A DNA stretch of 41,340 nt from positions 1 to 41,340 of the forward strand of contig CAMLML010000036.1 of the NCBI GenBank assembly GCA_946481095.1, written 5' to 3'. Made by a program: the position numbers and the translations under genes. Each line of letters begins with the position of its first letter. Within the stretch, counting starts at the first letter, position 1. Source of the DNA: an uncultured Cellvibrio sp. (GTDB lineage Bacteria; Pseudomonadota; Gammaproteobacteria; Pseudomonadales; Cellvibrionaceae). Shown in pieces: positions 1-41,340 of the stretch. The notes beneath the pieces were generated by a model that was given only the letters and a program-made list of their open reading frames with translations, did not search any database and was not told the origin of the DNA.

Positions 1-1
1 T

Positions 2-78
2 GGCTAGATAGCTCAGCCGGTTAGAGCACAGCACTCATAATGCTGGGGTCGGCGGTTCAAGTCCGCCTCTAGCTACCA
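2..78 (+). tRNA. tRNA-Met (CAT), elongator type
   Basis: A complete cloverleaf is visible: acceptor strands GGCTAGA (2-8) and TCTAGCT (68-74), D-stem GCTC/GAGC, anticodon stem CAGCA/TGCTG around the loop CTCATAA, T-arm GGCGG-TTCAAGT-CCGCC, discriminator A75 and encoded CCA (76-78). The anticodon CAT is at 36-38. The variable loop GGGGTC and overall body resemble the elongator Met tRNA of Escherichia coli rather than initiator tRNA, which has an unpaired first base and three G:C pairs below the anticodon. A lysidine-modified Ile2 (CAT) tRNA is the main alternative; its usual variable loop and acceptor stem look different. The first acceptor pair is G:U. Only one base of the window precedes it, so upstream tRNAs cannot be judged. 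Confidence 0.95.
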
Positions 79-86
79 AATAAGCC

Positions 87-123
87 AAAGGGCTTACAGA
101 AAAAACTCTGTAAGCCCTTTTTT
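87..123 (+). terminator. Rho-independent terminator after tRNA-Met
   Basis: A perfect 14-bp stem pairs AAAGGGCTTACAGA (87-100) with TCTGTAAGCCCTTT (107-120) around a 6-base loop, followed by a run of T to 123. It lies nine bases beyond the tRNA CCA end and separates the tRNA transcript from moeA. Confidence 0.93.
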
Positions 124-145
124 ATTGGGAAAAATATCGGGCTGA

Positions 146-186
146 GATGTTAACGTCAATAGTAATCAAGCCAATCTGTTAACATC
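146..186. promoter_or_regulatory. inverted repeat upstream of moeA, possible operator
   Basis: GATGTTAAC (146-154) and GTTAACATC (178-186) form a perfect 9-bp inverted repeat separated by 23 bases, ending 33 bases before the moeA start. Each arm also has a self-palindromic GTTAAC core, so the sites sit about three helical turns apart. No clear -35/-10 pair was recognised around it. A regulatory role is inference; in an AT-rich spacer such a repeat could be chance. Confidence 0.3.
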
Positions 187-219
187 AAACCCGAAATACA
201 TTCACCCGAAAAAAACATC

Positions 220-1452
220 ATGCAAACACCAGATCATTGCGCAAAACCTGAATTAATGTCGGTTGAAAATGCTATACACAACATTCAACAAGCCATTCAA
301 CCTGTAATTGAAGCCGAAGTGGTTGATTTACTGGATGCGCTTGACCGTGTAGTGGCAGAAAATGTTTTTTCTGCGATTGATGTTCCTGGTTACGATAATT
401 CGGCGATGGATGGTTATGCATTGTGTGTGGAGGATGATCGAACAGAATTTAACGTGATTGGACAATCGTTGGCGGGGCATGTTTTTTCGGGTGAATTAAA
501 AAGCGGGGAATGCATTCGGATTATGACGGGGGCGGTCATTCCTGCAGGTGCGAATGCTGTGGTGATGCAGGAACAGGTTAGTGTTGCTGATAACAAAATT
601 TTCTTAAATATTATTGCCAAACCTGGCGATAATATTCGTAAAGCAGGGGAAGATTTAGCGAAAGGCAATCTGGTATTGGCAAAATCACATCGCATAACGC
701 CTGTGGATATTGGCTTATTGGCATCACTCGGCATTTCACGACTCATTGTATTTCGACGATTGCGAGTTGCAATTTTATCGACCGGTGATGAATTAACACC
801 GATCAATCAATCGCTTGAACCTGGAAATATTTACGATTCAAATCGTTATGTTTTACATGCCCTGCTTAAACGATTAAATGTTGAGATTATTGATGCAGGT
901 TTAATTGCAGATGATTATCAAAAAATAAATAACGCCATTCAAAACGCGATGGCCGTTGCTGACGTGATCATTACCAGCGGTGGTGTTTCTGTAGGCGATG
1001 CAGATTACACCAAACAAGTATTGATGGAATCAGGCGAAATTAATTTTTGGAAAATTGCCATGAAGCCGGGAAAACCTTTTGCATTTGGAAGATTGGGAAG
1101 AGGTTATTTTTTTGGATTGCCAGGGAATCCAGTTTCAGCGGTGGTTACTTATCATCAATTGGTTTTACCGGGATTGCGCTGGTTGGCCGGTGAGATTTTT
1201 TCTGTGCCGCCTTCAATAATAGCGACCGCTTCCAGCGCACTGAAAAAACAACCCGGTCGGAAAGATTTTCAACGTGGAATATTATTCGGGGACAACCAAC
1301 AAAATCTTGTCAAAACCACCGGCATGCAAAGCTCGGGGATGCTCAGCTCCGTGGCAAAAGCCAATTGTTATATTCTTTTGGACGCTGAACGTGGATCAGT
1401 TAAAGAAGGTGAAACTGTTGAGGTTTTACCTTTCGATAAATACATCCAGTAA
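220..1452 (+). CDS. moeA: molybdopterin molybdenumtransferase MoeA
   Basis: MoeA inserts molybdate into adenylylated molybdopterin, the last step of molybdenum cofactor synthesis in the cytoplasm. The 410-residue length is normal for the family. The hallmark N-terminal motif PGYDNSAMDGYA is at residues 56-67, followed by the RIMTGAVIPAGANAVV segment (about 100-115), STGDEL at 187-192, the MPT-binding-like ITSGGVSVGDAD at 251-262, and MKPGKPFAFG then GLPGNPVSA further on; a C-terminal beta-barrel domain follows. The start at 220 has only a weak upstream purine stretch; an internal ATG at 256 is an alternative that would drop 12 residues not needed by the family. It stands alone here: no other moa, mob or moe gene is within the window. 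It follows the tRNA terminator, so it probably has its own promoter. Confidence 0.96.
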   Translation: MQTPDHCAKPELMSVENAIHNIQQAIQPVIEAEVVDLLDALDRVVAENVFSAIDVPGYDNSAMDGYALCVEDDRTEFNVIGQSLAGHVFSGELKSGECIRIMTGAVIPAGANAVVMQEQVSVADNKIFLNIIAKPGDNIRKAGEDLAKGNLVLAKSHRITPVDIGLLASLGISRLIVFRRLRVAILSTGDELTPINQSLEPGNIYDSNRYVLHALLKRLNVEIIDAGLIADDYQKINNAIQNAMAVADVIITSGGVSVGDADYTKQVLMESGEINFWKIAMKPGKPFAFGRLGRGYFFGLPGNPVSAVVTYHQLVLPGLRWLAGEIFSVPPSIIATASSALKKQPGRKDFQRGILFGDNQQNLVKTTGMQSSGMLSSVAKANCYILLDAERGSVKEGETVEVLPFDKYIQ

Positions 1453-1532
1453 GAGTTTCGCAAGAACCCTGCTGTTAAAAAATTCAAATGAAGTCAAGAA
1501 GCTGGATTAACTTCGTTGGTCTACGGCTCCCA

Positions 1533-1550
1533 CCTTCGCAGGGATGACGA
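1533..1550. repeat. solitary half of the GTCATCCCTGCGAAGG-type palindromic repeat
   Basis: CCTTCGCAGGGATGACGA in the spacer between convergent moeA and the CBS gene matches the right arm (3111-3126) of the perfect inverted repeat at 3066-3126. Only one arm is visible here, so this looks like a decayed or partial copy. Confidence 0.6.
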
Positions 1551-1583
1551 AAGGAAGCTAAACATCTGCGTTAAATTATTTCT

Positions 1584-2072
1584 TCAATCGGAATTAAATA
1601 CCTGCAATACATCCATAGAAGTAATAACACCTATGACAATTTTATTGTCTGTCACAAAAACACGGTGAATGTGTTTTTCAAGCAATAATGCCAACACATT
1701 TTTAAGCGAAGTATCTTTTTCTACAGCAATCACTTCACGCGTCATGATTTGATGTACTGTACAGTTTTTGTCTGCATCTTTAACCCAGCTGCGCAAATCA
1801 TTTTCATTGATGTCCTGGCCTGTATTTTCACGATAATAATTTCTTAACACTGCGCCTTTGTCTGACTCTTCCATACTATTAAAGCGAAACACATCGCCCA
1901 CGCTGACCACACCAACCAATTCATGGTCAGATGCAATGACCGGTGCAGCAGATATTTGATGCTTGATAAAAAAATCAGCCAATCGATGAATAGTCCAACC
2001 TTCGTAAACCATCAGCAAATCGGGGCACATAATATCTTTGGCGGTCAGGGTTTTTACTATGTCGGCACTCAT
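1584..2072 (-). CDS. tandem CBS-domain protein
   Basis: A 162-residue protein that is almost entirely a pair of CBS domains (Bateman module), which in characterised proteins bind adenosyl nucleotides such as AMP or ATP. The first repeat begins near residue 12 (AKDIMCPDL) and contains GVVSVGDVFRF; the second begins near residue 108 (IMTREVIAVEKDTSL) and ends in VFVTDNKIVIGVITSMDVL. The stretch between them, residues 65-105, is charged and probably helical. There is no catalytic or membrane domain, so it is probably a stand-alone nucleotide sensor whose partner cannot be told from sequence. GGGAG lies seven bases before the ATG and supports this start. It is convergent with moeA and lies 67 bp downstream of the exporter gene on the same strand, so the two may be cotranscribed. 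Confidence 0.9.
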   Translation of the reverse strand: MSADIVKTLTAKDIMCPDLLMVYEGWTIHRLADFFIKHQISAAPVIASDHELVGVVSVGDVFRFNSMEESDKGAVLRNYYRENTGQDINENDLRSWVKDADKNCTVHQIMTREVIAVEKDTSLKNVLALLLEKHIHRVFVTDNKIVIGVITSMDVLQVFNSD

Positions 2073-2139
2073 GTGTCTCTCCCGTAAAAAGTTTTATGTA
2101 CTTAGCATAGCGGCAGATACAGTAATTTCCATTCGGGAT

Positions 2140-2904
2140 CTACATAAACAATCCTTGCCCGCCTTCAATTAATAATTTGACACCCGCCAATAACAACAAG
2201 CCATAACTGATCCAATAAAACATGCCGTCCGATACTTTTTTATGCAGATAAAAGCCGAAAGCCACCCCTATAGGCGCAAGAGGCAACAACACCAGCGAGG
2301 TATAAAATGCCTCAAGGTTCAATTGGCCAAGAGCAACATAAGGAATCAACTTAATAAAATTGATAATGGCAAAAAATACTATAGTTGTTCCGGCGAGCAG
2401 TGACTTGGACATACGTTGAGGCAACAAATAAATAGTAACCGGTGGCCCACCGGCATGTGCAATATAACTGACATAACCTGCCAGCGCCCCCCAAAAACTT
2501 CCCGCTATTTTATTCGGGGATTGTTGTTGCAGTTGTTCAAGGTAGTGTTTACCCCAAAGATAATGAATAACAAAAAAAATGGACAAGCAACCCACACCAA
2601 AACGAATCACATCTGCATTGGCCATTTCAAATGTAAGTGCACCCGCAATAGTGCCTAATAGCGCACCGGGTAATAAGATTCGCAGATTAAGTTTGTCCCA
2701 AACTCCACGGAAATTTTTTAAACTGAAAATATCCATGATACAAAGAATGGGCAACAGAATTGCGGCGGCAAGACGTGGATCTATCATCAAAGAAAGCAAA
2801 GGGACGGCGAGCATTCCCAAGCCGCCGCCAAATCCACCTTTGGACATACCAACCAGAAATACCACCGGAATGGCCAATAAATAAAACCAGGGATCAGTAA
2901 TCAT
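2140..2904 (-). CDS. TauE/SafE (TSUP) family membrane transporter
   Basis: A polytopic inner-membrane protein of 254 residues with about eight hydrophobic segments. The N-terminal half carries the family-typical glycine-rich loop after the first helix (LVGMSKGGFGGGLGMLAVPLL) and the second half has the matching HAGGPPVTIYLLPQRMSKSLLAGT stretch. TSUP proteins export or import small organosulfur or sulfite-type anions and related organic acids; the substrate cannot be predicted here. I start at the ATG at 2904-2902, because the reading frame above it begins with a GTG directly in front and no Shine-Dalgarno sequence separates the two choices. The CBS-pair gene follows on the same strand, and a nucleotide-sensing partner for the transporter is an inference only. 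Confidence 0.9.
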   Translation of the reverse strand: MITDPWFYLLAIPVVFLVGMSKGGFGGGLGMLAVPLLSLMIDPRLAAAILLPILCIMDIFSLKNFRGVWDKLNLRILLPGALLGTIAGALTFEMANADVIRFGVGCLSIFFVIHYLWGKHYLEQLQQQSPNKIAGSFWGALAGYVSYIAHAGGPPVTIYLLPQRMSKSLLAGTTIVFFAIINFIKLIPYVALGQLNLEAFYTSLVLLPLAPIGVAFGFYLHKKVSDGMFYWISYGLLLLAGVKLLIEGGQGLFM

Positions 2905-3000
2905 CACATATCAACATCTGTATAAAAAATGCAGCATGCTGAAAAATTTTGAAAAATAAAAGCATATTTATTGTTAATTAAAAATCTTTGCACGAATCAT

Positions 3001-3068
3001 ATTTATTCGTCGCCTTTATATTTATTCGTCGCCTTTATATTTGTTCGTCGCCTTTATATTTGTTCGTC
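3001..3068. repeat. 19-bp tandem repeat, about 3.6 copies
   Basis: The unit ATTTATTCGTCGCCTTTAT occurs at 3001-3019 and 3020-3038, then with one A-to-G change at 3039-3057, and a fourth partial copy runs directly into the palindromic element from 3066. Units abut with no spacers, so this is not a CRISPR. The last copies share the G variant, which suggests expansion by slippage or unequal recombination from the palindrome side. Confidence 0.9.
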
Positions 3069-3126
3069 ATCCCTGCGAAGGCAGGGATCTACTTGGTCGG
3101 TAAGTCACTGCCTTCGCAGGGATGAC
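3066..3126. repeat. palindromic intergenic repeat (GTCATCCCTGCGAAGGCAG arms)
   Basis: A perfect 19-bp inverted repeat: 3066-3084 pairs with 3108-3126 around a 23-base centre. Similar GTCATNCC(C/T)GCGAAGGC palindromes are common in proteobacterial intergenic DNA. It lies between the start of the TauE/SafE gene and the end of the lipoprotein gene, where its transcript hairpin could stop transcription of the lipoprotein gene. A half-copy is at 1533-1550. Confidence 0.85.
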
Positions 3127-3161
3127 ATGCAAATGTGGGAGCATGACGAGTTTGGATAACA

Positions 3162-3671
3162 TTATTCCATGCTGACGGGATAAGATTGATAAGTACAATA
3201 ATCTGAATTGGCATCGCAAACTTCCAATAAGAGATACAATCTTTGCGGTAAAGTAGCGCCGAACAAACTGGAAATATCAACATTGCGCGTGCTGGTATCA
3301 CAGTTCATATACAAATCTTCAGTGTATTCGCACACCCAGTTTCCTGCCTGATCGCAAACCAAACCTTCTCCACAAATAGTAGTGCCAATCATAATGCTGT
3401 TGTAAATAGAATTACGATCATTAATTTTTAAACTGACTCTGTAATCTTCAAGGCTATCAACCTTCCAGAAAACCTCGAATAAACCTTCATATTCATAAGG
3501 AGAAAGCGCCAAAGGAGCTGTAGAAACCGAAGTGTCCACGTCATAACTGTCGATCATGTCGAATCGTTTCAACTCTGGCAGATATTCATCCTCATACGCC
3601 ACTCGCTCTTCATGACAAGCTGTCAGAAGCAAAGCCGATAAAATCATGACCAACACACTGATTTTTTTCAT
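3162..3671 (-). CDS. small lipoprotein of unknown function
   Basis: I do not recognise a family. The protein is 169 residues from the ATG at 3671, chosen because GGAG lies eight bases upstream and because it opens a textbook lipoprotein signal: MKK, a hydrophobic stretch, then LTAC with the lipidated cysteine at position 19. A longer in-frame start at 3731 would put 20 polar residues before the signal and is unlikely. The mature part is acidic and rich in Asp, Glu, Ser and Tyr, with further cysteines clustered in the second half (TTICGEGLVCDQAGNWVCEY, MNCD, EVCDANSDYC), which would suit disulfide bonding in the periplasm. The residue after Cys19 is His, so the usual Asp+2 inner-membrane retention signal is absent and outer-membrane sorting is plausible. 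It is transcribed away from the NTF2-like gene. Confidence 0.75.
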   Translation of the reverse strand: MKKISVLVMILSALLLTACHEERVAYEDEYLPELKRFDMIDSYDVDTSVSTAPLALSPYEYEGLFEVFWKVDSLEDYRVSLKINDRNSIYNSIMIGTTICGEGLVCDQAGNWVCEYTEDLYMNCDTSTRNVDISSLFGATLPQRLYLLLEVCDANSDYCTYQSYPVSME

Positions 3672-3799
3672 GACAAACTCCGATATCCAGGATTTTCTAT
3701 AAGGATCTGTAGTGATACTATCGGCTGCCAACTGAATTACGGCTGAATTTTTTCCTTCCCTCCATTCAAGGCGCCATAGGCGCGGACGAGTAACTGATT

Positions 3800-4264
3800 A
3801 TGAAAAAACTGATTTGTGGATTGTTGTGCCTTGGCTTCCTTTATTCCAGCCATGCATTCTGTGATGAAACCAAAGCGGTTTCAGAAGCAGTAAGCAAATT
3901 AACCAAAGCCATGATTGATGCTGATGAAAAAACGCTTACCGAACTTGCAGCACCACAATTGAGTTATGGCCACTCGGGTGGCAGCATTGAAGACAAAGCT
4001 GCATTTATTGAAAAAATTGTCAGCGGCCGTTCAGATTTCGTCACCATCGATCTGCAAAAACAAACCATCAGCATTGCAGGTGATACCGCAATTGTGCGTC
4101 ATGACCTGAATGCAGACATATTGGATGGAGGCAAAGCCGCCAGTATTCACCTGGGCGTATTACTGATTTGGCAAAAACAATCCGGAAAATGGAAATTGCT
4201 GGCACGCCAGGCCATCAAATATTTACCGGCGCCAGCCGCACCTGCAGCCCCCGCAACAAAATAA
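3800..4264 (+). CDS. exported NTF2-like / DUF4440 protein
   Basis: A 154-residue protein with a cleavable signal peptide (MKKLICGLLCLGFLYSSHAF, likely cut after the AFC region) and one compact NTF2/SnoaL-like cone fold. Typical family signs are the helix AVSKLTKAMIDADEKTLTEL, the LSYGHSGG segment with D/E-K-A-AFIEKI, and the closing strands with LLIWQKQSGKWKLLARQAI. DUF4440 proteins are often ligand-binding or ketosteroid-isomerase-like, with no secure function. The C-terminus ends in an Ala/Pro tail (PAPAAPAAPATK). The GST-like gene starts seven bases after its stop, so the two are probably one transcript. Confidence 0.85.
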   Translation: MKKLICGLLCLGFLYSSHAFCDETKAVSEAVSKLTKAMIDADEKTLTELAAPQLSYGHSGGSIEDKAAFIEKIVSGRSDFVTIDLQKQTISIAGDTAIVRHDLNADILDGGKAASIHLGVLLIWQKQSGKWKLLARQAIKYLPAPAAPAAPATK

Positions 4265-4271
4265 GTGCAAT

Positions 4272-4829
4272 ATGAAACTCTACGGTAGCTATACATCGCC
4301 TTTTGTTCGCCATTGCAGAATTGTGCTGTTGGAAACCAACAGCCAATGCGAATTTATTGAAACTGATCAAGCAGCCAGTGCGGTTAAATCACCGACAAAA
4401 CGAGTTCCTTTTCTGGAAGATGGAGACATATTTTTAACCGATTCCAGTGCAATTATTAAATATCTTCGTGAAAAAAACGGAGGCAATTTTTGTGCTTCAA
4501 CACTGGAGCTGAACAAGTTTTGTTTGGTAAATGCGGCACTGGATACAGTGGTGAATTTATTTTTTATCAAACGCGATGGTGTGGATATAACGCAAATTCC
4601 TTATCTGCAACGACAGGCCGCCAGAATTCAATCAACATTGGAAGAATTAAATAACACAAGGTTTTCAGCACAAGCACCATACAATGATGCTGACTTGCGA
4701 CTGGCTTGTTTTATGAGTTGGGCAAAACTTCGCAATCAAGTGGATTTTTCTGTTTATCCACAACTGGAAAAATTTCATGAAACAATTGCGAGTTATGAGC
4801 CGTTTTTGAAGACTAAACCGCCGGTTTGA
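4272..4829 (+). CDS. glutathione S-transferase-like protein
   Basis: A 185-residue protein with an N-terminal thioredoxin-fold GST domain: beta-strand MKLYGSYTSPFVRHCRIVLLE, the cis-proline segment KRVPFLEDGDIFLTDSSAIIKYL (about residues 43-65), then an all-helical C-terminal domain. The SPFVRHCR stretch carries the Ser/Cys region that contacts glutathione in many bacterial GSTs. It is shorter than the usual 200-220 residues, mainly in the C-terminal helices, so it may have a reduced substrate pocket. It follows the NTF2-like gene by seven bases. The stop lies just before a palindromic repeat that could end the transcript. Confidence 0.87.
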   Translation: MKLYGSYTSPFVRHCRIVLLETNSQCEFIETDQAASAVKSPTKRVPFLEDGDIFLTDSSAIIKYLREKNGGNFCASTLELNKFCLVNAALDTVVNLFFIKRDGVDITQIPYLQRQAARIQSTLEELNNTRFSAQAPYNDADLRLACFMSWAKLRNQVDFSVYPQLEKFHETIASYEPFLKTKPPV

Positions 4830-4831
4830 TG

Positions 4832-4927
4832 CCCTCACCCCAACCCTCTCCCAGAGGGAGAGGGGGCGGCATTTACTTTGATTAGGGAGTCATCCCCTCT
4901 CCCTCTGGGAGAGGGCTAGGGTGAGGG
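4832..4927. repeat. CCCTCACCC...AGAGGGAGAGGG palindromic repeat, copy 1
   Basis: Two 34-base arms (4832-4865 and 4894-4927) are inverted repeats with two mismatches around a 28-base centre. Each arm is itself nearly palindromic (CCTCTCCC-AGA-GGGAGAGG), so the RNA could form several nested hairpins. It sits between the convergent ends of the GST gene and the NatB-like permease gene and could act as a bidirectional terminator. The same element recurs at 34247-34352. Confidence 0.93.
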
Positions 4928-4931
4928 AAAA

Positions 4932-6116
4932 TCACAAGCCATAAACAATTTTCGGCTTCCTTAATTGCTTCGCAGTAAACGCCAATAACAACACACCCAA
5001 TAAAATCGAAACGCTACCCACTTGCAATAATTGCCATGAAGTCACCAATTCCCCCAGCAATATATTTTTAATCACAATTTGATGTGCCAATACCGGAACC
5101 CACATAAACCAATCCTGATAACTACTGGGATTAATCAGCGTATAAAATAAAGGCACCATCGGAATAAAAACCATGAGTCCCATGTAGGTTTGCGCATCTT
5201 TAAAACTGCGTGCAAAAATCGAAATTAAAAATTGCAGACTGGTAGCCAAAATTGCAACCGGAAATAACACCAAAAAAATACAACCTATATCGGCCAGAAC
5301 TACATCTACTTTCATACCTATATCTTTAAAAGGTAAAAAATAAAATGCAACAGACAATAAGCCCAGTGCAACCAATATAACCAGCAAAGTTAATATGTAA
5401 CTATTCAACCATTTGCCGATTAAAATAAAAGAAGATCTTGCAGGCGTAATTAACAACGACTCCAATGAACGGCGCTCGCGTTCACCTGACACCATATCCG
5501 CAGAAAAACCTATGCTTCCTAAAAAACAGGCCATGAGTAAAAAGAAAGGGACTGTGGCTATCACAAAAAAACCCATTTTTTGATCACTGGCAATATTGAT
5601 ATCACGAATAAAAACTGGTGATGAAATTGAAGGATCTATACCACGCGACATTAAACGCAGGTTACCTATTCGACCTTGCCAGGCCCATATCTGTTGCCTG
5701 ACAAAATTCAAACTGCCTTGTACTTTGGTATTGGTTGCATCAAATACTAACAACAGCTCTATGGATTCTCCCGTTGAAAATTTTTCTTGTGCATCCCTGG
5801 GAATGATCAGGACATAACCCAATTCATTTTGTTCGACTTTTTTATAAGCGTCGCCTTCAATTGGATTGATGGCAACACCTCTTTCTTTTAACCAATCAAC
5901 CAATGGAGATAAATTTTCTACACCTGAAACAGATAATTGAATAGGATCGTTGGTGGTTGCTCTGGATTGTTTTCCCATGTGTATAGCGAATAATGATGAC
6001 GCCACAAATACACCAACCAAATAAATTGGCATCAACACTATCATGCGCAAACTGCGCATATCTCTGAGAGTATCACGCCATTCTTTTTTCAAAACAGTAA
6101 AAATAGTGATTATCAT
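4932..6116 (-). CDS. NatB-like ABC-2 transporter permease
   Basis: The 394-residue permease has the ABC-2 (NatB) layout: one N-terminal membrane helix after a basic cytoplasmic start (residues about 20-45), a long extracytoplasmic domain, then five or so hydrophobic segments from about residue 180. The conserved cytoplasmic coupling motif SGERERRSLESLLITP follows the second helix. NatAB-type exporters move Na+ or small molecules, though substrates of relatives vary. The ATG shares its A with the stop codon of the ATPase gene (TGATG), indicating translational coupling, and this is the last gene of the seven-gene operon. It ends five bases before the palindromic repeat that probably terminates the transcript. 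Confidence 0.9.
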   Translation of the reverse strand: MIITIFTVLKKEWRDTLRDMRSLRMIVLMPIYLVGVFVASSLFAIHMGKQSRATTNDPIQLSVSGVENLSPLVDWLKERGVAINPIEGDAYKKVEQNELGYVLIIPRDAQEKFSTGESIELLLVFDATNTKVQGSLNFVRQQIWAWQGRIGNLRLMSRGIDPSISSPVFIRDINIASDQKMGFFVIATVPFFLLMACFLGSIGFSADMVSGERERRSLESLLITPARSSFILIGKWLNSYILTLLVILVALGLLSVAFYFLPFKDIGMKVDVVLADIGCIFLVLFPVAILATSLQFLISIFARSFKDAQTYMGLMVFIPMVPLFYTLINPSSYQDWFMWVPVLAHQIVIKNILLGELVTSWQLLQVGSVSILLGVLLLAFTAKQLRKPKIVYGL

Positions 6117-6955
6117 CAGACAGTCTCCTTTTTATCTTCTGCAGTTTTACTTTCTGTTTCCGTTTCGTTTTCTTTTTGTACTGACATCATATTTTCATCA
6201 CTGACAAGATTAATAAAAGCATCTTCAAGATTGTCAGATTGGCCAGCGTCAAGAATTTCATTTAATTTTCCTTGCGCAACTACTTTTCCACGGGCTATCA
6301 CAATAATGCGATCACAGAGCCCTTTTACTTCATGCATTAAATGACTGGAAAATACGACGCTCTTGCCCTGTTCTTTCAGGTCGTGTAGTAACTTGCGCAC
6401 AGCGCGGGTTGTAATCACATCCAAACCATTGGTAGGCTCATCCAATAAAACATGCTGGGGATTGTGTACTATGGCACGTGAAAGTGCAGTTTTCATTCTT
6501 TCACCCAAAGAAAATCCTTCTGCTTGTCGATCTGCAATTTTTTCCATTCCCAATCGTTTAATTAATTCGTGAATTGAGCTCTCCAATTGTGCAGGTTCAA
6601 CCCTGTGCAATTCACCAAAATAACGAATATTTTCCACTGCCGTTAAACGCTTATACAAACCCGTATCATCAGGCAAAACGCCCAATAACCGGCGTGCAGC
6701 TTCGGGCGATTCAGAAACCTTGACGTTATCAATAAAAATTTCGCCCGATGTAGGCTGAAGCAGCCCATAAATCAAACGCATAAGCGTTGATTTTCCTGCA
6801 CCATTCAAACCTAACAATCCGGTAATTTCACCATCGCGAAATTCCATACTAACATTATCCAACGCGGTAATAATTTTCTTTTCTTTTTTAAACGAAATTT
6901 TATTACTTGATGAATTTGCAATAAATTTTTTGGATATATTGTCTACCCGAATCAT
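6116..6955 (-). CDS. NatA-like ABC transporter ATP-binding protein
   Basis: A 279-residue ABC ATPase. Walker A GLNGAGKS is at residues 49-56, the Q-loop region follows LGVLPDDTGLYKRLTA, the signature is FSLGERMK, Walker B with the catalytic Glu is HVLLDEPTNGLD, and the H-loop is FSSHLMHEV. The FSLGERM signature is the variant typical of Na+-exporter-like ATPases. A charged tail rich in Glu and Lys (about the last 25 residues) is not part of the ABC fold. Its ATG overlaps the stop of the hydrolase gene by four bases (ATGA) and is preceded by the strong site GGAGGTG. It pairs with the permease downstream to form one exporter. Confidence 0.95.
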   Translation of the reverse strand: MIRVDNISKKFIANSSSNKISFKKEKKIITALDNVSMEFRDGEITGLLGLNGAGKSTLMRLIYGLLQPTSGEIFIDNVKVSESPEAARRLLGVLPDDTGLYKRLTAVENIRYFGELHRVEPAQLESSIHELIKRLGMEKIADRQAEGFSLGERMKTALSRAIVHNPQHVLLDEPTNGLDVITTRAVRKLLHDLKEQGKSVVFSSHLMHEVKGLCDRIIVIARGKVVAQGKLNEILDAGQSDNLEDAFINLVSDENMMSVQKENETETESKTAEDKKETV

Positions 6956-8697
6956 TTTTCACCTCCAGTGTGTATTGTTTTGTCGCTATTCGCTCCCAAA
7001 TCTACCGGTAAAGGTAATATGTCCCGAATACAATCAGTTTTTATATTTGCTGTTGATGCACGCTCATAAAACTGTGCGATCAATTGTGGAACACAACCTT
7101 CAGTAGACACTATGTGATGCCCCCCGGGAGCAAGCAAGGACAGTGAATTCGTTAAATTCTGATTCACTCTTTCTGCCCAGCTCACAGGGGTCACCGGATC
7201 AAATCCGCCCGATAATAACAGCCCGGGAACATCCGTCTTTAATGGCTGATAATAATCATCCGGTAAACTTGTTTTCGGCCAAACGGAACACACTCTGTCC
7301 ATCTCATCAACAAAATTGTATCCCAGAAACTCTTGAGTATTTTTGTTTTTTTCTGAAATAAATCTATCTTCATTACATACTACCGAGTAGCGCATAGCAT
7401 CACTAATTTTCAGATTTGCAAAACTTTTATTCGCCAAAACACTTAGGCTGACCAATGCCTGATACTGTCCTTTTTCCGCATCACTTATAATTTGTGGCAG
7501 AAGTGCCGACAAATCACGTGAATAGAGTGCAGAAAAAATCAGCATTGAAAACTCACGCGAATTGGCCACCCAGCTTTTTTCATGATTATGTTGTGGATCA
7601 CGATATTGTATTGTTATGGTTTTTTGCCCGGCTTCCGCCTGTTTGAATCTTTGCAAGAGAGTCGTTATTTTTTCCAACATATTACCGTAAAGAGAAAAAC
7701 AGGTTGAATTCTGTATACATTGATCATTGATTTTATTGAGTGATTGCATCGCATCCCGCGCAAAATAATCAGGTAAGGCGATATCAACAGGTGCTACACC
7801 ATCCAACACCATGGTACGCAAATGTTGTGGATATTGACGAGCATATTGCATCACCACTCTTGAGCCATAGGAGCCACCCCATAAATTAATTTTTTCATAG
7901 CCAAGCACATTCCTGACAAAATTTAAATCCTGAACTGCATAAGGTGTAGTGTAAAAGGCAGATGCTGTACGAAATTCATCTGCACAACGTTGTATTTCAG
8001 TATCCATCCATTCACGCTGTTGCGACTCTTTCCACTGCTGTAAATCTTCCGGTGGCTTTTTACATTTTAAGGGATTGGATTTACCTGTTCCTCTTTGATC
8101 CACAAAAATCAGATCACGATTTTTCCTGACATCATAAAATACCGCATGAATTTGTTTTGCCATTTCAACTGATGACCCACCAGGACCACCCTGAATTAAA
8201 AAAACCGGATCTTTTTCCGGAGCCGGACTGATTGCAGGCAAACGTAAAATATTTAATTCAATTTTTTTACTTTGCGGATCATCAGGATTTTCATTCACCA
8301 ATAGCTCACCGCACTCAGCACCATCTACAAGCGGCGGATATCCTGTTTCTTCAAAACCGGGGCATGGTTTTAGAATGGAATTTTTTGTGTTTTCGGTTTT
8401 GTTGGATTGGGGGTTGCAGGCGGTGAAGAAAACTCCAAGCACTAAAATAAAAAATATTTTCGAAAACCTGACCCCACCCCAGCCCTCCCGTTCAGAAACC
8501 AATCCATATGGTTTCCCCTTTGGGCAGCTTCGCTGTGCAAATTGCTCCTGCAATTTGTGCCACGACTGCACGGATGCAGAAGGTAGAGTAACGCAGGGAA
8601 CAGTTACCGAGGGGAGGAAGTCAGTTCCTCCCCCTGGCAAGGGGGAGGTTAGGAGGGGGTCATGGTGCTCCGAAGTATTTAAAAAATTTCTCATCAC
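6952..8697 (-). CDS. S33-type alpha/beta hydrolase (TAP-like) lipoprotein with repeat-derived N-terminal extension
   Basis: The catalytic part is a proline-iminopeptidase/tripeptidyl-aminopeptidase-type alpha/beta hydrolase: oxyanion loop LIQGGPGGSS, DQRGTGKSNP, nucleophile elbow GGSYGSR, acid in SGGFDPVTP and histidine in GGHHIV, with a TAP-like C-terminal region. Residues about 79-94 form a lipoprotein signal (SKIFFILVLGVFFTAC, Cys94), so the enzyme should be anchored outside the cytoplasm. About 65 residues in front of that signal are encoded by a palindromic repeat (8470-8663), which has apparently been inserted between the original start (GTG at 8697 or ATG at 8694) and the signal peptide while keeping the frame open. 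Whether the signal still works, or translation starts at the TTG in GLVSERE, is uncertain. It lies between the GntR gene and the NatA-like gene. Confidence 0.85.
   Translation of the reverse strand: MMRNFLNTSEHHDPLLTSPLPGGGTDFLPSVTVPCVTLPSASVQSWHKLQEQFAQRSCPKGKPYGLVSEREGWGGVRFSKIFFILVLGVFFTACNPQSNKTENTKNSILKPCPGFEETGYPPLVDGAECGELLVNENPDDPQSKKIELNILRLPAISPAPEKDPVFLIQGGPGGSSVEMAKQIHAVFYDVRKNRDLIFVDQRGTGKSNPLKCKKPPEDLQQWKESQQREWMDTEIQRCADEFRTASAFYTTPYAVQDLNFVRNVLGYEKINLWGGSYGSRVVMQYARQYPQHLRTMVLDGVAPVDIALPDYFARDAMQSLNKINDQCIQNSTCFSLYGNMLEKITTLLQRFKQAEAGQKTITIQYRDPQHNHEKSWVANSREFSMLIFSALYSRDLSALLPQIISDAEKGQYQALVSLSVLANKSFANLKISDAMRYSVVCNEDRFISEKNKNTQEFLGYNFVDEMDRVCSVWPKTSLPDDYYQPLKTDVPGLLLSGGFDPVTPVSWAERVNQNLTNSLSLLAPGGHHIVSTEGCVPQLIAQFYERASTANIKTDCIRDILPLPVDLGANSDKTIHTGGEK
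8470..8663. repeat. palindromic/MITE-like repeat inserted in the hydrolase 5' coding region
   Basis: About 194 bases bounded by TGACCCC (8470) and GGGGTCA (to 8663). It contains the palindrome CAAATTGCTCCTGCAATTTG (8538-8557), which recurs exactly at 40064-40083, and a segment (8627-8660) whose reverse complement is nearly identical to 41189-41223. It has no transposase gene. No clear target-site duplication was seen. Its GC-rich palindromes and low-complexity translation differ from the flanking gene. Confidence 0.75.
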
Positions 8698-8699
8698 TT

Positions 8700-9074
8700 C
8701 TACCTATCCTTTTTCATCTGTTTTTTAATCAACAACAATAATTCATCAATATCTAAATCCAACTGTTTAGCCACCAGTAATAAATTTTCGATCGCAGGCG
8801 TTAATAAATCCTGTTTTTGTTGTTTTGATTCTTCTTTTGAAATTGCAGCAACCTGCATAGGTTTTCCACGCTGACGAATTAACAGCCCTTCGTTTTCCAA
8901 CAATGCATAAGCTTTGGAAATTGTCATAGGGTTGACTGCATGTTGCACAGCCAATTCACGCACTGACGGCAATTCACTTCCTGACACCAATTGCCCACTT
9001 GCAATCATACGTCGCACTTGCTCAACGACTTGTCGATAAATAGGAATGCCGGATTGGGGATTTAAAATAAACAT
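8700..9074 (-). CDS. YtrA-family GntR transcriptional regulator
   Basis: A 124-residue repressor with an N-terminal winged helix-turn-helix: PIYRQVVEQVRRMIASGQL, GSELPSVRELAVQHAVNPMTISKAYALLENEGLL and the wing IRQRGKPMQV. The short C-terminal region with two helices (residues about 88-124) is the YtrA subfamily hallmark; there is no large effector domain. YtrA-type regulators normally control the ABC transporter genes beside them. Here the gene is inside the operon, overlapping the membrane protein stop by one base (TAATG), rather than first as is usual. It would be expected to repress the whole operon through a site upstream of the TraB-like gene, where a palindrome exists at 12341-12357. 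Confidence 0.93.
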   Translation of the reverse strand: MFILNPQSGIPIYRQVVEQVRRMIASGQLVSGSELPSVRELAVQHAVNPMTISKAYALLENEGLLIRQRGKPMQVAAISKEESKQQKQDLLTPAIENLLLVAKQLDLDIDELLLLIKKQMKKDR

Positions 9075-10522
9075 TAGCCCACCCTGACGAAATTAATTTT
9101 CTGCCATTTTTTTAGTAAATAGTATCGCGACAACAAAATTGCCACTACTAACACCAAGAGAATAACGACAACTTCTGCAGATCGTTCAACGTTCCACAGG
9201 GTGCAAGCCAGGGAAAACAATATAATAGAACCGAACGCTATGACGGCTTGCCATCCCGTTGCGCCTATTTTGTTATCTTTATCGCGAACATAAACGATCA
9301 TCGAAAAATAGAATGTTGCCACTTCAATAATCAATGCAACCACAAACGAAATCACAAAATCAGATACACCAATAATCTGAACACCCGCTATTTGATTCAA
9401 GGCCAATGCCACCAAGGGAGTAACAAACATCATTTGTAGTGAATATTTCAAGTGATGCTTTTCAATAAAACAAAACAGTTGCCTGCGATCTCCTGGAAAC
9501 AACAACCAAAGTGATTTAATGTTGCGAATAATCGCTGTCAAAAACCCAAAAGATCCAAAAATCGCTGTGTAAAAAACAAAAATAACACCCAGGTATTGCA
9601 TCATATTCTGAAATTTGTCTGCCATTAACCACTTAAACAATACCAGCACTAATAACGTCATCAGCATGATCATAAGACCTGAAGGCAATAAAGACGCGTA
9701 TCCATCTGACATACCCATCAATTTTGTACCCAAAAAACTGTTGGGCTTTGATCTTGGTGCCAAAAAATTCGTCACTGCGATTGCCGCTGGATTAACTGAA
9801 GGATTGGCAGTTGTTCCTGCCGCCATCATCTGCTCCATATTTATTGCAAAATAATTGATAAAATATTTTTGTGGCTTTAGTCTTAACCACCAAAACGCAA
9901 AAGCTAACCAGAACAAAACCAATACAGAAATCAATTGCAAAAAACTCCATTGGGACAATTGTTGTAATATTGGATTGACCACAGCAAAGGTCATAAAGAG
10001 TGCGCTTTGGATTAGAGGGAAACGATAGGCTGTAAAAAACAATGCAATGATAAATGCTGTTGACAGCAACCAAACCTGTAATCCGAAATGACTTAAATAC
10101 AGAAATCCAACCGAATCAGCAATCGACTTAAGCTGGGTACAATCACCTTCTGCACATATTTCTTTTGCAGGCTCAGCAACAATTAATTTAAAGATAATAA
10201 CTGTCAATGGAAGTATCATGCTTAATATAACGGCAACAACAAAATAAAATTTTCTAAAGTCCGTTAAATAACGTAATGACTTGCTACTGATGGTCGCTAT
10301 AGCCTGGCTTGGCAATACAATCAGGATTAATAAAAAATATAAAAAAGCCATAGCCAATAACAGCGGCGCAGTGCCACCCAAATGACCTTTCCAAAACCAA
10401 CCCGCTATCAAAATCAACAAATAGACAATAGATACTGCAATCAATACAAACTTCATAATTCCTAAAGGCATTATCACGGTTTTTATTAATGACCAATAGG
10501 CTCCAATAGTTGTTGCACTCAT
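9074..10522 (-). CDS. polytopic membrane protein, probable ABC transporter permease
   Basis: A 482-residue protein with about twelve hydrophobic segments spread over its whole length and no recognisable soluble domain. The N-terminal portion has two helices, then further pairs around residues 50-75, 95-120 and 145-200, and the last 120 residues are strongly hydrophobic. I do not recognise a named family, but its position directly after an ABC ATPase and before a YtrA-type regulator makes it the likely membrane partner, like the permeases of the Bacillus ytr operon. Start and stop are coupled to its neighbours: the ATG overlaps the ATPase stop by four bases (ATGA), and its stop TAA shares an A with the regulator ATG. 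A basic C-terminus (KKWQKINFVRVG) should be cytoplasmic. Confidence 0.85.
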   Translation of the reverse strand: MSATTIGAYWSLIKTVIMPLGIMKFVLIAVSIVYLLILIAGWFWKGHLGGTAPLLLAMAFLYFLLILIVLPSQAIATISSKSLRYLTDFRKFYFVVAVILSMILPLTVIIFKLIVAEPAKEICAEGDCTQLKSIADSVGFLYLSHFGLQVWLLSTAFIIALFFTAYRFPLIQSALFMTFAVVNPILQQLSQWSFLQLISVLVLFWLAFAFWWLRLKPQKYFINYFAINMEQMMAAGTTANPSVNPAAIAVTNFLAPRSKPNSFLGTKLMGMSDGYASLLPSGLMIMLMTLLVLVLFKWLMADKFQNMMQYLGVIFVFYTAIFGSFGFLTAIIRNIKSLWLLFPGDRRQLFCFIEKHHLKYSLQMMFVTPLVALALNQIAGVQIIGVSDFVISFVVALIIEVATFYFSMIVYVRDKDNKIGATGWQAVIAFGSIILFSLACTLWNVERSAEVVVILLVLVVAILLSRYYLLKKWQKINFVRVG

Positions 10523-11403
10523 ACATTCATCTCCAGAAAAATATCTTCCAGACTTAAGTATTCAATAAGTGCATCGGGAACCTGCTGACGAATAACTGAC
10601 TCCAAATCAGCATTCCAATTTTTCAATGTGAGCTGAATATGCAAATTGTCTTCTTTCTTTTTGATGATTTCGGGTAACTGCGATAAAAAAGCATTGGTGT
10701 AGGCTGCACGTGGAAAAGTTAATCGAATAATGGATTCCTTTAAACCATCCAGATCACCCTGGTAATCCATAACCCCATCGCGCAACATCCACACCTGATT
10801 CGCCACTCGCTCTACATCGCTGACAATATGGGTTGAAAAAATCACTGCACGATTTTCATCAGATGCAATTTCAATAATTTGTTGCAGAAATTGGCGACGT
10901 GCAATCGGGTCAAGACTGGCAACAGGCTCATCCAACACCAACAATTGTGGCTCATGTGCCATAGCAAGCAATATGGATAGTTTTTGCCGTTGACCGACTG
11001 ACATTTTATTTACGCGAATATCCATCGGGATCATCCACTCAAGGATTAATTTCTCAACCAATGTTTGATTCCAGGTTGGGCGAAAACCACGAAACAATTC
11101 GATTTGTTCTTTGCCCGTCATGGTTTGCAATAACTCATCCTGCTGCGGCACAAATCCTATTTTTTGTTTTTGTTCGTCGTGAATACGGGTTGCATCAACA
11201 CCCCAAAGCGACACTTTTCCGTGTGATGGAAAAGCAAAACCCAATAAGGTTTCCAACAAAGTCGTTTTACCTGCACCGTTTTTTCCTAGCAATGCAATCA
11301 CATTGCCTGATTGTACTTTGGTTTCTATTCCTTTAAGAATAGTAACGGTGCCCGCTTTTCGCTGAAGCTGTTGTGCATCAATAATAAGTTCAGATTGGCT
11401 CAC
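10519..11403 (-). CDS. ABC transporter ATP-binding protein (YtrB-like)
   Basis: An ABC ATPase of about 294 residues with Walker A GKNGAGKT, Q-loop GFVPQQDELL, signature MSVGQRQK, Walker B LLVLDEPVASLD and H-loop IFSTHIVSDV. The last 80 residues are a less conserved regulatory tail. I chose the GTG at 11403-11401 because AAGGA lies eight bases before it and this start clears the preceding stop by 22 bases; an ATG at 11439 would add 12 residues and overlap the TraB-like gene by 14 bases. With the polytopic protein downstream it probably forms a transporter, and it is a different ATPase from the NatA-like one five genes later in the same operon. Confidence 0.92.
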   Translation of the reverse strand: MSQSELIIDAQQLQRKAGTVTILKGIETKVQSGNVIALLGKNGAGKTTLLETLLGFAFPSHGKVSLWGVDATRIHDEQKQKIGFVPQQDELLQTMTGKEQIELFRGFRPTWNQTLVEKLILEWMIPMDIRVNKMSVGQRQKLSILLAMAHEPQLLVLDEPVASLDPIARRQFLQQIIEIASDENRAVIFSTHIVSDVERVANQVWMLRDGVMDYQGDLDGLKESIIRLTFPRAAYTNAFLSQLPEIIKKKEDNLHIQLTLKNWNADLESVIRQQVPDALIEYLSLEDIFLEMNV

Positions 11404-11425
11404 AATAGGATTCCTTAAAAAGAGA

Positions 11426-12313
11426 TTACTTTGCAGCAACGACAGGTTTTATTTGATAGCCTTTTTCACGCAGTTGATTTAATAGACCTTCATCACCAAC
11501 CAAATGCAAACTGCCGACTAATATCATTTCTTTTTCCTGTGTCGCCAACATTCCTTCGATTTTTTGCATCCATTTATTATTGCGATACGCCACCAGCAAA
11601 CGATAAAATTCCGGGAATTCTTTTTTCATTGGCGCCAGCATTTCTTTCTCAATCAATGAAAGATCACCAGCTCGCCAGGCAGCTGTAACCTTGATCATCA
11701 TGTCATTCATTTTTTTCAAATCGCGCAGTGTGGCAATAATTGTTTGATTAGGATCCTGATCATTTAAGGCATTCATAAAATTCAACACTTCATCCGCTGA
11801 TTCCAGTTCGCCGATATTTTTACTCTGCAGTCTGGCTTGTTGGTTGAAATAAAAATCCACGCCCTGGGTTAAACCACTTTTCTGGCCTTGTTGCATCACC
11901 ATCATCAAACTCACCATAAAGGGTTTGAATTGCATCAACTGACCTATGGGCACTTGATTGGCTGCCGAGTAATCCTGTAATTCCTTCCAGACTTCAGGAC
12001 GTAATTCACTGCTAAGGTTTTTGCCGCCGCTATACATCATTTGCTGCATCATTTTTTGACCGAACTCGGGGCTGCTGGCTTTTTGTAAATCCGTTTCCAA
12101 CACCAGCATTTGGCTTTTATCAAAAGCTTGCTGATATTCTGCGGGCAAAGGGAAATCGGATGGACGCAACAAATGAATAGTGCCTCCCAAATAGAGGCTC
12201 TCCCCTTTTTTGTTGGTGACTTCATAGAGACTGGTTTCTGCATAAACCGTCGTGGCAGACAAAATGCAGCCTGCCACAATCAGGGATATGAAATTGGAGA
12301 TAAGGTTTTTCAT
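11426..12313 (-). CDS. TraB/GumN (ChaN-like) family exported protein
   Basis: A 295-residue protein with a signal peptide (MKNLISNFISLIVAGCILSA..., cut near VYA) and the TraB/GumN fold. The two conserved GX2H-type motifs are visible: GGTIHLLRPSDFPLP after the first strand and GSLHLVGDEGLLNQL near the C-terminus, with LVLETDL between them. These residues form the presumed metal-dependent active site of this family, which is related to the erythromycin-esterase/Tiki superfamily and may include metalloproteases; the activity of this member is unknown. AAGGAAG precedes the ATG. It is the first gene of the seven-gene minus-strand operon, 22 bases ahead of the ATPase start. Confidence 0.9.
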   Translation of the reverse strand: MKNLISNFISLIVAGCILSATTVYAETSLYEVTNKKGESLYLGGTIHLLRPSDFPLPAEYQQAFDKSQMLVLETDLQKASSPEFGQKMMQQMMYSGGKNLSSELRPEVWKELQDYSAANQVPIGQLMQFKPFMVSLMMVMQQGQKSGLTQGVDFYFNQQARLQSKNIGELESADEVLNFMNALNDQDPNQTIIATLRDLKKMNDMMIKVTAAWRAGDLSLIEKEMLAPMKKEFPEFYRLLVAYRNNKWMQKIEGMLATQEKEMILVGSLHLVGDEGLLNQLREKGYQIKPVVAAK

Positions 12314-12340
12314 CCGGGCTTCCTTTGTGTCAGTGAATGA

Positions 12341-12375
12341 ACAGTTAACTTAACTGTATCAATACACTAATACAC
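12341..12375. promoter_or_regulatory. candidate operator upstream of the seven-gene operon
   Basis: ACAGTTAACTTAACTGT (12341-12357) is a perfect palindrome with 8-base arms around a single C, directly followed by a tandem 8-base repeat (CAATACAC, TAATACAC at 12360-12375). It ends about 28 bases from the first start codon of the operon, where a repressor site would be expected. Assignment to the YtrA-type regulator encoded in the operon is inference. Confidence 0.4.
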
Positions 12376-12434
12376 AAAGAATGGACATGCAAGTTTTTTT
12401 ACTCTCAGTATCTCGAAAAGATACGCAGATGCGT

Positions 12435-13865
12435 CTATTTCATAAAACCAAGATTGCTGCTCGCAAAGCGACTGACATTGGGCAGAATAGTGTTAACCTC
12501 GCTCGCACTCACGCCAAACCAACGCGCTAAAGTAGCAGCGAGCTGATCGACAGAGGTTGAGGGCAGCAAGCGGCCCTGGCCAACCTGATCATCGCTGGTA
12601 ATCGAAATTTGTGGTGCTGTTCCATAAAACTGCCCGCCATTAACTGCACCACCCATAATGAAATGATGGCTGCCCCAGCCGTGATCTGAACCATCACCAT
12701 TGGATGCCAGGGTGCGGCCAAAATCCGATGCCGTAAAGCTGGTCACTTTTTCAGAAACACCCAGCTCCACTGTGGCCTGATAAAACGCATTCATGGCTTC
12801 ATCCACTTGCGCCAATAATTTTGGATGATTTTCATTAAGACCATCATGAGTATCAAATCCACCCAGAGATACAAAAAACACCTGGCGTTTTGTACCCAAA
12901 AGATCACGCGCACCGATTAGTCTTGCAACAACTTTTAATTGATCGGCCAATGAATTTTTTTTGCTGTCACGATCAAATGATGTTGATAAGTTCACAGGAT
13001 TTAAGGCTGCGTTAACTACCTCCTCCAATTCCATCGAACGTTTAGTCACTATCGCCAATTCATTTTCCAAAATATGCGGGCTGTTCTGTGTAATTAATTT
13101 TTTTAACGCATTAGACACAGCAGACGAATTAAATGCAGAACCTTTGGCCGCCCAAATGGGGATCGCACCTGAGGGACTGATTTGATATTGCAGCGCATTG
13201 TTACCCGCTAAAAATACCGCGTTACCCGATGCGGATATACAGGTGAGCGTACTGATATTATTGCTGGACAATGCCAGATCGCCCATATAACCACCCCAAC
13301 CTTTGGTTGCACCTTCACTATTGAGTGCCTGCCAAACAGACTGCTGGTCATTATGTGAAAAAAGTTTGGGTGGTAACGGATATTGTACGCGGTCAGACCC
13401 CTGATATTGAGCCAAGGTCAAAGGTGTGAGCAAAGGACCTATATTCAATTGCACAGCAAGCTTGCCCGTATTAAATAAAGACGCCATGGATGTTAATTCT
13501 GGCGATAATGCGTATTCAATATTATTGGTCAGCGTTTGCGGAGTGAGTGTGGTTAATTTTGTTGCGGCAAGCGCACTGTGAGCCAGAGCTATTCCACCTG
13601 CGGTTCGGTCTGCACCGCCGCCGCGAATTTTGCTGTAGAGATCGTAATTAGTGATATCAACCGGTATCAACGTATTACCGTGATCATTTCCACCAAACAA
13701 AAAAACGCAAACCAATGCTTTATAGTCGCTGGCTTCAAACGCGGCGGCCTCACCAATACCGGCAAGATTCAGTGCGAGTGGTGCACCCACCCCCATCATA
13801 GAAAGTGCGCCAGCCCTTTTTAAAAAAGCGCGGCGAGTCATGTCATTAATTTTATTGATGTGCAT
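12435..13865 (-). CDS. DUF1501 family protein, Tat-exported
   Basis: A 476-residue DUF1501 protein. The N-terminus MTRRAFLKRAGALSMMGVGAPLALNLA is a twin-arginine signal, so the folded protein should be exported by Tat. Family motifs present are VCVFLFGGNDHGNTLIP, the sulfatase-like VSLGGFDTHDG, and TASDFGRTLASNGDGSDHGWGSHHFIMGG. DUF1501 belongs to the alkaline phosphatase-like superfamily, but no biochemical role is established for this branch. AGGAAAG lies nine bases before the ATG at 13865; MTRRAF at residue 9 is an alternative start. It follows the DUF1800 gene by 17 bases, and this two-gene pairing is widespread in bacteria. Confidence 0.95.
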   Translation of the reverse strand: MHINKINDMTRRAFLKRAGALSMMGVGAPLALNLAGIGEAAAFEASDYKALVCVFLFGGNDHGNTLIPVDITNYDLYSKIRGGGADRTAGGIALAHSALAATKLTTLTPQTLTNNIEYALSPELTSMASLFNTGKLAVQLNIGPLLTPLTLAQYQGSDRVQYPLPPKLFSHNDQQSVWQALNSEGATKGWGGYMGDLALSSNNISTLTCISASGNAVFLAGNNALQYQISPSGAIPIWAAKGSAFNSSAVSNALKKLITQNSPHILENELAIVTKRSMELEEVVNAALNPVNLSTSFDRDSKKNSLADQLKVVARLIGARDLLGTKRQVFFVSLGGFDTHDGLNENHPKLLAQVDEAMNAFYQATVELGVSEKVTSFTASDFGRTLASNGDGSDHGWGSHHFIMGGAVNGGQFYGTAPQISITSDDQVGQGRLLPSTSVDQLAATLARWFGVSASEVNTILPNVSRFASSNLGFMK

Positions 13866-13882
13866 GGCGACTGCTTTCCTGG

Positions 13883-15652
13883 TTATTTTTGAATTAAATA
13901 TTCTGGGCTAGCGACCACTAATAAAATAGCCGCATAAAGACGATCATATTTTGCATTGGTAGAGCTTGCACTTGTAACAGGGTTTGCTTCCAGAGCTTGC
14001 TGAATTAAATCGGTTGTAGTGGTAGAAAGTTGGTTGGCAGACAAATGTAAATTCAACCATTCAACCAGGGCTTTTGCATCAGTGGCCAAATGGGCAATTT
14101 TTGCCAAATTTATTTTTACATCGGCATAACCTGATTTAATAAAATAAGACACCATGTTGATATAGCCCGCCGTAGAAGTTTCATTGTGCAATTGAAATTC
14201 AGGCGCTAATAAAGATTGTGCGGCCAAAGCAGTATTAGGTGGCACATAACCGGGACGAAAAAAATTAAATACTGAAGGCGATCGCAATGGTGATTGACCC
14301 AGGCCGGTATCCGCATTGGAGAGGTCATAAATTTCCCATTTGCCATTAGTGCTACTCACGTCAAACGTACGCGCGATTTGTGTGAGCCTGACAATAGGTT
14401 CACGCAGCTTTCCCGCAATAGTATTGTTGACTGACGCACGCGCTTCAGTGTCCGTTAAAATCGCACGCCATACTGCTTTTAAATCACCACGCACATTTGC
14501 GCCATTGTTATTAAACACAGCAGCAACACGCTGAACATAAGCAGGGCTTGGATTGGATGTCACCAATCGCTGAATCATTTGTTTGCAAAAAAACGGCCCT
14601 GTATTCGCATGATTAAATAAAGTATCCAATGCAATGCGCAAGGCTTCAGCACCGGGAGTATTGGCAGGAATCTGGGCACCCAAAAAATTCACAGCTAAAT
14701 TCGAATGTTTATTGGCATCAAATCTCATGCGACCACTGGTAAATTCAGGCGTGGGGACGGGATAATCTTCGAAACCGGGTTGCTGCGTTACTTTTGAATA
14801 ATCCCAATCGTAACCGGTAAATACTCGCGCAAGATTGGTGATATCAGATTGCACATAAGTTTCAATAGCTTGACCCTGTGCGTTGGTTTTTACTGTGCCG
14901 TCCAGATTTAATTCGTAGAGACCGATAGAAAACAATTGCATGATTTCACGCGCGTAGTTTTCATCGGGTAACCTGCCGCTGGCTGGATCCTCTTTTAAAT
15001 TGCCTTTGGTATTGAGGAAAAATCCCATCGCCGGATTTAGTGAAATATCTTCAAGCAGATTTCTGAAATTATCGAAGACTTTTGCGTTGAGCAAATCCCA
15101 ATAACCTGCAATTAACATCGGCGGCCAAAAACCATCGATCGGATTTAATGACACCACAAAAAATTCGGAAAGTGCGAGTGCCAAACGCTTGCGTACCTGG
15201 CCTGTGCCTGTGAGCAATTGATTCCAGGCCATCCAGTCGCCAAAAACAGGATTAAAGTAATTTCCTGAATGATTGGGTGTTGCGTGGCCACTGGCTGTTA
15301 ACCATTGCGCGCCGGTTTGATCTATAGGTAAATTAAATTGTGCAGTGAGCCAGGCATCGTAACCCGTAGTTCTTACCGAGAGAATTTCTTCGTCGGTTGC
15401 CGTGAATTGTGCTTGCAACAAGAAGCGGGCAGCTTCGGCCTCACTGTAGCGAAGCGCGACGCTGGAACTGGCTGAACTGGCAACAGAGGAAGTTTGACTG
15501 GTCCCGCCACCACTACTGCCGCTCCCACCACAACCGCTACTGGCCAGTGCCGCTAATCCAGCCAGGCCCAAGGGTGTGCTGTCGGTCAACAAGGAGTCAT
15601 TTCTAACAGAATCAGGTGAACTCGCTACATCTACCAGGTTGTTATTATGCAT
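13883..15652 (-). CDS. DUF1800 family protein with serine-rich linker
   Basis: A 589-residue DUF1800 protein. After a Ser/Gly/Val-rich linker (residues about 41-66) the family core starts at YSEAEAARFLLQAQF and includes ATDEEILSV, NYAREIMQLFSIGLYELN, FTGYDWDY, FDANKHSNLAVNFLG, GPFFCKQMIQRLV and SPSVFNFFRPGYVPP. Function is unknown; it is nearly always paired with DUF1501. The N-terminus is odd: LGLAGLAALASSGC (to Cys41) looks like a lipobox but is preceded by about 26 polar residues with a single Arg, so it is a poor classical signal peptide. AGG sits six bases before the ATG. Serine-rich linkers of this kind are typical of Cellvibrio-type exported proteins. Confidence 0.93.
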   Translation of the reverse strand: MHNNNLVDVASSPDSVRNDSLLTDSTPLGLAGLAALASSGCGGSGSSGGGTSQTSSVASSASSSVALRYSEAEAARFLLQAQFTATDEEILSVRTTGYDAWLTAQFNLPIDQTGAQWLTASGHATPNHSGNYFNPVFGDWMAWNQLLTGTGQVRKRLALALSEFFVVSLNPIDGFWPPMLIAGYWDLLNAKVFDNFRNLLEDISLNPAMGFFLNTKGNLKEDPASGRLPDENYAREIMQLFSIGLYELNLDGTVKTNAQGQAIETYVQSDITNLARVFTGYDWDYSKVTQQPGFEDYPVPTPEFTSGRMRFDANKHSNLAVNFLGAQIPANTPGAEALRIALDTLFNHANTGPFFCKQMIQRLVTSNPSPAYVQRVAAVFNNNGANVRGDLKAVWRAILTDTEARASVNNTIAGKLREPIVRLTQIARTFDVSSTNGKWEIYDLSNADTGLGQSPLRSPSVFNFFRPGYVPPNTALAAQSLLAPEFQLHNETSTAGYINMVSYFIKSGYADVKINLAKIAHLATDAKALVEWLNLHLSANQLSTTTTDLIQQALEANPVTSASSTNAKYDRLYAAILLVVASPEYLIQK

Positions 15653-15778
15653 AGCTGGCCTACAAAAATTGTTGGATAGGTTTCTTTAAAAGACTGAACT
15701 CCAGTGTAGAAGTATTTCCATCACTGCTGTACAAATAGCATTCAATTTTTTGTAAAGATGTGTATCGTTTTGCGAGCG

Positions 15779-17395
15779 CTACTCCCCCATCTTCCATCCA
15801 TTGGTAATTGGATAACGCCTGTCACGACCGAATCCGCGCTGACTGATACGAATCCCCACAGGGGCCTGACGGCGTTTGTATTCGTTGACATCCACCAACC
15901 GAACAACACGCTCCACTTGTTCACGCTGAAAACCTCTGGCAATTATGGCTTCAGCGCTTTGATCCTGTTCGACATAAAGCGCAAGTATTTGGTCGAGAAT
16001 ATCGTAGGGTGGAAGACTGTCTTCGTCTTTTTGATCAGGTGCCAATTCCGCTGAAGGTGGTCGAGTAATCACAGTTTCAGGTATCACATCACTGATGGTA
16101 TTTCGATAACGAGCCAAGGCAAACACTTGTGTTTTAAAGACATCTTTCAACACATCAAAACCACCGGCCATATCACCATAAAGAGTGGAATAACCCACCG
16201 CCATTTCACTTTTATTGCCGGTGGTTAACACCATGTAACCTTTTTTGTTGGAGATAGCCATCAGCAGTACTCCACGACACCGCGCCTGCAAATTTTCTTC
16301 AGTGGTATCGCGTTTTAATCCGGTAAATTCATTGCTGAGTGCTGCCATAAATGCATCGTACATAGGCTCGATACTGATAGAAGAATATTGCACCCCCATG
16401 CGCTGCGCTTGCTCTGCAGCATCGGTTTTACTCAGGTCGGATGTATAACGAAATGGCATCATCACCGCTTCAACTTTATCTGCACCCAAAGCATCTACCG
16501 CAATCGCCAATGTCAGTGCGGAATCGATGCCACCTGATAGCCCCAACACCACACCTTTAAAGCGATTTTTCTGTACATAATCGCGCACCCCCAAAACCAG
16601 AGCCTGATAAACATCAGCGAGATTGCTACTGATATCGGCAATAAACTGCCGGGAATTTTTTTGATCAATTGAGATCTCGACCAGAGACAGTGATTCACTA
16701 AAAGAAGCTGCACGAAAAACCAGTTGTCCCTCCGCATCAACTGCATGCGAGCCGCCATCAAACACCAACTCATCCTGTCCGCCCACGGCATTGACATAAA
16801 CAATTGGCAACTGATTTTCCAATGCGCGCGCAACCACTACCTTTTCCCGTTGCAGCTGTTTTTGTTGATGATAAGGCGATGCATTGATGTTGATAATCAA
16901 ATCTGCACCGGCTGCCTTTGCTTGTGCCGCCGGCCCGGAAAACCAGATGTCCTCACAAATACACAAGCCTATTCGAACATGCCTGAATTCAAAAACTACA
17001 GGTTTTTCACCTGCTACAAAATAACGCTTCTCATCAAACACCTGATAATTTGGCAAACACTGTTTGGCATATTCAACCAGCAATTTTCCCTGATAAATCA
17101 CACCCGCCATATTGAACAACTGCCCGTTGATACGTTTGGGATAGCCCAGCAGTATGGCAACAGGCAGATTGGCATCCAATAAACTGTCCAAGGCCCGCTG
17201 AATACGGACATCAAGACTGGAGCGCAACAACAAATCTTCCGGTGGGTAACCCGTCAAAGATAACTCGGGAAAAACGACTATATCGGCTTGATCCGACAAC
17301 GCCTGTTTACTGTATTGCAAAATTTTTTGTGTATTACCCGGAATATCCCCCACAAGGGTATTAAGTTGAGCAATACTAATTCGAAGCGATGGCAT
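15779..17395 (-). CDS. nadE: glutamine-dependent NAD+ synthetase
   Basis: This cytoplasmic enzyme converts deamido-NAD+ to NAD+ using ATP and glutamine, the last step of NAD synthesis. The N-terminal nitrilase-like glutaminase domain (about residues 1-250) has its catalytic triad at Glu44 (VFPELSLTGYPPEDLLLR), Lys111 (EYAKQCLPNY) and Cys147 (CICEDIW). The C-terminal synthetase domain has the pyrophosphatase P-loop SGGIDSA at 287-293, then TGNKSEMAVGYSTLYGDMAG and RPPSAELAPDQKDEDSLPPY. The 538-residue length is typical of two-domain bacterial NadE. The gene is divergent from pilS with a 115-base spacer and has no operon partner. Confidence 0.97.
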   Translation of the reverse strand: MPSLRISIAQLNTLVGDIPGNTQKILQYSKQALSDQADIVVFPELSLTGYPPEDLLLRSSLDVRIQRALDSLLDANLPVAILLGYPKRINGQLFNMAGVIYQGKLLVEYAKQCLPNYQVFDEKRYFVAGEKPVVFEFRHVRIGLCICEDIWFSGPAAQAKAAGADLIININASPYHQQKQLQREKVVVARALENQLPIVYVNAVGGQDELVFDGGSHAVDAEGQLVFRAASFSESLSLVEISIDQKNSRQFIADISSNLADVYQALVLGVRDYVQKNRFKGVVLGLSGGIDSALTLAIAVDALGADKVEAVMMPFRYTSDLSKTDAAEQAQRMGVQYSSISIEPMYDAFMAALSNEFTGLKRDTTEENLQARCRGVLLMAISNKKGYMVLTTGNKSEMAVGYSTLYGDMAGGFDVLKDVFKTQVFALARYRNTISDVIPETVITRPPSAELAPDQKDEDSLPPYDILDQILALYVEQDQSAEAIIARGFQREQVERVVRLVDVNEYKRRQAPVGIRISQRGFGRDRRYPITNGWKMGE

Positions 17396-17510
17396 AAGAT
17401 TCTCGTATAATTCAGAAAACGCGCAGGCGACATTGTCATGAAACTTTGGAGCCTCGCCAAGTAAAATTTTGAAGCCTGATTTTAATTGACACCAGACACA
17501 AGATAACCCG

Positions 17511-19169
17511 ATGACTCAATACATCAGCAACTACGCCAAAGTCTACAATCTTCAAAAATTGATTCGCGTCTACACTTACTATCGTGTAGTGCTGGGGTGC
17601 CTGTTATTACTTATCTTGCAGTTGGATTTTGCCCCGAAAGTAATTGGCCAAAACAATAACCTGACCTTTTATACTTGTGTTTTTTACACAATCGTCAACA
17701 TTGTCACCCTGTTTCTTACGTCGAAACAAACGCTGCTCAATACACAAAAATTTCCATTCCTTTCCTGTCTTGCCGACATTGTCATACTCAGTTACTTGAT
17801 GCATTTAAGCGGCGGCGCTTTAACCGGAATAGGCTATCTACTACTCGTCACCATCGCCGCAGGCGGCATGATGCTGCGCGAACGCACAGTGATATTTTTA
17901 GCTGCCATCACCAGCCTGATTATTATTTCCGAAGGACTTTATCGATATTTATTTCTGATACAGGAAAATCGCTCTCTTTTTTCATCTGCATTGCTGGGAA
18001 CGCTGTCATTTGTTACGGCGATTTCATTCCATTATTTCTCACAAAAATTGCGCACATCCGAAGCGGAAGCAATCGCCCAGTCTGAACATATTGCGCACCT
18101 GCAACGATTGGCCCAACTTATTCTGGAACGTATGCGCACAGGCATTATGGTATTAAATAAAAATCAGCAAATTGAACTCTATAATAAAGCTGCCATGCGG
18201 CTATTGGACTTACCGGTTGATAAACAGCATATTCAACATCTGTCACAATTGCCTGAATTATTTGATAAATGGAATTCATGGAAAGAGGGACACGCTGATC
18301 ACTCACCGCTATTAAGCTTACCCAAGCAAGTCACCTCTGAAATCAAAGTAAATTTTGCAGAACTCGAACCGGGAAATAACAGCGAGGATCATTTGATTTT
18401 TCTGGAAGATGTTCGTTCACTGCATCAGCAAGCACAACAATTAAAACTGGCATCTTTGGGGCGATTAACTGCCAGTATTGCCCACGAAATCCGTAACCCT
18501 CTGGGTGCAATAAGCCATGCGAGCCAGTTACTATCCGAGTCCACCCATCTGCAAGATACCGACTTGCGATTACTTGAAATGATTCAAAACCACAGCAAAC
18601 GAGTGAATTCGATTATTGAAAATATTCTGCAGCTATCGCGACGTCGAGCATCACAACCCGAGAAAGTGGATTTGTTCAAATGGATACCTCACTTTATTAA
18701 TGAGTATCAATATAGCCTTAAAAATAAATACGATGTCACCATTGAATTTTTGGTCAAAAATATCAGTAATCAATTTCCAGGAGACGAAGAGGATGTTGTT
18801 CGTGAAAAACTGGAAGCCAAATTTGATACCAGTCAACTACAACAGGTATTAACCAATTTATGCGACAATGGATTACGTTACACACAAACCAAAGACGGCA
18901 AAGCGACATTGCGCATTGAAGCCGGGACTGACAGACTACAACAACAGCCCTATATTCGGGTGATTGATTATGGCAACGGAATTGCAGCCGATATAGTTGA
19001 ACATTTATTTGAACCTTTTTTTACAACAGAAAATACAGGATCTGGACTCGGCCTCTATATATGTAAAGAATTGTGCGAAGCTAACCAGGCTTTTATCAAC
19101 TATCAATTTACAGCCGAAGGAGAAAGTTGTTTTCATATACAATTATCACATCCTGACAAACTACAATAA
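17511..19169 (+). CDS. pilS: PilS sensor histidine kinase
   Basis: PilS is the membrane kinase of the PilS-PilR pair that controls type IV pilin transcription in Pseudomonas. The 552-residue protein has about six membrane segments in residues 25-175, a short PAS-like region (about 200-300), the HisKA domain with phospho-accepting His325 in ASIAHEIRNP, and an HATPase domain with N-box NLCDNGLRYT, G1 DYGNGIA and G2 GSGLGLYI, plus the F-box FEPFFTTENTGSGLG. No strong Shine-Dalgarno site precedes the ATG, but the next in-frame start would cut into the first membrane segment. The response regulator gene starts 11 bases after its stop. Confidence 0.93.
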   Translation: MTQYISNYAKVYNLQKLIRVYTYYRVVLGCLLLLILQLDFAPKVIGQNNNLTFYTCVFYTIVNIVTLFLTSKQTLLNTQKFPFLSCLADIVILSYLMHLSGGALTGIGYLLLVTIAAGGMMLRERTVIFLAAITSLIIISEGLYRYLFLIQENRSLFSSALLGTLSFVTAISFHYFSQKLRTSEAEAIAQSEHIAHLQRLAQLILERMRTGIMVLNKNQQIELYNKAAMRLLDLPVDKQHIQHLSQLPELFDKWNSWKEGHADHSPLLSLPKQVTSEIKVNFAELEPGNNSEDHLIFLEDVRSLHQQAQQLKLASLGRLTASIAHEIRNPLGAISHASQLLSESTHLQDTDLRLLEMIQNHSKRVNSIIENILQLSRRRASQPEKVDLFKWIPHFINEYQYSLKNKYDVTIEFLVKNISNQFPGDEEDVVREKLEAKFDTSQLQQVLTNLCDNGLRYTQTKDGKATLRIEAGTDRLQQQPYIRVIDYGNGIAADIVEHLFEPFFTTENTGSGLGLYICKELCEANQAFINYQFTAEGESCFHIQLSHPDKLQ

Positions 19170-19180
19170 TCACATTAACC

Positions 19181-20587
19181 ATGGCCCATCCTATGACCAA
19201 ACGTGTATTAATCGTTGATGACGAACCGGATATCCGGGAACTGCTGGAAATTACTCTTGGCCGCATGCAATTAAGTACGGAAACAGCAAAAACTATTCAG
19301 GAAGCAAAACAAAAATTGGTTGTACATGAATTTCAACTTTGTCTTACCGACATGCGACTGCCCGATGGCAATGGTTTGGAATTGGTTGAACATATTCAGC
19401 ATCAGTTTTCAGGCTTGCCCGTTGCAGTGATTACGGCTCATGGCAGTATTGATACCGCAATCGACTCAATGAAAGCCGGTGCGTTTGATTTTCTTACCAA
19501 GCCGGTTGATCTCAATCATTTACGGAAATTGGTTACTACCGCGATACAAACAACACAAATAAATCAACCCGTAATCAAAACCACCGCCATTATTGGTCAA
19601 TCTGCAGCGATTGAAGAATTAATCAAAAATATTCAAAAACTATCGCGCTCACAAGCACCGGTTTATATCAGTGGTGAATCAGGATCAGGAAAAGAATTGG
19701 TTGCCCGCTCAATTCACGAATTGGGTCCGCGTTCAACCAAACCATTTATCGCAGTCAACTGCGGCGCCATTCCCCGCGAGCTGATGGAAAGTGAATTTTT
19801 CGGCCATAAGAAAGGCAGCTTCACTGGTGCACATCAGGACAAAATCGGTTTATTTCAAGCTGCAGAAGGCGGTACTCTTTTCTTCGACGAAGTTGCCGAT
19901 TTACCTTTGGATATGCAAGTAAAACTCTTGCGCGCAATTCAGGAAAAAGCCATACGGCCTGTTGGTGCCTCCGATGAAATTATGACGGATGTTCGCATTC
20001 TGTGTGCAACACACAAATTACTGGATCTTGAAGTCAAAGAAGGACGTTTCAGGCAAGATTTATTCTATCGATTGAATGTCATTCAATTGGCAGTCCCGCC
20101 ATTGAGAGAAAGACGCGAAGATATTTTATTATTGGCCGACCATGTTCTGCACAAAATTGCTTTTTCGTTAAACACCAAAAAGCCGGAATTAACTTTCGAA
20201 GCAAAACAAAAACTGGAAAATTATCGATTTCCTGGCAACGTCAGGGAACTGGAAAACATTCTGGAACGCGCATTTACACTGTGCGAAAGCAATAGAATTG
20301 ATGCCAATGATTTACAGCTTAATCAACACAATCATCACTTCAACGAAAAGCCATCCAATGGATTATCAAATTTAAATCCAGCCCAGCACAGCAGCGATGT
20401 GGATTATCCGGAATTATGCGCCACCTTCCCATCAATAGATGATTATCTACAACAAGTGGAAAAAAATATTTTATTGAATGCACTGGAGAAATCACGTTGG
20501 AACAAAACGCTCACCGCAAAAAAGTTGGGCATAACCTTTCGTTCATTGCGTTATCGTTTGCAAAAATTGGGGCTGGATGACGAGTAA
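19181..20587 (+). CDS. pilR: PilR sigma-54-dependent response regulator
   Basis: PilR activates sigma-54 promoters of pilin genes when phosphorylated by PilS. The receiver domain (residues about 8-125) has Asp57 in LTDMRLPDGNG and the acidic pair in IVDDE. The AAA+ domain has Walker A GESGSGKE at 165-172, the sigma-54 contact loop GSFTGA at 212-217 (a Ser variant of the usual GAFTGA), Walker B GGTLFFDEV and R-finger region PLRERREDI. The C-terminus is a Fis-type helix-turn-helix (NKTLTAKKLGITFRSLRYRLQKLGL). An alternative ATG four codons later is possible. It ends at a shared terminator with convergent pilE. Confidence 0.95.
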   Translation: MAHPMTKRVLIVDDEPDIRELLEITLGRMQLSTETAKTIQEAKQKLVVHEFQLCLTDMRLPDGNGLELVEHIQHQFSGLPVAVITAHGSIDTAIDSMKAGAFDFLTKPVDLNHLRKLVTTAIQTTQINQPVIKTTAIIGQSAAIEELIKNIQKLSRSQAPVYISGESGSGKELVARSIHELGPRSTKPFIAVNCGAIPRELMESEFFGHKKGSFTGAHQDKIGLFQAAEGGTLFFDEVADLPLDMQVKLLRAIQEKAIRPVGASDEIMTDVRILCATHKLLDLEVKEGRFRQDLFYRLNVIQLAVPPLRERREDILLLADHVLHKIAFSLNTKKPELTFEAKQKLENYRFPGNVRELENILERAFTLCESNRIDANDLQLNQHNHHFNEKPSNGLSNLNPAQHSSDVDYPELCATFPSIDDYLQQVEKNILLNALEKSRWNKTLTAKKLGITFRSLRYRLQKLGLDDE

Positions 20588-20592
20588 CAAAT

Positions 20593-20625
20593 AAAAAGCC
20601 GTTAGTAATTAGCTAACGGCTTTTT
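20593..20625. terminator. bidirectional terminator between pilR and pilE
   Basis: AAAAAGCCGTTAG (20593-20605) and CTAACGGCTTTTT (20613-20625) form a perfect 13-bp stem with a 7-base loop. The A-run on one side and T-run on the other make it functional in both directions between the convergent genes. Confidence 0.95.
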
Positions 20626-20643
20626 GACTCAACACAAAATTAT

Positions 20644-21072
20644 TTACCAACATCCTGCGGGGGTTTTAGCACCGGTGTGGGTTAGTGTCAGAGTAGTGCA
20701 ATCTCCTTGCTTGGTGTCACTCAGTTGCGGTGCTTTTACTGCCGTCGCAGTTAGAGTGTAATCCGATGATGGCTCATCTTCATCCACAAACGCTATTGTA
20801 ACTTCATAAAAACCACGACCTTCGGAGGTAACTTTTTTACCTTCTTTCAACGCCTCATACGCTTGACAGCCCTCTTCAGGATTATATCTGCCATACAAGG
20901 TGTAGCAACGTTGGAGACGAGCTGCCAAATTCAGCAGCTCGGTTTTACCTTCGGCCCGGTTGGACTTCATGACATATTGCTGGTAATTCGTGAAAGCAAA
21001 ACTAGCTAAAATCCCTAGAATCACCACGGCAATCATCATCTCAATCAACGAAAATCCAGTTTGCTTTTTCAT
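20644..21072 (-). CDS. pilE: minor type IV pilin PilE
   Basis: A 142-residue prepilin. The leader MKKQTG is followed by the class III cleavage site and mature start FSLIEMMIAVVILGILASFAF, with Glu5 present, so it is processed by PilD. The globular part has cysteine pairs (CYTLYGRYNPEEGC and CTTL...GCW) typical of PilE, and the length fits. It is the last gene of the minor pilin operon, starting seven bases after the pilY1 stop. In Pseudomonas PilE couples the minor pilin priming complex to the major pilin. Confidence 0.93.
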   Translation of the reverse strand: MKKQTGFSLIEMMIAVVILGILASFAFTNYQQYVMKSNRAEGKTELLNLAARLQRCYTLYGRYNPEEGCQAYEALKEGKKVTSEGRGFYEVTIAFVDEDEPSSDYTLTATAVKAPQLSDTKQGDCTTLTLTHTGAKTPAGCW

Positions 21073-21079
21073 AATTTAC

Positions 21080-24000
21080 CTACTTGATTTGGCGCCATGA
21101 AATACGACCACTCTTTTTACCACCGGGAGGAGCCGTAATATCAATTTGCTCGCATTCACCTGTGATACTACAAGCCACACCTTCAGTTCTGGTTTTATTG
21201 TCATCAGAAACAATCACCAATTCACCGGGAATATAGAAGTCAAGAATAGCACCACTTGCCTCTTCATTCTCATGTATCGGGTATTTGGAGCGAATGTGAT
21301 TTTCCAGAGCAGAATAGCTATTGGCATATTGATCGCCCACACCTACCAACTCCATCAACCAACCCGAACCCCCAAAGGTACAAGCATCAGAGTTTGGAAT
21401 CATGGTTGTAAAAAGCAATCTATCGTAAATATAAGACGACTTGGTAATAACTCTCTCCGCTGCCGGGAAATTCAAATACCACCCATTTTTTGTTGCCCAA
21501 TCAACCGGGATTACCCCAGACGTACCCATATCATTCACATCACGAGCGATCGGTTTTGGAGGTACATCCGAGTTATACAAGGTAGTCATACTTTTTTGAT
21601 GAAGTGTTGCACTCGTAACCGGTGCTCCGGAATCTGCTATGCCATAAAAAGAATTCACAGGAGTTGAGCTGGAATCAGCAACGGTTATGTAACTACCTGT
21701 ACCAAAGTAAACCATAATTGCATCAGGGCCTCCTGCCGTAGCCCCCGACTTGGTACCCAAGGTAGGTGAGGCTGTTATGGGTTTTGTGGTGCCTGCACTG
21801 AATAAAGGTGCGTTATACACAGGTGTCAACCCGGTTGAATAACCACTGGAGATATTAAACTTCCACATATCACCACGGTAATCCCCAGCGTAAGCGTATT
21901 GGTAGCCAACATCAGCTGAAGCCCTGTAAAGTGCAGGCCCTGCGAGTCCATTATCCATAGCGGTATTAGTCGGTACAGCACCACTATAAGTCGGATTAAA
22001 AGGAGCCTGAAGATCTATGATCATCAAGTAAGCTCTACCGTCTGTGCTGTTATATCCATTACCTAACACTACCGACCAACGACCGTTCACAGGCGCTATA
22101 TACATTTTGCCCATCACGTTACCGATCTCAGGATAGTCCGCTGCTGTTACTTCAAATAACACATCGTTTTCATCGAAATTTTCCGGATCAGTGACATCCA
22201 ACACAAAGATACCTCTGGATCCTGCACCCGTTGCACCAACCAGAATGTTCCGCCATTTAATACCATCTCCATCACCGGTATCTATGTAGGCATCACCAAC
22301 ATACACTGCCCCATCAACCAAATAAGTATGCGCAGTTCCCGCCCCATAAGCTGTGGAAGCCAAGGCTGGTAATTTGCTGTAAATGGAGGAAGGAACGTAG
22401 GCAAAAACTTCTGTTCCGCAAGTAGGTGTGGCGGTGCAATCTGTTCTGAATCCATGCAGCATCCCGTCATTTGCGCCCACGTAGAGAATATCCGGACGTG
22501 CGGATTTCACGGTATCAACATAGCTTTGATAAGTCGCTGAACCATATGCAGAGGGCAAAGTTTCAAACCCTTGCGATTCCACACCCGCATAGACGGGTGA
22601 TGAGTTCACTATATCGCCCAACAGGTTTTTAACTCCTTTATCGGTCACTCGAGTTCTATAACTTGCAACATCATCTCCCCTGACCCAATTTTGTACAGCT
22701 TGCCCAAGGGTATCACCGCCCAAATCAGCTTTTTGAGTTGCACTTAGCTCATTCCAATTAGTGTTATTAAACTCAAAACCTTCATCAGAAACAGGGTTAT
22801 AACTGTATATTTTCCTGCCAGAGGAAGAAATTAATTTCCCCATGGTAGACCAGGTAACACTGAAATCAGCCAAGTCTTTTGAATAACGAAGAGCCCTGAT
22901 TTCACCATGCCAACTGGACTTTAATGCACCGGAGTTATCTTTTTGAGGTGGGTAAAATAATGCCTGGTAAACACTGGTAACAGTCTCAAGTCGGGTTGAG
23001 TTAGTAGAAACCCCTGAACCTGTTGCACTATCCCTTCCTGCTTCATCAAAGATCTTGGTCAGTTTTGCTTCCAGTAAAGAGGGGTTCTTCATCAGGAAAT
23101 AATTATCGGGAATTGTATCCGCAGTGGTAGCCCCTGCGATATTGGTGACATCCCACTCCCCTGCCTGATCAGGTCTCCCATTACCATTCAGATCTGTAAA
23201 GCCACCGTATTTTGCTGCGTAAAACAAAGGGGTTTGTAAATTGGTCAAACTGCTCGCCAGTGGAGTTGTTGATTTGGTATAGGTAGACTCCAGGAAATAT
23301 TTATTTGAAGCTGTATTGGCAGGATACAAAGATACAATGTTGTTTGACTCAGTCTCTGCCATCACGTCGTACCACTGAGTTGGATTTTGTACTTTCTGTG
23401 GAGTTGTAAGGCCATGGGTATCATAGCCACCACGGGTCACCCATTGACTGGTTTGTACGCCTGTAGTTGTACTGGTGGTTCCTTCTATCAAGTAACTCAT
23501 ATACATCCTGCTGGTGCCGGTGGCCCAATAGGGCATGCTATTGGTGATTTTAATCTGATTCGACGGTACTGATGGGCTACAAGCAGAACCCACACAAAAC
23601 GCTATACGCTGTACCGAGTCCATATCATAGTCGGACGCCCAAGGTTGATCCTCCCAATAAAACAGGTATTGGCCAGAAATGGGGTTACCCGCCAAATCAT
23701 TTACAATTTTTTCAACCCTTACCCCCACCAATGAACATTCATTGGCGTGTGCGCCATTTGTGCAGACGGGCACAATTGATACCTTCCCACCTCCCACAGG
23801 AATATCAAAAGTGGGCAACCCCTCTGACAACTCAACAGCATAGGTGTTAACAGTCTGTGAACCTGAATAGCCTGTTCGTAAATCATTGGTTCTGGCCCAA
23901 TAAGCTAATCCAGCAACCCCATAACCACCTCTTGTAGTAGGAGATTCGGGACAAAACCCTCTCAAATCAGACAACTTGTAATCTGAAACAAGACATTGGT

Positions 24001-26089
24001 TTGCATAACTACCAGATGAATATCCCATGAAGAACTTATTAGTCGTTGCACCAAACTCCTGATTACCAATGTTATCTATTGCGGTATTCAAACTGGTTGA
24101 AGTCAGACTTGAATTGATTGTGCTTAAAAATGTCGTAGACAAATCATCCGTATCAAATGAATTGGGACCACTGGACAAGATCACTATTGAGCATTTTGAA
24201 CACCATGAAGCAGAGGGAAGAGGATCATCCCAGTCTGCAGATAGAACTCGACTTAAACCCGTTATAGAACCTGAGTCATCAGTATCAAACGATGAATAGG
24301 CGGCTTTTTTCCCTGCAAAATAACGAAGAGTTTCTCCGTAAATTTCTGCAATAGGATTCCTCCAGTCATTGTTATTGTTATTGTTATAGGATCTGTCGCC
24401 ATCCGTACTACTGTAAGTAAACTGGCTGATACGGAATAAATTAATGTTATGGATAATCCCTTTTACATTAGGATTAAAAACACCGGTAGTTTCCGAGAAC
24501 TCATTAACACTGTCAGTCGTGGTAAAGGTATTACCGGCAATCCTGCCCGCTTTTTTACGCAGCACACCGCCCTGACCGGGCTTTGTCCAGGTTCCTGTAA
24601 CCAATCCAAAATTAATATCCTTGTATTTCTTCTGCAGAACACCAATAGGCTTCAGAGAGGTAAGAGGTGTTGTGTCCGTCGTGTTGAATGCCATACATCC
24701 TTTTAATTGACCATCAACAGAATTGTACAGATTGGTATCAGCATCTTTTCCGGGAACACAAACTTTCACTTTAGCAACCAATTCCCCTTTTCTACTATCA
24801 ACGGTAGGAGAGGTTTCCCTGGTGTGATCAAGATGCTCTGTCGAATCACCCGAGTTCTTTTTACGCCATTGACACTGTTGTATTTCAGTGTGCGACCAGT
24901 TATGCCAGACACCGGATGCAACACGAATAACCGGATATCCATTGCTGGAAGCTGTAGAAACATTACACACGGAAATAGATGATTCTGTGTAAGGCGTGTA
25001 TGAACTTACATCAGTTCCCTCATAGACTTTTACAAAAGCATGGCTATCTTTGGGTACAAACGCTCTCTCCAGAATAGTTTCAGCGGGCGCACTGGATGTT
25101 GTTGCTGTATCCACTGACCGCAAACCGCCGTACAAAACCTTTCTAACAATATCCATGCGGGTCATACTTGCCCAGTTAAGGAAGTTCCCACTCCAGCGCC
25201 CAGCTGTGTCGGCATAAGACCCGCCAGAAGCAACGGAGCTTGAAGAACTTGAAGAACTTGATATTGAGTAACCGAAAACGTTGAATTCGTAAATGATGTA
25301 TCGATTATCAGCTTTAACTGTTGCATTAACCCGCACATAACGAGCGTTTTGGTTGACGCTGTTTATAGTGAGCGTACCACCGACTCCTGTTGTTGTGTTG
25401 TAGACGTTTGTCCAAGTGGAATTATCAGATGAGATCTGCACCGCATAACTTGTTGCATAGTCCGAAGAGTCCCAGTTAATTGAAATACTCTCTATTCTTT
25501 TTACTGTTCCCAGATCAACTCTCAACCAGGCAGAAGAGTTACTACCCGTGCTTGTCGATCTCCAACGGGTGCTGTTGTTATTATCAACCACATTACTTGC
25601 GGCATTTGAGCCGCCACTCTCTGTTACCCCTGATTGTGCCTCGGCAGTAGACGATAATTCAGTAGCAGCAACTGATGAACTTGAACTCGATGAACTTGAG
25701 CTCGATGAACTTGAGCTCAATGAAGAGCCTCCATCACATTTATGATTAACTGCCGCCTTAACAGGATAGTAGTAGCTGTTACCAGTCGTTGTTGCATCAA
25801 CGTAATAGCCATAACACCAATCAGGATCAAAATAACCGGAATATGTAAAATCATTTCGATATGTCAGATCCTGCGACCTAAGAGACCCGCCATCCAAATT
25901 GGAATAGTCGGGGTATGCCTTATAAAAAAGCTCCTGATCACGAGACATTGCCAGCATGACAACAGGGCGAGCTGACGCACCAATGAATAGAGGGGTTTGA
26001 GCCAAATCAAGTGCATATGAAGGTATTCCTGAAGCAGTCAGCAAAAACACGCTGATATATTTCGTCATATTTTGAATCAAGGATTTCAT
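21080..26089 (-). CDS. pilY1: PilY1 pilus tip protein with inserted discoidin/CBM32-like domain
   Basis: PilY1 sits at the pilus tip and takes part in pilus priming, adhesion and surface sensing. The 1669-residue protein has a signal peptide (about 1-27), an N-terminal PilY1 start (LFIGASARPVVMLAMSRDQELFYKAY), a 15-serine linker (125-139), a discoidin (F5/8 type C)-like domain at about 145-274 (STRWRS, AWLRVDLGTVKRIESISINW, ARYVRVNATVKADNRYIIYEFNVFG), a second polyserine linker (276-284), then the rest of PilY1. The MIDAS-type DxSxS motif of the Pseudomonas von Willebrand A region is absent. EF-hand-like loops occur at 601-610 (DTDDSGSITG) and 965-979 (DLNGNGRPDQAGEWD). The C-terminal beta-propeller begins near 1158 (DIVNSSPVYAG) and contains ARPDILYVGANDGMLHGF. 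GAGG lies eight bases before the ATG. Confidence 0.93.
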   Translation of the reverse strand: MKSLIQNMTKYISVFLLTASGIPSYALDLAQTPLFIGASARPVVMLAMSRDQELFYKAYPDYSNLDGGSLRSQDLTYRNDFTYSGYFDPDWCYGYYVDATTTGNSYYYPVKAAVNHKCDGGSSLSSSSSSSSSSSSSSSVAATELSSTAEAQSGVTESGGSNAASNVVDNNNSTRWRSTSTGSNSSAWLRVDLGTVKRIESISINWDSSDYATSYAVQISSDNSTWTNVYNTTTGVGGTLTINSVNQNARYVRVNATVKADNRYIIYEFNVFGYSISSSSSSSSSVASGGSYADTAGRWSGNFLNWASMTRMDIVRKVLYGGLRSVDTATTSSAPAETILERAFVPKDSHAFVKVYEGTDVSSYTPYTESSISVCNVSTASSNGYPVIRVASGVWHNWSHTEIQQCQWRKKNSGDSTEHLDHTRETSPTVDSRKGELVAKVKVCVPGKDADTNLYNSVDGQLKGCMAFNTTDTTPLTSLKPIGVLQKKYKDINFGLVTGTWTKPGQGGVLRKKAGRIAGNTFTTTDSVNEFSETTGVFNPNVKGIIHNINLFRISQFTYSSTDGDRSYNNNNNNDWRNPIAEIYGETLRYFAGKKAAYSSFDTDDSGSITGLSRVLSADWDDPLPSASWCSKCSIVILSSGPNSFDTDDLSTTFLSTINSSLTSTSLNTAIDNIGNQEFGATTNKFFMGYSSGSYANQCLVSDYKLSDLRGFCPESPTTRGGYGVAGLAYWARTNDLRTGYSGSQTVNTYAVELSEGLPTFDIPVGGGKVSIVPVCTNGAHANECSLVGVRVEKIVNDLAGNPISGQYLFYWEDQPWASDYDMDSVQRIAFCVGSACSPSVPSNQIKITNSMPYWATGTSRMYMSYLIEGTTSTTTGVQTSQWVTRGGYDTHGLTTPQKVQNPTQWYDVMAETESNNIVSLYPANTASNKYFLESTYTKSTTPLASSLTNLQTPLFYAAKYGGFTDLNGNGRPDQAGEWDVTNIAGATTADTIPDNYFLMKNPSLLEAKLTKIFDEAGRDSATGSGVSTNSTRLETVTSVYQALFYPPQKDNSGALKSSWHGEIRALRYSKDLADFSVTWSTMGKLISSSGRKIYSYNPVSDEGFEFNNTNWNELSATQKADLGGDTLGQAVQNWVRGDDVASYRTRVTDKGVKNLLGDIVNSSPVYAGVESQGFETLPSAYGSATYQSYVDTVKSARPDILYVGANDGMLHGFRTDCTATPTCGTEVFAYVPSSIYSKLPALASTAYGAGTAHTYLVDGAVYVGDAYIDTGDGDGIKWRNILVGATGAGSRGIFVLDVTDPENFDENDVLFEVTAADYPEIGNVMGKMYIAPVNGRWSVVLGNGYNSTDGRAYLMIIDLQAPFNPTYSGAVPTNTAMDNGLAGPALYRASADVGYQYAYAGDYRGDMWKFNISSGYSTGLTPVYNAPLFSAGTTKPITASPTLGTKSGATAGGPDAIMVYFGTGSYITVADSSSTPVNSFYGIADSGAPVTSATLHQKSMTTLYNSDVPPKPIARDVNDMGTSGVIPVDWATKNGWYLNFPAAERVITKSSYIYDRLLFTTMIPNSDACTFGGSGWLMELVGVGDQYANSYSALENHIRSKYPIHENEEASGAILDFYIPGELVIVSDDNKTRTEGVACSITGECEQIDITAPPGGKKSGRISWRQIK
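25228..25262. repeat. 9-bp repeats encoding the second PilY1 polyserine linker
   Basis: GAAGAACTT-type units repeat in tandem in this stretch and encode, on the minus strand, the shorter polyserine linker (PilY1 residues 276-284) that follows the discoidin-like domain. Length change in whole units would keep the frame. Confidence 0.65.
25673..25717. repeat. three 15-bp tandem repeats encoding the first PilY1 polyserine linker
   Basis: CGATGAACTTGAGCT occurs twice exactly (25688-25702, 25703-25717) and once with two to three changes (25673-25687). On the coding strand each unit gives five serines with mixed AGC/TCA/AGT/TCA/TCG codons. As units are multiples of three, slippage would lengthen or shorten the linker without a frameshift. 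Confidence 0.85.
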
Positions 26090-26150
26090 TTTCTTTACCT
26101 CTTCTGTCGAAGAATATTAACTTTCATAATCCGGTTTAGCGGCTTCCTGA

Positions 26151-26684
26151 TTAAGGCCCTGGAACAGAATTACCCACTTCATAAGTCGATTGCACTATTG
26201 CTTCAGAATTTACTGTCAGGCCAAAAGCCCGGCTGGTAATCCGATAGATAGTGGAACTCCCACCGGAATCAGTGAAAGTACCTATTTTCTCAACCACATA
26301 CTGTGGATACGCCGGGAACTCAACTGACAAGTCATCATCATCCAGCTGGATCGAATTAGCTTCCCACTGTTCGGCAGTCCAATTTTTTATACTCCCTTCA
26401 GAGGATAAAGGTTTGTTTTGATCCATATACAAACCGTCTTCTGTTTCATCAAACTTGTACGCAGCACCGTTCTTGGCTATATCTTCTTCAGCAAAACGCA
26501 ACCCGGCTTCAGCTGCCTGAAATGCCAAATTTCGATCATGTAGATTACCTGCCATAGCCTCTTGCATCGAGCTACCACGGATCGAGGAAACAGCAATTAC
26601 ACTCATTAATCCAACCATAATTAAGGTAACCAGCAGCACCATTCCCTGCTGGGATTGCCTGTTTGATTTTGGGAAATTTCTCAT
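26151..26684 (-). CDS. pilX: minor pilin PilX
   Basis: A 177-residue PilX-type protein. The leader MRNFPKSNRQSQQG precedes the processed N-terminus MVLLVTLIMVGLMSVIAVSS; position 5 of the mature protein is Val, not Glu, as in PilX and the related GspK, which cap the fibre. The family-typical helix follows (SSMQEAMAGNLHDRNLAFQAAEAGLRFAE). I chose the ATG at 26684 because GGAG lies six bases before it; a TTG four codons earlier has no such site. It starts 12 bases after the pilW stop, inside the minor pilin operon. Confidence 0.93.
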   Translation of the reverse strand: MRNFPKSNRQSQQGMVLLVTLIMVGLMSVIAVSSIRGSSMQEAMAGNLHDRNLAFQAAEAGLRFAEEDIAKNGAAYKFDETEDGLYMDQNKPLSSEGSIKNWTAEQWEANSIQLDDDDLSVEFPAYPQYVVEKIGTFTDSGGSSTIYRITSRAFGLTVNSEAIVQSTYEVGNSVPGP

Positions 26685-26696
26685 AACAGTCTCCAA

Positions 26697-27692
26697 TTAT
26701 TCCAAGCGGCTGCGAACAGCAACTGTGCTGACAAAAACCTGTCTCATTGCTCTATCGCCTGCCGTTACCGCGGCACTGCCTAATGGAAAGCTATAAGCCT
26801 GGGCTTCAGGTAAAACCGTTGTTTCAGGGGTTCTCACCAATAATTCAAAATGCACACTTTTTACATTAATCCAATCTGCATCATCCACATCGGCAGCGAC
26901 TTCATATACATCAGGAACATTATTGTTATCAGTATCAATGCCATATTGAATATCCATATCTTCAACACCTTCAACCAACTCGGTACTCACTCCGTTTTCC
27001 CATAACCACAAACTGGGTATTCCCGCTGTATTATTTTTGATATAGAAAAGTAATTTACGCATTTCAATAACCTCTGCACCTGCACTAAACAACTTATCTG
27101 TCCAAGCTGTTGTGGCATTACCTGGTGTGGATCCCGCTGCATGATTAATGGTCAACTCGGTGGTACCGCTTACAGATGTTGCCTGAAAAATCTGCGCCTT
27201 CTGGCAATTAGATGCCACCAAAATATCACCGGCACATAATCCACCTGATGCACACACACTAGGAGTGGTAGTCACTGAATCAATTGTTGTATCTCCTGTT
27301 ATCAATACCTGACTACCACTACCACTGACCACTTCAAGTACGTCTGTATCTTCAACCAGATCTTCCAAATCAAGATCGGCTTCATCATCTGCGGTATAAC
27401 CTTTTACAATTGTTTTATAGTCCCAACGAAAATCAGTTGCCGACCCCAGAGTTGTAATAATTTTTGAATCATCAACATTACTCGCACATCCCAAAAAACC
27501 TGCCATGCGAATTTCTTTATTCATATAGTCAATTGCAAACCGTCCACTCTCCTGGATACGGGATATTGCTTGCTGTGACACAAAAGCACCCTTGCTTCCA
27601 AGAAATACATTGAGTACACCTAACATCAACATCAACCCTAATGTGATGGAAATCATCAACTCAATTAACGACAATCCAGATTGCTTGTTCAT
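26697..27692 (-). CDS. pilW: minor pilin PilW
   Basis: A 331-residue PilW, the large minor pilin comparable to GspJ. The leader MNKQSG precedes LSLIELMISITLGLMLMLGVLNVFL with Glu5, followed by the family segment QQAISRIQESGRFAIDYMNKEIRMAGFLGC. The long globular part contains scattered cysteines. The ATG at 27692 has AAAGG seven bases before it and gives a six-residue leader; an ATG at 27707 that overlaps the pilV stop by four bases (ATGA) would give an 11-residue leader and may be used for coupling. It works with PilV, PilX and FimU in the tip-priming complex. Confidence 0.93.
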   Translation of the reverse strand: MNKQSGLSLIELMISITLGLMLMLGVLNVFLGSKGAFVSQQAISRIQESGRFAIDYMNKEIRMAGFLGCASNVDDSKIITTLGSATDFRWDYKTIVKGYTADDEADLDLEDLVEDTDVLEVVSGSGSQVLITGDTTIDSVTTTPSVCASGGLCAGDILVASNCQKAQIFQATSVSGTTELTINHAAGSTPGNATTAWTDKLFSAGAEVIEMRKLLFYIKNNTAGIPSLWLWENGVSTELVEGVEDMDIQYGIDTDNNNVPDVYEVAADVDDADWINVKSVHFELLVRTPETTVLPEAQAYSFPLGSAAVTAGDRAMRQVFVSTVAVRSRLE

Positions 27693-27703
27693 TTCACTAC
27701 CTT

Positions 27704-28168
27704 TCATATTTTTGAGGTATAGGCAAAAGCTTCTATCGTTGTATTTTCATCACCCGCAGACTCGCCCAGCTCAGTCCAACGAATTTCAACACTACACTCA
27801 TAATTATCACAATCAATTTTTGCTTCCCCATCTGGAAGACTTGCTTTTACTGCAGCGAGCCACGCTTTCAAATCTTCCTCCCTGAAACTTGTACCCGTAG
27901 GACTTGCACTATCAAAATCAATTGTGTACTGAGACGATTGCAATCTGTTAATCCGAATCCGATCAATAATATCGTAAGCCAACATACTGGCCTGAGAACG
28001 CAAATAGGCACTCTGGTTAAACTGTAATGACCGGGTTTGCAAACCGGACAAAGTCACCAATGCGGTTCCAAAAACAAGCATTGCAATCAACACTTCTATC
28101 AGCCCCACACCTTTCTCACGAAACAAAGTCCGATTTTGAATTTGTATTTTGTTATTGATTCTTTTCAT
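27704..28168 (-). CDS. pilV: minor pilin PilV
   Basis: A 154-residue PilV (GspI-like) prepilin. A rather long basic leader of about 20 residues ends in REKG, and the mature start is VGLIEVLIAMLVFGTALVTLSGLQ with Glu5. The segment RSQASMLAYDIIDRIRINR is typical of the family. Its ATG follows the fimU stop with no gap (TAGATG), and its stop overlaps the first possible pilW start, so it is translationally coupled on both sides. Confidence 0.92.
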   Translation of the reverse strand: MKRINNKIQIQNRTLFREKGVGLIEVLIAMLVFGTALVTLSGLQTRSLQFNQSAYLRSQASMLAYDIIDRIRINRLQSSQYTIDFDSASPTGTSFREEDLKAWLAAVKASLPDGEAKIDCDNYECSVEIRWTELGESAGDENTTIEAFAYTSKI

Positions 28169-28693
28169 CTAGCACCCCACAGCAGACTTTGATGTAGACC
28201 CGGATAACTTGACAGTAACCTGACTGGCATGAGTACCTGTACAGCCTTCTGTTTTAATTGAAAAAATTGTTTCTGTTGTGGACATCCCGCTGGGATTGAA
28301 GATGATGCTTTTGATTCCTGTCGTTGCGCCCTGACTGGCCGTAATTGTCACATGCTCATCGCGTCCGGGATATCGTGGAACAACTCGCAATAATTCATCT
28401 GTGGTTAAATCTTTATAAACAATCATTCCCTGACGCCAATCAGTGGCCGTAGCATCGCAACTTGTTCCATTAGTTGATACACAAACACCAACTGGATTCG
28501 CTGATTTAACAGCTTCGGCACGTGCAAACATCAGGGTTGCCATCAAATCTTCACGAACAGCCGTTGCTCTATTATTAGCACTCCACTCCTGAAAATTGGG
28601 CGCGGCCATGGCCAGCATTATCCCCAAAATTACCACTACTATAAGCAATTCAATAAGGGTAAATCCGGATGTTGGTTTGATTTTTGTGGTCAT
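28169..28693 (-). CDS. fimU: minor pilin FimU (GspH/FimT family)
   Basis: A 174-residue GspH-type pseudopilin. The leader MTTKIKPTSG is followed by FTLIELLIVVVILGIMLAMAAP with Glu5. The typical segment NNRATAVREDLMATLMFARAEAVKSANPVGVC and a C-terminal cysteine pair (EGCTG... VGC) match FimU of Pseudomonas. It is the first gene of the fimU-pilV-pilW-pilX-pilY1-pilE operon and has GAGAG upstream of the ATG. The call of FimU rather than FimT rests on its leading position and is not certain. Confidence 0.88.
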   Translation of the reverse strand: MTTKIKPTSGFTLIELLIVVVILGIMLAMAAPNFQEWSANNRATAVREDLMATLMFARAEAVKSANPVGVCVSTNGTSCDATATDWRQGMIVYKDLTTDELLRVVPRYPGRDEHVTITASQGATTGIKSIIFNPSGMSTTETIFSIKTEGCTGTHASQVTVKLSGSTSKSAVGC

Positions 28694-28858
28694 AAAATCA
28701 TCTCTCTTGTAGAAAGCCCCAAATCGCTTGAGTTTTTCTGTTATCTAAAGTTAACATGCGCTGGCCGAGGTCGCCGGTAGGTGCCGATGACTGGCAAGCA
28801 TGGATGACTGAACGGCTAGGCCGACATTATTTTCAACTTACTATCCACGGAGGGATAT
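28694..28858. other. divergent spacer between fimU and the second fimT, with a GC-rich patch
   Basis: The 165-base spacer should hold the promoters of the minor pilin operon and of the divergent fimT-like gene. Bases 28756-28825 are clearly more GC-rich than the surroundings and contain short self-complementary runs (CGGCTAGGCCG, GCCGATGACTGGC). I found no convincing sigma-54 (GG-N10-GC) or sigma-70 promoter. The patch reads as an open frame, but it runs out of frame into the pilin gene. Confidence 0.4.
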
Positions 28859-29419
28859 ATGAGCAACAAGCTTACTTCAGATTTTTCAACCCGCAATTCA
28901 AAAACGCCTTATTTCCATCGATATCAAGGTTTCAGTTTAATAGAACTGTTAACCAGTCTGGCAGTTATTTCTATACTTCTATTTGCAGGTGTGCCGTCCA
29001 TCACCAAAGTCGCATATGACTACAAAGTGAAAACAGCAACGCAGAATTTACTGACTGCAATACAAACAACCAGAACTCTCGCTGTCATGAAACACAAACG
29101 CGCAGTCTTGCGAGCCAAAGACGAATGGCATCATGGATGGGAATTGTTCATCGACGATAATGACAACGGCAAACGGGATAGCGACGAACAACTTATTTTT
29201 GAACAACCAGAATTGGGACAACTCACTATCACAACTACCACGAAAACAATGAAAGTCATTTCGTTTATTGCAACGGGTGAAAGTCGTCAGGCAAAAGGAT
29301 CAACCGGTGGTTCTTTTTTAGCGGGAACATTGAATATTTGCAGCGCCGGAAAAGCAGGATACAAACTTATTTTAGCTCGAGGTGGCAGAGCCCGGATCAG
29401 CAAAACAAGCTGCTCTTAA
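28859..29419 (+). CDS. fimT: second GspH/FimT-family minor pilin
   Basis: A 186-residue prepilin. The long leader of about 23 residues ends in YQG, followed by [23 protein letters not shown] with Glu5 and the GspH-family helix [29 protein letters not shown]. The segment [26 protein letters not shown] is a typical FimT/GspH feature, with an Asp-rich loop that might bind a metal ion. GGAGGG lies five bases before the ATG. It faces away from fimU and meets ispH tail to tail, sharing the palindrome CTTAAG in which both stop codons lie. Gene symbol by analogy with Pseudomonas fimT. Confidence 0.88.
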
Positions 29420-30354
29420 GTCCTCAGCGCTTTTGGTAATGAGAAACTGATATTTTCCGGAATGCCCTGCATTTCCTGCGGGGCAGTCGCACCCAATTCC
29501 TGCAAGCGCTGAATGACTTGCTTCACCAAAACTTCAGGTGCTGATGCGCCAGCCGTAATACCAATAGAATGTTTATTGGCAATCCAGGACGGATTTATAT
29601 CTTCCGCGCCATCAATCAGGTAAGCCTCTGTGCCACAGCGCTCTGCAAGCTCTCGCAAACGATTTGAATTGGATGAGTTCGGTGAGCCAACGACCAACAC
29701 CAAATCACATTCCAGAGCCAAAGTACGCACTGCATCTTGTCGATTGGTTGTCGCGTAACAAATATCATCTTTACGTGGGCCTTGAATTTTCGGAAATTTA
29801 TTTCGCAAGGCTTCAATCACTTTCGCCGTATCATCCATCGACAAAGTCGTTTGGGTAACATAAGCAAGATTCTCGGGATCTTTCACGATTAACGCTGCAA
29901 CATCCTCTTCATCTTCCACCAAATAAATTTCACCACCCTTGGCATTACTGTATTGCCCCATAGTGCCTTCAACTTCAGGATGTCCCTCGTGGCCAATCAA
30001 AATACATTCACGCCCTTCACGGCTGTAGCGCGTCACTTCAATATGTACTTTTGTTACCAGCGGACAAGTTGCATCAAAAATTTGCAAGCCGCGCTCTTCT
30101 GCTTCTTTACGTACTGCTTGTGATACACCGTGTGCGCTGAAAATTAAAATCACATCATCGGGAACTTGATCCACTTCATCCACAAAAACGGCACCGCGCT
30201 CACGCAAAGATTCCACTACAAATTTATTATGGACAACTTCATGGCGAACATAAATTGGCGCACCGAATACATCCAATGCACGATTCACTATGTCAATTGC
30301 ACGATCCACGCCCGCACAAAAACCGCGCGGATTGGCTAATTTAATTTGCGTCAT
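29416..30354 (-). CDS. ispH: 4-hydroxy-3-methylbut-2-enyl diphosphate reductase
   Basis: IspH makes IPP and DMAPP from HMBPP in the last step of the MEP isoprenoid pathway, using a [4Fe-4S] cluster. Its three cluster cysteines are visible at 13 ([11 protein letters not shown]), 96 ([12 protein letters not shown]) and 198 ([10 protein letters not shown]). Substrate-binding residues His41/42 region ([10 protein letters not shown]), His124 and Glu126 (HEGHPEVEG) and the SSNSNRL motif are present. Length 312 is normal. The ATG lies two bases after the fkpB stop, as the last gene of the housekeeping cluster. Confidence 0.98.
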
Positions 30355-30356
30355 GA

Positions 30357-30806
30357 TTAATGCACCTGTACCGGTTCAATTTTCAGAATGGCAACATCAA
30401 ACACAATATCACGGCCTGCGAGTGGATGATTGAAATCAACAATCACCACGTTTTCATCAAAGTGACTCACTACGCCAGGTAACTCAGTTTTTTGTGCGTC
30501 AGTAAATGACAATACCAGTCCCTCTCTCAATTCAATATCCGCAGAAAACTCACTGCGTGCAAACTCCTGCATATTATTGGGATTACGTTGTCCGAACCCT
30601 TGCTCAGGAGAAATTGTCAGGGTTTTTTTATCGCCTTCTGTCAAACCAAAAATAGCTTTTTCAAAACCGGGAAGCAAATTACCGTCGCCTACAACAAATG
30701 TTGCCGGATCACGTTCAAAATTCGAGTCAATTACCTCACCATCTTGCAATCGTAATGCAAAATGCAAAGTCACTTTAGTACCAGGGCCCACAGCCAAATC
30801 ACGCAT
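30357..30806 (-). CDS. fkpB: FKBP-type peptidyl-prolyl isomerase, SlpA/FkpB-like
   Basis: A 149-residue cytoplasmic FKBP of the SlpA type, a prolyl isomerase and chaperone. The FKBP half-domain [44 protein letters not shown] flanks an inserted IF domain ([17 protein letters not shown] to ..EGLVLSFTD), then the closing [26 protein letters not shown] start at the ATG at 30806, eight bases inside the end of lspA with AGAAG upstream; a longer frame to 30839 starts on a poor codon context. The lspA-fkpB-ispH order is classic in gammaproteobacteria. Confidence 0.95.
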
Positions 30807-31299
30807 CAGATTTCTTCTCTTTACCAAACAACATATCAAAAATTAAGATTGCAGCCCCTAAAAAAATCGCCGAGTCAGCCAAATTAAATGCCGGAAAATA
30901 GTGGGTGTTTTGATAATGCACCTGAATAAAATCTACTACGTGCCCCAATAAAATTCGATCATAAAGATTGCCCAAAGCTCCACCCAAAATAAAAGCCAGA
31001 GCAAAGGCCTCCAATGGTTTTTGTGCTGCAGTGCGATAAATCCAAACTGTCAACAATACACTTGCAATCACTGCTATAGCGCCAAAAAACCAGCGCTGCC
31101 AACCACCCGCTTCTGCCAAAATACTGAATGCAGCACCAGAGTTATAGCGCAAAGTAAAATCAAAAAATGATGTCAAATTTAACACTTCACCTTCGTAAAA
31201 ATTGGCCAAAATAGATTGTTTACTGATTTGATCAAGCAGAACCACAATCAAGGCTGTCAGATACCAGAACCAAGGTTTTTGATAAATTTTTTGTGTCAT
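30799..31299 (-). CDS. lspA: lipoprotein signal peptidase (signal peptidase II)
   Basis: LspA cleaves signal peptides of lipid-modified prolipoproteins in the inner membrane. The 166-residue protein has four membrane helices and the two catalytic aspartates at 123 (GHVVDFIQVH) and 142 (FNLADSAIFLG), plus the conserved Asp23 region (LLDQISK), RYNSGAAFSI and GGALGNLYDRI. Its gene overlaps fkpB by eight bases. This enzyme would be needed for the lipoproteins predicted at 3162 and 6952. Confidence 0.98.
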   Translation of the reverse strand: MTQKIYQKPWFWYLTALIVVLLDQISKQSILANFYEGEVLNLTSFFDFTLRYNSGAAFSILAEAGGWQRWFFGAIAVIASVLLTVWIYRTAAQKPLEAFALAFILGGALGNLYDRILLGHVVDFIQVHYQNTHYFPAFNLADSAIFLGAAILIFDMLFGKEKKSDA

Positions 31300-31320
31300 A
31301 AAATTTTCTTTAAATTTTCT

Positions 31321-31391
31321 TGTAGGGTGGGCATAAAGCGAAGCGTGCCCACGCTGAACTAACGGTGGGCACGCTTTATGCCCACCCTACA
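31321..31391. repeat. TGTAGGGTGGGCATAAAG-type palindromic repeat
   Basis: TGTAGGGTGGGCATAAAG at the left and CTTTATGCCCACCCTACA (ending 31391) at the right form an 18-bp inverted repeat, continued inside by CGTGCCCAC/GTGGGCACG after a 5-base bulge (CGAAG) in the left arm. It lies in the 109-base lspA-ileS spacer of one operon, so a long hairpin would form in the mRNA there. Confidence 0.9.
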
Positions 31392-31408
31392 CCTTAAGAA
31401 AGAACGAA

Positions 31409-34207
31409 TTACGCAAACTCTCTCACTTCTCCCTCACCATCCACATTTTCTACACAACGCAAACAAATGGTCGGATGCGCAGGGTTTGCACCCACATCAG
31501 CACGATGATGCCAACAGCGTTCGCATTTCACTTGCTCAGTGGGTTTAACAAATACTTTTAATCCGGCCACATCAGTTTCTTCTGCATTTTGTGCAGCACT
31601 CAAGGGTTGCAATGTAGCAGCAGATGTAATCAACACAAAACGCAATTCATCACCGAGCTTGCTTAACTCTGATTGCAATTTTTCGTCGCAGAATAAAGTC
31701 ACTTCAGCACCCAGCGAACCACCTTTGGCGCCTTCGCTGCGTTTTTCTTCCATGACTTTATTCACCGCAGTTTTCACTTCAGCCATTAACGCCCAATAAT
31801 CATCCGATAACGAATCCTTTGGTAACTCCGGCAAGCTAAACCATTCAGCGACAAACACATTGGCTTCGCGCTTACCGGGAATTTCTTTCCAGATTTCATC
31901 GGCAGTGAAACTTAAAATTGGCGCGATCCAACGTACCAAAGATTCAATCACATAATACAAAGCGGTTTGCGCAGAACGGCGCGCGACCGCATTGGCTTTT
32001 ACTGTGTATTGACGATCTTTAATAATATCGAGATAAAAACCACCTAACTCCACCACACAGAAATTGTGCAGCTTTTGATAAATCAAATGGAATTGATACT
32101 GATTGTAAGCATCGATAATTTCATTTTGTAACTTCGCAGCTTGGCCAACAATCCAGCGATCCAATTGCACCATTTTATCCATAGCAACCAAATCAGCTTC
32201 AGGATTAAAGCCCACCAGATTCGACAAAATAAAACGTGCGGTATTACGAATGCGACGATAAGAATCGGCGGTGCGTTTTAAGATTTCATCGGACACGCGC
32301 ATATCGTTGCTGAAATCCGTAGCCGCGATCCACAAACGCAGTACATCCGCACCCAAATCATTCATGACTTTTTGTGGCGGCACCACATTGCCCAATGATT
32401 TGGACATTTTGTTGCCATTCGCATCTACCGTAAAACCGTGAGTCAACACAGTTTTATACGGTGGAACTGCATGCATCGCCATGGAGGTTTTCAACGAGGA
32501 TTGGAACCAACCGCGATGCTGATCTGAACCTTCAAGATACAAATCGGCAGGGAAACGCAAACCTGCGCGTTGTGCTAAAACTGCATAATGAGTCACACCG
32601 GAATCAAACCACACATCCAAAGTGTCAGTTACTTTTTGATAAGTATCGGCATCAGCACCCAGCAATTCTTTTGCATCCAAATCAAACCAGGCATCCATTC
32701 CATCTTGCTCAACTTTTTCGGCCACTGCTTCAATTAAACGCGGTGTTTCCGGATGCAACTCTTGCGTTTGTTTGTGAACAAATAATGCAATCGGCACACC
32801 CCAGGTGCGCTGACGTGAAATACACCAATCCGGTGACGACGCCAACATTGCATCGATGCGCGCCTTGCCCCAATCCGGAATCCACTCAACATTCTCGACC
32901 GCTTGCGCAACCTGATCGCGCAAATTATTTTTGCTCATACTGATAAACCATTGCGGCGTCGCACGGAAAATCAACGGCGTTTTGGTGCGCCAGCAATGCG
33001 GGAAACTGTGAGTAATTTTGCCTTGCGCCAACAAGGCATTTTTTTCGATTAATAACGCAATAACTTTTTCATCGACTTTATAAACATGATCGCCTGCGAA
33101 AATCTCAACATTCGGGCGATAGTTACCGTTGTCGTCAATGTAATTGAGTGTGCCGATTCCATATTTCGCACTGATCGCAAAGTCGTCAGCGCCATGATCG
33201 GGCGCTGTATGCACAAAACCTGTACCCGCATCGGTGGTGACGTGATCTCCTAATAAAATTGGAACCTGGCGTGAATAGAATGGATGTTGCAATAATAAAT
33301 TTTCCAGCACCGCACCTTTTACTGAACCCACAATTTGATGCGATTCAATTTTTGCGCGTGCAACAACTGATTCCAGCAATGCTTCGGCGAGCAATAGACG
33401 TTCATCACCAATTTGTACCAGTATATAATCCACATCTGCATTGGCCGACACAGCTTGGTTAGCTGGCAATGTCCAGGGTGTGGTAGTCCAAATTACCAGG
33501 GAAATTTTTCCGCTGCCTTTCAGATCAACAATTTTTTTCGCAATTGCATCCTGACCAACAAAGGCAAATTTCACGTCAATCGAGAATGACGTTTTATCCT
33601 GATATTCCACTTCTGCTTCAGCGAGCGCAGAACCACCGACAACACTCCAATAAACCGGTTTGAAGCCGCGATGCAAATGGCCATTTTCGGCAATTTTGCC
33701 GAGTGAACGAATAATATCGGCTTCGAATTTGTAATCCATGGTGAGATAAGGATTATCCCAATCACCCAAGACACCCAAACGAATAAAATCGGCCTTTTGC
33801 CCTTCAACTTGTTTGGCAGCATATTCACGACATTTTTGGCGGAAAGTTTTTACATCCACTTTATCGCCCGCTTTGCCGATTTTTTTCTCGACATTATGTT
33901 CGATAGGCAAACCGTGACAGTCCCAACCTGGCACATAGGGCGCATCAAAACCACTCATGGTTTTGCTTTTGACGATTATGTCTTTCAAAATTTTATTAAC
34001 GGCATGACCGATATGAATATCGCCGTTTGCATAGGGTGGGCCGTCATGCAAAATAAATTGCTCACGACCTTTGCGAGCTGTGCGAATTTGTTCATAGATC
34101 TTATTCGCTTGCCAGGCCTTCAGCATTTCCGGTTCGCGCTGCGCGAGGTTCGCTTTCATCGCGAAATCAGTAACGGGGAGATTCAGTGTTGATTTGTAAT
34201 CGGTCAT
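31409..34207 (-). CDS. ileS: isoleucyl-tRNA synthetase
   Basis: IleS charges tRNA-Ile in the cytoplasm. The 932-residue class I synthetase has HIGH at 65-68 ([14 protein letters not shown]), the editing domain with [14 protein letters not shown] and [21 protein letters not shown] in [11 protein letters not shown] near residue 600, and the zinc-binding CERCW...CLRCVENV at the C-terminus of the bacterial form. I use the ATG at 34207; the frame upstream opens with a TTG five codons earlier without a ribosome site. It lies between ribF and lspA in the conserved cluster, with palindromic repeats on both sides. Confidence 0.98.
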
Positions 34208-34246
34208 AGTTTTTTTGGTCAAAGATTAAAAAATATTTTCAAGCGG

Positions 34247-34352
34247 CCCTCACCCTAACCCTCTCCCGGAGGGAGAGGGGACAGACTCCCCGCTTAACCC
34301 ACTACAGAGTGATCAAATCCCCTCTCCCTCCGGGAGAGGGCTAGGGTGAGGG
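34247..34352. repeat. CCCTCACCC...GGAGGGAGAGGG palindromic repeat, copy 2, providing the ribF stop
   Basis: Arms at 34247-34280 and 34319-34352 are 34-base inverted repeats with one mismatch around a 38-base centre. The arms match copy 1 (4832-4927) almost base for base while the centres differ. On the minus strand the arm at 34341-34352 is read as the last codons (Leu-Pro-Ser-Pro region) and TAG stop of ribF. Confidence 0.93.
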
Positions 34353-35297
34353 CAAGTTACATGTAAAAAACTCTTTCGCCTCATCAATATCCTTTTGCAA
34401 TTGCGTTTGCAATTCATCCAATGATGCAAATTTTTTCTCGCTGCGTAGTTTTTTATGGAAGATCACATTAATCATCTTTCCATAAATCTTTTCGGAAAAA
34501 TCAAACAAGTGAACTTCCAATAATAATTTTTTGTCGCCATTCACTGTAGGGCGCACACCTATATTGGCAACGCCTTTAATCACTTTTCCTTCAACCTGCG
34601 CAGTCACTGCGAACACCCCCTGCAAAGGCGAGCGATAGCGGCGCAAATGTACATTTGCTGTTGGTACGCCCAGTTGACGTCCCAACTGTTGCCCATAAAC
34701 GATTCGTCCGCTGATACTGTATGGCTTGCCTAATAAAATTTCGGCAGCTGCGAAATCACCTGCTTCCAAACATTGGCGAACACGTGTGCTACTAACTCTT
34801 TCACCCTGCATTTCCAAAGTCACTGTATCAGTGACAGAAAATCCTTTTTGATTGCCAACTTGTTTCAATAATGCGAAATCACCGCGACGATCACAACCAA
34901 AACGAAAATCATCGCCAATTACCAAATGTTTAACATCGACTCCCTGAATTAACACTTGTTCAATAAAATCATTTGCCGATAGACCTCGCAGATATTCATT
35001 GAATGACAAACATAAAACGCGATCCACACCAACAGATAACAATGCCTGAATTTTTTCGCGCAAACGCATTAAACGTGCAGGTGCTTTATCACCCTGAAAA
35101 AATTCTTGTGGCTGGGGTTCGAAAATAATGACCAGCGAAGGCAGCCGGGTTTGTGTCGCCAATCGCACCAACTGCTGCAATATGGCTTGATGCCCAAGAT
35201 GCACACCATCAAACGAACCCAAAGTCGCTACACAGCCTTTGTGCCATGACCGCAAATTATGTGCGCCGCGAATAAACGACCGAACTTTGGATTCCAC
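34341..35297 (-). CDS. ribF: bifunctional riboflavin kinase / FMN adenylyltransferase
   Basis: RibF converts riboflavin to FMN and then FAD. The 318-residue protein has the N-terminal adenylyltransferase domain (VATLGSFDGVHLGHQAILQQL, then LRGLSANDFIEQVL, GDDFRFG and ERVSSTRVRQCL) and the C-terminal kinase domain (GKPYSISGRIVYGQQLGRQLGVPTANVHL, GVFAVTAQV, ANIGVRPTVNG, LLEVHLFDF). The final residues after EAKEFFTCN are encoded by the palindromic repeat, which also supplies the stop. The upstream spacer to murJ is 73 bases. Confidence 0.97.
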   Translation of the reverse strand: MESKVRSFIRGAHNLRSWHKGCVATLGSFDGVHLGHQAILQQLVRLATQTRLPSLVIIFEPQPQEFFQGDKAPARLMRLREKIQALLSVGVDRVLCLSFNEYLRGLSANDFIEQVLIQGVDVKHLVIGDDFRFGCDRRGDFALLKQVGNQKGFSVTDTVTLEMQGERVSSTRVRQCLEAGDFAAAEILLGKPYSISGRIVYGQQLGRQLGVPTANVHLRRYRSPLQGVFAVTAQVEGKVIKGVANIGVRPTVNGDKKLLLEVHLFDFSEKIYGKMINVIFHKKLRSEKKFASLDELQTQLQKDIDEAKEFFTCNLPSP

Positions 35298-35370
35298 GCT
35301 AAACCTGACCTCAAACCCGTCTTTTTACAAGGCCGGCCAGTATATAGGAGCTGACTGCATAGCTCACCTG

Positions 35371-36969
35371 TTAATGATGATGCCTGAAATCCTTCAATCG
35401 AATCCCCATCACCCACAGACAGACAAGATAACTGCACAATCCAGCGATACAAACCACCGCCAAACGCAGGACACGATCAAAAGTACCCCACTCGAGCCAT
35501 TGATCCCAATAATGAATCAACCCTGATAGGACAAGCACCATTAACAGATTGGATAATCCATATTTCAACCACAGCCCGGGCCAAACTGTTGAGGGTGTGT
35601 AGATGGATTGTTTACGCAACCCGCGATACAACAGGAAAGCATTTATATAGGCAGCCAGAGCAGTTGTCAGCGCAAGCCCGACATGCCCCAACTCCCATAA
35701 AAATACCAGGGGAATAACAAAAAAAGGCTTCATTAATATATTGGCACCAATTGAAATTACGCCAATTCGCACCGGTGTTTTCATATCCTGCCGCGCAAAA
35801 TAACCGGGAACCAGCACTTTGATTAACATAAACGCAAATAATCCCAGAGCGTAAGCGCGCAAACTATAAGTTGACATAAGTATGTCGGACGCTTCCATTT
35901 CACCGCCCTGATGATAAAAAAGTGTGGCTAAAATTGGCTCGGACAAAATAATTAAAGCCAATGTTGCAGGCAATGCAATCAGCACCACAAAACGAATTGC
36001 CCAATCCAAAGTCTGGCTGAACTTTTCCGTGGATTGCGCGGCATTTTGTCGCGACAGTCCCGGCATAATCACAGTCGCAATTGCCACGCCAAAAACACCC
36101 AAAGGCAATTCCACCAAACGATCAGAATAAAACAACCAACTCGGACTACCTTCAACTAAAAAAGTCGCGATGATACTGTCTGCCAACAAATTTAATTGAC
36201 TGACAGAAACACCGAATAATGCAGGTGCCATCAATACCAAAATGCGTTTAACCCCAGGGTGAGACCAGTCCCATTTAGGTGATGGCAGCATTTGTATTTG
36301 ATACAAAAACGGCATCTGGAATAACAAAGAAAATAATCCTGCCGCCACAATACTCCATGCCAAGGCGTAAGCCGGACTGGAAAAACTGTCCGCAAATAAT
36401 AATGCGGCAGCGATCATAAAAATATTCAAAAAAATTGGCGTAACCGCAGGAATCGCGAAGCGGTCATAACTGTTGAGAATCGCCCCCGCAAAACCGGTAA
36501 GTGAAATCAACATTAAATAAGGAAAGGTAATTTGTATTAAATCGATCAAGAAAGAAAATTTTTCAGGTGTGGCGTAATAACCGGGAGCAAAAACAATCGC
36601 AATAATAAACGCACCGGCAACTCCCAGAAGAGTAAAGATCAATAATATGGAACCTAAACTGCCCGCGACTTTATCAACCAATTCTTTCACTGCTGCACTT
36701 GATCCCTTCTCGCGATACTCCGCCAACACCGGAATAAATGCTTGCGAAAAAGCGCCTTCAGCAAATAATCGACGAAAAAAATTCGGGATTTTTTGTGCAA
36801 TCGCAAACACATCCATGGCACCACCGGCACCCAACACATTTGCCAGAACTATGTCGCGAATCAAACCTAATACACGCGACATCATGGTCATTGAGCCGGT
36901 CAGCAAACTGGAGCGCAACATGCTCCGTGGTTTGGACGGTTTTTCGATACCGGGCTGTTGATCAGACAC
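35371..36969 (-). CDS. murJ: lipid II flippase MurJ
   Basis: MurJ (MviN) moves lipid II across the inner membrane for peptidoglycan assembly. The 532-residue protein has 14 or so hydrophobic helices and the family segments SLLTGSMTMMSRVLGLIRDIVLANVLG, DVFAIAQKIPNFFRRLFAEGAFSQAFIPVLAEY, and SWLFYSDRLVELPLGVFGVAIATVIMPGLS. The conserved arginines of the central cavity (RVLGLIRD, FRRLFAEGAF) are present. It is the first gene of the minus-strand cluster murJ-ribF-ileS-lspA-fkpB-ispH. In many relatives rpsT lies upstream; here yebG is found instead. Confidence 0.97.
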   Translation of the reverse strand: MSDQQPGIEKPSKPRSMLRSSLLTGSMTMMSRVLGLIRDIVLANVLGAGGAMDVFAIAQKIPNFFRRLFAEGAFSQAFIPVLAEYREKGSSAAVKELVDKVAGSLGSILLIFTLLGVAGAFIIAIVFAPGYYATPEKFSFLIDLIQITFPYLMLISLTGFAGAILNSYDRFAIPAVTPIFLNIFMIAAALLFADSFSSPAYALAWSIVAAGLFSLLFQMPFLYQIQMLPSPKWDWSHPGVKRILVLMAPALFGVSVSQLNLLADSIIATFLVEGSPSWLFYSDRLVELPLGVFGVAIATVIMPGLSRQNAAQSTEKFSQTLDWAIRFVVLIALPATLALIILSEPILATLFYHQGGEMEASDILMSTYSLRAYALGLFAFMLIKVLVPGYFARQDMKTPVRIGVISIGANILMKPFFVIPLVFLWELGHVGLALTTALAAYINAFLLYRGLRKQSIYTPSTVWPGLWLKYGLSNLLMVLVLSGLIHYWDQWLEWGTFDRVLRLAVVCIAGLCSYLVCLWVMGIRLKDFRHHH

Positions 36970-37045
36970 AAGAAATCCTGTTGATAAAAATGAGGCCGCA
37001 TTATCACCTCAAGCCGCCATATTTCCAAACCATCGAAAAATCAGG

Positions 37046-37088
37046 TTGACATTCCTTGCTCCAAACAATACTGTATATAAAAACAGTA
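37046..37088 (+). promoter_or_regulatory. yebG promoter with LexA (SOS) box
   Basis: TACTGTATATAAAAACAGTA (37069-37088) has the CTGT-N8-ACAG core and nearly the whole E. coli SOS consensus. A perfect -35 TTGACA (37046-37051) lies 17 bases before it, so the LexA box covers the -10 region; a repressor bound there would block RNA polymerase. Its position 18 bases before the yebG ATG and the nature of that gene support SOS control. The box may also affect the divergent murJ promoter. Confidence 0.92.
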
Positions 37089-37106
37089 TCAGAATGAGGT
37101 TTGAGT

Positions 37107-37406
37107 ATGTCAGTAGTCGCCGTATGGCTTTGTGATCGGGATGGCAGTATGTTTGAAGATAGAAAAGTTGCTGAGGAACATGACAAATATTTGGAATTGG
37201 CCGCCAATATCACCCAATTAATAGAAGAACACATTCCCGGGATAGACGAGAAGCATAGTGAAGCTGTAGGCTTATTACTCGCCCAGCGCCGGGAGCTGTT
37301 GGCAAAAGCCTGTAAAGGTAAACCGGATGAATTATTGCAGCCCTTCACTTATGAGAAGCCTGCTATGTTGAACAGTCAGACAAGCACTGCCAGGGACAAG
37401 GATTGA
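37107..37406 (+). CDS. yebG: YebG-family SOS-induced protein
   Basis: A 99-residue protein resembling YebG, a small DNA-damage-inducible protein of unknown function. Visible family features are VVAVWLCDRDGSMFEDRKVAEEHDKYLELA and the second helix GLLLAQRRELLAKACKGKPDEL. The ATG at 37107 has GAGG seven bases before it; a TTG at 37101 is less likely. The LexA box directly upstream agrees with SOS regulation known for E. coli yebG. Identification is by pattern recall rather than a search, but promoter and protein support each other. Confidence 0.85.
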   Translation: MSVVAVWLCDRDGSMFEDRKVAEEHDKYLELAANITQLIEEHIPGIDEKHSEAVGLLLAQRRELLAKACKGKPDELLQPFTYEKPAMLNSQTSTARDKD

Positions 37407-37464
37407 GGTTGTGCAGTCACTGTTGCTGATGGCGTTAAGTCATTAGCAGCTCAGATCACTGAAC

Positions 37465-37620
37465 ACCACTCAGTGGTTTGAACGTGTTGGGGTGTGCTTG
37501 CACACCTGCTTCCTACACTCATTGATATTTGTTTTGTCAGCCACACGACAAATCCCTCAATGAGTTATTTTTACCGCCGCACCTATCCATTTGGAAACCT
37601 CAAGGGTGCGGCGGTTTTTT
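37465..37620 (+). other. hairpin-rich spacer between yebG and the solute-binding gene, ending in a terminator
   Basis: Four hairpins follow one another: ACCACT-C-AGTGGT (37465-37477), GGTGTGC-TT-GCACACC (37491-37506), CTCATTGA paired with TCAATGAG with an inner ATTTGT/ACAAAT (37518-37564) followed by TTATTTTT, and the terminator at 37573-37620. The second half is enough to end yebG transcription; the whole could be a structured small RNA or a leader of the next gene. No promoter was identified. Confidence 0.5.
37573..37620 (+). terminator. Rho-independent terminator upstream of the solute-binding gene
   Basis: ACCGCCGCACC (37573-37583) pairs perfectly with GGTGCGGCGGT (37605-37615) around a 21-base loop, followed by T to 37620. 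It lies 68 bases before the next start codon, so it could close the yebG transcript or act as an attenuator. Confidence 0.9.
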
Positions 37621-37687
37621 ATGCTTCCAATCATTTTGCAAACTACTGCTAGAGTTAAAGAACTTAATAATAAGGACTCTTTCACAC

Positions 37688-38554
37688 ATGCTTGCCTTCT
37701 TGTCGAACCTGTTACGTCTGCCTACTGGCTTGCTTACTTGCCTGATATTGTTCTCTGCCAACGGGCAAGCCAAACCTTTACGCATGGTGTCGGGTGATGG
37801 CGGTATACATGGTTACGCGAAAGGCTTATTGAAAGTCGCCCTCAGTAAAATACCCGAGAAATATGAATGGGAAGAACAAACCGTCGATAGCGAAGCCCGT
37901 CAGATTCAGATGATTGAAGATGGACAACTGGATATCGTCTGGTATGCAACAACCAATGAATACGAAGAACGATTGATGCCTATCCGCATTTGTATTTTTA
38001 AAGGACTACTGGGTTATCGCGTCTTGATGATTAAAAAAGGAACCCAACACAAGTTCAACGGCATTCACACAATTGAAGATTTACGCAAGGTTTCATTAGG
38101 ACAAGGTCGCTTTTGGGCAGACACCAGCGTATTAACAGCGAATGGACTGAACGTTGTCAAAGTAGTGAAATATGAAAGCCTGTTTTTTATGTTGGATGGC
38201 GACAGATTTGATGGCTTTCCTCGCGGCGCGCATGAACCCTGGTCAGAAATACAACGCTATTCAAAACTGGATTTGGATGTAGAGAAAAATCTATTACTTT
38301 CCTACACCAATCCTTTTTATTTTTTCGTTAGTAAATCAAATACGGAACTGGCTAAAAATATTGAACGCGGTCTACGACTTGCAATCGAAGATGGAAGTTT
38401 TGAAGCATATTTTATGAATGATCCAACAGTAAAAGCTGCATTCCAACAGGCCAATTTAAAAAACCGGATCATCATTCCATTAAACAATCCATCACTTCCC
38501 AAATTGACACCGGTTAATGACAAAAGCCTCTGGCTTGACCCTTATTCACTTTAA
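37688..38554 (+). CDS. periplasmic solute-binding-like protein (family 3 fold)
   Basis: A 288-residue exported protein with a signal peptide (MLAFLSNLLRLPTGLLTCLILFSANGQA) and a two-lobed solute-binding fold of the SBP_bac_3 type: PLRMVSGDGGIHGYAKGLLKVAL, MIEDGQLDIVWYATTNEYEERLMPIRICI, LGYRVLMIKK, LGQGRFWADTSVL and SNTELAKNIERGLRLAIEDGSFEAYF. There is no transporter or signalling gene beside it, so it is probably not part of a classic ABC operon; stand-alone relatives of this kind are common in marine and cellulolytic gammaproteobacteria with unknown ligands. I start at the ATG at 37688 with AAGGA 11 bases upstream; the longer frame to 37529 would read through the terminator. Confidence 0.88.
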   Translation: MLAFLSNLLRLPTGLLTCLILFSANGQAKPLRMVSGDGGIHGYAKGLLKVALSKIPEKYEWEEQTVDSEARQIQMIEDGQLDIVWYATTNEYEERLMPIRICIFKGLLGYRVLMIKKGTQHKFNGIHTIEDLRKVSLGQGRFWADTSVLTANGLNVVKVVKYESLFFMLDGDRFDGFPRGAHEPWSEIQRYSKLDLDVEKNLLLSYTNPFYFFVSKSNTELAKNIERGLRLAIEDGSFEAYFMNDPTVKAAFQQANLKNRIIIPLNNPSLPKLTPVNDKSLWLDPYSL

Positions 38555-38560
38555 AAACAA

Positions 38561-38983
38561 TCACGACAAAAATCGTTTTTCATCTATTGCAAAATCAATT
38601 GAGCAAACATCATATTGACCAAACCAGCGATATCGATTTTGTGCAATACGATCATATAACCAATCGCGGATAAATTTCGGAACCCATCTTCCAATCAAAA
38701 GCAAACGATAGGGAAAACCTAATTTTTTCATTATAGAAAAAAACGCATCACCTTTTTCATACACTTGTCCATTCGCAATAACCAGCATGGTATCAAACCT
38801 ATCAGTGGGATACCCCAAATGCTTCAACAAAGCCTGACCGGTTTTCGATTGCACAGAGCACAACTTAAGCTGATAGGATTTATCGACTTTCATAATCCAT
38901 TTTGCCCAACCGTTACATAATCGACAAACACCATCGAACAGAATCACTTGATCTTCACGTAATATGTCTTCGACGTTTTTCAT
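38561..38983 (-). CDS. DUF393 (DCC family) thiol-disulfide oxidoreductase-like protein
   Basis: A 140-residue DCC-family protein. The family motif is ILFDGVCRLCNGWAKWIM with the CxxC pair at Cys20 and Cys23, followed by LKLCSVQSKTGQALL and the helix-rich end VPKFIRDWLYDRIAQNRYRWFGQ. The DxxCxxC signature suggests thiol-disulfide chemistry, but the activity is not established. Its ATG overlaps the epimerase stop by four bases (ATGA), so the two proteins are probably made together. The gene ends six bases from the convergent solute-binding gene. Confidence 0.93.
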   Translation of the reverse strand: MKNVEDILREDQVILFDGVCRLCNGWAKWIMKVDKSYQLKLCSVQSKTGQALLKHLGYPTDRFDTMLVIANGQVYEKGDAFFSIMKKLGFPYRLLLIGRWVPKFIRDWLYDRIAQNRYRWFGQYDVCSIDFAIDEKRFLS

Positions 38984-39927
38984 TTCTGTAAAAGATCCGT
39001 CAATGCAAGTTCTATAGTCGGATAAGAAAATTCAAATCCGGATTTCATTAATTCAAACGGCACAACTCGCTGCCCCTCTAACAGCAAATCCGATTGTTCG
39101 CCGAGCAATTTCATACTAAATGCCGGTGTCGCTAACCACCAGGGGCGACGCAATAGACGCGCTGCTGTTTTACTAAACTCAGTTTGAGTAACGGGTTGTG
39201 GTGATGTGAAATTAATTGCAGTAAATTCTGTGCGCAGATGTTCACCAGAAAAATGCCTATGACAAATATGTGCCATAGCCGCAAATAAATCCTGCAAATG
39301 AATCCAGGACATCACCTGCTCGCCCGAACCCAAGCGCCCGCCCAATCCGGATTTAATCGGCAGCAACATCAAAGGTAAAGCACCGCCGTGCCCCAGCACC
39401 ACACCAAAACGCATAGCAACCACTGGCACTTGCTCGCTTAAATTTTTAGCTACGGCTTCCCAATCCTGACACAACTGTGACATAAAAATCGATTGCGGTG
39501 GCTGCTCTTCAGTCCATTCGGTTTTATCGGATTGCGCTTGTATGCCGTAATAACCAATGGCCGATGCCGATAAAAATAAAGAAGGTTTTTGTGAACGGGA
39601 TTTAATCCAATCAACCAATGTTTTGGTTAGATCAACACGGCTGTTATACAAAGTCTTTCTACGCGATTCAGTCCAGGGCATACCTAAAATTCTGGCGCCC
39701 GCCAAATTAATCACCAGATGAATGTCCTGATCCGCTATTTCCTGCAAATCCGCAACCGCTTCCACTGCAAAACCAAATTGTGCTTTGGCTTTTTGCGGCG
39801 AACGTGACCAAATAATAATTTTGTGACCTTGAGACAACAACAAAGGCACCAGCGATTGCCCGATAAACCCGGTCGCGCCGGTTAACAAAATCGTTAATGC
39901 TGTCGGAGAAAAAATTGTTGATTGCAT
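38980..39927 (-). CDS. TIGR01777-type NAD(P)-dependent epimerase (SDR39U1/YfcH-like)
   Basis: A 315-residue extended short-chain dehydrogenase-like protein. The N-terminal nucleotide-binding motif is LLTGATGFIGQSLVPLLL, followed by INLAGARI, the conserved RVDLTKTLVDWI, LSASAIGYYG and RFGVVLGHGGAL and MSWIHLQDL, which are TIGR01777 hallmarks. The substrate is unknown. I use the ATG at 39927; a GTG four codons before it is possible. It is followed by the overlapping DUF393 gene and preceded, on the same strand, by a small membrane protein with a repeat-rich gap of about 156 bases. Confidence 0.93.
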   Translation of the reverse strand: MQSTIFSPTALTILLTGATGFIGQSLVPLLLSQGHKIIIWSRSPQKAKAQFGFAVEAVADLQEIADQDIHLVINLAGARILGMPWTESRRKTLYNSRVDLTKTLVDWIKSRSQKPSLFLSASAIGYYGIQAQSDKTEWTEEQPPQSIFMSQLCQDWEAVAKNLSEQVPVVAMRFGVVLGHGGALPLMLLPIKSGLGGRLGSGEQVMSWIHLQDLFAAMAHICHRHFSGEHLRTEFTAINFTSPQPVTQTEFSKTAARLLRRPWWLATPAFSMKLLGEQSDLLLEGQRVVPFELMKSGFEFSYPTIELALTDLLQK

Positions 39928-39977
39928 AAATTTTTCCACTTATCTCAGAGAAAGGAATTGATGCTATTGCAGACCGT

Positions 39978-40083
39978 CAAAAAAAGGGATTTTTTTGTCG
40001 AGTCCACAGGGATGTGCTCATAAGTTACATCCCTGTAACTTCCCCTTCGGGCAAAGCCTTGTGCAAATTGCTCCTGCAATTTG
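39978..40083. repeat. repeat-rich spacer upstream of the epimerase gene
   Basis: Three palindromes lie in a row: CAAAAAAA-GGGA-TTTTTTTG (39978-39997), ACAGGGATGT paired with ACATCCCTGT (40006-40015 and 40027-40036, 11-base loop), and CAAATTGCTCCTGCAATTTG (40064-40083), which is identical to 8538-8557. The TTCCCCTT(C/T)GGGCA stretch before the last one is also shared with the insertion at 8470-8663. It follows the stop of the membrane protein gene directly and may terminate it. Confidence 0.8.
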
Positions 40084-40545
40084 TTACGGCGTGTCTGCAA
40101 TAGCATTAATTCCTTTCATAACACCCCTTGCATCACACCAATAACAATAAATCAAAGCAGGTAACAAACTCACCAGCGCCAGCGCATCCGCCCAGACATT
40201 TATCCATACGTTTTTTATCGCAGAAAAATAAATATCCTGCGGCGCCCACACCAGTATCGCTAGAATTAAACACAACCACACATTCTGTAATTTGAATTTA
40301 TTACCCAGGTGAACCAATCCAATAAACAGAATTGCAAAGGCTTGCAAGGTCGCACCGAAAATTGACAGCCACCAGATTTGCAATTCTGCACTGCTGGTTA
40401 AATCCAATGCCGTCAAAACCTGAGTGTTATAAGCCGCAAACCAATTTGCATCAGCCCAGGTCACCACAACACCGCCCAACAGATGAACAAACCCCATCAA
40501 GTAGAGCCACCGAATCACCCATTTACGCCACGCCGCTGAACACAT
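40084..40545 (-). CDS. small four-helix inner-membrane protein
   Basis: I do not recognise a family. The 153-residue protein begins MCSAAWRKWVIRWLYLMGFVHLLGGVVVTWADANW and has about four hydrophobic segments (residues about 12-32, 60-80, 90-108, 118-138), with a basic N-terminus. The ATG at 40545 is preceded by AAGGTGAG at good spacing; the open frame continues to a TTG at 40575 that would lie inside the likely promoter. It is divergent from the GbsR/MarR-type regulator and shares with it a perfect operator, so it is the probable target of that regulator. Confidence 0.75.
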   Translation of the reverse strand: MCSAAWRKWVIRWLYLMGFVHLLGGVVVTWADANWFAAYNTQVLTALDLTSSAELQIWWLSIFGATLQAFAILFIGLVHLGNKFKLQNVWLCLILAILVWAPQDIYFSAIKNVWINVWADALALVSLLPALIYCYWCDARGVMKGINAIADTP

Positions 40546-40561
40546 AAGACTCACCTTGTTA

Positions 40562-40611
40562 TTGACACAAATCAAACTATTCTGTAATTTCAGAATATAC
40601 TGAAATTACAG
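40562..40611. promoter_or_regulatory. divergent promoter region with perfect 12-bp inverted-repeat operator
   Basis: CTGTAATTTCAG (40582-40593) and CTGAAATTACAG (40600-40611) are exact inverted repeats around AATATA. On the plus strand TTGACA (40562-40567) is a perfect -35, with TAATTT 17 bases on (40585-40590) as a likely -10 inside the operator. The site lies 10 bases before the regulator ATG and 36 bases from the divergent start, as expected for an autoregulating MarR-like repressor. Confidence 0.85.
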
Positions 40612-40621
40612 GAAATCCAAT

Positions 40622-41182
40622 ATGACTATTCAAATGACCCCCATGATCCAATCCTGTGTCCTGCATTTCGGTGAGATGGGTAGCCGCTGGGGGATCAACC
40701 GTACCGTCGGGCAAATCTATGCGCTGCTGGTCTTCAGCAAAGAATCCCTCTGTGCCGACGACATCAGCGAAGCTCTAAACTTTTCACGCTCCAACGTCAG
40801 CATGGGCCTCAAAGAACTGATGTCCTGGGAGCTGATCAAACTACAGCATTTCCCCGGTGACCGCCGCGAGTTTTATTCCGCACCCGGCAGCGCTTGGGAC
40901 ATAGCCAAAATCCTGATTCAACAAAGACGCAAACGCGAAATGGATCCCACCATGTCTGCACTGCGTAATTTTTTATTGGAAAAACCGGCAAATCCCGAAG
41001 AGGAATACGCACAGGAACGCATGAAAGATATGTATGAAATGATGGAAATGTTGACCGTATGGACAGAAGAAGTGCAACGCCTGGACAAGAGCCATTTGGG
41101 TTCCATGCTCAAGCTGGGCAGCAATATTGGAAAAGTATTGGATATGAAGGACAAAATTTTTAGTTTTAGTAAGAAATCTTAA
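40622..41182 (+). CDS. GbsR/MarR-family transcriptional regulator
   Basis: A 186-residue regulator of the GbsR type. The winged helix-turn-helix region is GINRTVGQIYALLVFSKESL, CADDISEALNFSRSNVSMGLKELMSWELI and the wing LQHFPGDRREFY; the C-terminal half is helical and charged and probably forms the dimer interface. Members regulate osmolyte or membrane genes in some bacteria, but the effector here is unknown. AGGA precedes the ATG by eight bases. It is divergent from the four-helix membrane protein gene with a shared perfect inverted repeat, which suggests it controls itself and that gene. Confidence 0.92.
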   Translation: MTIQMTPMIQSCVLHFGEMGSRWGINRTVGQIYALLVFSKESLCADDISEALNFSRSNVSMGLKELMSWELIKLQHFPGDRREFYSAPGSAWDIAKILIQQRRKREMDPTMSALRNFLLEKPANPEEEYAQERMKDMYEMMEMLTVWTEEVQRLDKSHLGSMLKLGSNIGKVLDMKDKIFSFSKKS

Positions 41183-41188
41183 ATCTTC

Positions 41189-41340
41189 ACCCCCTCCTAA
41201 CCTCCCCCTTGGCAAGGGGGAGGAACAGTTCCCCACTTTGAAAAAGGGGGGTTAGGGGGGATTTAGAATGGTTGTAATGTTCGGGATCTTAAATCCCTCC
41301 CCCGCCTCCCTTTTTCAAAGGGAGGAGCCAGTCCCCTCCC
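41189..41340. repeat. GC-rich palindromic repeats at the window end (truncated)
   Basis: 41189-41223 is nearly the reverse complement of 8627-8660 and contains the palindrome CCTCCCCC-TTGGCAA-GGGGGAGG (41201-41223). A G-run follows (41245-41260), then CCTCCCTTT-TTC-AAAGGGAGG (41305-41325). The element continues past the window edge. It follows the GbsR-type gene directly and may terminate it. Confidence 0.85.

Follow-up and report, generated by a model that had tools for sequence, protein, structure and literature searches.

Work on other species places PilY1 and the minor pilins at the tip of the type IV pilus, which they prime, and in a well-studied set of PilY1s, vWFA and DUF4114 were the only conserved N-terminal domains identified, as far as the excerpted text of that source goes (PMC13190605). 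The vWFA/DUF4114 PilY1s of Pseudomonas and Myxococcus combine a variable N-terminus with a conserved C-terminal propeller and a minor-pilin operon, as does the PilY1 described here; the CBM32 and CBM73-like modules that we report on PilY1 are neither vWFA nor DUF4114. The fingers in the vWFa domain of Acinetobacter ComC (a PilY1) are likewise a lineage-specific N-terminal insertion, and without one of the fingers, cells were impaired in adhesion, twitching and DNA uptake; in the excerpts of this source, however, the finger is a Tyr-rich protrusion that is not named as carbohydrate-binding, and Ser-rich tethers go unmentioned (PMC10374093). The closest functional analogue, judging from the part of the paper at hand, is the lectin module of Streptococcus sanguinis PilC, for which glycan binding has been shown and which has been modelled at the tip of the type IV pilus (PMC9934059). 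PilC is nevertheless a pilin with a C-terminal ConA-like lectin from a monoderm, and hence neither a PilY1 nor a CBM32 protein. In the open-licence literature (subscription journals were outside the scope), we found no published record of a CBM on PilY1; where PilY1 and discoidin occur together in the excerpts from that literature, the two words concern different proteins.

The window analysed here is a 41,340-nucleotide stretch from an uncultured Cellvibrio sp., whose pilY1 gene contains such a module. The features of the locus are as follows:

21080..26089, minus strand: pilY1, 1669 aa, with PF05567 and PDB 3hx6 matches
25736..26011, minus strand: PilY1 N-terminal block ahead of the insert, residues 27-118 (86-88% identity among the three carriers of the insert, 87 aligned residues)
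25673..25735, minus strand: linker 1, residues 119-139, with Ser15 at 125-139 (from sequence, tandem repeat and pLDDT)
25262..25672, minus strand: CBM32 / F5/8 type C module, residues 140-276
25220..25261, minus strand: linker 2, residues 277-290, with Ser9 at 277-285 (from sequence, repeat and pLDDT)
21083..25219, minus strand: PilY1 past the insert, residues 291-1669, starting near the conserved WSGNFLNW block
21839..22621, minus strand: PilY1 beta-propeller match (PF05567), residues 1157-1417
26151..26696, minus strand: pilX (PilX_N/PilX Pfam match)
26697..27707, minus strand: pilW (PilW Pfam match)
27704..28168, minus strand: pilV-like gene (Tt1218-like Pfam match)
28169..28693, minus strand: fimU/GspH-like gene (GspH Pfam match)
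20644..21072, minus strand: pilE-like minor pilin directly downstream of pilY1 (ComP_DUS, PF16732, E=7.1e-18)
17511..20587, plus strand: regulators pilS and pilR (6TM_PilS/HisKA and Sigma54_activat/Response_reg Pfam matches)

The protein is a PilY1, as an earlier note on this DNA had proposed: its C-terminal beta-propeller matches PF05567 in the Pfam scan (E=1.3e-36), and residues 1154-1668 match the PilY1 structure PDB 3hx6 (E=2.7e-51). The gene also sits in a minor-pilin cluster, with GspH, Tt1218-like, PilW and PilX matches upstream and the ComP_DUS pilin downstream. Farther upstream lie genes that, by their Pfam matches, would be ispH (LYTB), an FKBP-type isomerase gene, lspA (Peptidase_A8) and ileS, the last at a distance of 5.3 kb from pilY1; the encoded IleRS shares 80-88% identity with its counterparts in genomes G015-G034 (G025 and G032 being partial matches), with 78% for G018 and 82% for G035. 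A signal-like stretch, seen by eye, precedes residue 27 of the protein. At E<=1, Pfam gave no match to DUF4114, to a VWA family or to any catalytic domain in the window PilY1. The PDB search with a 986-residue model listed the CBM32 part only, so the PilY1 head, which may include a vWA-like core, was barely probed by it. By analogy with other species, the protein would act as a tip-associated adhesin and assembly factor of a type IVa pilus.

The earlier note had described a serine-flanked insert near the PilY1 N-terminus, and this description holds: runs of 15 serines (residues 125-139, window 25673-25717) and 9 serines (residues 277-285, window 25235-25261) bracket a domain, an arrangement that we judge to be beyond chance. 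The insert as a whole covers residues 119-290, or 25220-25735, as the note had placed it, and the motifs it quoted are present. A 15-bp tandem repeat at 25670-25724 lies in the DNA of the first linker region and a 9-bp repeat at 25239-25261 in that of the second. In the structure model, pLDDT falls below 50 at residues 121-146 and 273-296, consistent with both linkers being disordered. Between them, residues 158-262 match F5_F8_type_C (PF00754) at 72 bits (cut-off 28.2, E=6.3e-20), bearing out the F5/8 type C identity proposed in the note, and the module also matches F5_F8_type_C_2 (PF22633) at 63.9 bits (cut-off 27.8). It has the discoidin beta-sandwich fold, and its nearest solved structures come from a chitosanase/glucanase of Paenibacillus sp. 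IK-5. Among the 50 matches listed from a viral structure library, there were only general F5/8C-type ones. In CAZy usage, a CBM32 is appended to a carbohydrate-active enzyme; here the host is PilY1, and the module is hence of CBM32 type by sequence and fold, with no CAZyme part. The note had also argued from the serine linkers of Cellvibrio-type hydrolases, and this argument stands, since Ser-rich linkers occur in the family's CBM32-bearing GH16 and Glyco_hydro_cc ORFs (the latter presumably GH128-like). Five such ORFs (L037, L039, L040, L042 and L048) share these linkers with the window PilY1, and their best CBM32 domains are 38-44% identical to its module.

To establish how widespread the insert is, we searched 5.8 billion proteins with words from residues 1-500 and scored the 7985 candidates sharing most words, which gave 441 matches at E 1e-3, of which the best 120 were examined. 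Besides the window protein (P0001), only two PilY1s among these 120 have PF00754, P0002 and P0003; a further protein with PF00754, P0017, has no PilY1 domain and was excluded from the PilY1 counts. The Y-x-G-Y-F motif and NFLNW lie 214, 209 and 199 residues apart in the three carriers, compared with 30-53 residues in the 117 other PilY1s of this set. Aligning homologues, as the earlier note had proposed, thus places the insert in P0001, P0002 and P0003, with none in the 117 others. The same distance is 28-51 residues in the 35 of 41 PilY1-like ORFs from fetched loci where it was measurable, the other six being without the motifs. Past the insert, counting from GRWSGNF, roughly the first 330 residues of the window PilY1 are 84.6% identical to P0003 (325 aligned) and 62.1% identical to P0004 (319 aligned).

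Other searches gave the same picture. A protein search with the module alone recovered 27 proteins from 1568 candidates, P0002 being the sole PilY1; it missed P0003, which shows the limit of that search. In the 144 genomes of the family, 98 had some match, but the best among the matches listed (E 6.0e-37) comes from a flank alone; a close carrier would have scored far better, so this result speaks against close carriers rather than diverged ones. Of 390 genomes drawn evenly from the order, 31 had CBM32 matches at E<=1e-10, the best with 80 bits as against 200-238 for the three training proteins, although the search set-up differed. In four long-ORF loci of this search (G191, G252, G177 and G229), read by eye, nothing looks like PilY1. 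In total, 88 of the retrieved proteins and translated frames match the module, ORFs of loci L143-L154 (part of the order-level matches) included; only P0001, P0002 and P0003 combine this match with a PilY1 motif.

We then placed the carriers in a tree of the PilY1 core (748 columns, 155 PilY1s, FastTree, midpoint root), leaving out five ORFs, four of a vWA-like type and one cut. The three carriers form one clade (support 1.0), nested in a clade of 13 tips (0.992) whose other ten tips, some of them duplicates of one genome, have no insert. Their modules also form one clade among 157 domains (0.956). As the carriers form a single clade among PilY1s without the insert, these trees are best read as showing one gain. 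One further PilY1, P0019, has nine serines at the same insertion point and no module, suggesting that the loop is tolerant of such sequence. An assembly artefact or chimera was rejected, as P0002 and P0003, which differ from the window protein by about 15% in the flanks, carry the insert at the same point; the native base composition (43.8% GC in the module vs 42.9% in the window) also argues against it.

The module has since changed unevenly. Between P0001 and P0002, it is 80.5% identical, compared with 84-87% for the flanks, and between P0001 and P0003 it is only 46.8% identical, compared with 85-86%. Tree distances to P0003 are 0.94-1.03 for the module vs 0.18-0.22 for the flanks, and its second linker is without any run of five serines. 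The core tree (P0003 with P0001, 0.847) and the module tree (P0001 with P0002) might hint at a recent module swap in P0003. However, in an AU test on 864 flank columns, none of the three arrangements was rejected (P0001+P0002, p=0.15; P0001+P0003, 0.635; P0002+P0003, 0.505); we hence claim no swap, and only that the P0003 module appears to have diverged faster than its flanks.

In DD2, one of the two IK-5 modules, Glu14, Arg31, Tyr36 and Glu61 are the ligand contacts that Shinya et al. 2016 reportedly described (DD1/DD2: Tyr/Glu36). By alignment, the window protein has E157, R175, S180 and D207 at these positions, and P0003 has S, Y, a gap and H. Hence, the window module keeps E157 and R175 of the IK-5 chitosan-binding set but has S180 and D207 for the rest. 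Compared with the enzyme-borne DD1 and DD2 (PDB 4zxe, 4zy9, 4zz5, 2rv9, 2rva), the PilY1-borne module differs in the changes of Tyr36 to Ser and Glu61 to Asp, an extra residue after Glu61 and the loss of a G-Y-S type loop. In 154 other CBM32 domains, the Glu14 position holds Glu in 88 (E, E and S in the PilY1 modules), the Arg31 position Arg in 143 (R, R and Y) and the Glu61 position Glu in 143 (D, D and H), while position 36 is a gap in 128 and hence hardly comparable.

The G-Y-S loop is absent from all three PilY1 modules but found in 145 of the 154 domains, including those of the five hydrolase ORFs; nine lack it. Two conserved aromatics lie one residue farther apart in the PilY1 modules than in 150 of the 154 domains; two others share the longer spacing, and two are two residues shorter. 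Longer spacing and loop loss occur together in just one other protein, P0142, which has several domains and a secretion-sorting tail; both of its CBM32 domains show them, and the pair groups as sister to the PilY1 modules (0.792). A donor among Cellvibrio glucanase CBM32s is unsupported by these features. Given that the P0142 domains share both, they may reflect either change after capture or capture from another CBM32 subgroup.

Membership of CBM32 points to no single ligand. In the excerpted sources, binding by the discoidin (CBM32) domain of a Paenibacillus beta-1,3-glucanase falls from chitin through lichenan to Avicel (PMC2789033), chitin, chitosan and cellulose are given as ligands of the IK-5 modules (PMC12154041), and the CBM32 of AlyQ binds cleaved alginate (PMC5651945). 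The earlier note had proposed a retractable pilus gripping plant polysaccharide. Its interpretation is partly supported: the module fold and the linkers stand, a predicted glycan grip is likely, and naming plant biomass as its target is guesswork.

A second kind of module is found on other PilY1s. In P0028, P0036, P0039 and P0062 (from the best 120 of 441), a Cys-containing N-terminal module of about 65 residues is followed by a Ser-rich linker, and PilY1s from three family genomes, G035 (locus L072), G140 (L074) and G033 (L070), have the same kind of N-terminal module, the G033 linker consisting of Ser, Thr and Pro. Pfam CBM_5_12 scores lie below the cut-off of 26.2 bits in P0039 (25.3), P0036 (21.9), L072 (22.5) and L074 (15.4), with no match in P0028 and P0062 (L070 was outside the scan). 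A profile of the seven modules, however, best matches a member of the chitin-binding family CBM73, that of C. japonicus CjLPMO10A (6z41, E=9.8e-10), which also has Ser-rich linkers, followed by chitodextrinase, CbpD, chitin deacetylases and GbpA. This profile matches 76 of the 144 family genomes at E<=0.001; the top three are the three PilY1s, as the profile was built from those sequences, and seven of the eight other scanned ORFs with a CBM73-like match contain GH18 or GH19. At order level (E<=1e-14), it matched 2 of 390 genomes, in ORFs whose lengths, 856 and 561 aa, are not those of a PilY1. With the CBM73-like region of P0039 as the query, a protein search scored two candidates and gave P0039 as the sole match.

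In CjLPMO10A, as excerpted, the CBM73 exposes W371, Y378 and W386 and has two disulfides (PMC8449059), 340-396 and 366-372. Cys366 and Cys396 are present in 7/7 of the PilY1-borne modules and Cys372 in 6/7, Cys340 falling outside the tally as the reference fragment begins after it. Counting aromatics at exactly the three positions, and not at neighbouring ones, only the G140 module keeps all three (1/7), and the other six lack at least one. In comparison, 27 of 28 other modules have aromatics at all three; this set comprised 45 modules from other best-scoring loci, less 17 CBM5-like ones without the Cys366/Cys372 pair. The carriers lie in three places: a clade of nine tips (0.685), which includes G026 (a Ser-rich tail only) and P0103 and P0046 (sequences that begin inside the domain); G140 elsewhere in the tree; and G033, whose PilY1 bears a DDSGSM motif and was left out of the core tree. 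We hence count the CBM73-like module on at least three PilY1 lineages, although transfer of N-termini between PilY1s could lower this number. Judged from their sequences, these carriers show that enzyme-type sugar-binding modules have been fitted to PilY1 repeatedly in this family.

Overall, the best explanation for the window PilY1, and one we consider reasonably probable, is a single CBM32 insertion into a PilY1 loop, giving a tethered tip module that binds glycan. On a single occasion in a Cellvibrio-like lineage, a CBM32-fold module would have entered a length-tolerant loop of the N-terminal PilY1 region, accompanied by Ser-rich linkers of the type seen in the family's hydrolases. The module would fold independently, held at both ends by disordered-looking serine tethers, which would leave the PilY1 core free to fold and to prime the pilus, with the module suspended from the tip. 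This tip display we infer from other species. There, the module would most likely bind a glycan end or a surface outside the cell, adding a specific but compliant grip to pilus attachment, twitching or feeding, and pilus retraction could load the added contact; both the predicted glycan binding and the gain in adhesion are inferences. A broader proposal, which we hold tentatively and would not yet bet on, is that the PilY1 tip of Cellvibrionaceae is a docking platform for CBMs with at least four separate gains (the internal-loop CBM32 and at least three lineages with an N-terminal CBM73-like module), Ser-rich linkers, binding faces that changed afterwards, and substrate specialisation by module exchange.

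Rather than food polysaccharide, the module might bind the cell's own exopolysaccharide or surface glycans, serving cell-cell contact and group twitching. A bacterium's own glycans vary between strains, which would be in keeping with the rapid divergence seen in the P0003 module, and the CBM32 site is unlike most of the enzyme-borne ones compared. The DUF4114 proteins PilY1.1 and PilY1.2 of Myxococcus have also been suggested to bind EPS, according to excerpts of the source (PMC13190605). We nevertheless consider this unlikely, given that the nearest solved relatives come from a chitosanase/glucanase. It seems odder still that sugar binding should have been lost altogether, leaving a spacer, mechanical or decoy element that shapes the tip under force or shields it from pilus-binding phages. 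The common loop is missing from all three modules, Arg31 and Glu61 are lost in P0003, six of the seven PilY1-borne CBM73-like modules are without the full chitin aromatic set, the same fold also serves non-sugar roles (IFT25), and ComC depends on a non-CBM finger for its part in adhesion, twitching and DNA uptake (PMC10374093). However, two unrelated sugar-binding folds on the PilY1s of one polysaccharide-using family would be a large coincidence, P0001 and P0002 retain the Glu14 and Arg31 equivalents, and the G140 module retains all three aromatics, making this rather improbable.

Perhaps the insert has no function at all, and a linker-module cassette captured by recombination is simply tolerated. 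Carriers are few, and P0019, with its serines and no module, suggests that the loop accepts such sequence. Yet three proteins with about 15% divergence in the flanks have retained both the reading frame and the residues that define the fold, and the second linker has been reduced in P0003; we regard this as very improbable. A tethered, glycan-binding tip module hence remains our preferred reading.

In several species it has long been asked what PilY1 grips, and a tethered domain from a family with measured sugar ligands, together with close relatives without it, offers a natural test. If glycan binding is confirmed, polysaccharide degraders would attach with the same kinds of module as their enzymes use, and acquiring a module in a single gene of a conserved locus could change tip specificity. 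Perhaps the more interesting result is that two carbohydrate-binding-type module kinds occur on PilY1 within one family, both with altered ligand faces. On sequence evidence, PilY1 in this family is a modular tip, and if it does act as a docking platform, exchange of modules would adapt the pilus to its substrates much as it does the enzymes. This suggests that these bacteria may fit different grips to their pili.

The N-terminal modules of PilY1 can be concealed by start calling. A database PilY1 deposited under the name Cellvibrio zantedeschiae (P0069, 1454 aa) begins within a longer open reading frame of genome G035 (locus L072, 5387-10420), whose 1678 codons extend upstream of the deposited start. 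In this additional upstream part, a signal-like segment is followed by a CBM73-like module and then by a stretch of about 77 residues, most of them serine. In genome G026, the PilY1 (L063:6333-11015) has a Ser-rich N-terminal tail without a module, which perhaps reflects a module that has been lost or is yet to be gained.

Some genomes of the Cellvibrio group carry a shorter PilY1 type of 1222-1370 codons at the pilY1/minor-pilin locus near ileS (L060, L062, L069 and L070, in G022, G024, G031 and G033, respectively). All four contain a DDSGSM motif, which resembles a vWA metal site; in the two proteins scanned (L062 and L069), Pfam VWA gave no match at E≤0.1. A CBM32 domain is also attached to a di-haem oxidoreductase-like protein (L046:2623-5325, with a Pfam DHOR match), and L041:5108-7684 appears similar to this protein when judged by eye.

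The window also contains the following genes:

12435-15652, DUF1501 and DUF1800 genes, side by side
20644-21072, pilin adjoining pilY1, matching ComP_DUS (E=7.1e-18), a family of DNA-uptake-sequence receptors
28859-29419, + strand, additional GspH/N_methyl pilin-like gene, divergent from the minor-pilin cluster

The open reading frame at 9074-10522 (482 aa) had no Pfam match at E≤0.001.

Both serine linkers of the window's PilY1 are encoded by tandemly repeated DNA, with 15-bp units in one (25670-25724) and 9-bp units in the other (25239-25261). Recombination between such repeats, or changes in their length, could help modules to move.
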